Assembly: GCF_008831285.2 (NCBI RefSeq)
Contig: NC_045143.1
Span: 14,099,151 to 14,163,150 of the forward strand
DNA length: 64,000 nt
Source: Nymphaea colorata
Lineage: Eukaryota; Streptophyta; Magnoliopsida; Nymphaeales; Nymphaeaceae
Direction: 5' to 3'
The notes beneath the pieces were generated by a model. That model was not told where the DNA came from. It saw only the letters and a program-made list of their open reading frames with translations, and did no database searches. Position 1 is the first letter of the stretch. Each line of letters starts with the position of its first letter. Both the position numbers and the translations under genes were made by a program. Of the stretch, positions 1-64,000 are shown one piece after another.

Positions 1-487
1 AATATCATGTGAATTTGTAAATAATCCAACAGCCTCAACCTGCCGTACTAGATGCAAGATTCAGAAGTTCACCCACTTCCCTGTGTTACTGTTAAAATGA
101 TTCCATGATCATGCTACTATTATTGAAAACCTAAGAACCATGCAGAAGATGAAGCGCTCAAAGGATATATAGAAATAAGATATCTGCTTGCTAATATTTG
201 ATATAAATATAACACGATATCTCAAGGGCATCAGAGAAAACATTGGCTGCCAACACAGAACAACACATGGTAATAGTGGCATATCACCGCCACTTATACA
301 ATGAAGAAAAATACCATGCACCTCCTAAGAAAAACTAGAAAATACATTGCAGCCAGGAGAATGCTCACTGTGCACTAACATGATCAAGAAAGCATACAGC
401 AACCTGGAAGTTCAACAGTGGCTTAAATTCAAGTCCCTCCACTGAGACCGATTAATATTAAACATTGGTTAAACTTGATCTACAACT
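1..487. other. 3' UTR and downstream flank of GME
   Basis: AT-rich sequence immediately downstream (minus-strand sense) of the GME stop codon. The proximal part should be the GME 3' untranslated region. I could not fix a polyadenylation site, and I see no second gene or recognisable repeat here. Confidence 0.5.
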
Positions 488-2457
488 TCACTCTTTTCCA
501 TCAGCAGCCCGAAGTGAACCAAGTTGAACTGGGGCTTGGGTGCCAACCACTTTAGATGTTCCATAAATTGATAAATCGACCCCTTGTGTCTTTTCTTTTT
601 CAATCTGGTCTTTTATCCAAAAGTACGTGATCCTCAAACCATCCTGGTGTATTCAAACAGAACAAAAAGAATTAGTTCTGAAACTAGTAAGTCATAAGCG
701 AAAAAGATAGATGACCAACATTGAATTGCAATTGATTTTGCTAGGTTGAAAATGGATGAAAAGGGGAAGAGAAACCATTGGTTTCCAACCTTCAGTTTCA
801 TTGTTGGTGCCCAACCCAGCTTCTCCTTTATCAGTGTGTTGTCTGAGTTGCGGCCACGGACGCCCTCTGGACCAGGGATATGATGGATGGGGAGATTCTT
901 GTCCTCAAAACTGAGCACAATTTCTGCCATCTCGTTCATGCTGACCATTTCATCGCTACCAATGTTCAAGGGCTCCCGAAAATCTGACTTCGTCAATCTA
1001 AGCCAAAGACAAATATGCTGATGAGGATTCAGCAGTAGAACCAAGTTTATTAAAGTTCAAACAAAATGAATATCTAACAAGTTAACAAGCAAATCGTTAA
1101 CAGCTTATAGGGCAAAATTTTGTGCCATAGGAGTTGCAGTTTAGTACAAAAGGACTAGCGTCGAGCTTTCAAGCAAAAATTAGCTTTCCATTCTAGACAT
1201 ATAAGAATTTTCCATTTTGAACTGTTTGTATTGTTCGTTATGTAAGATTTCAAAAAGTAGACTAATAACTAAATTTTGATCAAATCCAAGCAAAAATCAG
1301 ATAATGGATAAAGTAGGACATGAACAAACTAAAACCAGCACAACAGCAAGTTATTACCTCAAGACACCTTCGACACATTCATCAATGAAAGTAAAAGATC
1401 GTGTTTGCAGGCCATCGCCCCACATCTCAAACCTATCAGTTGAAGTAATTGCCTTCCTACAGAAAGCAGCAGGAGCCTTCTCCCTTCCACCTAGACAACA
1501 AGGACGTAGCATAAATTGTTAAGGAAAAGAGGAAACTTTAAGATGAAACAAGACTTTGCACATATGCTGTGAGGATTACCAGACAGTGACCTACCTTTCC
1601 ATGTTCCAAAGGGTCCATAGATATTATGGAAACGACCAACTCTACATTCAATCCCAAAGTCCTTATTGTAGTGTTTGCATAGCTCCTCTGTTGCAAGTTT
1701 CTCTAAGCCGTATGCATCTTGAGGCTGACAAAAGGACAACAAAGAGAAGTCAGAATCCAAAGGACAAAATTGAGGAAACTAACAGTTTTCTAGCTCATAC
1801 TTCTGCAGGCCAGGCGTCAGACTCCTTGAGGCTAACATTAGTATCCAACTGTTTAAATTCTGGGTATATGCAAGCACTAGATGCATAAAAAAGCCTGTGG
1901 ATCAAAACAATAAATAGTTAACGCCAACCTGAAGTATGTAAAGCTTGAGAATGAAAGATTATAAACTAGCCAAGAGAATAAATTAACTCATGAAAGAAGA
2001 GATTTGAACTTTAGTGATGACACAACTTGAAGCTTCCCTACCTCTTAACACCATTAATCCTGGAAGCCTCGAGCATGTTGAAGCTGATCATCGTGTTATT
2101 GTACATAATCACCGAATGGTTAGACTGGATAAAGCCCATCCCCCCCATATCTGCAGCCAGATTAAAAACATGGTCGACGCCAGTGGTAACCTTGAGGCAG
2201 TTATCCATCACCCGTAGGTCCACAAGATGAAACTCATGGCAGAACATGTCCTCTGTCATGTGCTCATTTTTCTTCCAATCGGAGGCAATGATGTAATGAC
2301 CCTCGCTCTTCAAGCGCCTAGCGATATGTGAAGCAATAAACCCGCCGGCACCAGTGATGGAAATCCTCAGTTTCTCATAAGGCCAGTAAGGTTCTCTTTC
2401 CAAATTATCGTATGTGTATTCACCATACATGGTTCCAGTATTACCAGCACTTCCCAT
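488..2457 (-). CDS. GME: GDP-D-mannose 3',5'-epimerase, six coding exons
   Basis: Cytosolic enzyme converting GDP-D-mannose to GDP-L-galactose (and GDP-L-gulose). It supplies the Smirnoff-Wheeler ascorbate pathway and L-galactose for cell-wall polymers. Exons, in transcript order: 2042-2457, 1801-1894, 1595-1724, 1358-1490, 790-997, 488-643. All introns are GT-AG and the frame closes at 378 aa, against about 377 aa in Arabidopsis. Visible in the translation: the NAD-binding Rossmann glycine motif GAGGFIASH near residue 36; the SSACIYPE segment holding the catalytic Cys (about C147); the short-chain dehydrogenase YGLEK dyad (about Y175/K179); the FCRKA lysine (about K218); and the family C-terminus ending RAADGKE. 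The start is the ATG that opens MGSAGNTG, lying one base after a good splice acceptor, so the 5' UTR is probably spliced. No frameshift or missing catalytic residue was seen, so it looks functional. Confidence 0.97.
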
Positions 2458-2458
2458 T

Positions 2459-2816
2459 CTGTAAAACCCATATCGCCAAAAAAATTAATGAACGGCAAAC
2501 AAAATATAAGAACCAGAAATCCCTAAAACTCCAAATCGAGAAATACAGCAACATTCGAAACATATTAATATACAATGAAAACAAAAGGACGAGGGAAAAC
2601 AAGTCTACAAACCAAAGGCAACCATCAAGAAATTAGATCACCATAACGAAACCACAAGTTATAGGATGAAAACGGAACAAGAAAAACAGCAATCTAAGAT
2701 CACCAGAGGTACCAAAATTCCTTTTTTGCTAGAGAACCAACATCACAGGAAGTATAAATGCAGAAACCAAGCTCCGAAAACTCAAGAAGAAGCTCCTTTC
2801 GAAGCAAAAACCTTAC
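2459..2816 (-). other. Probable intron in the GME 5' UTR
   Basis: On the minus strand a donor (CAA, then GTAAGG) sits at 2816-2815 and an acceptor (TTTTACAG) at 2460-2459. After the acceptor comes a single A and then the GME ATG. The implied leader exon is about 2817-2895. This is inferred from splice consensus and position only; cDNA would settle it. Confidence 0.6.
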
Positions 2817-2922
2817 TTGCCACACCTCAATCTGCCGACGTAAGAAGAAGAAGCGACACCCAACAGAACGCACGAGGAGACACACAGGATCTCACAATAA
2901 AGGACCTCTGGCAGAAACTTCG

Positions 2923-2932
2923 CATATATATA
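2923..2932 (-). promoter_or_regulatory. Candidate TATA box of GME
   Basis: The minus strand reads TACTATATATATG here, about 105 bp upstream of the inferred 5'-UTR donor. That would put transcription start near 2895. It is the only TATA-like match well placed relative to the leader exon. Confidence 0.5.
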
Positions 2933-2939
2933 GTATCCG

Positions 2940-4078
2940 GGTGCTATGGACCCTACCTTTCGCCTTTTGCTCTTTTATTTTCCCTTTTTTACTTGTATTC
3001 TCTCTTCGTCTCGATTAAGCTCATCAAGATTTTCCAAGAAAAAAGATCTTCAAGTCGAAGGAACTTTTCTCTTCTCAAATTAGCAGCTTTGAATTAAATC
3101 AATAGGTTTCTTATCAAAAAGACATGAGAGCAGTCATGTGGCGAAGGGGAGACCTCATCCTTGTCGAACCAAACAGCGCAAGTCTTGATGAAAGAACCCA
3201 AAAAAAAAAGGATACCTAGACCGCAATTTGAAGGGACCTTCTAAACAGTAGACTCTGGTTTTGAAAACTTCTACTTGATGTTAAGTGTATATGATATGTG
3301 ATTTAAATTTTAAATACATGACATGGAGTTAAAAGCAAGTCATTTAGATTACAGATGCAACTGCGTCATGAAGAATCTTCAAAATTTACAAGCGTAAAAT
3401 CTTCATATGCATCTCTTGTTTCGTTATTGGTAAGAGGAACCAAAAAGCGTTCCCTTTTTCTATGGTTGTCGATTACTGTCTACCCCCATATTTTTCCCGC
3501 AAAAGGCGCCATTGGGAGATCAGTTAGGTGGCACTCCGTTTTTGACAAAGCGAAAAAGTCACGTTCATCATTTTGGGGAAAAGGGTCCAATTATCTTCTG
3601 TCCTGCATGTCTCATCTTTCCCACGCTTTTCTTTCAACAATAAGATTATCAAAAAGGAAAATTGAGTGGACGTAAGGCAACCAGGAATCCAAAGCTCGTC
3701 GGCAACGGTAAAGAGAGTGACACGTCGTTGTGGGCCGAGCCAGAGAACAGACCGACTGGTCCAGTTTGCTCTGGGCATTGTGGTGGCTTTTCCTCCCCCA
3801 CAAACACGACTTCTTTGAGGCCAACCCCAAGCAAACTGTCCATGATTGCAATTTGCAGGTTCTTAATGTCGGTTTACATTAATAAGGCCCTTGCGGCATC
3901 GATTTCTATACGGTCTTAGGTGCGATATCTTGTGTCCTCCGTGTTTGTTGGCCGAGTCAATTAAGCCAGGGCAAGTTTGTATTTTATAAAATTTGTTGTT
4001 TGTTATCACTTTTACTTTGTATTAAGTTACTGGCTTTTACATACAAATGTAAAACTGAACCTTCTATTTTTAATATCT

Positions 4079-4081
<3 letters not shown>
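2940..4081. other. Intergenic region upstream of GME
   Basis: About 1.1 kb of upstream sequence that should include the GME promoter. The short open frames in it overlap on both strands with no domain, codon signal or splice structure, so I call no gene. Confidence 0.4.

Positions 4082-4171
<90 letters not shown>
4082..4171. repeat. (TA)n microsatellite, about 45 units
   Basis: Uninterrupted TA dinucleotide run of about 90 bp, self-complementary and likely to vary in length. Open frames reading through it are repeats of Tyr-Ile and are not genes. Confidence 0.95.
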
Positions 4172-4173
<2 letters not shown>

Positions 4174-4924
4174 AAAATTAAATAGTGACTCTCAATATTG
4201 TTAAGTGTGTTGATATGAAATGATGCGTTGAACTTGTGTAGTGAAATGATGCTCAATATGGTTAGGTGATGCATAAGTTTAAAATTTTGAAATATATAAT
4301 ACCTTTAAAAAATAAAAAAAAATGAAAAATAAAAAGGTAAAATTGATTCGAAAGACTAAAGTATGTGAAAAATTACTTACATGTATTTTTCCACAAATTA
4401 AAACTGACTATAGGTACCGCCTCCAACTTGGAAAACCTAAAACAAATATAAAAAAACAACACTTTTCTTTAAAGTGCAAAAAGATTTCATGAAAATTCAA
4501 AAATCAAAGGTTGAAAGTATTTTTGTATTTTTGCTTGTGAGCTCCTATACGCACACAAAAAAAAAGACTCTCAATTCATAAAATTTGTGAAATGGCAAAT
4601 AAAAGAGTTTAGCCTAAGAACTTACAAGCATATACCCAACAACAGGTAAAATCAAGTTGGCAAGTCTTGTTTTTAAACTAAATATCATGGCATATAATAT
4701 CAAATATAGATGTTTAATATAACATAGATGAACAAGAAAACATGTGATATCTTCGAGAACCAGCAAGAATGACTACTGCCCACCCTGCTATTCTTGCCGA
4801 CAGACATCAACATCAACCAGAAGAGAGGAGGACATAAAGATACAAGAGATAGACAAAAATGCTCACCGAAGTTGGATCAAACATTCATAGAAGGTCAAGC
4901 AATGGCTGCCAGAGAGTTCACCTG
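4172..4924. other. AT-rich intergenic DNA without recognisable features
   Basis: Mostly A-rich sequence with short homopolymers. I see no gene, RNA or bounded repeat. Confidence 0.4.
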
Positions 4925-5404
4925 AAGACCAGGGGGGTTAATGGATGGATGGAGAATGGAAACCCCTTTTGCAAGTTAAAACTTTTCATAGTACAAGTAA
5001 TTGTTAGAAAGTCTTCTCCCGGCTCTCAGTCAATGCTGAAATACTTTTTCCGGCATTTCTTAACTGCAGGAGTGCACACATTACGCACCACATGCACACC
5101 TCGTGAGGCCTGTGCATCAGATTAAGTACGTTTCACCTTTACTTTTTGAGGTGTTTTATTACTTGATGTGGTGGCATCACCTTAATGTGCACACATCTAA
5201 TAAAACTAGTGGTTTTATCTTTTTAAAGTCACCCAGCTATCTAATCAAAGTAGTTTAATTTAACATTATTAACTGTTAAAAGAAAAATAAAATAAAAAGG
5301 TAATGGTATTAATTCACACTTTTTCCATCTCGCTAGTTAGATGGCTGGACAGCTCGAGATACCCAGAGTCATTGTCCATTCATATACATGTAATACATGA
5401 TGTT

Positions 5405-5439
<35 letters not shown>

Positions 5440-5549
5440 CTAGTTAGAAGGCTGGGCAACTGGAGATACCTAGCGCCATCATCCATTCATATACATGCAT
5501 ATATGATGTTCAATATATATATATACACACACACACATTTGTAAATCTT

Positions 5550-5715
5550 GGATCTTAATGTCGAGCATTTGGTAATTCAAAGTTTGTTTAATACATTCAG
5601 CGTTACTTAAACTTGCATTGTTGCATCCTTGAGGATCTTAATGTCGAGCATTTGGTAATTCAAAGTTTGTTTAATACATTCAGCGTTACTTAAACTTGCA
5701 TTGTTGCATCCTTGA
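5550..5715. repeat. Perfect 83-bp tandem duplication
   Basis: Two identical 83-bp copies, 5550-5632 and 5633-5715, each starting GGATCTTAATGTCGAGC and ending TTGCATCCTTGA. The unit is the linker module of the surrounding array. Perfect identity means this local duplication is recent. Confidence 0.92.
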
Positions 5716-5934
5716 ACCAGTAATTTTTTTTTTTTTGGGGTGGTGGGGATGCCGTTGCTGGATGGATGGAGAATGGAAACTCCTTTTTCAAGTTAAAGCC
5801 TTTTATATGGTACAAGTTGGAATCAAAAGTCTTCTCCCTGCTCTTGGTCAATGTTGTTGAGATACTTCTCTTTGCTTAAGTGTGGAACTGCACTTATCAT
5901 GCACCCCATGCACACCTAGTGAGGCATAGGCATC

Positions 5935-6115
5935 TGAGGGGCGGAGGGAGGGGGGGCCCGCCTAGGCCATGGCCCCACCCTGGCAAAATGAAAAAAAAAA
6001 ATTACATTGAAAAAAAAAATATTTTTTAATCACTCTATGTATTTTTAGATTTAAATTTAGTTTGGCCCTACCCAGATCCAGAGGTTGGACTGCTCTGGCT
6101 CCGCCACTGCTGATG
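5935..6115. repeat. GC-rich repeat fragment inside the array
   Basis: A GGGGCGGAGG block at the left and TGGCTCCGCCACTG at the right form imperfect inverted ends around an A/T-rich core. It interrupts the second unit of the array. A similar GGCCCC plus GCTCTGCC fragment occurs at about 59289-59484. Probably a decayed small transposon, with no clean target duplication. Confidence 0.45.
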
Positions 6116-7835
6116 AGTACGCTTCACATTTACTTTTTGAATTGTTTTATTAATTGATGCGTAGTGATGCTTGCACATCACACCTTAATGTGCACACATC
6201 TAATACATTGGTGGTTATATCTTTTTAAGCTATCTAATCAAACTCGTTGGATTTAACATGATGAACGGTTAAAAGAAAAATAAAAGAAAAAAAATGATGG
6301 TCATTTTTGTTATATAGTAATTCACACCTTTGTCTCCTTGTTTTCCGCTCAACTATCTATATGTTTCATATAAACGGCCCTAGTGAGAGCCACTAATCAC
6401 TTATATATATATATCTTAATGTCCAACTTTTGCACTTCAAAGTTTGTGTAATGCATTGAGCCTTAGACTTGCATTCTTGATACCAGTTTGATTTTGCCAT
6501 CATTGGATGGATGGAGAATGAAAATCCCTTTTGCAAGTGAAAACCTTTTATATGGTACAAGTAGGAGTTAGGAAGTCTTCTCCGGGCTCTTGGTCAATTC
6601 TGAGATACTTCTCTCAGCGTTTCTTAAGTGCAGGAGTGCAAGCATTGTGCACCACATGCACACTTCATGAGGCATGTGGATCAGATCAAGTATGCTTCAC
6701 CATTACTTTTTGAGGTGTTTTAGTACTTGATGCATAGTGACGTTTGTGCATGACACTTTAACGTACACTGGTCAGATAAAATTGATGGCTATATCCTTTT
6801 AAGGTCACCTAGTTATTTAATCAAAGTTGATAGACAGTTAAAAGAAAAATAAAAGAAAAAAGATAATGGATATTTTTGTTATAGAGTATTAGTTCACATA
6901 TTTTTCTCCTCTTTCAAACTGGCACTTCAAAGTTTATGTAGTGCATTGGGCCTTACTTAGATACATTCTTGAAACCAGTTTGACTTTGCCTAAACCGGGG
7001 AGCTTAATGTCGTCATTGGACAGAAGGAGAATGGAGTCCCCTTTTGTAAGTTAAAACCTTTTATATGGTACAAGTCGAAGTTAGAAAGTCTTCTCCTGGC
7101 TTTTGGTCAATGCGAAGATACTTCTCCCGGCATGTGCATCAGATCAAGTATGCTTCACATTTACTTTTTGAGGTGTTTTATTAATTGATGTGTAGTGATG
7201 CTTGTGCATCACACCTTAATACCTTAATGTGCATGCATCTATAACATGGTAGGTATAAGAAAAAAGGTAATAGACATTTTTGTTATATAGTATTATTTCA
7301 CATTTTTTTCACCCACACACACACACATATATATATATATATTGGATCTTAATGTGAGCTTTTGGCAATTCAAAGTTCGTGTAATGCATTGAGCTTACTT
7401 AGACTTGCATTCTTGAAACCAGTTTGATTTTCCAGAGACCAGGGGGGTTAATGGCGTCGCTAGACAGATGGAGAATGGAAACCCTTTTTATAAGTTAAGA
7501 CCTTTTATATGGTACAAGTTGGAGTTAGAAAGTCTTCTCCCAGCTATTGGTCAATCCTGAGATACTTCTCTTGGCATTTCTTAAGTGCGAGAGTACTCTT
7601 CACCTTGACTTTTTTTTGGTGTTTTATCACTTGATGTGTAGTGATGCTTGCACATCACACCTTAATGTCCACACATCTAATAACATTGGTGACTCTATCT
7701 TTTTAAAGTCACCTAGCTACCTAATCAAGGTGGTCTGGTTTAACATGATTGACGGTTAAAAGAAAAATAAAAGGAAAAAGGTAATTGACATTTTTGTTAT
7801 ATAGTATTAGTTCACACCTTTTTCTTCTCATTTTT

Positions 7836-8749
7836 CTTTCAACCATTTATGTGTTTCATATGAATGGCCCTATTTAAATGGTAGGGTAACTCGATATATA
7901 TATTTAAATGGTTTAATTTCTACTCAAAATAAAAGAGAGAAATGTTAGTACAAGGCAAGTTTTTTACTACGGAGCACAAATAACAAATTTTAAATTTAAA
8001 GAGAAGGCCTCAAATTACCCTGTGGTATCAGTAATAAAAACAAATTCTTTTTATGGGTCAGTGTGGGCAATTGCCCACACCTGCCTCCGCCCCTATTACA
8101 AGGTAAGAATATAAAAGAATTGTGATTGTATGTGTGTGTGTGTGTGAGAGAGAGAGAGAGGGGTAGATAAGTGAGCGTCTTCCCCATGTAGGGACGCGGT
8201 TATAGTCTAGTTGGCATGTGAAAGGCAACCTCTTTCACATTCAGTGCTTTAAGATGTCAGGGCATTTTGTTAAGGGACATGAGAGACATAATGCCTAACG
8301 GGACGTTGAATGATTTAATCCAATTTTTCCATCATTTACAGCATTAACTTATTGTTTTACCCTCTTTACGCGAGTTTTGCACATACATATCATCTCTCCC
8401 TAAATTTAAAAGCTGGGGCAGTTCATGTCAAGAACTTTCGTTTTTACCACTATTCGCATGGTTGAATGTGTCCTCCTTCAAGGTACCGTATTGGCACGAC
8501 ACAGGTGCTGATCTATTTATTTATTATTTACATTGTCACAAAGTCATTACATATACGTTAGAATGAAATGCAAATGAATGAATATTGTCTTGAACCTTGT
8601 TCATTTCGACAAATGAATAAAACTTGGATTGAATCCTGGTCACTTGGAATGCAACCCTTCTTATCCAAACAGATCCGAATTATGCACCTATCTTTACGGC
8701 TTTAGTTTATTTTTCTCTTCATTTATTATTTTAGCTTTCATTTTTTTTT
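7836..8749. other. Intergenic DNA with small simple repeats
   Basis: Contains a (GT)n(GA)n run at about 8128-8160 and a short GCCCACACCTGCCTCCGCCCC piece resembling the GC-rich fragment at 5935. No gene seen. Confidence 0.4.
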
Positions 8750-10220
8750 ATCTTAATGCATATAATAGGTTGGATCAAATACTTGACTTCTAAACAAGAT
8801 CATGCTTCCTTCAGTGGAAGCCAATCCAGTTTCATAGATGCCTTTGCCAAGGAAGCCCCTACTCTTTTGCTGTTTAATACTGCCACATTGTTGCAGCAAC
8901 AGCTCAGAATGCAAGCCATCAATCAACCATCCAACTGCACCATATATCAGGTATACCTTGTTATATGGTCTTTCACAATATAGATGACTTTTAGTATTTG
9001 GCATTGCAAAGTCGCAGCAAAACTCAAGTACTTGGTTCTTCATCTAGGTTGCAATGCTGCATTTAGATATTCGTAGCAATGAATTAACTCATATGGAGCC
9101 AAACCTGAGGGCCGTCAGTGTCTCGTTGACTAAACTACCCTGAAACTGAGCCTCTTGCTGTCCAGGAAGTGGTGGAAATTTGGGATACACTTCAAGTAGT
9201 CATTTATCAAGCCAGATTGTGATAATTGTCTGCAGGATATCTCACACGTTGGACAATTTCTGTCTTGCTGAGTTGCTGGTGCACACCCTTTCCATTTACA
9301 GGATGCCGAGGAGAATTTTTAAGAGGATAATGAACAGGTTTCGGAGCTTGTGGAACTCATCTAGAAAGGCACTCGCCATTGTGATGTGAGCAACAAGGTG
9401 ACTACGCATACCTGAAGCACCTCAATACATCCTCTATTGGGTAAATGGTGGTGAGACCTGCTCAAATGAAGAATCTGCCCTCCTTTTGCCTGTTTAGAGA
9501 TGAAACTATGAGCTACCAGTTTCTGCTTTATATGGGACATCGAGAAAGTCATGTGGTCAGAATTCTCAACTCCAGAAGGTTGCCTCGCAGGTGTTCATAC
9601 CTTCAAATTTCGATTTGTGCTTCTGTCGTGAAGGCTATGCTGAATCTACATCATGATCTCGAGAAAGGGATGATGGAAACTTCTGTATTGCACCTGTGTA
9701 CTCGCTTCTACCTAACAGCACTCGATGGCTGAGGGACCAAATCATCTGGCTTCTATGTCCATATCAAGCTGCTCCCTTTTTCCTTGGCTTCGATATTACT
9801 TGCTTGCCACGTTGATGTGCAGGATCACCTACACGGGCTTCTCGTTTTCCTTGCAACTCTGCAGAGGAGCCCAAATCTCATATGTTGTACTTCGGCATAT
9901 TTTGTTATAGGTGTTCTCAGAAATACATGCCTCATTACCACCAGAATTCAAATTGTTGACAACTTGGCCTTCTCCAGTCTTTCCATAATCAATCTGCAAA
10001 TACTAAACTGTAGCAAACTTGGGTTTTCTTTTCAGTGGTCAATATGGAAAGTGGAGAATCAAGGTATGTTCCAGGATGGCGCTCTGTTGGCCAATCAGCT
10101 TCTTCGGAGGTTCACTCAGACGTCCATTATGCTGGTCCCGTAATATGTAAAGGTTCAGCACCCAGATGCCCTCCCTGTATTGACGCCTCCACGCAATATA
10201 TCCACGTCTAACTCTTGTCA
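8750..10220 (+). other. Coding-like patches, possible decayed gene or transposon relic
   Basis: Several plus-strand patches read like protein but do not join. An exon-like open stretch at about 8756-8945 ends at a GTATAC donor. From about 9410 a patch runs ILYWVNGGETCSNEE until a frame change near 9495. It continues as NYELPVSALYGTSRKSCGQ through IPSNFDLCFCREGYAE, meets a TGA near 9656, then reads APVYSLLPNSTRWLRD to FFLGFDITC before another TGA near 9836. I do not recognise the family. In-frame stops and a frame change suggest a pseudogene or an old element, but chance open frames cannot be excluded. Confidence 0.25.
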
Positions 10221-12452
10221 TAGTTTAAAATGGGACTTTGATGAATAAGATTTTCATGAATAACTAATAATTCGCAAATCCAGATCGGCTAATTGTTCTC
10301 TCATAGCAGTAGCTCTTGGTGTGTCCTTGTAATAATATGGATGACTACTTGCCACCTTGTTGAATTATTAACAAAAATTCCAAACTCTGCCTTGAAAAAC
10401 ACAATCCTCAAACATCCATCATGATTATTCCCTGATTTATGTGATTAATTATCATCAGCTACAATAAATCGAGCCTTATATGTCTTTCAACTTGGTCAAG
10501 TTCAAGATACAACCCTATAAGTAGAGATTCTTTGAGTACAGAGTATATCATGACATCTGCAGCTGTAGACTCGCCATGTTTACTGAAGCCAGAGTTCCTT
10601 TGGGGAAAATACCATGGAAATATGAAATGACTGAAGACAGCCCAGCTGCTCAAACACTAGAAGCACATTATAGTAAATCAAGCTGGATGGAGAATCATTC
10701 AACATTATGATGAGGATGAAAATAAAAATACACAGGGCAACCAAACACCATTAATGATCCGCAGTCTTCAGGTTGCAATTCAAAAAATGACTCCTGCCCA
10801 AGAATCCACACCTTTCGTGTCATAGGACTTCATGGATTGCCAGCCATTGATCATGCTAACACGACCTTCTGACACTGCTGTTCAGTTTTCAGTCAAAGGA
10901 TATACAGCATCTATGTTAACACGCACAGGGTTACCACAGTAGGGTTCAGAAGAACAAAAAGCAACCGGCATGATACTATAAAATCATGTCATATTCATTA
11001 TTGAGTAATGTATAACAAAACTTTCATGGGGTTACTTTGGCCCCAATGTTTTCCTTTTTTAGCATACTGTATATGTTACAAGAGGAGATACATCTAAGCT
11101 TTGGCTTCTTTGAGTAAGAAAAACAATGGGCAAAATGGAGCACTGACCTTGTACAATGTGATTGAACGTTATGGAGAAATGGAGAGACAAGGAATGCTAA
11201 AAAAATTGCATCTCAGTGGAGCTGTGCTTGGACAATCTTAATCTAACCTTGGTTCAAAAGGCTATCAAGAAGTGGACGCTCATGTTCAAGCTTCCCAAGC
11301 ATATTCCTTTCACGTTGAGGAGGCCTGTTGCACAAGAACAAGAAAACTTGCAAAGTTAGATCCACAACCATTTTTGCCATCTTTGCATAACCACAAAGGC
11401 ACAAACACCTTCAAAAGTGTGTTGCAAAGTAGCAAAAAACACGCAGCATAAGAAAACATCCAGCCTCGGCTATTATAATAAAAATCTAATAGCAACAAGC
11501 TTCCCCTTTTGGGATTTATCCACTATATAATTAAGCATTTTATTTTTTCAAATCTAGAAGTGTTCAACCATCACTCTCCAAAGAGTAATGAAAAACTTCA
11601 AATGTACAGATTACAGTACTAATTTTTCTCTAGTGCAGTGGAGTTTAAAAGTGCTGATTTTAATTGACCTAGGCACTAAGCAAACAAGACATTTATCTTG
11701 CATTATATGAGAAATTCTTATTGCATAAGTCCATCCCTTTGTTTTGGAGATGCAGCTGAATGGACATGCCTAACCACAAAATTTGTGACAGTTCCTTCAC
11801 TTACAACACAATGTGTAACAAGATATGATATGAGAGACTTGAACTAATGAGTGACATCAGTTATCACATGATTCATTTTTCCACAAAGTTTCCACATACA
11901 CCTACTACCTATAGTACAATGAAACAAGCCACCAAGTTCATCAAGTCTGGGCAAAAGGAATCCCTAAGTTCCATATCCTCTGAATCCTTATTCTTGAAGA
12001 TCTCTGTGGACCCTAACCTCCGATTCAATTCCCAATTTTGTTGTTCTAGTAGTTCTGATTGATCAACCGGAGCAGCTAGCCTAACAGCTAAGTTGTGAAA
12101 CTTGGAAGTCAGAAACAAAGTGGGTCAAGGACTTAAAGCTAGTCAGGACTCATTGGAAATAACTGGTTTCCCTAGGTCCAAGTTAGTCAAATAAAATAAA
12201 AACAATGTCAATAAGAAAAATATGAAAACATAGACAGGTACATGGAAACATAGACAAGTAACCGGTTAAACAGATAGAGAGAAAAAAGGAACACAGAAAC
12301 AAAAAAAGAAACACATAAACACATATATATTCTAAAAGCATGTTATAAAGTAACAAGTAACCGGTTATACATGTTAGACATGTATGAACTGATACAAAAA
12401 AAGAAACACAGAAATATACAAGTTAAAAGCATGCTAAAACACATGCACATTA

Positions 12453-12502
<50 letters not shown>

Positions 12503-13371
12503 AAACTAGACATATACATAATAACATAACTTACTACAAAAGGAAATATCTACTTACAGAAAAAACTTCCTAACAAGAAGGAAACATAAAGAAGCTAACC
12601 AAATGTCAGACTAAACCAAAAACATACTAATTGCTCAATGAGCAAGGACTAGTCAAGATAGTCAGTCAAATAGCCTACGCTCCAAGGCCCCACCTACTAT
12701 GTGGCCATGGACTAGTTGGATGGCAGACAACTAGGGCACTAGCCAGTCAGCTAGTTACTAGGCTGACAAGACTAACAGTTTTTGTTTTTCAATTTCAACA
12801 AGTGCTCTCTCTCTCTCTTGCTCTCTCTCTTCCATCAACTTCACCAGATTCTTAACCCATATGAAGGTTCCATATGCGAACATAGTCCTACGAAGTTGAA
12901 CCCACCCACATCCAAATATCAATCCAACATGTTCCTCACAGGCTGAACCCAGTCCTGACTAACTTTTCCTTTTTTGGCTTTTACATCTAAACTTTACCAC
13001 CAGGCAGTTTTCCAGAGAGAAAGGGAGCTTCAGCGGCTCCCCACATCGCCAATGGGTGGAGGGTTTCCTCCACTCGATGATGGGTGGGCATCGTTCCTCA
13101 GGTGACGAGGGACTCCACCCACTGAGCCTACCTGCGACGGCAGGGGGAGGGAGAGGGAGAGGAAGAGGGAGGAGAGTGATAGAGAGAAAGATGGGGATCA
13201 ATCCAAGCCATTCGATCAGATCAGACGGCTCAGATTTGATGTCCCCCAATGTCACTTTACACAGAATGTCACCATTCAGTGTTCCGCTTATAATATCATT
13301 TACTTTCAAAATAACACAATATATGTGTCCAATGTAATATCATGTCATCATTGCAAATCATCATGAATTTC
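10221..13371. other. Gene-free intergenic DNA left of copia element A
   Basis: About 3.1 kb with a (TA)n run at about 12455-12498 and a (CT)n run at about 12807-12833. A short CTAGTTGGATGGCAGAC-type block near 12700 resembles dispersed sequence near 29350. No convincing coding region on either strand. Confidence 0.4.
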
Positions 13372-13376
13372 CATAA

Positions 13377-13653
13377 TGTTAGAATATCTTGTATAGGGAA
13401 CCGGGTCTGGATATGGTCCCGGTCCCATGGGCGCGGGTACCGAGAGTGGCTCGGTACCCTAGGCAGGTCTCCCTCTTTTATAATCCCACTTATTGTGTAA
13501 TTGTTGATTAAGTGGAAATAACATTCTCTCTCCTAGGGTTGCGGTTTTGCCCCTAGGTTAGAGCTTCTCCGTGGTTTGTCACCTCTAACTGAGGTTTTCC
13601 CCGTATATCGTGTGTTTCTTCTCCGTTCTCTTCTTGTGTTGATTGTTTCTACA
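13377..13653 (+). repeat. 5' LTR of element A
   Basis: Starts TGTTAGAATATC and ends TTTCTACA. It holds a degraded inverted repeat near the start (ACCGGGTCT/GGTCCCGGT), which is intact in element B. Confidence 0.95.
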
Positions 13654-13666
13654 TGGTATCAGAGCC
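13654..13666 (+). other. Primer binding site of element A
   Basis: TGGTATCAGAGCC directly follows the LTR. It is the usual plant copia primer site, complementary to the 3' end of initiator-Met tRNA. Confidence 0.92.
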
Positions 13667-13942
13667 AACGCGTGTGGGTTTTTTGGTGTGATCGTGGAGT
13701 TTCCGCCTGTTTCCGCCGCTGTTGGAGTTCCTTTTTTTTCCGCCGCCCGTCGCCGCTGCCGTTTCCGCCACCACCGCCGCTTGGACTTTCTTTGCGCCCG
13801 CCGCTGGTTTGTGCACCTGTCGCCATCACCGTTGTTCCGCGCCTCCGCCGCTGGTGACCTGCGGCGCCTTCGTCGCCTCTTGTCCTGTTGTCTCTTGTCC
13901 TGGTGCCGCGTTTCCTAGTGTTGGGTATTGCTTGTGATTGTG

Positions 13943-16900
13943 ATGGCCGAAGAGATGACTTCCAAGATCGATGCTGCCTTTGACTCGGGCAGTAATACCA
14001 AGAACGAGAACTTGCCTGTTCAAGTCACCTCCATTCGGCTGAACAAAGACAACTATCTCTCTTGGTCTACTGCACTTGAAATAGGGATTACCAGTCGCGG
14101 TCGCCTTCCCTATATCACTGGGGAGAAACCTGCACCCTCTAAAACGGATCCACAATGGGCGACTTGGGCGTTGGAAGATAGCCAAGTTAAAGTATGGATC
14201 ATTAGTTTTGTTTCCGCTGATATTCAGCCTTTGATCTTGCGTAAGTCGACTGCATATGACATGTAGACTGTGCTTGCAAGAATGTATGGCCGTAAGAAGA
14301 GAGTCTTGCGCACGTACCAAATCAAACGTGGCATCTACTCTCTTAAACAGGGTGACTTGTCTGTGAAATCCTTCTTTGCAGCCCTGAAGACTAAATGGGA
14401 GGAACTGGACTATCATGTGAATGATGACTGGCATTATGGTTTTGATCATGCCTTGTACTGGGAAAAAGAATGGATGGACCGAACTTTTATTTTCCTTGGA
14501 GGATTACGTGATGAATTTGAATCCATTAGGAGCCAAATTCTCAATTGTGATGAGATTCCTGGGATTGAGGAGGTGTATGCCCGAGTAGAATCTGAGGAAC
14601 AACGTCGCCAAGTCATGCATATTGACTCCAGCCATGGGAGCTCTCCCTCAGCGTTTGTTAGCCGTGCCTCAGGGACTGGACAACGTCCTGTTCGGCGTTG
14701 TAGTCATTGTAACAAGTTGGGGCATTCTGTGGATTTCTGTTGGGATATTCATCCTGAGAAGAGACTTGTTCGTGGTCGTCCTCCTTCTAGTCAGCGAGGG
14801 TCTTCTGTGCCTGACTCTAGTCAGGGTTGTTCGTCAAATGTTGAAAAATCAAAGCTTTCCTCTGATCAAATCAAGGAATTGCAAGCTTATATCAGCCGGC
14901 TTTCTACTACACAAGAGGAAAGTTCCACGTCCGAGGGAGCTAAGTTAGCTCAAGCTCTTGTGGCCACAAGTGATCAAGGTAATTCCTCCTTTGGTGATTG
15001 GATTGTTGACAGTGGGGCTACACATCATATGACAGGGGATCTTAAGTTGTTTCAAGAATACAAATTGTCTTCAGGGTAGCAACGCGTGTCTATGGCTGAT
15101 GGGTCTTCTATCTCTGTGGCTGGAAAAGGGAGTTTGTCCTTGTTGAATAAATATCGTCTGCATAATGCTCTTCATGTTCCCAATATTCCTGTGAACTTGT
15201 TATCTGTCAGCAGTATTACCAAAGAACTAAATTGTAATCTAATTTTTTCTGCTGACCATTGTTTCCTATAGGACTTGGTGACGGGGAAGAAGATTGGGAT
15301 TGGTTCGGTTATTGATGGACTCTACAGACTGCCCGTGCAAGTTGCGTCTGTCTTGATTTCAGCCACTAGTGGACAGTTGTCAGGTGTGGAAGACAGGTCT
15401 ATCATTATGCGATGGCACGAGCGTCTTGGACATCTCCCATTCCAGTCGATCAAGAAGTTGTTTCCAAGGCTTTTTACTTTTGTTTCCATTGACTCCTTCA
15501 CATGTGAAGTGTGTCAGTTGGCTAAGCATGTCAGGGCGTCGTACCCTATTTCTTTCAATAAAACCACCCGTCCGTTTGCTTTGGTTCATTCTGATGTTTG
15601 GGGTCCTTCGGGAGCACCCACTTGTCGTGGTTTTCATTATTTTATGACTCTTATTGATGACTACTCTCGTTGTACGTTCGTGTACCTGTTGAAAGAACGT
15701 AGTGACGTTCCGGTCATTGTCAAAAATTTTGTGGCTTTTGTTGAGACTCAGTTTCAGACCTCTGTTCAGGCTTTCCGCACTGATAATGCTAGAGAGTATG
15801 TCTCTCAATCTCTAGATGATTTCTTGAAGAGCAAGGGTATTGTTCATAAAACGTTCTGTAGTTATACACCTCTCCAAAATGGCGTGGCTGAACGGAAGAA
15901 TCGCCATTTATTAGATGTCACCCGGGCTATTATGTTCCATCGGCAAGTTCCTAAGCGCTACTGGGGTGATGCACTTCTCACTAGTGCCCACCTTATTAAT
16001 CGTATGCCTACCCGTGTGTTGCAGGGTCATTCCCCATATTCTATGCTTTGGCCTACTCAGAATCCCTGGCCTCTTACTCCTCGGGTGTTCGGGTGTGTCT
16101 GTTTTGTTCATGACCATAGTCCCACCCTCAAGAAACTTGACCCTCGATCTATCAAGGCTGTCTTCCTGGGGTATTCCTCCACTCAGAAGGGATACAAATG
16201 TGTTGATCCTACCACTTCTAAAGTCTATGTCTCCCGGGATGTTACTTTTCATGAGCATGAGGCATACTTTCCTGTGAATCCTCTTCAGGGGGAGTGTCTA
16301 GGGAACAGTAGTGAAGAGTATTCCTCAAATCAATTGATACAGTTTATGGATTTCTTGGATTACAAGGTTAGTCACAGTGTGGCAGACACAGTCAGAGATG
16401 ATAGAGATAGTCACATGGACGGGGGCCTTGTTGATAATCAGTCCACAGCTCGTGATCACTTGTTTGGCCAGGTGTACACCAGGAAGAAGACAGATGTGGT
16501 TGAGAATGTTGATATAACCAATCCCAATCTTGTGAGTTCCCCGGATGACCCAAGTCAAATCAATGAAGAGCTTCCTATAGCCTTGCGCAAGGGCACCAGG
16601 TCATGTACTTCTCATCCTATTCAGAGATTTGTCTCTTATGCGAAACTTAGTAAGGATTACAAATGCTTTATTACATCCTTGTCTAAGTCTGTGATTCCCA
16701 GGTGTGTGGAAGATGCTAGAGAGGATCCTAAATGGCTACATGCCATGACAAAGGAGATGGATGCCTTGGCGAAGAATGATGATACTTGGGAAGTAGTTGA
16801 TATTCCCAAGGGGACTCATTTAGTTGGTTCCAAGTGGGTGTTCAATGTGAAATACAAACCGGATGGTACCGTGGAGAGGTATAAGGCTCGTCTTGTTGCA

Positions 16901-18241
16901 AAGGGGTTCAGCCAAAAATATGGTATTGATTACCTTGAAACCTTTGCCCCTGTTGCTAAACTGAAAACTGTGAGGGTCATCTTAGCACTTGCCGTGCAAA
17001 AGAAGAGCATGGATCAGCTTGATATCAAGAATGCATTCTTGAACGGCTATCTATAAGAAGAGGTCTACATGAGCATGCCTCCTGGATATGTTCAAAACGG
17101 AAAATGTTGTCATCTCAAGAAAGCCTTGTATGGATTAAAGCAGTCTCCTAGAGCATGGTTCGAAAGGCTGAGGATAGTGATGAATACTAATGGATACAAA
17201 CAGGAAAATGGTGATCACACCTTATTCATTAAGCAGAGAAATGGCCTGGTGAGTCTTCTTCTTGTGTATGTTGATGATATGATAGTCACAGGTGACGATG
17301 AAGAAGAAAAAAGGAAGATGAAGGAAATGTTAGCTGCCGAATTTGATCTTAAAGATCTGGGTAAACTAAGGTACTTTCTGGGGATCGAGATTGCTCGGTC
17401 AGAGACAGGGCTTGTTATGAGCCAAAGGAAATACACTCTGAATCTTTTAAAGGAGACAGGCAAACTTGGATGTAGGCCCTTTCTTACTCCAATGGAGTCT
17501 GGTACAAAGATAAGCATCAAAACTGGCAACATCCTAAATGAGGAAGGAAAAGGGCGGTATCAGAGGCTGGTTGGTAAGCTCAACTATCTTACTCTTACTC
17601 GCCCTGATATTACTTATGTTCTGAATGTGTTGAGTCAGTTCATGCATGCTCCTACTGATTGTCACTGGAAGAGTGCAGAAAGAGTGTTGGGGTACCTAAA
17701 GAATGACCCAGAGAAATGATTACTATATACTCAGCAAGACCAACTTAATACTGAAGGATACTCTGATGCAGATTGGGCAGGATGCACTGATACTAGGAGG
17801 TCTACCACAGGATACTGCATCTTTCTGGAGGGTACCCTGGTTGTATGGAGAAGTAAAAGGCAGGAAGTTTGTTCTAGATCCAGTGCTGAGGCTGAATACA
17901 GGGTTGTGGCTATAGGAGTTACAGAAATGTTATGGTTAAAGATTCTCCTAGTTGATATTGGTGTTGAAACGGAAGAAAAAATGAAGATGTACTGTGACAA
18001 CAAGTCTGCGATTAACCTTGCAAACAATCCCGTCCTGCATGACAGAACTAAACATGTGGAGATTGATCGCCATTTCATACGGGAACGCATAGATTCCAAG
18101 GAGTTGATCCTGCCGTATATGAAGTCTGAAGATCAAATTGCCGATGTTTTAACCAAAGCCTTATGTACATCTCAATTCGAGAAAAATGTGAGCAAGCTTG
18201 GCATGTTTGACATGTATGCCAAGCTTGAGGGGGAGTATTAG
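13943..18241 (+). pseudogene. Element A gag-pol polyprotein with five stop codons
   Basis: One continuous frame carries gag with a CCHC knuckle (CSHCNKLGHSVDFC), protease ([11 protein letters not shown]), integrase ([26 protein letters not shown]), reverse transcriptase ([11 protein letters not shown]) and RNase H ([14 protein letters not shown], ending DVLTKAL). In-frame stops end at 14266, 15079, 15271, 17056 and 17719; no frameshift was found. Compared with element B, several stops look like single transitions at Trp or Gln codons. Small length differences from B (for example a missing Trp codon before MDQLD) are multiples of three. Not translatable as a whole. Confidence 0.93.
18227..18235 (+). 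other. Polypurine tract of element A
   Basis: GAGGGGGAG immediately precedes the 3' LTR and would prime plus-strand synthesis. Confidence 0.85.
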
Positions 18242-18512
18242 AATATCTTGTATAGGGAACCGGGTCTAGATATGGACCCGGTCCCATGGGCGCGGGTACC
18301 GAGAGTGGCTCAGTACCCTAGGCGGGTCTCCCTCTTTTATAATCCCACTTATTGTGTAATTGTTGATTAAGTGGAAATAACATTCTCTCTCCAAGAGTTG
18401 CGGTTTTGCCCCTAGGTTAGAGCTTCTCCGTGGTTTTTCACCTCTAACTGAGGTTTTCCACGTATATCGTGTGTTTCTTCTCTGTTCTCTTCTTGTGTTG
18501 CTTGTTTCTACA
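18236..18512 (+). repeat. 3' LTR of element A
   Basis: Same 277-bp length as the 5' LTR. Its first dinucleotide is mutated from TG to TA. The stop codon of the pol frame lies in its first bases. Confidence 0.95.
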
Positions 18513-18517
18513 CATAA

Positions 18518-19266
18518 GATTCTTAAAAATTGTTGTTTTACATAATTTTACTTTAAAGAGACATCTACATAAAGCTTTATTTACAATTTACCATGAAAAA
18601 TGTTTAAAAACCTACATTTCACAGTTATTCTCTAATACATTTTCTTCTATCTTCTAAGCTTTCAAGATTTTAGTGATAAAAAACCATGTTTTTGAAAAAA
18701 AAAATCAGAGAAACTCCTCCAATGAATGGCTGAGAATGATACAAACTACAACCTCACTTCTACCAAACATGACACCATGACGACTTTTGTCTTTCTCTCA
18801 TTGAATATACATGGGCGTTCCAGATTCAGCCATCCAGTTTTGAGGTCTGTGGCCATCCAAACACTTTGCCAGTAGTTCCCAAAATCTGACCAGTAGATGG
18901 TCAGTAGTTCTCAAAATCTGACCATGTAGATGTGATCAGAATGTCCAAAATACATGAACCAAGAAAATTTGTAAAAATGAAGTGAGAAGATCGGATTCTA
19001 TGGCCTGAAAAACCTAGGGCCCCTGATTTTGTAACCCTCATAAAATCTGATTCACACTGGATTCCAGCAATCCTTTTTCTGAAACATATAGATTTGAATA
19101 TTCCAACCACATCCATATGGTCAGAATTGTGAAAAACAGCTGTTCTCCATAAAAATAGTCAGACTACTACCTGAAAGCTCATTGGACGGCCAAATCTTAA
19201 CATTCACCAAATCTCCAAATAATACCTAATTTCTAACTTCTATTAGATATCTATAAACCTGCCCAC
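18518..19266. other. Downstream flank and probable 3' UTR of CLC-d
   Basis: AT-rich sequence between element A and the CLC-d stop codon. It should contain the CLC-d 3' UTR and polyadenylation site, neither of which I can position. It holds no other gene. Confidence 0.45.
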
Positions 19267-22200
19267 TCATGGTTTTATGCTATGAACATGAAAAGCAAAT
19301 TGATAAAAAATTACACAGGTGTGGCTGCGTCGAGACCTTACACTATTGGATTGTAACTCCACGGTTGCTGAATCTTCATTTCCCTGGAATGTGTAGGAAA
19401 ACAACATTTTATTAGAACTGTAGTAATATAACAAAAACATACACAGGAAATACAATAGCCTCCATCCTCATTGATAATAAACCCAAATTAGTTAACTTGA
19501 TGGCACGTTCAGAATCTGTAACTTGAATGAGTCTCGTGTCTTAACATACACTAACACCACTTGACAATAGGAACAGTTCTCGAAGGTTAGCCTCAAGGCA
19601 GCACTTGCAACTCAATATCAGGAAGCCAAGCAGCTTGCCCCAAAGGTGTTAAGTGTATAAGGTTTGGGTCATGATGTATAGATCTGGATCCAAATCCAGA
19701 CACCATATCAGGTGTTTCCACTTTAAAGTATGGCCGCAATATTTTTTGTTTTTAATAAGACTTATTAGTCCATGGTGTAAAAGATTGGTTTTATAATATA
19801 ATCTTAGGGTTCAGCAGACAGTTAGGGAAGAAAATTGCTTACTCGGTGTTCCTATGTGACAATCAAAGCACAATTAACATTGCTTTTAATCCCATTCAGC
19901 ATAGCAGGACCAAGCACAATGAAATCGATCAACATTTTATTCGTCAACAAAAGGTTGAGGAAAAGGAGATAGAGCCCCAACATGTTAGAACTAAAGATCA
20001 ACTGGCAGACTTATTTATAAAGGATCAACAAGATGACAATTCTGGTTGCTAAAGAACAAATTGTACATGATGCAAGACCATGTAAAGGGAGGGTGTTAAA
20101 ACGTGTATAAGGTGTGGATCATGACGTCTGGATCTGGATCCAAATCCAGACATCATATTGCTTTTTAACGTTATATTTTCTCATTAATGGCATGGCTGCA
20201 ATATTCTTTGTTTTTAATAGGACTTATTAGTCCATACTGCATAGTGTAAAAGACTGGTTTTATAGTATAATCTTAGGGTTCAGCAGAGAGTTACTGCTGC
20301 TGCCGTCTCTATCCTTTGGCACTTCTCTTCTCCTTCTTTCTTGTTTTTCTGTGCAAAAGTCTTCAGTGGATGACATAGTAATCTCATATTACAAAATCTT
20401 AGAAAAGGTGCAGTTATGGATCAAAAGGCATAAGTAGTTGCATGGGACAAAGATCAATTGTATAGAAGTTCATGTCATGCTCTCAGGCAAATGTCTCATG
20501 GTGAGATATTCGACTGCCAAGGCTTCAAGAGGCTTATGCATCATGCCGCTCCACTTTAGCCTCCCAACCAAACCAAGGCCTTTAACCTCCAACTTTTTAT
20601 TGATTTTTGAAAAATTGAAATCAGGAAACCAAGTGATTTGGGATTGACACCCCAAGTCCAAGAAGCCAGGCTTCTTGCCACTATGAGCCAGAAGCATAAA
20701 TAGTTGCATGAGGTGAAGCTTCATTTCTTAAGCATGAGCCAGGATGAGAAATTTGCCCACCAAACATAGTGAAACTTATGTATCATGGAGCAGTTAAAGC
20801 CACTCTGGCACAGTAAGGGTCTTAACTCCCATCCCAAGTCACACGGACGCTGCAATTTGACTGTCGCACCCGTGTCGACACGACTCGGGTGCGGGTACGG
20901 CTCGGATTTGCACCCGACTCAAGTCAACAAGAGTCGGGTGCAGCTGACCGCACCCGATCATTTTTGTCCATTTTGGACACGCATCCGACTCGCGTTTAAC
21001 TCGAGTCAGGTGCGGTCAAACCTCGTGAAGCCTATTTTCATCCTTTTTTGACATTTTTTTATTTTAAAAATTTTTAACGTTAAAAAGAGGGTTTAGCATT
21101 TTTTTTCCATTTTTGTGTTTTTTCCTGGATTTGTTGTTTTTTGTCTACTTGTGTACTTGTTTAATGTTTGTACTTTGTAAGCACGTTAATGCTTAATATT
21201 TTACATTCATATACACAATACATTACAACTTATAAGTAGGTAATATATAATATTCATATATAATTTGTCCATAAAGTGTGCAGTGTAGAGTGTATAGACT
21301 ATAGTGTATACTCTAAATTTCTTAGTTCTTATACGCGCGTGTCTGTCTATACATAAACTCTAAATTTCTTAGTTCTTATATATGTGTGTGTGTGTGTGTG
21401 TAAATAATAAATTAGTAATAACAAATAAATATGATCGTCGCACCGCAGCACCTAAATTTGTGGGGATGTGCCGCACCAGCATCTACACCCGCACCTGCAC
21501 CTATGTGACATAGGTCCCACCCTTTTCTTAGTACCTCATAGGCAGGAATTTCATCAGTTTTTTTTAAAATAAAAATTTAAATAAAAAAGATTAAGGGGAT
21601 TAATACTATCCTTTCATGAGCTGCTTGTGTAATGGCTTTTTGGAATATTCACTAGAATTGAAAACTCAAGTAGCTCAAACTCAACTCAGCTAGGAAATTG
21701 AACGTTTAGTTTAGACTATCATTTTCCGTCAATCCAAAGTACAGCAATGCATCAACTCTGCAGTTTGCCTCTGTGAGAGTGTGAGGGTATGTGCTGGAGT
21801 GTGTGCACATCTGGGCATGGGTCTTTGTGCATGTGGTGCTGTTTAGCAGAAAAGGAGATAAAATTGACTTAATGGAGCCATCATATGAGTTTATGAACAT
21901 AGTCATTCTAGGAAGTAATTCAAGTGCATACCTCTCTTAGAAGGTCCTTCCTAGTAATTAATCCAATCACACGAGATGCACGAGGAACAACAAATATATG
22001 CCTCAACCCCAACTGGCGGAAAAGATTGTACACCTATTATACATAAATCAGGTTAGTGATAAATAGTGCAAATTCATGAGTTCAATTGGATGCAATCATC
22101 CTCACCTTGGCCAATGACATATCTTCTGGTACTATATATGGGGAGGGATTCAAGAAAGGAGCAAGATCTATATACATGTCCAGATCTACTTGGTCTAGCT

Positions 22201-23793
22201 GAATTTCATCAACTGACATTCCTTTACTAGAAACAGGTTTCACAAACTCACTGGCGGCATGCCTATTAAAAGAAAAAAAAAAAGATAAATACCATCAGAA
22301 AGGACTTTCATCTGCATACAAAATGGAAATTTTGCAAGTAAAAACATTTGATTAATCTTGCTACCCGAATGATCCTCTGGTATCGGAAGGCAAAGGATCG
22401 TGTTGAAAGTCTAGCTTAGAATGTAGAAGCACCAATAGATGACTGCAAAGAAAATTCTAGGTAAGCCTTATACTCAGTGTTTACAACACAAATCTTATTA
22501 AAAAAACAACACCAAAAACCAAATTATGACTTGAAAAAAACATCCATAAAATTTTAAACATTATTAAACATACCTCCGTAGTATGAGCCCAATAATGATA
22601 GTCTCACCACCACGAGAATAATCCACCACCTATATTGGACAAGTCAGAAAAAGAAATGTGCATAAACACCAAAGGAGCCAAAAAAACGATGCCACGTCTC
22701 ACAAGACACAAACACTCACAGGGTACCCATTATGCTTGTTGCTTCTTAAGATAGATACTACGTCTGCAACTTTAACAACACGAGGAAGAGAGACAACCTG
22801 TAAAAGTCAAAGGCACATCTTGTAGATTATTTAGATAAAAGAGAAAAGTAAATTGAATTTTCAGTTATGAGAATGAATTGATCACCACATACCTTTTGAC
22901 TTGAGCATGCTTCTTTTGCAGTCATCTTCCGCATGAAATACTTTGGCCTGGATTCAAGTAACGGTATACCCCTTAGGCGTGCTTGCTCTTCATATAGACC
23001 TTCATTGAACGCATCACCAACAGCCTATAAAACCACCAAAACATAAAATTACTCCTGATCTATTTAAAGAAAAGGTTCAAAAATTCAAGCAGCCTGCCTT
23101 GGAAATAAGAAGAACAAGCATGATAAGAGGTAGAAGCTTCAAGTTGTTTGTGATCTCGACCATTATGACACAAAGGGACACCGTCATCCGCATTGATCCG
23201 CCGAGAAATGAAGCAGCTCCAAGCAGTGCGTACCTGACAAATTCCGCAAGGTTGTTTTACCATCACAAAGGAAAAAACACAACAAAATTCCTATATCCTT
23301 AACAGAAAATGGCAACTGAAAATCAGACTTTTACAGCAACGGGAGAGAAAGACAAACTGTTCAACAAGATCTGTCAACAGCCCACAGAATGTGTGCTCCA
23401 TTGGTAATTTGGTGCTACAGGATGCCATTTTTGGCCCATATGGCCAACATGATGGATAGCTCAAATTGCTCACTTGAGTACATATAGCAGGAACTTGTGT
23501 CTAGCCATGACTTGCCATATCCGACAGTCCACCAAAACAGAAATACAGTGCACTCTATGTCACACGGACTCTTCAAAAAGAGTGCAGTACCCGACTCGAC
23601 ATGACGTAGGTGTGGGTGCTGGTGCTAGTGTGGCTCAGACTCGCACCCCACATTTTTCCTCTAAAAATTTTTTTGCTTCTTTTTTTTCTTCACTCTCTCC
23701 CTCTCTTTCTTTATTTACAGTAATAAAAGTTAAAAAAAATGACAAATTAAGCTAGGAAACAACTATATGATTTATATATATGATGAATGCATA

Positions 23794-23835
<42 letters not shown>

Positions 23836-26800
23836 CCTAAGTCACATGGGTACTTCAGTAAGGTCCACGTACCTGTGTCGCCGTACCCATACCCAAAATG
23901 GGTACTTTGACACTTGGGTACCTATAGATCCAAACTGTTTAATTTTTCTTTGATTTAATTTTTTCCACCTTACTTTTTATTCTATTCTTTGGATGTGAAA
24001 ATTCGATTGATGTTCATATTTGACTAAAGGGCTGCTTGGTTGTCCATATGTTTAAAGTTTTTCATAGGTTTCTTAAACACACTGCTGCAAGAGCCGTTGA
24101 TATATATTTTCTATGTTATTTATTTGTTTATGTTGATGTATATTCTTTATTTTGATACATATTTTCTAAGTATTTCTTATTGTTTATATATATATACGGC
24201 CGTACCCCCGCACCCAAGTTTTTTTAAAATGCTCAGTACCCGTACCCGCACCGGTATCCGCACCGGCACCCGTACCCGTACCTATGTGACATAGATATAC
24301 CCTCACGCACCCACCACACCCAATCTTTTTGGGATGTGCTCCACCAGCACCCACACCCGCATTGATGTGACATAGAGCGTGCTACTCATGCCCTACCAAT
24401 TTCCTTAGATCTCATCTAATTTTGATTTTCTCAACAAGAAAGACCATGAGATATGCATACTTGCATGTAGTGTCATATACTTGTTTCTTTTTTGCATTTT
24501 CTTGGCAAGCAAAATCTCGGTACCTGAATATATTATTGGATATGAACATATACTATACCATATAAAAAAACAAAATAAACATTGAAAGAGGTAATAGCTA
24601 AAGAACCTTACAAGATACTGAATATAGTTCTACAATGTACCAATTTTTGCAATACATCAACAATCACGGAATATTTGTATATACGCTTGTGTGTGAAGCT
24701 GTGACCATATGTATAGTAATAATCAGAATAATATAACTACTACAACAACAACAATAATAATAATTGTAACAATAATAGGTAAGGTATTTCAATATCTAAC
24801 AAGGTTCTTAGTTATGTTTTATTGTTTCCTTGTTCAATTGTGCATCATTGTTTTTCTCCAAGAGAAAGTTTGATTGCAGGGAACACTGCATTCCAAGAAC
24901 AATGAGCCCCATGCCCCACAAACGATGGATGCAATACATGTTCAGGATCCACTGGATCCAACATCCCACCCAAAAGGTGGAACGTGCTAACAAATACAAC
25001 CACTCCCACACTGCATGCAACATGCAATATGTTCTGTTCCAACCACTCCAAGAATGAAAACAAAACATCCTCCAGGCTCCAACAACTAAGCATATCAACT
25101 GATGAAAATGATGGGCCTAACCTTGAATTCATTTTCCTATGTTACCTGACAAATATAAAAGGATGTTCCATATGAATACTTTTTCCTTAAAGGCATGCAC
25201 ATTACAAGCACTTTGACCCAATGAAGTAACTCAGTGTTTAGTATAATTCAGTTTATCATGATAAAATTGAGATAAATGTCTGCAATCGTAACAAAACTAA
25301 TTGTCTAATAATTTTGTTCTTTTCTTCTTCAAAATTTTTATATTGATGGCAGAAACAAGTTTCTTTATCATTAGATCCACATATGTTTCCCTTTGTTGTG
25401 GTCCTTATCATTTCCCAAAATTTTACAATGATGGAAGCTACCATAGCCACAAATATCGTTCTCGGAAAAACATCAGTGAGGTTTTTCTCGGGTAATTTTC
25501 TCGAAAAAATCTTGGGAAAGTCTCGGCAATTTTTTGAAAAAATAGACAAAAATTTATGTAAAAACAAAATACGCAAAAAACTAAGGAGGAGACATAAAAT
25601 AGAAATTAAAACTTGAAAAACAAAGAAACAGAACTTGAGGTCTAGATTCTATCATTCTACAATTGTAGCTTGCTGCTCCTCAATTAAATAGTTAAAAGAC
25701 AAAACAAAATTTGGGAGTGAAGGGAAATCTGTAAAAAATAAATAAATAAATAAATAAAGCTAGAAAAAATAAAACTAACTGCAGGTGGTTTCTCCCTTCT
25801 CACATCTCCAACTTCTCTCCAAAGGGCAGAAAGGCCTAAAACATATCGTGGAGGTTAAGAAGAGGACTTAAAAGCCCCAACTTTGTTTTTCCTTTGAACC
25901 GTTTTTACCATTAAAAAGAACAAAAGAGTTCAAAACTGCCCTTTTAAAACCTTTACTTTACATAAACTACCCCTTTTAAAAAGGAAATGGAGCACGTGCA
26001 GTTTAAACTTTTAAATTTCAAAAAATACCAAGACTGCCCTTGTTTGAGCGCAGGTTTAAACTGGGACAAAAAAACGCGATATATATCTTTTGGCAAGATT
26101 TTGAAAATATTACGGCATTTTGCCATTTTTTCTGTTTTCTTGTTTTTATCGTAAATATCACAATATTTTCAAAAATATCACAATATTTGTGGCTATGGAA
26201 GCTACAACCCGGCTAGTTTCCTCATCATCAAATTCAAGGCACCCCTCTCTTGCCTACCAAGAAGCCTTTCCACTGCTCCAGCATTGCATAATTTGCATTG
26301 GATACAGTGGTATAAATCCCTTGGCTTCTAAGTTGAAGAACCAAACCACTGAACCCAGATGTGGTGAGCCCTTTTGGGCTTTTTGATCAGTAAATCAACA
26401 ACAAATCCATAAGAGCACTAACACTTTTTAATAACTTTTCATTAAGCACTAAAAGGCACGTGAGACATATGACAACCATTTCAAGCTGCAAGCAGGAGCA
26501 AATTTCAGCCACCAACAAGTTAGTATGTAGCATCTGATCATACTTCTAAATGACCTAACAGTGGCTGAACCTTTACAATACTTTAGTCTCTGGTCCACTA
26601 GCCAATATAATGGTCCAATAAGAGAGATGAGAAATCATACTGATTTAGCACATTCCTTTTGTAGACAAGAACTATATAACAATTAATCTAATGAAAACTC
26701 CAAGTAGCCAGAACTATAATAGAAGCTTTTGTCAAAGAACAAAAAGCCTAAACAATGACCTAAATGAGGAACAGAAGACAACTTACGTTCCCTCTTCAAC

Positions 26801-29800
26801 ATTTAGCTTCTTATAGAAGTTGACAACAAACATGCCAACAAGGCGCCCATATGTTGACCCAATCATTATTCCAGGAACAAATTGACCAGCTGGTACAGCA
26901 GTTCCAAAAGTTACCACAGCAAGAGAATAAAACATTACCTGGAAGTGGAAGTTGAAAGAGGTTAGTGAATCCAACAAAAAAAGGTTGTCACATAGTGTCT
27001 ATGTTAACATGTTAAGTTATCCATACTTCCAAAAGTTTCCTATGATAGTATGCAAAGTTGATACACCAAATGTACATATGCTACTTCCAAGAATTTTTGC
27101 CTAAAACTGTCCTCAACAACGAAAATTAAACTATAAGCCCAAGAAACAACAGTCCATTCCTAAGGCCACCATAGGAATGCATTTCAGCAAGATGATTAAT
27201 TGTGAACTGCCTAACAGACAAAAGTCATTTCCTCTGTCATGCACACAGCAATGCACCTATTCAGTATATCAGCACAGTGTAGTTATTAGCTATGCTTAGA
27301 AAAGCATTAGGCAATGCCTAGGCATTCAGTACGACCTGGAGCTTAGGTGTGCCTAGGTAGGACTACTAAGCATTTTAGGATATGTCACATGAGTGCAGGG
27401 TGCCGGTGCGGATGCGGATACAGGTGCCGGTGCGACGTATCCCAAAAAAATTGAGTGCAAGGGTGCGGCGAGGGTGTATATATATAATATATTTATTTTA
27501 TATATATAAATATATGTATTCATAATATATATAATTTTAGCTTGTTTCTTAGCTTAATCTGTCCTTTCTTTTTACTTTTATTACTATACATAAAGAAAGA
27601 AATGGGCAGGGGAAAAAAAAAAGAATGGAAATATTTTGAACTTGCATAAGAAAGGATGCAGTTGGTGTGCGTGTTGGAGCTGCACCAGCACCAGCGTCGT
27701 GTCGACACGGGTCTGGCCCCTTTTTTGAAGAGTCCATGCGACATAACTTTTAGGTAGTAACCCAAACACAAAGACAAATAAATTGCAAGTTTGCAACACT
27801 AAATGTTACAAACTTACAACAAGCAAATTGAGCCATTTCTCTGCAAGTACAATCCACCAGTCAATTTATAATGAGTTAACAGCACAATCAAATTCAATCA
27901 CAATCATAAAAATGCATTTTTTGAAAAAAAAAAACATTAAAATGTGAAAAATAAGTCGCCAAAAAACGGAAAAAAAACATGTGTATTGAAAAAAAATGCC
28001 AAAATGAAAAAAAAAAAGAAAAAAAACATGTTTTTTCGTGTTTTTCACGTTTTTTGTGCTTTTCATTTTCGACATTTTTCATGTTTTTTTGTGTTTTTTC
28101 ACATATTTTTATTTTTTCTTTCTTTTTTGCATTTTTCACATTTTTTTTACATTTTCTACTACCACATTTTAATTTTCTCATTTTACTTTTAACTTTTAAC
28201 TTTGTCACAGATATCGTGAGATTTTCAAAAATCTCACGATATTTACGAGAAAACCAGTAAAATGAACATATCAGAAAAATCTCACGAGATTTTGAACAGC
28301 ATACATACCCAGCGGCTAGCAGAATGAGCCAGTCAGCCACATGTAGCATTAGCCTATTAGGGTGTTCTGAAGACCTTTTTGTTTTAAACCTTTTCGTTGT
28401 TATCATTTCCAAAACTGACCCATTTCTTTTTAGTTTCTTACCATCTGACTTTCCAAATTTTCTTTTATTCTTTGCTTTGCACACACATATATTGCAACAT
28501 CTGTATCCAAGTTTTTCTCAAAAGTGAAGCACCCACACACCCATGTGACATAGAATAATACAGATTGTAGTACACAACAGATTGTAGTACACACAAAGCA
28601 TTATACATACACGTACATATATATAACAAATAACATATAATAGAACAGCAGCAGATGATTGTGTAATATATAAATAGTAAATATACAGTTGCCACATGGT
28701 ATTAGCCATCTTTATAGCATAGTGACAGTTTTTTGGTGGTCTTAGCAACAATTTATGGTTTTTTAAGTCATGGCTTTTAAATTGTTGACCATCTGGCAAC
28801 ATCTGTCAAAGAGCATACTTCAACTCTCCTACATATATATATATATATATATATATATAACTGACAACACATCCATAGAGTCGTTTGTCAAATGCTACTG
28901 AAGCCAACTCACCCAGACACAACTGAGACATCAAGCCTACCAGATAAGGCAACATATTTAATAGAAAGAGCTCACCAATATTAGGAACAGAAGCTCATCA
29001 ACATGAGCACATGTTTCCTTTTTGAGTTTGCTTAGAAAAATGATATTCCAACGGGACAACAACAAACAGTAGTTATGTAATCCAAAATTTTAAGTTCTAA
29101 CACTTAATCATTAGAAACCATTACCTTTAGGGCCTTGTAACAACCAGAAACTTGAACTAGGCTGTCCACCAACATACTAAAAAACTAATAGGAAACATTC
29201 ATTTCCTTTTTTATTCAGATAAATAAGAAGCACAAAGGAAACCACCAGGTGACAGAACCAGCTACGGCAAAATGCTGTAACTAAAGAAACATGAACTTTG
29301 CAGTCAAAATACTGACCAGTTGAGCCAGTTGCCAACTAACCTATTTGTCAAACCAACAACTAGTTGGTCAGACCAGTCAATTAGTCTTTATTGTATATAT
29401 ATGCACTCTTTCTACATACATACATACATGTATATAGACACATTCATTCTGGCATAAATTTATTTATTTATCTATTTATTTATTTTTAGTGCTTTGACTT
29501 GGACCAATTAATCCTTTTAGGGTCTTGAACAACAGGTGTGTCGCTTCCAATTTTAATAACTTAGAGCATGCATAATCATCTTCTAAGCAACTTCAAAGTT
29601 ATAACTGGCATAAGCAATAATCAAGAATTTTTGCTAGCAAAAGCAATATACAATACCAGAAACGTAACAAGGCTTTTAGCACTGTATTCATGAAATGTTT
29701 TTGCACTGAACAGATTACGGATAGCATCATCCTGCAGGAAGCAAAATAATTTATTAAATAAAGACCAATAGTCTGCAAATTTCTTGAAATATCAACATTT

Positions 29801-32800
29801 CAGTAATATAACAACCTGTGTATTAAAAAATATAGTCGCCAGGTCATTGTATTCCTTATCCTTGGAGCAGTAAAACTACACAGGGAACAAAAAAGATAAG
29901 TAAGAATAAAGATTGAATCCACCAGAAAGACAACAGGCAATTATCATATGAGTGCACAAGCATGGACAACCACCCAATAGATATTAATCAGCTGTGGTAC
30001 CTAAAGTAATCTTTGTTCTATAGTATAGCACAGCATCCAGTTTGTGCTAGCAAGTTAGGAGGATATTAAGCTTCACCTTCTGCTTCAATGCAATGATATC
30101 AGAAACCCTATAATCAAAAGCATAGTCAGATGGGTACTTCCATAAGGTCCACGTACCCCCGTCGCCGTACCCGTACCCAAAATGGGTACTTTGACTCTTG
30201 GGTACCTATAGATCCAAACTGCTTAATTTTACTTTGATTTAATTTTTTTCACCTTACTTTTTATTATATTCTTTGGATGTGAAAATTCGATTGATGTTCA
30301 TATTTGACTAGGGGGCTGCTTGGTTGTCCATATGTTTAAAGTTTTTCATAGGTTTCTTAAACACACTGCTGCAAGAGCCGTTGATATATATTTTCTATGT
30401 TATTTATTTGTTTATGTTGATGTATATTCTTTATTTTGGTACATATTTTCTAAGTATTTCTTATTGTTTATATATACATACGGTCGTAACCCCGCACCCA
30501 AGCTTTTTGAAAATGGTCAGTCCCGTACCCGCACTGGCACCCGTACCCGTACCTATGTGACATAGATCAGAAGATTATACATCCTGGTGGATGGCCAGTT
30601 TAGAAAAGGATTCATGTAACGGTCAATGTTTTCAGCCCATCGAGAGAAAATTGTAGGAATTGATTCACTATTAGGATCCATACAAAGGTGTTTGATTCCT
30701 ATTCGGATGCCAGGAATGGAACATCCAGTTCCTTATCTTCCAGGAACAGGTTGAACAAATATGATTGCAAGGTTACCCTTGGAATTCTGAAAACACGGCA
30801 TTCTAGGACACAGGAACCAAAATGGGCACACATTCTGCATCCTGCATTTGTGTCAGTAAGAGATATGCACACCACGCATGTGTTCCATTAATCAAATGCC
30901 TCATACAGGACACTTTCTCATGCAAGGGAGCTTTGCAATAAGAGAAGATCTTACACTCTCTGAATGGTATCACCAGAAATTTTGAAGGAAGTTACTATGA
31001 ATAACAGGGTTGTGAATGAAATTTTCAAAAAAACACATGCTGGCGAAGGTAAACATGAGGAAATATATGTTGGCAAAGGTGAACATGAAGAAGCAAATAG
31101 GAAGGAAAGGTGCCTACAGGGCAGTTTACCAGATTGGCTATGAAAGGTGTGCATCATAAATTTTGTACTTCATTGGTTTAGGCAAATTGAGATTTATCTA
31201 TAAGACTGGAATCTGGAAAGAAAGACCTCCAAATGGCTACCCAGACTTACAAAAACAAGCATGGTTTGGCATAATCAGAAGCCTGCCCAAGCCCATTTTC
31301 ACTATCACAATATACATGAAAATATGTATGTGTTCACAAAACAATTCTAGGCTTATAAATACAGCAACTACTCAATTAAAGCCGCACTCCTCAGCTCAGC
31401 CACCATTTTAGCACGACCCGCACTGCATGAATATGAGAGGGAGAGAGAGAGCAGTGTGCAATGGGTGGGAGTGCCACACGCTCTTGTGGCAACTAAATTT
31501 ACTACAAGGATGGAACAAAACTCAATCCACATATATGAGTAACAATTATATTGATGGATGGTGGCAATTCACAAAAAAATTTGCAGTATTCAGGGAAAAA
31601 TTGAGCTTGTTGGGCAAACTGGAGAAAAGGTTGGCTTTGTGGAAAGCAAAGTTGCTCTCCTATGGATATGTGATGCTATCTTTACAAGCACTCTTGCAGA
31701 TTGAAAGTGTGCTGCAAGTGAAGAAAAAACAAATCAATTCACCTTGTTCTACATAGACAAGTTGTATATTATAGAGAGATTAAATCCAAGCAAACTTGAA
31801 AGCATAGCCACAAATATCGTTCTTGGGTTTTTATCGGCAAAGTTTACATCAAGTATTTTTCGGCAAAGTTGTTTTTCTTGGAAAATCTCAGAGTTTTTTA
31901 AAAAAATAAAAAATCAAAATTTTAGGTAACAATACAAGAAATGAAAATCTAATAATTGTTGTATTGCATTTAGGAGGACACGTGAAATACCTAAAACAAA
32001 AGGAAATAAAACAATGAAACAAAAGTTGAAAAATATAAAACAGAAAATGAAAAAAAAAATAAATGAAAAAAATCGAGATAAAATCGCATTAAAATCACGA
32101 TAAATTGATTTTTAACGATTTTTTCAAAATATTGTCATATTTTCTAGTTTTTTCTTTAACATTGTGATATTTTCAAAAATATTGCGATATTTGTGGCTAT
32201 GGTGCTTGAAAGCTGGCTATGAAACTGCTTGTGATATTTGATTTCATTAAAACGAAAAAAATATGTTAGATAGCAAATAACCAATTCACATGGGGCCTTA
32301 GTTGTCAAGGCTTCTAGGCGCTGCCTAGGGAGCCAATGCCTGGTGCCTAGGGGCGCCTGCCCTAAAAAGGTGTCCAATATTTAGCAGACTTTTATTTTTT
32401 TACTAACACTTCAGTTCTTTGAGAGCTTTCTGTAATCAAGTCATATCTAGCTAAAATTAATTGCCATAATCAAGAATTGCATTTAGTCTGGAAATGAAGA
32501 TGAAGAAATTTACCAATATTTAACAAACTTTTACTCTGTTACTTGTGTACTGATTATTTGTTCCGTGAATTGATAAGCATATGTACAAATTTTACAACAT
32601 AGTAATTTAGGAAATGTTTTATGCTTCATGTGTGGACTATCATCTACATAGTTCATATTGTTTCTTTGCAGCTCCAACATCAGACTATGTTGCAGTGATG
32701 TCTGCACATATTTCTCTGATTACTAGACATACACTAAACAAGAGAAATTGGTGATCTTTTTATCATAAACCTAGGTTTTAACATGGGTAAGAAGGCTGGC

Positions 32801-35800
32801 ATAGGTTCCACAAAATATGTTTTAGAGCATATAAGATATATACAAAAATTCATGGTTTTATAGAAGATGTACTTAGCGTATGGCTGGAACTTCCACTTGA
32901 TGAGTTGATATAGAATATGTAATTAACATACAGCAAACTGTACTAAAAACAGAAATTATATAATATAACTGCATATAATATAAGTACGCACGGTATAACA
33001 GTATATAATAAAATTAGAGGACTTAATTTGAAGGGAAGGTGACTTTTCACCTTCCCATAGCCTAGGCACACCTAGCGCCAGCCTAACCACCAGTCCAACA
33101 CCCGTTGCCTGAGTTCAGTATATAATAAAATTACAGGACTTAATTTGAAGGGAAGGTGACTTTTCACCTTCCCTTATCCTAGGCGCACCTAGGCGCCAGC
33201 CTAACCACCAGTCTAACACCTGTCACCTAAGTGATGGACTTAGGCGACAGGTGGGGACTCATGCCTAGGCGTGGACTAGTCCACACCTTAACAACTAAGT
33301 ATGGGACTGGTTATAGATGCCTACTCAATTTCAGACGTAGAATCAACAACGTTTGACACTGATATCCGAAGCAAAATTTACATTGCTATTACTTGATTCC
33401 TTGACTGGAAGGACTCTTTCAGATTGGGACCATAAGAAATTTAGAACAATCCGTCTAAATGGATCAAATTAGACATCAAATTTTCAACATAAAACCAGTA
33501 GACAATAGTTATAGTGAATTGGTTGCCGCAATAAACAGACATGCAAATTGTTACCCATATTACAGATACACTGATTAAATTATTCAGTTTTGAGTGGAGT
33601 GAAATTCTTTAAACTAACACATACTCTTCTTTGAGAAAATATAGTCATTGTATGAAAAAAGACGACATAATAAAAAAAAAGATAAAGGCTAGAAAGCAAT
33701 AAATTGAAAAGTCCAAGGAGATACATGTCACAACACACATAAAGCTAATGAAAACTCACATTTACATAATTTCCATAAGTTCCTGGTGGACGAGGACAAT
33801 CAATACCAGAGTTGGCTTCTGACTCGGGACATGGGCTACATTTCCTTAACAATGGCAATCCAAACGACAGGATAGATGTGATTAAAGACACCAGGCATAC
33901 TTCAATGACCTGCAAGAACAACCAAATTCTTCAGTGTTGCAGAGATAAGAGATTAATTCCAGAGGAAGAAATTTATCTTAGACAGACAATAACAGATAGT
34001 ACCTTTATTTGATTACCCTTCTTATGTAAATAATTTCGACGCCAACGAGTTATATAAAGTGTCAGTTGATTAAATAAGGATCCTGGAAGTACCACAATGA
34101 CATGCATATAAAACAGTTCAAAAGATAAAAAACAGAATTTAGTCCATCAAGGAGCAAAATATTATTCCATTACATACCTAAAAGGCCCCCAATAACACCA
34201 ATGACAGCCATGGGCAATAATTCCCGAAAAGAGTAATCCTCTTGACCACTATCATAAGAACATGACAATTAAAACAAGAAACCAAATGCAGCACCAACTC
34301 AATGTAAGGAAAATGTTAGTAAAGGTAGAACGGTTTTAGATACTAACCCAGATATATCCCATATGATGAAGCCACCAGAACCAAAATGGCCACAATTTCC
34401 ATTTTTACACCAACCCATGGCTGAACGAACAAAAACTGCCACCACAGCAGATGTAAAGAATACCCGCCACATAAGCTGACTCCTCCACCTGTAACAAAGT
34501 ACAACATAGTTCAAGATAGATCAAAGATATAGAAAATGCTACTGCAAAAGTATTTTAAAATAAATTTATAAACATCGTTAAACCGTCCAAGTTTTTGCGT
34601 CATGAATCAAAAGGAGGATCTTTTTCACCATTCATCTGGTTCCATGGTCATATTCTCGCAGTGGTAATAAGTGATCAATGTAAACCCTAATTATCAGAGT
34701 TAGAAATATGTTGTTTACCTCATGCTCCAACCATAGCAACATTATGAAACATTGACACCAATCACATTTTCTAATCTAAAAAATAACACTAGATCTAATG
34801 CATGATAGTTCAGCTTTTACTATTCATTGTCCTTATATCTCCGTTTTATTCATTAATTTTCTTGCATCATCTAGGTCCTGTTCTATCCAGGAAATATTTG
34901 CTCCAAAAAAGCTAGCAAGAATATCCACATTATAGTCATACATCGCTATTATGAGCTCCTAATCTTTACAAGTTTAGAGTAGTGAATGTTCAACTCACTT
35001 TAGCATCCATCTCTTCTATATAATTACAATATTACAGTGCAAGAAATTGATAATCAAACATTAAACCATCCTGCACATTAGCAAGAAAAGTAACACTTGC
35101 TAGACATGCAAAATGATGTTCTCTTATGGTATTGGAAGAGTTAAAGAACACTGTGAGAAGCTTACTTCGACCATCAATAGTGGAAGATAAAATAAGTTAA
35201 ATCGACAATATTCTCACCAAGACGTAACCTCCTCAAGTGCAAAAAGTACACCACCAACAGGAGCCCTAAAAGCAGCAGCAACTCCAGCAGCACAACCACA
35301 AGTCACCTTAGAAACATAAGCTAATCAGAGAAAAGAACATCTAATAGAAAAGATATAATGTTCAGGAACTTTGCCAGTGAAAGATCCTCTAGCATGTTTG
35401 CCTGTCACAGTGGAAAAAGAACAGATGCTATACAACCAGATACGAGACGAAGATACTAAATGAGAAAGAAAGAAGCTTAAACTTGTCCAAAAGAGTACAC
35501 AATGCATCGTTCAGCCTAGTGAGGTAGAAAATTGAAAATAGTAGCACTGTCCTACAATTGTAATGATAAACTAACAATCAATATAGAAAACAGTACATCT
35601 TTCTGATGGAGAATGCATTAGAGAACCAAACAAGTTCAGAAAGAAAATAAACGGTGTTGACTGAAGAGACACATTTCTTAATTATGTAATGATGTGAAAG
35701 CAAATCAAACAAGGTCAGAAGAAAATAAACGGTGTTGACTGAAGAGACACATTTCTTAATTATGTAAAGATGTGAAAGCAAATGCCGTAACAAACAAGAG

Positions 35801-38800
35801 AAAGGCAGAGAATGAATACACCAATCCACAATAGAGTTCTCAACCTATTATGAAGGCCCAGCCAATGATATCACATATAGTAAAGAAATTACATTTGGCT
35901 GTACCCATATTCCACTAAGGTTTCCAAGCAACGTTAGCATCACATCCTGAATGAATTGGACACATATACAAGTACATTTCACAAAATGTCAAAAAGATTT
36001 CAATTTCTCATGTCTGAACAAACAGCTCAGAGTTTTGGTGATAGTTGACCTGAGTATGTGACCAGATATGGGATAATAAATTCACTAACATGCTTTCAAA
36101 AATTTTTAGGTTGAATCAGGAAGTTAGATGCTAAGAGATTGGAAACTCTGGTTCTACATTACCCAGCCACCTAAATCAACATGTTACAAAAAGAAACATT
36201 AATAATGAATTTTCCACAGTTCACAAGTCATAAACAAATCTGCTGACAGAAACTTCCACAGGCAATGTCATGGCATGGGACATTGTCATACGATGGTGAC
36301 TCAAACTAAGGCCAACAAGCAAACTTGTGCATTATTGGGCTGTCTCGGCCATATTCATTAATGTATGCAGGTCATGATAAACATAACATAAGTAGCCCAC
36401 CAGAAAGAGAGCATGAATGTGCCACGTAATTCAATGTTGTAAAAGGCGTACCATAATGCATATCCGCTAGGCCAACCTATCCGCCGTTTGTAACGTAACA
36501 TAAATGTAGCGTAGCGTATCATAGAATTAATTTTTCAATTCAAAAAAAAATAAAAAGTAGGAAAAGTAGAGAAAAAATCAGGAAAAATGTATTCTACATA
36601 AAAAACTCATCACACATAAAGAACATTCATGATCATCATTCATAAGCCATAATATATCAACAATACACTTACAAATGAGATTTCATAGATTCATAATAAC
36701 ATAATAAGCATCCATCAGAAGTTTAAAGTGTTTTACATTATATCACAAGTTCACACAACTTATAAGTGTTCATTGTCAAGTGCCAAATATCATGATTATC
36801 ATAAAAAAAATGATAACCATCATTATCTTCATCCTCGCTTTCTTTTGTCTCCAAATGGAATGTCCTCACCAACATATGATCGATTTTTCTACAAAACTAG
36901 CAAAACCTCCTCTTCCCACAACTCCTAAGATGTTTAGAAAGCGGAACAGAGGTGTTGTTTTACAAAGAAACACAAAAATAGGGGATTCAAGCCCCTTTTT
37001 TCGCTTTGTCCTTTTATCGCATGATACAGGCAATACGCCTACAACACACTGTGTATCAATGTATTGTAGGCACATTGTATAGATTTTTCACTATACATAT
37101 CACACGATACAAGACCGTATCGTGCGAGACGGATAACACTGATGTAATTAGCTATTAACACATGCAAGCCATGATAAGCACAATAAGTGTGGTCAAATTA
37201 TTCCACCCTTCAGGGTTAGAAAAGGTAAAGCCAAAACTAATTGAGACATCCATTTTATATGCAGAGACCAAACCGAGAATATGTTTTACAAAGTATTTGG
37301 AGGTTGAGGCAACAAATAGCTCCACTTAGCTTGTCCAAAGCAAAGCTACAAATATTGTTCTCAGGTTTCTAATGGCGATGTTTTTATCGGGTATTTTTTG
37401 GCAAAGTTGCTTTTCTTGGGAAAATTTTGGCAAAAATCTCTGCAAATTTTTGAAATGTGAACAAATAAAACAAATGAAAAACTAATAATAAGACATCAAA
37501 AAACTAGATAAAATGACAAAATAATGTCACAACAATGATAAAAATGGTTAAGTTTAAAGGTAAATCTATGATGCCACTGACCTTAAAAAAGAGACAAACG
37601 AAAAACGGGAAAAAGATGTGAAAAAATGCAATAAATACATTTTTCATGTTTTAAAAAAAATGGGTTTTTTTCTTTCTTTTTTTTTGGCATTTTTCTCGTA
37701 AATTGTGATATTTTCAAAAAATATCACGACATTTGTTGCTACGGTTGAAAGGCTTCAAAATCTATTCAATCTATATGCAGAGTTGCATGTGTGACGAATA
37801 TGATGTAACATGCCATCAAACCCAGGATCCATTTATTTTGCCTTTAAGTTCCATATTTGTGCCAACAAATGTCCCTTTAAGTATGGCACACTAAGTGCAA
37901 TCAGTATTCTTATCAAATACATGTGCATCTCAAAAATTGAATGTTCATTCATATGTAGTTCAAGAGAGTAGAATCAAAACAATTTTGCAGTTCCACAAGT
38001 AACAAAAGAATGGGAAGGAGTATAATCTATGCACATTATGGATGGGCGGTAGGAATATTGTAAAGTGTGTAACTAACCTGAATTGATCAAGCCAATAGTT
38101 AGATGCATAACATAATGTACTGTAATGTAAGATAAAAAAATCATAAATTTATTTTTTTATGTGAAAAAATTCAAAACCAATTTTAAAAAATTAAGAAAAG
38201 TTAAAACCACAGTCACAAATAACGTTTCGCAGTTTTAAACGGCGAGGTTTTTCTGGGGTATGATAGGGAGACCTTAGAAAAAATGGGAAAAATTCGGTAA
38301 ATTTTTAAAAATTTAAAAAAACTAAAAATGGAGGAAAATAAAATAAGTGAAACTAATAACACAAACATTAAAAGATAAGTAGATTTGCAATAAATAAAAA
38401 AAATGAAAAAAAAAAACTGTTTGGCATTAAAAAAATGAAAAAATGAAAAAAAAAGTGAGAAAAACATGTTAAACCGCATTTTTTTTAAGTCAAAAAAACG
38501 CATTTTGTAAGTTTTAAACTGCAATTAATTTATGAAAAAAACACGTTTTTTGTGACTATGGTGACAGTTTTTTGGTGACTATGGACTGACTGTTAGAATA
38601 TCTTGTAATAGGGAACCGGGTCCGGATATGGACCCGGTCCCATGGGCACGGATACCGAGGCTGGCTCGGTACCCTAGACGGGCTCTCTACCTCTCTCTCT
38701 TATAAGCTCCACTTATTGTAAATCTGAAGATTAAGTGGAATTAATTTTTTCTCTCTCCTAGGGTTGCGGTTTTGCCCCTAGGTTAGAGCTTCTCCGTGGT

Positions 38801-41800
38801 TTTTTACCTCTTCTTGAGGTTTTCCACGTACATCGTGTGTTTCTTCTCTGTTTCTCTCTTCCGTTGCATATTTCTACATGGTATCAAAGCCAGCGCGTGT
38901 GGGATTTGCTCTGTGATCGTGTGTTTCTGCCACTGCTGGTGTTTCTATTAGCTGCCGCCGTCGTTTTTCCGCCACTGCTTCTCCTTGCGCCGCCGTTGCC
39001 GTCGCCTGTTCCAGCGCCGTTGCCGTCGCCTGTTCCAGCGCCGCTGCAGTCGTCTGTTCCAGCGCCGCCGCCGTCGCCTGTTCCAGTGCCGCGATTCTCC
39101 GCCACCGCCGTCGCCATCAAGGTTTTTCCCGCCGCCGCCAGTGTTTCTTCCGCCTCCGCCGCCTCTTGTCTGTCGTCTCTGGTACTGGTGCTGCGTCTCC
39201 TTGTGCTGGGTATTGCGTCTCTTTGGTGATTGTGATGGCATAAGAGATGACTCCCAAGATAGATGTTGCCTTTGACATGGGCAGTAATACCAAGAGCGAG
39301 AACTTGCCTATTCAAGTCACCTCTATCCGGCTGAACAAAGACAACTATCTCTCTTGGTCTGCTGCCCTAGAAATCGGGATAACCAGCCGCGGTCGTCTGT
39401 CCTATATTACTGGGGAGAAACCTGCACCTTCTAAAACGGATCCGCGATGGGCGACTTGGGCATTGGAAGATAGTCAAGTTAAAGTATGGATCATTAGTTC
39501 TGTGTCCGCCGATATTCAGCCTCTGATCTTGCGTAAGTCGACTGCATATGACATGTGGACTGTGCTTGCGTGGATGTATGGCCGTAAGAAGAGAGTATTG
39601 CGTACGTACCAAATCAAACGTAGCATCTACTCTCTTACACAGGGTGACTTGTCTGTAGCATCTTTCTTTGCAGCCCTGAAGACTAAATGGGAGGAACCAG
39701 AATACCATGTGAATGATGACTGGCATTGTGGTTCTGATCATGGCTTGTACTGGGAAAAACAATGGATGGACCGGACTTTTATTTTCCTTGGAGGCTTACG
39801 TGATGAATTTGAATCCATTAGGAGCCAAATTCTGAATTGTGACGAGATCCCTGGGATTGAGGAGGTGTATGCCCAGGTGGAATCTGAGGAACAACGTCGC
39901 CAAGTTATGCATATTGACTCTAGCCATGGGAGTTCCCCCTCAGCGTTTGTTAGCCGTGCCTCAGGGACTGGACAGCGTCCTGTTCGACGTTGTAGTCATT
40001 GTAACAAGTTGAGGCATTCTGTGGACTTCTGTTGGGATATTCATCCTGAGAAGAGACTTGTTCGTGGTCGTCCTCCTTCTAGTCGGCGGGGTCCTTCTGT
40101 GCCTGACTCTAGTCAGGGTAGTTCGTCAACTGTTCAAAAATCAAAGCTTTCCTCCGATCAAATCAAGGAATTGCAAGCTTATATCAGCCGGCTATCTACT
40201 ACGCAAGAGGAAACTTCCACGTCCGAGGGAGCTAAGTTAGCTCAAGCTCTTGTTGCCACAAGCGATCAAGGTAATCCCTCACTTGGTGATTGGATTGTTG
40301 ACAGTGGGGCTACGCATCATATGACAGGGGATCCTAAGCTGTTTCAAGAATACAAATTATCCTCAGGGCACCAACGCGTGTTTATGGCAGACAGGTCTTC
40401 TATTTCTGTGGCTGGAAAAGGGAGTTTGTTCTTGTTGAATAAATATCGTCTTCATAATGCTCTTCATGTTCCCAATATTCCTGTGAACTTGTTATCTGTC
40501 AGCAGTATTACCAGAGAACTCAATTGTAATCTAATCTTTTCTGCTGATCATTGTTCCCTGCAGGACTTGGTGACGAGGAAGAAGATTGGGATTGGTTCGG
40601 TTATTGATCGACTCTACAGACTGCCCGTGCAAGTTGCGTCTGCCTTGATTTCAGCCACTAGTGGACAGTTGTCAGGCGTGGAAGACAGGTCTACCATTAT
40701 GCGATGGCACGAGCGTCTTGGGCATCTCCCATTCCAGTTGATCAAGAAGTTGTTTCCAAGGCTTTTTTCTTCTGTTTCTATTGACTCTTTCACATGTGAA
40801 GTTTGTCAGTTGGCTAAACATGTCAGGGCTTCGTACCCTATTTCTTTCAATAAAACCACTCGTCCGTTTGCTTTGGTTCACTCTGCTGTTTGGGGTCCTT
40901 CGGGAGTACCAACTTGTCGTGGTTTTCATTACTTTAAGACTCTTATTGATGAATACTCCCGTTGTATGTTCGTGTACCTGTTGAAAGAACGTAGTGAAGT
41001 TCCTGTCATTGTCAAAAATTTTGTTGCATTTGTTGAGACCCAATTTCAGACATCTGTTCAGGCTTTTCGCACTGATAATGCTCGAGAGTATGTCTCCCAA
41101 TCCCTAGATGACTTCTTGAGGAGCAAGGGTATTGTTCATGAGACGTCATGTAGTTACACACCTCCCCAAAATGGCGTGGCTGAATGGAAAAATCGCCATT
41201 TATTAGATGTCACCCGGGCTATTATGTTTCATATGTTAGAATTTAAATATTAGACATTATGTAAGTATACATATGTTTCATATATGATTTGTATATATGA
41301 ATATCTATGTATGCATAGGTGTTATGTATTTTATTTTATTTGCTTCCTTTTCGTTTTTATGTATTTTTTATTTCTTTTCTTTTTCTATTTTTACCTTTTC
41401 CTTTTTTGTAAAAGGGAACTAGCTGTTGGACCAGCTTCCAACGGCTAGATTTCTAGCCGTTGGAGCTGGCCCAACAGCCAACTCCTCCTTCTTCTCTCCC
41501 TTTCATTGTACTATATATATGGGACTGTTGTCCCTTGTTTGGTTAAGGCTTTTAGGCCTCTCTTGTGTATTCTTCTCTTGAGATTAATAGATTTGGTATC
41601 TTCTCCTCAAGTTTGAGGTTTGGTTGTGTATTACCTATTGAAGTTGTTGGGATCTTCAAGAGTGTATCTCTTGAAGCATTTGTATTCTCAAGATCAGGCC
41701 TGATTTACATGGTATCAGAGCCTCGTTTTGGCTCTTTGTGTTGCTGTCTTTCAAGCTTGGAAGATCCAATTATTACTCTTTCCTTGGAGCTGTGAAGCAC

Positions 41801-44800
41801 TCCAAGTGTTCGATATATTGTTGGCTGAAATTTGACACAAGAAGGTGCTGTTATTTTGCTGGCCTCTTTTGGTGATATTTGTGACGGGATAAAGCTCCCT
41901 TGGTGGTGAAGATTGTGGCAGTCCTTGACGCGTCGAAAGCTTCATTTTTGTGTGGCTGTTTTTCATCCTAGCACTACCTCAACGTCTCTTTTACAAGGTA
42001 CACATTATGGATGAAAGAACTTCCTCTACTCCTCTTCCCAAATTAACTTCATCAAATTATGTTTCTTGGGCAAAAACTATGGAACATTTTATTAGAAGTA
42101 AAGGCCTATGGGGACTTGTTGATGGGTCAAAAAGTGAACCTCAATTAGTCCTCACCAAGACCATAGATGGTAAAGCTCAAGAACTAGATGGAGTTGAAAA
42201 AGACAAGGCTATGAATGAATATGAGAGAAAATGGGAAGAGTGGAAGATAGGACACCACAAGATTATCACTTGGATTATTGCTTGTGTTGATACTACAACC
42301 ATGGGCCAAATAGCAAAACATAATTTTGCTCATGAAGCTTGGGAATTCCTCAAGAAAACCCACACTATGAAGGATGTGGCCTACATGTGCAATCTTCAAA
42401 TGAAGATTGCAAGTCTCCAACAAGGAGACAAGACCATTAAAGAATATGTTGGAGAAATGGAGCAATTATGGGACGAACTTGCTCTATTTGAACCCGAATG
42501 GTATGATCCAAGAGACATTGGAGTTAGAGAAAAACAAATCCAAAGGGAGAAATTTTATAAATTTATTCTTGGTCTTAGATCGGAATATGATGGAGTCAAA
42601 ACTTCCTTGCTCCATAGGCATAAAGTGCCATCTATGAACGAAGCCATAGCGGAACTTCAAATGGAGGAGAATAGACTCAATTTTTCAAAAGACAAGAGTG
42701 AAAGTGTTCTTGCTACCTCAAGACCCGGTGCTCATATGAGAACTTATAGGCCTCCTCACTTTAATCGAAACTATGAGCATAGCAATAATGGCAACAAGAA
42801 GATTATATGTTTCCATTGTCAAGAAGAAGGACATACCAAACTTAGATGTCCTAAATTGAGGAGATTTGATAAAAAGACAAGTGTGGCTGGGACAATGTAT
42901 GAAGAAAACAATCGATTTGACCTAGACAAACTTGTAAGTGCCCTCCAACCAAAGCTTATTGATGCTCTTCAACCGCTTTTCAAAGGAGGGACTTCTCCAA
43001 TCTCCGGAGCAACCGTGGCATCTACATCATCAAGTAAGTACTCTTGGATTCTTGATTCCGGAGCTTCATTTCATATGACCCCTTGTAATTCTTTGCTTAC
43101 CGAATGCACTAAGGAAGAATCGTGTCCATTTGTTAAAACCGCCGATGGAACTCCTCTTGAAATCAAATGTGTTGGGAATATTGATCAAAATTTTAATTCA
43201 AAAGTTTTTAAAATACCAAAAGTTAGATTTATTCCCAAACTTAACTTAAATCTCTTGTCGGTTTCTCAAATAACAAATCATGGATGCGATATTGTCTTCT
43301 CACAAAATAAATTTTTGATACAGGACCATCTTTCCAAGAAGACGATTGGGGAAGGTTTTAGGAAAAATGATCTCTACTATGTTGACTATTTGGATCTTTC
43401 CAACCCTACTTGCAATATAGTCAAGAAGAGTGACATTCAAGTTTGGCATCAAAGACTTGGGCATTCAAGTTTAGGAAAAATGTCTTGTATCCCTTTTTTG
43501 GAAGAGAAATGTAAAGAAATGATCTCTTGTGATGATTGTATTAAAGCCAAAATTAAGGCTTTACCTTTTGGAAATAGAAATTTTGTTGCAAAAGCACCTT
43601 TTGAATTAGTGCATTCGGATGTATGGGGTCCCGCTCCTATTATGTCTAAAGGTGGTTTGCTTTATTATGTCATTTTTGTGGATGATTACTCTCGATATGC
43701 TTGGGTTTACTTTCTTAAACGCAAATCCGAAGTCCTTATGAATTTTAAAAACTTTTACAACATGATCAAAACTCAATTTGATGCAAACCTTAAAATTTTT
43801 AGAAGTGATTCCGGGGGAGAATTCATTTCCAATGAGTTTGAAGAATTCCTAAAAGAAAAGGGAGTTATACACCAAAAGTCTTGTCCCAAAACCCCCCAAC
43901 AAAATAGAGTCGCCGAAAGAAAACATAGACATATTCTTGAAACAACAAGAGCTCTTCTTATATCAAAAAATGTTCCAAAAAATTTTTGGGCTGAAGCAAT
44001 TTTAACATCCATTTACTTGATTAATAGAATGCCCTCTAAAGTTTTAGAAAATATTTCACCTTTTCAAAAACTTTTTAACTTGGAGCCAACTTATAAAAGA
44101 TTCAAAGTCTTTGGTTGCAAATGTTTCATTTTAAATGACAAAAATGATAAACTTTCATCTAGGGCTATTCAATGTGTCTTTATTGGCTATTCCGAAACTC
44201 AAAAAGGGTATAGATGCTATGATATTGAAAAAGATAAGGTGTATGTTTCAAGAAATGTGATATTTTTAGAAGAAGAAAATGGCTTTAATGAAAATAAACC
44301 CAAGCATGAAGATGACTATTCTTTTTTATGGATAAATGATGATGATGTTGATAATGATGATGATGTCTTGCCTTCTTCACATAATGATGCTCAAAATGAG
44401 GTTGAGAATACTCCTTTTGATAGATCTTCACCAAGAAGTGATGGATCACCAAGAGAAGTTATAGTTTATAAGAGAAGGTCTCAACAAAACATCCAAGAGT
44501 CTCAACCTACTCTTAGGAGATCTCAAAGAGATTCTCATCCACCTCAAAAATTTGTTTCCTATGAGTCTTTTTCCCCAAAACATAGAGCTTGCTTATTAGC
44601 TATTCACTCTCATGTTGAACCTTCATCCTATCTTGAAGCCAAAACTAACCCACATTGGATTGAAGCAATGAACAATGAACTTAGAGCCCTTGAAGACAAT
44701 AAAACTTGGGACATTGTGTCTCTTCCTATAGGGAAAAGGACAATAGGATGTAGGTGGGTTTACAAAGTCAAGACTAGAAGTGATGGATCACTTGAAAGGT

Positions 44801-47800
44801 ATAAAGCTAGACTTGTTGCCAAAGGATATGCCCAAGAATATGGGATTGATTACGAAGAAACCTTCGCCCCTGTTGCTCGTATGACCTCTGTTAGAGCTCT
44901 TATTGCCATTGCCTCCATTAAACAATGGTCTATATATCAATTGGATGTCAAAAATGCTTTTTTGAATGGATACTTAAATGAAGAGGTATACATGGATGCA
45001 TGGTCTAATTTATATAGCCATTCAATTTACTTAGTCCACATATTAGTTGTAATAATAATAACAACAGATGAATGAGTATGGTGGCAAGTCACTCATGAGG
45101 GACGTTTCATTGTGATGGATGCTTGTTGATAAAAAAAAAAAAAAGTGTGAATTAATAGTAGATAACAAAAATATTTAATTTTTTCTTCTTCTAATTGAAC
45201 CATTATCAAGGGCTTCGTACCCTATTTCTTTCAATAAAACCACTCGTCCGTTTGCTTTGGTTCACTCTGCTGTTTGGGGTCCTTCGGGAGTACCAACTTG
45301 TCGTGGTTTTCATTACTTTAAGACTCTTATTGATGAATACTCCCGTTGTATGTTCGTGTACCTGTTGAAAGAACGTAGTGAAGTTCCTGTCATTGTCAAA
45401 AATTTTGTTGCATTTGTTGAGACCCAATTTCAGACATCTGTTCAGGCTTTTCGCACTGATAATGCTCGAGAGTATGTCTCCCAATCCCTAGATGACTTCT
45501 TGAGGAGCAAGGGTATTGTTCATGAGACGTCATGTAGTTACACACCTCCCCAAAATGGCGTGGCTGAATGGAAAAATCGCCATTTATTAGATGTCACCCG
45601 GGCTATTATGTTTCATAGACACGTTTCTAAGCGCTACTGGGGTGATGCTCTTCTCACTCGTGCCCACCTTATTAATCGTATGTCTACTCGTGCGTTGAAT
45701 AGTCGTTCCCCTTATTCTGTGCTCATGCCCACTCATAACCCTTGGCCTCTTACTCCTCGGGTGTTTGGGTGTATTTGTTTTGTCAATGACCACAGTCCTG
45801 CCCTCAAGAAGCTTGACCCTCGGTCTATCAAAACTGTCTTCTTGGGGTATTCCTCCACTCAGAAGGGATACAAATGTATTGATCCTGTCACTTCCAAAAT
45901 TTATGTCTCCCGGGATGTTACCTTTCAAATGAACATGAGGCGTACTTTCCTGTTAATCCTCTTCAGGGGGAGTGTATAGGCAACAGTGTGGAAGAGTATT
46001 ATTCAAACCAGCTGATTCAGTTTATGGATTTCTTAGACTACAAGGTTAGTCACAGTGTGGCAGACACAATCAGAGGTGATAGAGACAGTCATGTGGAAGG
46101 GGGCTCTGGGGATGAACAGCCCACTGGCCGTGATCATTTGTTTGGCCAGGTGTACACCAGGAAGAAGAAAGATGTGCTTGAAGATGTTGATGCAACCAAT
46201 CCCAATCCTATGAGTTCCCCGAATGAACCAAGTCCACTAAATGAAGATCTTCGCATAGCCTTGCACAAGGGAACCAGGTCGTGTACTTCTCACCCCATTC
46301 AGAGATTTGTTTCATATGCAAAACTCAGCAAGGATTACAAATGCTTTATTACTTACTTGTTTATGTCTGTGATTCCCAGGTGTGTGGAAGATGCTAAAGA
46401 GGATCCTAAATGGCTAAAGGTCATGACAGATGAGATGGATGCCTTGACAAAGAACAACACTTGGGAAGTGGTTGATACTCCCAAGGGGACTCACTTAGTT
46501 GGTTCCAAGTGGGTGTTTAATATGAAGTACAAACCTGATGGTACTGTGGAACGGTATAAGGCTCGCCTGGTGGCAAAGGTGTTCAGCCAAAAATATGGAA
46601 TTGATTATCTTGAGACATTTGCTCCTGTTGTTAAACTGAAGACAGTGAGGGTCATCTTACCACTAGCAGTGCAAAAGAAGTGGAGCATGGACCAGCTTGA
46701 TGTCAAGAATGCATTCCTGAACGGCCATCTAGAGGAAGAGGTCTATATGAGCATGCCTCTTGGGTATGCCCAAAGCGGGAAATGTTGTCATCTCAAAAAA
46801 GCCTTGTATGGACTAAAGCAATCTCCTAGAGCATGGTTTGAAAGACTGATGGTAGTAATGAAGACTAATGGATACAAACAGGGAAACGGTGATCACACCC
46901 TATTCATTAAGCAGAGAAATGGTCTGGTGAGCCTTCTTCTTGTATATGTTGATGATATGATTGTCACAGGTGACGACGAAGAAGAGAAAAGGAAGATGAA
47001 GGAGAGGTTGGCTGCTGAATTTGATCTTAAAGATCTGGGTAAATTAAGGTACTTTCTGGGAATAGAGATTGCTCGATCAGAGACAGGACTTGTTATGAGC
47101 CAAAGGAAGTACACTCTGGATCTTCTAAAGGAGACGGGTAAACTGGGATGCAGGCCCTTTCTAACTCTAATGGAGTATGGTACAAAGATAAGTATCAAAA
47201 CTGGTAATATCCTGGATGAGGAGGGAAAAGGACGATATCAGAGGCTGGTTGGTAAGCTTATTTATCTTACTCTTACTCGCCCTGATATTACTTATGCTGT
47301 AAATGTGTTGAGTCAGTTTATGCATGCTCCTACTGATTGTCACTGGAAAAGTGCAGAAAGAGTGTTGGGGTACCTGAAGAATGACCCAGGGAAAGGGTTA
47401 CTGTATACTCAGCAGGACCAACTGAATATTGAAGGATACTCTGATGCTGATTGGGCAGGGTGCACAGATACTAGAAGGTCTACCACAGGGTACTGTATCT
47501 TCCTGGGGGGTAACCTGGTGGTATGGAGGAGTAAAAGGGAGGAAGTCTGCTCTAGATCCAGCGCTGAGGCCGAATACAGGGCAGTTGCTATGGGGGTTAC
47601 AGAAATGTTATGGCTAAAGATTCTTCTAGCAGATATTGGGGTTGAAATGAAAGAGAAGATGAAGATGTATTGTGACAACAAGTCTGCGATTAACCTAGCT
47701 AATAATTTTGTTCTTCACGACAAAACCAAACATGTGGAGATACATCTCCATTTCATACGGGAACGCATAGATTCAAAGGAATTGATCCTGCCTTATATGA

Positions 47801-50800
47801 AGTCTGAAGATCAAGTCGCAGATGTCTTAACTAAAGCCCTATGTACATCTCAATTTGAAAAGAATGTTAGCAAGCTTGACATGTTCGACATGTATGCCAA
47901 GCTTGACGGGGAGTGTTAGAATATCTTGTAATAGGGAACCGGGTCCGGATATGGACCCGGTCCCATGGGCGCGGATACCGAGGCTGGCTCGGTACCCTAG
48001 ACGGGCTCTCTACCTCTCTCTCTTATAAGCTCCACTTATTGTAAATCTGAAGATTAAGTGGAATTAATTTTTTCTCTCTCCTAGGGTTGCGGTTTTGCCC
48101 CTAGGTTAGAGCTTCTCCGTGGTTTTTCACCTCTTCTTGAGGTTTTCCACGTACATCGTGTGTTTCTTCTCTGTTTCTCTCTTCCGTTGCATATTTCTAC
48201 AGTGACTATGGTGACACTTGAAACTACCTTCAACATACATCACCCATTTCCTTGTTGTCTTCAAAATAGACATGTGTGATCTTAGACTAGCATCAACAGG
48301 ATCAAAAGTGCAAAGCTCAATATGATCCTCATCCTCCACTTCCTAGGGCTCACCATAATCCATCTGAGCATCTTTTGTCTCTTTCTTTATAATTTTTTGG
48401 CTTTTGGAGACTCAAATCATTTGCATACATTTCCACTGCACAGTTGTTGGGCTATGCAGCTAGAAGGCTTTTATATCCCAAGACAGAAAAGAGGAATTCA
48501 GGTTTCCTTTTTCTCCTCCCACACCCATATCATACAATATGGGGCATATTGCACTACATTTAAAAATACAGTCCCATATTATAGGATACTAGCTAAAACT
48601 TACTAGTCAATACCAGGGTGTTACATCCCCGTAACTAGTTACAAAGGTGAAATTAGCAGTTTTCCCTATGATTACCATGTAAGATTTTGATATCTAATGC
48701 CAAACCACCGGATGAAGTTAGATGCAAGAGGAGAAGAAGAGGAATGGGCTGCACGTACAAGAGAGAGAGAGAGAGATAGAGAAGAAAGAGAGCAGCAATC
48801 CTAACGTCCTCTTGATATCATTATATACTGATTTGGTATACAATAAAATACACAAAACAATGTTAAAAAATACAAGTATGCCACCGCCCATTATGATTGG
48901 GCGTGTGGAGAAGATGAGTCGGGTCTGGTTGACCCGATCCAAATCGTACAATCTTTAACATACCATACATACAATAATGTGTTGTATGATACGGCACAAT
49001 ATGCACAACATTGGGCTTTAGGCATATCAAGTTAATATAGATTAACTATTTGATTCAAAGGAAAATCAACATTTGTACTTTCAGATATGAGGAGAAACCT
49101 GCTAGTAGCTAGGTGTGTTGCGCGTAGGAAAAAAAGAAAGTGATTCAACAAGATGTGATTTGACAATTTCAAGCATAGCATACAAAAATTCAATAATTAA
49201 GTAACGAATAGAATAGATCTGCCGTATGCCAACACCTGATAACTAACGAAGCAAAGACATTTTTATCTAAAACCAACAACTATGTCATTCCTGTTTTCTT
49301 TGAACTTTGAATACATGTTCCATATTACAGTGACTGGCACATTACGTCGTAAGTGTCTATAAAGGTCTACACTGATATCAATCAAGTGTATCATTCTTTC
49401 AAATGAAAAACATTGAATTAAGCACTAGATTGTGTCATTTCACATAATTTTGAAGAGATCGTAATGCTCACAAGGTCTCGGCGGTCACGGTCACTCTGAA
49501 ACACATGCAACCATCTTGACTGTATATGATACTTCGTTGATCCACCCTGAGTACAAACAATTGGGAAAAGAGTACTCAGATTCTAGATATGAAACCAGCC
49601 TTAAGAGAAGAGGAAGACACTGTCATGATCCATGGATATTCTAACACAACAACTAACAGAGCGAATACAAATCCCAGATTAAGAACCACAAGGAAGTCAA
49701 TAGAGAGGTTATTTGCAAGAGGAAAAAGGGAAAAGAACTTTCACCATTTATGCTGCTTCGGGAAAGCCAAGTAGAGTAAAATCATTTCTGTTCATCATCA
49801 ACAACCAAAAAGGCAGCAGTAACAAGTCAAGGTATTTTAACTCTAGGAAGAGCCCAACACTGCACCTTGATATGTTTCTGTTAGCCTCCTGCTAACATAA
49901 CTGATTACAGAGAAAGGAACACCCTGCCAAACCCTAACTGACCCCCACCGACCCCCAATCCCAGATTAGGATCCTCCCTAACCAGAGAGCCAAACACTCG
50001 AACATATCCTCCCCTAACTGAGGTTCTTAGACCTTATTTATAAGCACTTGGACATAAGCACTTGGACCAGTCTCATGGGGACCCAATCCAGAGTCTCATA
50101 CCCAGTGCCTAACAGTTTCTTATGTGATGTCTTCAACTATCAAAAAGCACCTTCGAGAAAAAGTGAACAAAAACATTAAAATAAACAGTTTATTTATAGA
50201 ACATCACAAATTTTCTAACAGGGAGAGTTTGTTGGCCTGAAGAATTTATTCAGCGCACCCTTATCCTGGATAATGTCTCCAAAGTTAAAAGGTTAGAGCC
50301 CTTTAAGTTTGACTTTTCCCCCTTATTTTTCAGCCAAAACCCCCTCATCACAAAGAAGTTATCCTGGATAAGTCCATCCACGCTTCATGGCCTGATGCAA
50401 ATTTGGAACATTCTTCTTCTGAAGTGAAGAATATCGCATGATGAACACACTTTCAGTAGAAGCCATGCAAGAATGATGCTCTTAATGATGTCAATTTAAA
50501 CAAACACACGTAAGCTATCATCAGGTACTGATGGCCGGATAAGGGTTCAGGATTTGGGACTATTCACAATCAAACTGCTATATTGATTCGCTATTTCTGA
50601 GAACTGACAATGAAATACAGGGGGAACTTGCAATCCGAGGACAATGTACCAACTACCTTCCTCACCTAAACAGCCAATTAAAATAATAATACTCCTGAAG
50701 CAAAGAATGTCCTGTGATCAAACATACCCTTAAGTTGAAATAATAACACTCTTTAAGCGACCAGTTGGGATAATGATGTTAGTTTAAGAAAATAGATATA

Positions 50801-53644
50801 AAATCTGTACAGGACCTGGTAGCTGGATAAGGGTTTAGATTTTGGAAGTATTCATAGCCAAACAATACATTGATTGGCTATTTGTGAAAACTCAAAATGA
50901 TATTGAGGGAGTATTTGCAACTTATGGACAATGAATATACTATTTTCTTGCCTACAAAAAAATAAAATAATATACTAGTTACAGATAATCAAATGTAGGC
51001 CCTCGTGAGGATTGGTAGCTGGGACAGTGAAGCTTGTGGGTTTATATAGGGTAAAAATACTATCATGGTGGCTACCCATAGCCTGCATTCCATATCTTCC
51101 ACTTTTGTCCTGTTAGGTCTTTAAATGGTCATTCATTTAGCGGTTATCCATTCTTTTTCACATCTTCCACGGTCCTCGTGCTAGTTCTGCACAAGTTCTG
51201 CCCCCACCCATATATTTTGGATAGTTCCAATTATTACATTTGACAAGCACATGCAGTAGATGCTTCCATCGCACACTAACCAGCGTTTTTTCATTACTCC
51301 AATATCCTGATGTGCATTCACAAACATTCCCAGCCTATTCATATGCTAGTAGATTAAATCGGCCTTGGCCTTTTGAGCATGCATGCCAAATGTACATACT
51401 TGCCCAAGTAGGGATGCAATACAAGCACCAGTGTGAACAAGAGGGCCTTCTTTTCCCAAAGCAAGGCCACCTCCCACAGAACCAATGCTCCCAAAGATCT
51501 GTAGATTCCAAAGCAGCAAAAAAGGAAAAGGTCATCAACAATACACTGAGAGAGTGAACACTTCAAGTTCAGAAAAAAAAAACTGAGGAAACAAACAAAT
51601 AAACTTGAGCATACTTTTCCAATCAATGTCCTGAAAAGGAGGATGCCAGGTGCATCAACCCCTGCACAAGTATGGGGGGAAAAAACCCATCAGAACAGTT
51701 ACGTGTGATTCATACCTTTGGAAGGTCACTCAGACTATCAATGAGCCCAAACTCAAGAACAAAAATAACTGACCATTCAAGTAACCCTTGATTTCTGGAA
51801 TACCAGATCCCGCTGCTGCAGGTGCAAATCTTGTGACAATATAAACAGAGGATAAGACTAGCGCCAAATTAAATAACATGTAGACTAAAAAACCAGCAAG
51901 GTATGAGTGTTGTATTATGGAAAAAGTTGCAGCAAATTTCCATCCAGAGAAATTCTCAACCGCAAGATTGATGAAAAATGCAGCCAACCCTGTGCCTGAA
52001 ATTGTAAAAAAATTGAAACAACACAAAATAAGACGTATCAGTAGATGAAAATGAGAAATTTGAAATAGATTCAAGTGATGGGGCATGAAGAAGCAAAAAA
52101 GTAACAGAGCCATTGCTAGTCCAAGCAAAAGAAACATCAAGTTTTCTCTTTGAAGAAAGTCCATAACTACCCACAGTGCCCCTTCCCTTTGTAAATCTCA
52201 GCATATCAAGGTAACATCTGTCAAACAGCTAAATGAAATGCCACCTAGGAACACGTCAAAATGAGTAAAAAGCTGCTAACAAATGGCCAAAATGTCAAAG
52301 TTTGCATATAGGTGCTGCCTTGGAACACGGTGTTATAGGGGTTTGGAAGAACTAGCATTAGAAGCACATTATATTAAAGATGGAGTTGACAACACAACTC
52401 CATCCTCAGACCATAGATCAACACCATCCCAAATGAGTCCTTGTTAATGCAATCTTCAGAGGTGGCTTGAACATTTATACATGTTTCATCACCAATTCTC
52501 GGAAATAACAGAACTGCGTGAAACTAAAACATGCTTCCAAATAACTTGTAGAATTTGCAATTCCATAAATTTGAAACTCATGCTTTGTCAGTAAACTGAA
52601 ATCACGTTTCCAACTGAATGCAAGACTCCCAACGACAGCCACACATGTATGCCATGAAATGATCCCAAATATTTCCTTAACTTGAGACCAAAGGAACAAC
52701 CGCGTCCGATTTTACTGAATCGTAAGTAAAATCGCTGTCAGTAACTGAAACATTGTTCAGTTCTTCAAATGATGACAACCAATTTCAGGGGCAGCACGTA
52801 TTTCTCATTCTTCCGCTCAACCTCCTCATTTTGCTGAATTAAAAGTAATCCAAATCACTGTAAATAAATCACTTTGTCAAGTTCCCCGAAAGACAATAAC
52901 CAGTTCTGGGAGCAGCTTACATTTCTCAGATTTGCACTCAACCTCCTTTTATCTCGGGCCATCCATCAAACGCCTAAATTGCACAGTGCTATTCATAAAA
53001 AAATGCCACCAAATCATGCTGAATCCGTTGACAGAAGCAGTTTCAATCTGATCTGTCTGCTTCAAATATCTTCCTATTAAAGTCGTTTGTCTCATCATGA
53101 ACTAACCACTTGATAGCAACAACGCAAATTTACCACGAGAAACACAAGCACACTTCCACGAAGCAATCTACTTCTCAAAACATGGATCGAAAACCCAAAT
53201 AAACGAACCGAAAGAAGAAAATAATACAATTATCCGATAAAACCTTCAAATTCTGCTTAACATATTGACTTACCAATTCCAATAAGAAGAGAGAAGAACC
53301 ATTTCACCATTATGTGGTAACATCGATACAACTTCCCCCTTTGCGCCTAAAAAACATATGTAATAAATAAAGTCTGGCCAGTGAAAGTTCAAGATCAACG
53401 GTAAACCCTATAAGAATCAGGACATCCGGATCCAGAAAGGAGCGCGACAAGAGAGAGAGAGAACCTGTTCTTCCCTGTATGCATGGTTCTCGATAATCTC
53501 GTAGTCGAGGCTCTCGACGCCGCTGGAGCCGAGCGTCGCGAACTCGATTCCCTCGAGCTCGTCGGACGCCCTCTCTGAGTCAGGCAGACGAGACCACGCG
53601 TGCCTCGCCGATCCGAGTCCATCCTGGATGTAGCTCGACAGCAT
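19267..53644 (-). CDS. CLC-d: CLC-d type chloride channel/antiporter, 22 coding exons
   Basis: Anion transporter of the CLC family; Arabidopsis CLC-d sits in the trans-Golgi network and supports luminal acidification. Exons: 53465-53644, 53274-53346, 51774-51995, 51615-51661, 51400-51498, 49472-49546, 35218-35306, 34348-34488, 34178-34248, 34003-34082, 33760-33909, 29816-29875, 29657-29731, 26787-26938, 23098-23233, 22893-23024, 22720-22797, 22574-22629, 22365-22442, 22106-22262, 21932-22033, 19267-19383. Phases agree at every junction, giving 789 aa (Arabidopsis CLC-d is about 792). Motifs: GSGIP at 147-151, where Ser in place of Pro is the chloride-type residue; gating Glu191 in GKEGP; the ALEE pair at about 257-258 (proton glutamate); GQFVPGI near 472; CBS-type C-terminal half ending in [19 protein letters not shown]. 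The start matches the family N-terminus ([14 protein letters not shown]). Oddities: intron 15 (23025-23097) has a GC donor; intron 6 is 14.2 kb and holds the nested copia complex; the last ~19 residues do not match the family tail. Confidence 0.95.
19647..20355 (+). mobile_element. Internally deleted copia remnant D in CLC-d intron 21
   Basis: A truncated 5' LTR (19647 to about 19826, starting TGTTAAGTGTATAAGG) is fused to the end of a copia RNase H domain (about 19846-20040, with [23 protein letters not shown] and [11 protein letters not shown]). A purine tract and a 3' LTR (20094-20355, starting TGTTAAAACGTGTATAAGG) follow. The LTRs share the GGATCCAAATCCAGACA block. Flanks AAAGG and AAAGT match at 4 of 5 positions, a likely target duplication. 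Most of gag-pol is missing. Confidence 0.8.
20834..21513. mobile_element. hAT-like MITE, family 1, in CLC-d intron 21
   Basis: Ends are CCAAGTCACACGG (left) and CCTATGTGACATAG (right), inverted relative to each other, with GCACCC-type repeats just inside both ends. Flanking octamers CTCCCATC and GTCCCACC match at 6 of 8 positions. The interior is AT-rich and non-coding. hAT assignment rests on 8-bp duplications seen better at sibling copies. Confidence 0.7.
21932..23233 (-). other. CLC-d exon cluster 15-21 (CBS half)
   Basis: Seven closely spaced CLC-d exons separated by introns of 72-131 bp, in contrast to the TE-filled introns on either side. It encodes the last membrane helices ([20 protein letters not shown]) and the cytosolic CBS domains. 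The compactness suggests insertions are tolerated only in certain introns. Confidence 0.9.
23025..23097 (-). other. GC-AG intron (intron 15) of CLC-d
   Basis: The exon ends LLISK and is followed directly by GCAGGC; the next exon resumes after TTTTATAG with AVGDAFNEG, as in the family. No GT donor lies at or near the junction, and reading on would hit a TGA within 24 bases. A GC donor is therefore required to keep the frame. Beyond AAG-GC the donor fits consensus poorly. Confidence 0.85.
23555..24375. mobile_element. hAT-like MITE, family 1, interrupted by a nested copy
   Basis: Left end CTATGTCACACGGACTC and right end TTGATGTGACATAG enclose GCACCC/GACTCG-rich ends. The core resembles, in reverse orientation, the copy at 27380-27746. 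Flanking octamers AGTGCACT and AGCGTGCT match at only 5 of 8, all differences being transitions. A second element (23837-24294) sits inside it. Confidence 0.65.
23837..24294. mobile_element. Nested hAT-like MITE, family 1 subtype GTACCC
   Basis: 458 bp, ends CTAAGTCACATGGGTAC and CCTATGTGACATAG, flanked by a perfect 8-bp duplication ATATACCC (23829-23836 and 24295-24302). The interior carries GTACCC repeats at both ends and an AT-rich core. It is closely similar to 30121-30565. An 8-bp duplication is typical of hAT transposases. No transposase is encoded. Confidence 0.88.
25442..26197. mobile_element. hAT-like MITE, family 2, in CLC-d intron 14
   Basis: Terminal inverted repeats CATAGCCACAAATAT at left and ATATTTGTGGCTATG at right, with a perfect 8-bp duplication GAAGCTAC at 25434-25441 and 26198-26205. 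The inner right end repeats ATATCACAATATTT motifs. Non-coding, A-rich core; about 756 bp. Confidence 0.9.
27380..27746. mobile_element. hAT-like MITE, family 1, in CLC-d intron 13
   Basis: Left end TATGTCACATGAGTGC followed by GGTGCGGATGCGG-type repeats; right end GTCCATGCGACATAA. Flanking octamers ATTTTAGG and CTTTTAGG match at 7 of 8. The core contains a TA-rich run and is non-coding. Confidence 0.8.
28211..28242. repeat. Perfect 15-bp-arm palindrome in CLC-d intron 13
   Basis: ATATCGTGAGATTTT, two bases, then its exact reverse complement. In the CLC-d transcript it would form a tight hairpin. It lies in low-complexity sequence (27890-28290) related in style to the right ends of family-2 MITEs and may be a relic of one. 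Confidence 0.85.
30121..30565. mobile_element. hAT-like MITE, family 1 subtype GTACCC, intron 11
   Basis: 445-bp sister of 23837-24294, with the same core (for example TGCTTGGTTGTCCATATG and CTGCTGCAAGAGCCG). Flanking octamers ATCAAAAG (30113-30120) and ATCAGAAG (30566-30573) match at 7 of 8. Confidence 0.87.
31803..32204. mobile_element. hAT-like MITE, family 2, in CLC-d intron 11
   Basis: Ends CATAGCCACAAATATCG and CGATATTTGTGGCTATGGTG, flanked by a perfect 8-bp duplication CTTGAAAG (31795-31802 and 32205-32212). A-rich non-coding core, about 402 bp. Confidence 0.9.
32297..33299. mobile_element. TIR element of about 1 kb (third family), intron 11
   Basis: Inverted ends CTTAGTTGTCAAGG and CCTTAACAACTAAG, each followed inward by CCTAGGCG-type motifs. 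Flanking octamers CATGGGGC and TATGGGAC match at 6 of 8, again hAT-like. The interior is non-coding and holds a 117-bp tandem duplication at its right side. Similar CCTAGGCATTC and GTGCCTAGG pieces near 27310-27360 suggest another decayed copy. Confidence 0.75.
33000..33233. repeat. 117-bp tandem duplication with hairpin
   Basis: Two copies of a 117-bp unit (33000-33116 and 33117-33233), differing at a few positions. Each includes a 10-bp-stem hairpin (GGGAAGGTGA, four bases, TCACCTTCCC) followed by CCTAGGC motifs. Confidence 0.88.
35631..35788. repeat. 79-bp tandem duplication in CLC-d intron 6
   Basis: Two near-identical units starting CAAGTTCAGA (35631) and CAAGGTCAGA (35710), sharing AATAAACGGTGTTGACTGAA and CACATTTCTTAATTATGTAA. 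Confidence 0.88.
36430..37140. repeat. Possible TIR element, poorly bounded
   Basis: The left part reads CAATGTTGTAAAAGGCGTACC. The right part, reverse-complemented, reads CAGTGTTATCCGTCTCGCAC, with ACGATAC motifs inside. These weak inverted ends around AT-rich DNA in CLC-d intron 6 suggest an old small transposon. No target duplication was recognised. Confidence 0.35.
37341..37743. mobile_element. hAT-like MITE, family 2, in CLC-d intron 6
   Basis: Diverged ends CAAAGCTACAAATATTG and ACATTTGTTGCTACG. Flanking octamers GTCCAAAG and GTTGAAAG match at 6 of 8. Shares TTTTTGGCAAAGTTGCTTTT-like core sequence with 31803-32204. Confidence 0.75.
38208..38560. mobile_element. Degenerate family-2 MITE beside element B
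   Basis: Left end CACAGTCACAAATAACG and right end TTTTTTGTGACTATG resemble family 2. No clear 8-bp duplication is visible. The right end is followed by a second GTGACTATGG copy, after which element B inserted at 38591. Confidence 0.5.
38591..38878 (+). repeat. 5' LTR of element B
   Basis: TGTTAGAATATC to TTTCTACA, 288 bp. Contains an intact 9-bp inverted repeat, ACCGGGTCC and GGACCCGGT, at 38615-38623 and 38630-38638. The primer site that follows (38879) reads TGGTATCAAAGCC, one mismatch from the usual sequence. Confidence 0.95.
39247..41233 (+). pseudogene. Element B gag, protease and 5' integrase
   Basis: Open frame starting at the second ATG; the first, at 39235, is followed after one codon by TAA. 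Carries the CCHC knuckle ([14 protein letters not shown]), protease [11 protein letters not shown] at about 40300, the HHCC zinc finger ([10 protein letters not shown] to CEVCQLAKH) and the integrase core. The first catalytic Asp is Ala (HSAVWGP, codon 40885-40887), and [10 protein letters not shown] has Trp for the usual Arg. The reading frame runs into element C at 41234. Confidence 0.92.
40825..41233 (+). repeat. 409-bp direct repeat, left copy
   Basis: Part of the integrase region of B. Identical by base-to-base reading to 45209-45617. The repeat brackets element C and the filler and is far longer than any copia target duplication. Confidence 0.93.
41234..41709 (+). repeat. 5' LTR of element C
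   Basis: 476 bp, TG to CA (ending GATTTACA), followed at 41710 by the primer site TGGTATCAGAGCC. A TATATATA box lies near 41512. Just upstream of it, 41422-41478 forms a long near-perfect stem-loop. Confidence 0.9.
41422..41478 (+). promoter_or_regulatory. Stem-loop in the U3 part of the element C LTR
   Basis: The left arm starts GCTGTTGG and ends CCAACGGCTAG (41422-41448); the loop is ATTT; the right arm is CTAGCCGTTGG to CCAACAGC (41453-41478). The arms pair over about 26 bp with one mismatch and one bulge. The inner and outer CCAACGG/CCAACAG motifs are also Myb-site-like. It sits about 35 bp upstream of the TATA box, so a promoter or RNA-structure role is possible. Confidence 0.6.
42007..44993 (+). 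pseudogene. Element C gag-pol, open but 3'-truncated
   Basis: A single open frame from [11 protein letters not shown]. Gag has a [14 protein letters not shown] knuckle near residue 280. Then come protease ([11 protein letters not shown]), integrase ([35 protein letters not shown]) and RT up to [11 protein letters not shown]-like sequence. No internal stop. The frame then continues into filler and ends at 45075 with about 27 unrelated residues. The product would lack RT catalysis and RNase H. Confidence 0.9.
44994..45208. other. Filler sequence at the C/B junction
   Basis: About 215 bp belonging to neither C nor B, including an A-run (about 45130-45143). Its reverse complement around TTTTTGTTATCTACTATTAA and ATTCACAC resembles the end of the repeat unit at 4.9-7.8 kb. 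Its right junction shares a TCA before the B repeat. It looks like filler DNA copied during end joining, or a remnant of another insertion. Confidence 0.65.
45209..45617 (+). repeat. 409-bp direct repeat, right copy
   Basis: Identical to 40825-41233, including the Ala codon replacing the integrase Asp (45269-45271). It continues without a break into the downstream part of B, so this copy belongs to the right half of B. Confidence 0.93.
45618..47919 (+). pseudogene. Element B 3' integrase, RT and RNase H
   Basis: Continues the integrase tail, then a 2-bp insertion near 45927-45929 shifts the frame and leads to a stop at 45979. The other frame is open from 45988 to 47919 with RT (YVDD at 46945-46956), RNase H ([37 protein letters not shown]) and the C-terminal DVLTKAL. 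These domains look intact; only the frameshift and the C insertion disconnect them from gag. Confidence 0.92.
47914..48201 (+). repeat. 3' LTR of element B
   Basis: 288 bp, preceded by the purine tract GACGGGGAG. Differs from the 5' LTR at two positions, both transitions. Confidence 0.95.
48202..49471. other. Remainder of CLC-d intron 6, right of element B
   Basis: Non-coding intron sequence with a (GA)n run near 48758-48780. No bounded transposon recognised. Confidence 0.5.
49879..50114 (-). mobile_element. Solo LTR in CLC-d intron 5
   Basis: 236 bp, starting TGTTAG and ending CTAACA, bounded by a perfect 5-bp duplication GTTTC (49874-49878 and 50115-50119). On the minus strand it has a TATAAATA box (50035-50042), so that orientation is preferred. 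No internal domain remains, consistent with LTR-LTR recombination. A short TIR element is the alternative. Confidence 0.78.
50524..50955. repeat. Diverged tandem duplication, period about 291 bp
   Basis: Blocks at about 50524-50660 and 50815-50955 share GGATAAGGGTT, TATTGATT-GCTATTT and GGACAATG motifs in order with scattered substitutions. In CLC-d intron 5. Confidence 0.7.
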
Positions 53645-56600
53645 CTCCCCCTGCTGTCGAGCCGAAGAACACGGGAGAGAATCGCTAGGACTCGGCGACT
53701 ACCCTTCCGAGTCAGAGACCCCGAATCTCACGCTCAGGAGGTTTTCGCCTTTTCCCCAGAGGCCAGATCTCAGTGAGAGAGAGAAGACTGGTAAGCAGGT
53801 CCCGTGAAGATCGAGATCGAGATCGAGATCGACAGAGAGAGACCGATGACTTGGTTCTTCTCTTACTCCTCCCTTCCCGTCTCTCGCGCTGTCACTTCTA
53901 TTCCAGAATTTGTTTAAAATGTATGCGTAAGTCTTGAGCAATTGACGTAACCATGTTTGCCTTCACAACGTTAACGATCCGTCCCTCACATTTACACCAT
54001 CAAATCAAGCCTGTCCGGTTGTGATCTCAACCCTGCAGTCCTACAACCTTTTTCTTCACTTGTTGAGAGTAATGATGTCATTTCATTCTAAGAATCATTT
54101 CATTTTATCATTTACATTCAAAACACGAACTTGAACTGCTCATACATAAAATGGAGATGAATTTGTAAATAGCACCAATAAGAATGAACCGATCCGTCTC
54201 TCATAAATGCCTAAGAAATCTTTTGATTTGCTTTCGCTTAATTAGAGAGTAAAGAAGCTCCGCCGTAATTTTTAAGGTATAAATTTTTTCTGCTATAATT
54301 AAGAAAACAGACTAGTTTATGTGTTCTTAGGACAGGTGGAATTGGAATCTCTAGATCTCCGCTCGTGTTTGTTTTAGTGGACCAAACGTTAAAACTGCCG
54401 CCCACTGTTTGGTGAAATTAGGAATGGATGAGGTGTCCAATATGTCTGGCGTTTGATAATAGCAAGCCATGCTAGTTTGTTTTGTTCATCGTTTTTCGTT
54501 GATGGCAATACGTGTTTATCTATTGTGTATGTTCTGTTTAATGATTAATAGGATTAAATAAAGAAACAATAAGATTATAACTAAGTTCCAATTTTAAATG
54601 TTTCTATTGTCACAATATGAAAATTATTACATGTCTACGTCAATCAATGCCATCACACAACATTTAGGATGAGTGGGAGGTTCATTTCTACCACCTGAAA
54701 ACGAGAATTGAAGGCCCCTTCATTCGCATTGCCTCTAGGATTTTAAGTTGCATGGACATCACATATGATAACAGTACACGTTTCAATTTGAATGTTGTGT
54801 TCCCTTCACCTTGAGACGCAAAAATATAGCGGCCAAGGGATCAAAGTAGAGACATGTTTTTTAACAAGTTTGTACCCCGACCAACTATGCTATGCTTCTT
54901 AAAATCTACATAAAAAAATTATAGGAGATTTATGAGTTACTCACAAAGTGTTGGCATTACCAAATGACCCCTAAAGATTAATGGCCTTTTTTTTTTGTTC
55001 ATTTCCAAAACATGAGGATCATTTGTCATAAGAGTAAAAGGGAAGTGCTCATTTGTAGTTTTTTTTTTTTCACAATCAAACAATAAGAAAGTTAAAAGGG
55101 TCCTTTGCATGTTGAAGGTCACATATTGGCATATACCAATAAAAAGGATAAAAAGTTCATAAAATATGAACAAGCAACACACAATCACTATAGTTACAGA
55201 TAGCTGCTGCCATGAATCCCCAACCTTTGGTCTTTTTAGTTGACTTCTTGAACGTGTGTTGCTACTGGAATAGCATCTTCGCCATCATGTAGACTTCCAA
55301 TTTATAGTTTACTTTCTTAAAACTAGAAAATGACAGTACATATAACTAACAGTCTTCTCATGTGTCATATATCTCCAATACCACATAATATTTTGGAGTA
55401 GGTTTAATCGTCGACTTTGTACAATAGTTGTACTAAAAGGCAAACAAAAATCAGTGCATGAAGTATGATAGTCAAATAAAACATCAAGAACCATTTACAT
55501 AATATAAAAATGAAAAATCAAATGTCACTCAAATAAGTGTTCAATGTCTTTTGCATGAAGCACAAAGAGAATAAAGACATACAACATAATGAAAGATAGC
55601 TTGCTGAAGATAAAGTCATGCCACATGTTTAAGGTTATGTACACACAAACTATGTTGTTGCAACCACAACCCTAGATTTTCTTGTGAACGTTCATCGTTA
55701 TTAACAATCTCATCTACTTCATCATCATTTATCTCACGAAAAGCATACTATTAAGTGTTTGAATTATGGTGTATTATAAATTATGAAAAACACATGTTGC
55801 TTACACATTTTTGACTCATAAAAGTATTGGATATAACACATGAAGCTTCAAAATATTGAACTTACATATGTAGTATCGACACTTTCTATATGGAGTCAAG
55901 GATCTCTCGACGCTTGGGGATCCAACACCTACGAAGTAATATTTGCCTATCCCATAACTATAACAATTGGCTTTATTCATCAAATGTTGTTTACCTGTTT
56001 CAGTCACTTGAGTTGTGGAACAAAAAGTCACTTGAGTTGTGGAACAAAAAAGTTTGAATCTCTGTTGCAGATGAGCCAAGGGCAAGGAAGAAGGAAGAAT
56101 CAAAATGGGAAGGTGGGGGTGCAGAGGTATGTGTGCATGCATGGCACCTGCCCTTAAATGTGGGCCAGGGGTCCACATGCTATGTACAGTGCACCCGGGT
56201 GGGTGCATGTAACCATCTCCCATCAAAATGATCAAAACGAGGAAGGGTTGTTTGAAAACATGGTTTTTTATTGTGTATCTAAAAGGAGTCAGTAGCTTTA
56301 TTTTAGTGCGGGATGAAGGTGAATGTGTTTGAACGGAAAAGGAAACTATGGTTCGGAGAGTGATAAGTGGGAAAGAATGGAAGCCTTTAGATGGTCGATT
56401 TTTGTTTTAAATTTTCAAGCTGTCAACTTCATGGAAAATGAACAAGACAATAATTTCAAAACAAAACCCAGCATCAAAAAATAAAAAGGAAACGAGAGGT
56501 TGAGCAAACTTCCGGTTCTTTTTGGTCAATAGATGACTTTTCTTTTTTTGTGAAAAGCTATAAAAAAAAAAAAAAAAAACAAACTATTTCTGGCGCAGAA

Positions 56601-58000
56601 GCGGCGAGAGAATGTGAGTCGTGCTTCGATCGTTATCTTTTGGTATGGAAGGGATAGCAGAAAACTTGTCACGCTTCCTTGATCCTTAATAAATAATGCC
56701 GGCCGGTCTTCCTCGATTGGTGCGCTTCTCTAGTGCGTTCTTGTATCGATTTCGGCATTGTGGAACATGATTCTGGAAACCAGTTGGTGGCCGTCCTTCG
56801 TTTCCCTTTCCCACCATCGTTGTCGGAGATGGGATGTCCCTTTACGACTCGAAATTGGAATCCTACGAGTGGAACACTAACAGCTCGGCTCTTAGATCGA
56901 GCGTGACCAGAAAGAAATTTTATACCAGAAAACTTTTTCTGGTTTTGTTATTTATGTCAAGACGGAAAAGGAGTGGCTGCAGTCAAGGGCACGATCAACC
57001 TTACTTGCCCTTGCCCTTGCCCTTGCTCAGCCCATCTTTTGGCTGGCCGCAAAATTAATGTTGTTATAATTTCTTATTTAGTACAAAATAAAGTTTTGAC
57101 ATCGATCACAATTTTTTTTTTCATTATTAACAATTAAGTCGTTGTTTCATGTATCTATCTGCCCCAACATATTCATCAAACACAATAATATAGTGTTAAA
57201 TAGTGTTTCATGAATTTGTTCCTATTGCCAAACAAAATAAAATATATCGCCAAACGATTCATATAGCATGTCAATTAAACATGGTTTACATGCAAACCCT
57301 AATTTCCTTATAATCAGTTTTTGCCTTCAATTATCTCCACAAGCTATAAGTTAGCGTTTGGATTGCAGGGCAAAATCTGGTTGACTTTTTCAGAAAATGC
57401 TTTGCATTTACATCAGGTTAGATTTTATATTTGTTGGTCTTCAAAGCAAATTTTTGGGAAAAATTGAAAAGTTGATTACTAAAATGGAAAACGTCTACTT
57501 GGTTTTCATTTTTCCGCCTTCTGCCATTTTTCCGTTGGAGGTCGATCGGAAAAAAAAAAAATTCCGTAAGTTTTCAGAAAATTTGAGTACAAAATCTAAT
57601 ATTGCCATTTGCCACCACTCAACTAGCTGAAAAATGGATTGACCAGGCTTGCCCTTGGGAGAGCACTTTCCATGTTATGCCATTCACTGTTCCCACGTCT
57701 TTACAAAAGGGGCATTTTAATAATTTTTTTCATGTTCTACTTTCGCCTTCATAGGGGAGGGGCCTTCCACGATCCCTTGTTTCCGTCCACAATATATAAT
57801 TTGCTCTACTCTCCTGCTCGCAATCTTCTTTGATTATTTTTTAAATAATAATTAATTAGAAAACGACCGAACACAATAACATAGCTTAGCTGGTCGAGCT
57901 AGCAAACTTTGAAACTCAGTTCATCAATTCGATGAAACTGTCCACTACTCCGTAACCATGTCACACAAACCATGCGACCAAATTCAAGGTGCATTCGATG
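53645..58000. other. CLC-d upstream region and intergenic DNA
   Basis: The first few hundred bases should hold the CLC-d 5' UTR and promoter. A run of four GATCGA-type units lies at about 53809-53832 and a CT-rich stretch follows; no clear TATA box was found. Further out there is a 24-bp tandem duplication (CAGTCACTTGAGTTGTGG, about 56002-56049) and AT-rich sequence. Short open frames here lack any domain. Confidence 0.45.
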
Positions 58001-59900
58001 CGACCATAGTCTTTGGCCGCCAAAAACCTTTGGTTTTAACTTCGTTCAAATGTGAAAATTATGTTCATTAAATAACAAAATAAAAATAATTATGAATATA
58101 TGGCCAACTTTTTGTGTCAGCGCTAAATTACCAATTCACATTTATAAGTTCAAAAACAAGTCGCAATTTGAGGGAAATTCATAAAAGGACGCCCACAGTT
58201 CGCTAAGAAGTATTAATTTCTTATATTAAATGAAAAAAAAATATTCATTACTATCTATATCTGCTCCGTTCGTTCATCGTTCTTTAAAAGAAAAATGTCT
58301 TTCATGAGCCACGGGATAAGTAGTTTCGAATGAAGGGCATAGTTTGTTTGCCTGTTTTTTTTTTTTTGGTTCAAAGTTAAAAAGTTTTTTTGTCCGCAGG
58401 CGGCTAAGCATTACTTATCTAGAAATTGAATTCTCGTTTATCAAATTTTAGAAGTTTAGCAGTAATTTTTATTTGCCCAAGTTTTAACTATATACATCTT
58501 TTAAAAAGGTAAAAATATGTAATCTTTCCGCTGGCATCGTGGTTGCCCATGTCACGCAACCTTGAACAATTAGTACACTCATTAACAAGGAACACAAGTG
58601 TTGTGTTTATGTCTTAAATTAAGAATTGCGGTGCCTCACTAAATTAGGTGGAGATTATACTACTTAGTATGGCAACTTACTAAATATTTTCTTGACGGAT
58701 TATCATGGCAGATTTTATCTACTTGGTTGACATATGAATGTCAACTTATCTTCCTGCAACCGTATATAGTTAGTCTGATCACCAAGTCACCTTATTTGAA
58801 AGATCTTGAATAGTTCTGCAATGGAATATCTGTGCTACCAAGAAAGTACTTGGTGCGACCACTACTTCTACTTGTAAAGATGATAGACGAACAATTATAC
58901 ATAACGAAAGTGGAGATTTTGTCAAACAACCTACACATATCTCTAAACTAAAGATACTCAAAGAGGCACTAGATCCTTTTCTTTGTCAGTTAAAAATGAA
59001 TTGCTTTCCAATGAACGATAATAGTTTTCTTCTCCTTGAAAGTGACATGTGTCTAGTCTCCCAGAATTGTAAATCTGCAAATAAGTAACATTCTTCTTCT
59101 TCTCATGGATGTTCGACGAGAAAGTACTGAATATGTGCCATAAAATTGATGGATCACAGATATTGACTTCATTGTCGTCTTTCGTTAAAAGGGCATTGTA
59201 AGTGAGCAGAGTAATTCATCTTACTTTTTAGAAGAGAGCCTACTCAACCTCTTGATCTTTTAGGGGTATGAGGCATGTTGTCGGTACCTCGTGATCAAGG
59301 ATGGAGCCAATGAAGGGGCCTTGGGGCCCCTTAAAAAAGATTAAAAAAATTTATATGTAAATTTTAGAAAATTTCAATTTTTTTGTATAAAAATTTTGAC
59401 AATTAATATTTTGGCCCTTATCAAAATTTTGAAACTATAATTAGTCTTTCCTCATAAAAAGTTTCTGGCTCTGCCCTTGCTCAAGATGCCGCTCCTCACC
59501 GTTCTTCAACTTGCATGTCAATAGCCCTTAATTTGAGGCAAACGATAGTTGACACCTTAAGGATTTGAAAGGAAAACTGGCCGCTTATGAGTCCACGCCA
59601 ACCCCATCAGAAACATACTCTTACTTTAACATGTTCACACTAAAAGTACCACCAACACAAGCGCTTAGACTTTGCTTTAATAAAATTATAAGCCAAACAC
59701 TCGATCCATGAAGTCCGGTGGAGTAGTCGATGCTGGCAACGAGATTTGTCTGGTTGGTAGCTTCATTTGACTGAGAGATGGGGCCGGTAATATATATGTC
59801 TGCTCTTGCTTGAGCAACTTATAGATATCCCTTTTCGGGTCAATTTTTTTCGTTTTAATAAATTAGCCAAGCAATACATCCATTATTTAAAAGTTAAGAA
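58001..59900. repeat. Segmental duplication, copy 1
   Basis: Matches 60153-63985 in order: GACCATAGT and ATGAATATATGGCCAAC near 58002-58110; CTGGCATCGTGGTTGCCCAT near 58531; the GTGAGCAGAGTAATTCAT block near 59200; and AGCCAAACACTCGATCCATG near 59692. No coding capacity recognised. Confidence 0.75.
59289..59484. mobile_element. Small GC-ended element in copy 1
   Basis: Left end GATCAAGGATGGAGCCAA and reverse-complemented right end GAGCAAGGGCAGAGCCAG match at about 13 of 18 positions around an AT-rich core with GGGGCCTTGGGGCCCC. Copy 2 of the duplication lacks it, supporting an insertion. Confidence 0.5.
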
Positions 59901-60469
59901 AACAACCTTTTCCTAGTAAAATTTATGCTTTCAGTTAATCAATGTATCTTCTTTTTCTCAAAAAAGATGAGTGAAAGTTTTATAAACGCAACATGGGACA
60001 AACAAATGGATAGGTTGCCACTTGAGCTAGGGTTTTATTAAGGTTTGGGATTGGGTCAAACCGGATGGGCTGGTCTGGCTCGACAAGGAGTTGGGCTCAG
60101 ACTCACATGGAGTTGGGCTCAGACTGAGCCACAGCTTGTGACTTTAGTTTTTGGCGACCATAGTTTTTGGCTGCCAAAACCTTTTGTTTTACCTTTGTCC
60201 AAATGTGAACATTATGTTCATTAAATAAAAAACTAAAAAGAATTATGAATATATGGCCAACTTTTGTGTCAGTGCTAAATTATCAATTCACTTTTATAAG
60301 TAACAAATAAGTGGTCAATTTGAGAGAGATTCTTAAAAGGACGCCGCCCACGGTTCGCTCACGAAGTATTAATGTCCGATATTAAATAACAAAAAATATT
60401 CATTTTAAAATGAAAATATCTTTCATGAGCCATGTGATAAAGTTTAGCAGTAGTTTTTATTTGCCCAAG

Positions 60470-60520
<51 letters not shown>

Positions 60521-61750
60521 AAAAAGCAAAAAGTACGTAATTATTCCGCTGGCACCGTGGTTGCCCATGTCAGGCAACCTTGGCCACTCCTATAAAATGA
60601 AAAGAACTAAAAGAAAACTTCAATCGGTGCAGACATTTTGAATGGCGGGCGATGGCTGGATTTAGATCATGACAAAAATTTGGTAATTATGTTTCAATGG
60701 ATCAGATATATTCTTAACTATATCCATTTTTTCAGATATTTAAAACGTTTTGGATTCAAATTCGTATTCAAATATCAACCCAAAAAAAAAAAGTCATATC
60801 TAAATTCGAATCTAAAATCCATTTTAAACAATTGGAATATGATCCCTATCCAATTTTTATATTGACATCCCAATCCAAATTGGGAAGCAAAATTAACTAA
60901 TTTTCAAAATGTAAGAGAGTTGGATACAGGACATTCGTTTTAAACTAAACTTCAATCCAAATCTGAATATGATCGAATGTTTATGTATGTATATCCAATC
61001 TGAATTCAATCAGATGTCATTTATTAAATCTGAATATCTGATCCAATTTCATGATCGAGTATCAAAGTCTTTTTCCATATCCGTTTTCTCATAATGGTTC
61101 GATTGGACATTCAAATATCCGTCTAAGTCCGATACATTGACAAAACTTTTCTCACCGTCGGTGAGGATGCTGGTTTTGGAGGGGGTTGAAAAACCTGTCC
61201 GTCAGCCCCTAGTTAATTTTCTCAAAACTTGACCTCTATCATCCAAACAGCCACCAACATAAAACCAGGTCTCGATATCACAGCTTTTTTTAGCACTCAA
61301 AACCATGTGTGCCAGCGCCTTTCCTAAAGCATTACAATTCTGATATGCCCGTCTAAGCTGAAGTTTGCTCTACTCTTACGCCAAAGCTAAGCGTCTGTTT
61401 CTACGTAAATTCAATTGGAAAGCTCAGATCCTTTAATTTCAAGTAAGCGATGACAAGCAACAAGTTTTGTTTGGCTTCGTTGTCATCTTTCCTTAAGAGG
61501 ATACTGCAGTCGATGTCTTTCTAGTGAGCAGGAAAAGTAATTCATACAATAATTGAAAAGAGAGTCCTTCTAGATGAGAGCAGGAAAAATAATTCATACT
61601 ACCACTTAAAAGAGAGGAAGACTCTCACTCAACCCCTTGTTCCGTTACCCGTTTGACAATAATAACAACCTGTTACTGCCCCATAAATTTTGATACAATA
61701 ACAACTTTGTATTGTTGCTAAACATGCTGTTAGGATCCAAGTCACACTTT

Positions 61751-63580
61751 TAGAGGTCGTTTGATGGCTACAGGACACCCAGAACAGGACAGGCGTGTTC
61801 TGTCTATTAAATTTTTCGTCAAACGCCGTCCACCGGACAGGCTGGACACAATGAACAGCTGGACACAAGTATAAATAGATTTCCTGTCCCCTTCCGTTCC
61901 AAGCTTACCCTTGGAACGGACGAGACAGAACACTTCCTCCTCCGCCCGACGACCACGAGCCCCGACCTCCAGCCCTCGACCCGTTGCCTTTCTCTTCTCC
62001 TCCATCTCAGCCCTGAACTGCCTTTTTCCTCATTTCTGCGCCTGTCCCCGTTGTCTTTCTCTCCTTCTCCTCCTTCTCGCCCCCGTGCTGCCTTTCTCCT
62101 CCGTCTCTGCCCGTCTTCACCGTCAAGCTGCCCCAGCCCTTCACCGTCAAGCTGCCCTAGCCCTTTTCGGCCCCCATGCTGCCTTTCGTCGAACAGAAAT
62201 AGGTGAGTGTTTCCTTCTTTTTTGTTTTTGTTAATCTTCACTTCCCCTACCTGCCCATCGCCCTTCCCCTCTCTGTCGGATTTGGGTGCCCTAATCAGAC
62301 GAATTTTCTATCTTCAGAAAGAGGAGAGCATTTGCAGCGGCCCCTGAGCATCGTCGTCACACCTCCTCTTCTCAACGTCGCAGACTCATCTGCTCTGCCT
62401 TAGCAATCGTCCTCCTCTAGTCGACGTCTCAGAGTCCTCTGCTCCACCCTAGGAACCGTCGCCGCACCTCCTTTGCTCCCCCTGAGGAAGCTGCCCCTCG
62501 CCATGCCCGTTCCACAGGTATGTCCTTGTCTTACGGCTCCTTCTCCATTTACTAAATCAGTAAACTTTGAATGTGCAAAAACAGCGATTTCTCCCTCGAT
62601 TAAGTTTTATGACCGTTGAATGTTTTTCTTCGTTTCAATATATGTATATTTTGGGAGTGTATGCGAGTTGGTTTTTATGTATCCTAAATCCTTTTCTGAA
62701 TTGTAATTATTTTGATGCCCTACACTGTAATGCGGAGGTTTTATCTTATTGGCCCTGTGGCTAAGCTTTTCTTCTTTTGTTTTTAAAAACTTAAACCATT
62801 TATGCTAATGGTAGATCATCTTTGGACTCTCTAATCTGGAAAAATTGAGTCGATCAAAATGGCTGTTGAAACAGTCAACCCTTCTACGAATTGTCAAAAC
62901 TGTAAAATACTATGTTCTTTATTTTTTCTTTTGAATGCAGTCCGTATGGAATCTTAGTGAAAATTTGGTGATAAACCAACAAAAATTGTGTAATGCGTGC
63001 TTTTGTACTATGCCTTATACTCTGGATTCTTGTAAAAAGGGCATGACTTCGTTCAAGTCTCAGCAGATCATTGTATTCAGTCCTATAACTTATGCATAGA
63101 ATTGGAAAACTGTTCGAGTGAACTTTCTTTGAATTAACTTTCATGGCAAGCTCTGACAGATCAACAGTCTTTTTGAATTGATCATCTCTCTCTATCTCTC
63201 TCTCTCTCTTTCTATATATATATATATATAAAGAGAGAGAGAAGAGAATGAGAGAAATTTACAAATCTGGATCCATTGACATATCCCAATTTACATTAGA
63301 TTGGCATAAATAAAACATATTGCAGACAAATTCTTATTTTATCTTTCATAATTGTAATTAATTTTGTTTATTATGCAAACAAACGACAGACAGGACGAAC
63401 AGAACAGACAGAACAGACACACATAAAACAAACGCTGGACAAAAGGAACATTGTGTTCTGTACCTAAAGTCATCAAACGGTGGACAATGAACACCATTGT
63501 CCAAGAGGACATGACAGTAGTGTAATGGACAGGACGTCCTGTCTGTCCTATCCCAACGGACAGCAATCAAACGACCTCTA
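61751..63580. mobile_element. TIR transposon of 1.8 kb with GGACAG subterminal repeats
   Basis: Inverted ends TAGAGGTCGTTTGATGGC (left) and, reverse-complemented, TAGAGGTCGTTTGATTGC (right), with many GGACAGGAC/GGACAGA motifs inside both ends. The left interior (about 61900-62520) is GC-rich and ends with an ATG-CCCGTTCCACAG followed by GTATGTCC. That looks like a leader exon and splice donor, but no transposase domain follows. Flanks give only a possible TA duplication, so the superfamily is uncertain. Confidence 0.7.
63188..63252. repeat. (CT)n(TA)n(GA)n quasi-palindromic microsatellite
   Basis: CT-rich, then TA-rich, then GA-rich runs that could fold back on each other. Lies inside the 1.8-kb TIR element. 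Confidence 0.8.
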
Positions 63581-63982
63581 AGAGACAGGATGCCACCCTC
63601 GTCGCACTTCAACTTGTGCATTAGCGATTCTTCGTTTCCAGTACAAGAGAGTTACGTCTTGAAGATCCAAAACATGAACTAGCTGCCTACCAATCCTTAA
63701 TCTGACCATTGAGTTAACCCCCTCATAGACATGCTTTTACTTTAACATGTTCATACTAAAAATAACATCTATACAAGCGTTTAAATTTTGCTTTAGTAAA
63801 GTTGTAAGCCAAACACTCAATCCATCCATGAAGCCCGGTTGAGTAGGCGATAATGGCAACGAGATTTATTTGGTTGACAGCTTTATTTGATGAGCGATAG
63901 GGCCGGTATATATGTGTATGCTCTGACTCGACCAACTTATGGATAAATTAGCCAAACAATTACAGCCATTATTTAGAAACTA

Positions 63983-64000
63983 AGAGGTCGTTTGATGGCC
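63983..64000. mobile_element. Start of a second copy of the AGAGGTCG element
   Basis: The last 18 bases match the terminal inverted repeat of the element at 61751-63580. The remainder lies beyond the window. Confidence 0.6.

Follow-up and report, generated by a model that had tools for sequence, protein, structure and literature searches.

The closest described counterparts of the locus reported here are the one-ended integrations of ASLV and HIV-1, in which one viral end is joined normally and the other is often truncated, the aberrant end being associated with host duplications of hundreds to thousands of base pairs and with inserts from other chromosomes (Varadarajan et al. 2016, PMC5041404). 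In the model proposed by these authors, host synthesis starts at the free viral 3' end and can switch templates, the product rejoins by homology near the integration site, and rejoining on one side yields a long duplication.

Related repair products have been described in plants and vertebrates. Ectopic donors are copied as filler at transposon-associated breaks in plants (PMC4423477, PMC3445842); the rice fillers reported in PMC4423477 measure 1-123 bp and accompany DNA-transposon excisions, and Wicker et al. 2010, as summarised in PMC3445842, place the break during fill-in of the target duplication. The patch-type tandem duplications of rice are direct duplications found at repaired breaks together with insertions of 10-1000 bp (Vaughn and Bennetzen 2014, via PMC7407515). 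Repair-mediated duplications in vertebrates are closely linked, reach up to 619 bp and have been attributed to synthesis-dependent strand annealing (SDSA) (Pace et al. 2009, PMC2671141).

The locus that we describe consists of a truncated copia element (C) lying within a second copia element (B) and shows all of the features listed for the ASLV and HIV-1 cases, with a 409-bp duplication replacing one of ~5 bp. Those cases, as presented in PMC5041404, arose in infected cells in which integrase was mutant or inhibited or a viral DNA end was defective, whereas ours is a natural, inherited copia insertion. As in the plant filler repair of PMC4423477 and PMC3445842, its filler was copied from an ectopic donor at a transposon-associated break, but here, unlike in the cases set out in those sources, the element itself is truncated, 409 bp of the target are duplicated and both donors are identified. 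It shares a direct duplication at a repaired break with the rice patch-type events, whose description in PMC7407515 features no retrotransposon end, and it differs from the vertebrate duplications, which PMC2671141 presents as captures of neighbouring DNA at breaks whose origin is not stated, its abstract describing no half-integrated element. Our literature search found no precedent for one-ended integration or cDNA capture in plant LTR/copia elements, which is not proof of absence, and the step from retroviruses to a plant copia element would be one of analogy. Since filler from distant donors has already been described in plants (PMC4423477, PMC3445842, PMC10923293), the novelty would reside in the combination of features and the complete donor record and not in the chemistry.

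Architecture of elements B and C

The window, by which we mean the whole 64,000-nucleotide stretch analysed, corresponds to C6:14099151-14163150 on a 26.3-Mb contig and contains no N bases. Genome searches were run against the 407.8-Mb assembly of 783 contigs, whose size, together with its copia content, suggests a plant. In window coordinates, the locus comprises the following features:

38591..41233, + strand: copia element B, left part, with the 5' LTR at 38591-38878 and the primer-binding site from 38879; ends at the C insertion point
40825..41233, + strand: left copy of the duplication, 409 bp; ends exactly at the C LTR
41234..41709, + strand: complete 5' LTR of copia element C, 476 bp; its exact TG end abuts B
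41710..44997, + strand: internal part of C, spanning the primer-binding site, gag, integrase and part of reverse transcriptase; the 3' part and the 3' LTR are absent
44998..45005, + strand: 8-nt insert containing CATGG; no long donor found
45006..45210, + strand: filler, copied from C8:8490392-8490597
45209..45617, + strand: right copy of the duplication, 409 bp, same sequence as the left copy
45618..48201, + strand: copia element B, right part, with SH3-like and reverse transcriptase domains; 3' LTR at 47914-48201

We assigned elements to Ty1/copia on the basis of gag, integrase preceding reverse transcriptase, TG..CA LTRs, a tRNA-type primer site next to the 5' LTR and a 5-bp target-site duplication. 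Both B and C carry Pfam matches to Retrotran_gag_2, rve and RVT_2 in copia order, along with LTRs and primer sites. The left part of B encodes gag, BBD, GAG-pre-integrase and, as far as the point where C inserted, the integrase core (Pfam). In the right part, the reading frame of B is shifted at 45883-45979, where open reading frames overlap, so that this copy of B is not intact even if the C insertion is disregarded. Two of 288 bases differ between the B LTRs. The 5-bp flanks of B, CTGAC and GTGAC, agree at four of five bases, a match expected by chance at 1.6% in random sequence, the true figure being higher as TGAC recurs locally in both flanks. A relative within the same window, at 13377-18512, is bordered by CATAA on both sides.

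Element C opens with TGTTAG at 41234, an LTR terminus placed directly after B, and its primer-binding site begins at 41710. Its sequence parts from that of its family after 44997, as seen against six copies in register, and this cut point falls inside the RVT_2 match; the Pfam end of that match at 98 of 244 is an artefact of the query piece ending at 44998. Beyond that point, three further C copies in reverse orientation start with the variant that the six show. The window copy has neither a 3' LTR nor a target-site duplication, and C gag gave no match when compared with viral contigs. A preliminary description of this DNA had placed the start of C at an exact LTR end inside B and its stop in reverse transcriptase; both placements are borne out by the TGTTAG terminus and by the departure from the family within RVT_2.

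Target duplications and age of element C

A search with the C LTR returned, in the best 40 of 455 candidates, 40 LTR places at 98-100% identity plus 40 short internal reverse-strand matches. The listed LTR places resolve into 18 two-LTR copies (the second LTR of one being found only upon retrieving the surrounding sequence), the window copy, one solo LTR bordered by CAAGT on each side and three truncated copies. Every two-LTR copy checked (18/18) has an exact 5-bp target duplication, from which we conclude that normal integration of C yields 5 bp, the length that the preliminary description had given for copia elements. The flanks of the three truncated copies (L038, L040 and L041) were compared over 690 bp per side for L040 and 1,500 bp per side for the other two, and a long duplication was found in 0/3, while the same test recovers the 409 bp in the window. 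One C copy (L047/L048, C5:97612-116218, target duplication GGAGT) holds ~13 kb inside its reverse transcriptase region; this insert includes tandem 2,087-bp units, with 4,800 bp at 99.94% identity at that period.

Compared with ten copies, the window copy of C has three private substitutions in 3,764 bp. At 1.3e-8 substitutions per site per year, a rice LTR rate that may not fit this species, C would be ~60,000 years old and B, from its LTRs, ~270,000 years old, and the 0/409 differences between the repeat copies bound the age of the duplication below ~280,000 years. The probability of zero repeat differences at the age of C is 0.52, so that the C insertion and the rearrangement may be coeval, without this being proof.

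Templates of the duplication and the filler

The two B segments at 40825-41233 and 45209-45617 are identical at 409/409 positions, which rules out a chance origin, and the identity extends by zero bases on either side. The position of the repeat boundary is uncertain by 2 bp, as the AG at 45209-45210 is also present in the filler donor. In a genome search with this segment (best 40 of 1,178 candidates), 100% identity was seen at the two window copies only. The ten nearest of the 38 further listed B places differ at 10-15 of the 409 bases, and four bases common to both window copies occur in none of these ten (0/10). The distances and the four shared bases point to this same B locus as the template, a better donor beyond the listed candidates being unlikely though possible; another B copy is rejected as donor, given that the nearest, among the best 40 of 1,178 candidates, differs at 10/409. 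That nearest copy (L042) runs uninterrupted across the insertion point (its positions 4560/4561) and is 95.2% identical to the left and 96.0% identical to the right part of B.

Between C and the right repeat lie 211 bp (44998-45208). The filler matches C8 over ~204 bp, differing by two substitutions and by one indel located in a poly-A run, and its last two bases, AG, are common to the C8 donor and to B. The donor is still in place at C8, ~2.3 kb from a serine acetyltransferase-like ORF, which indicates that the filler was copied and not moved. Among the matches listed (best 40 of 96 candidates), C8 alone accounts for the whole filler; eight further listed places match part of it at 75-87% over ~55-107 bp, showing that its AT-rich half is a dispersed motif. 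The two substitutions are slightly many (P = 0.04), which hints weakly at error-prone copying or at an allelic difference at C8.

The CATGG of the 8-nt insert also occurs just upstream, in the end of C, and the insert would shrink to 5 nt if C ran to 45000 with one substitution. We considered C8 as its source and found one exact GCATGGTC in ~13 kb (0.4 expected), located within the serine acetyltransferase-like ORF, which we take as chance. The joints share 0-2 bases only, and the CATGG local repeat and the 2-bp AG at B are too short to diagnose polymerase-theta end joining, a process marked by microhomology and short templated inserts at its joints.

A source for the filler inside the window was likewise rejected: a 53-bp match near 7.3 kb on the minus strand scores above all 500 shuffles, yet it falls well short of the C8 match, and its motif is present in the C8 donor too. 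The region at 4932-7830 of the window holds a family of diverged direct repeats spaced roughly 450-1,000 bp apart, which includes an AT-rich motif also found, on the reverse strand, in the C8 filler donor.

These results uphold the preliminary description in reporting a perfect 409-bp repeat that brackets C and filler, and filler at the closing joint (8 nt plus ~204 bp from C8). The ~215 bp that it called foreign come close to the 211 bp measured and have, for ~204 bp, a donor on C8. Its proposal that the right-hand end was copied from a C-free B stands for the C-free template and falls for the suggested use of another B copy, in view of the locus-specific bases (best 40 of 1,178 candidates).

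Origin of the locus

The 409-bp duplication is very probably a real feature formed by repair synthesis. This supports the earlier view of an insertion accompanied by templated repair over a plain target-site duplication, the two-LTR copies of C that were checked having duplications of 5 bp. We lean towards a one-ended (aberrant) integration of the young element C into B as the origin. An exact LTR terminus is joined at 41234, the other end is irregular after 44997, ~204 bp of C8 sequence are appended and a 409-bp duplication from the same locus replaces the short target-site duplication.

In this scheme, C cDNA would attack B and integrase would join the left LTR end correctly, leaving the other cDNA end unjoined and truncated in reverse transcriptase. 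Host repair synthesis would then extend the free C end, adding ~8 nt of local or untemplated sequence followed by ~204 bp from C8, and would jump at the 2-bp AG match to a position in B lying 409 bp upstream of where C inserted. Copying of uninterrupted B would proceed past the insertion point, its template being the homologue, the sister chromatid or, at the half-joined site itself, the other strand, and the product would rejoin the right arm of B by homology. As the second join falls on the side that is already joined, 409 bp of target would be duplicated instead of 5. A half-joined site keeps its second target strand continuous and would thus offer a C-free B template on the spot, a sister chromatid or homologue being equally suitable. 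We infer that integrase made the left joint, that a host polymerase did the copying and that these steps belong to one event. The ages do not contradict a single event, but had C inserted normally and been broken shortly afterwards, the sequence would look no different. The lack of a long flank duplication in the three other truncated C copies and the few bases shared at the joints (0-2) also weigh against this reading.

Such a later break is the strongest alternative, although we consider it unlikely. C would have inserted normally with a TCATA duplication, a subsequent break would have removed its 3' part, and SDSA on a C-free allelic B, with filler from C8, would have closed the gap. The end product would be the same as that of a one-ended integration, the required C-free template and the same-locus donor would fit a homologue in a heterozygote, and templated filler by SDSA has been described for plants (PMC4423477). 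However, this route has to fit two events into the brief existence of C (three private substitutions in 3,764 bp) and takes more steps in all, whereas one-ended integration dispenses with a complete C carrying a TCATA duplication. A search for a second copy of the right flank found none among the best 40 of 341 candidates, leaving no trace of an intact C at the site within that set. In the right flank itself, a 288-bp repeat at 48673-48960 recurs at 39 further places among the genome-wide matches listed, at 78-95% identity.

Less likely still is a staggered break in B, in which a 409-nt overhang would be filled in on both sides and a broken C cDNA end would be captured together with a C8 fragment by end joining, as in a patch-type tandem duplication, integrase playing no part. 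This would explain the perfect identity and the same-locus origin of the repeat with no other template, and it has parallels in the insertions of 10-1000 bp with tandem duplication in rice (Vaughn and Bennetzen 2014, via PMC7407515) and in the T-DNA capture and fillers from other molecules known in Arabidopsis (PMC10923293). The left end of C nevertheless coincides to the base with the LTR terminus, a precision more readily expected of integrase than of end joining.

Uncollapsed assembly overlaps can give a long exact repeat around an insert, which is the pattern seen here, and the preliminary description had named a misjoin of C-bearing and C-free haplotypes as its main alternative. We regard such an artefact as improbable. 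The absence of N from the window speaks against it. So do the two joints that it requires, neither of which shares more than 2 bp, and the 204-bp segment that it must take from a third locus without matching that locus exactly: with two substitutions and one indel, the filler is more than C8 sequence put in the wrong place, although a C8 allele absent from the assembly might account for the differences. The single right flank (best 40 of 341 candidates) also disfavours a misjoin, and the outer flanks of B agree at four of five bases as for one insertion, an argument weakened by the local recurrence of TGAC.

Finally, reverse transcriptase readily switches templates and the filler contains a poly-A run, but an origin by switching between RNAs of C and B and a C8 transcript, with recombination of the chimaeric cDNA into B, is very improbable. 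The poly-A run is also encoded at C8, the four private bases shared would require B RNA made from this one copy, and the left LTR end would have to be accounted for by other means.

Later illegitimate recombination is the usual explanation for truncated LTR elements in plants. If the locus did arise by one-ended integration, failure at the second end may be a natural outcome of integration in plant LTR retrotransposons, with host repair finishing the insertion as it copies one template after another, from other chromosomes and from the target, a generalisation that we put forward tentatively. Half-finished integration, and not later breaks, would then account for some of the filler, long direct duplications and truncated elements found in plants. 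Because the locus is young and both of its donors are identified, it provides a concrete and countable signature: the element is truncated but has an exact LTR on one side, the filler is ectopic, and the long repeat of the target carries copy-specific variants. With this signature, the frequency of failed second-end integration would become measurable in assembled genomes.

Two other duplications were noted in the window, away from B and C. A pair of direct repeats at 23840-24139 and 30124-30423, at least 300 bp long, 95% identical and 6.3 kb apart, possibly represents the LTRs of another element, and positions 5550-5715 form a perfect 83-bp tandem duplication of two copies.
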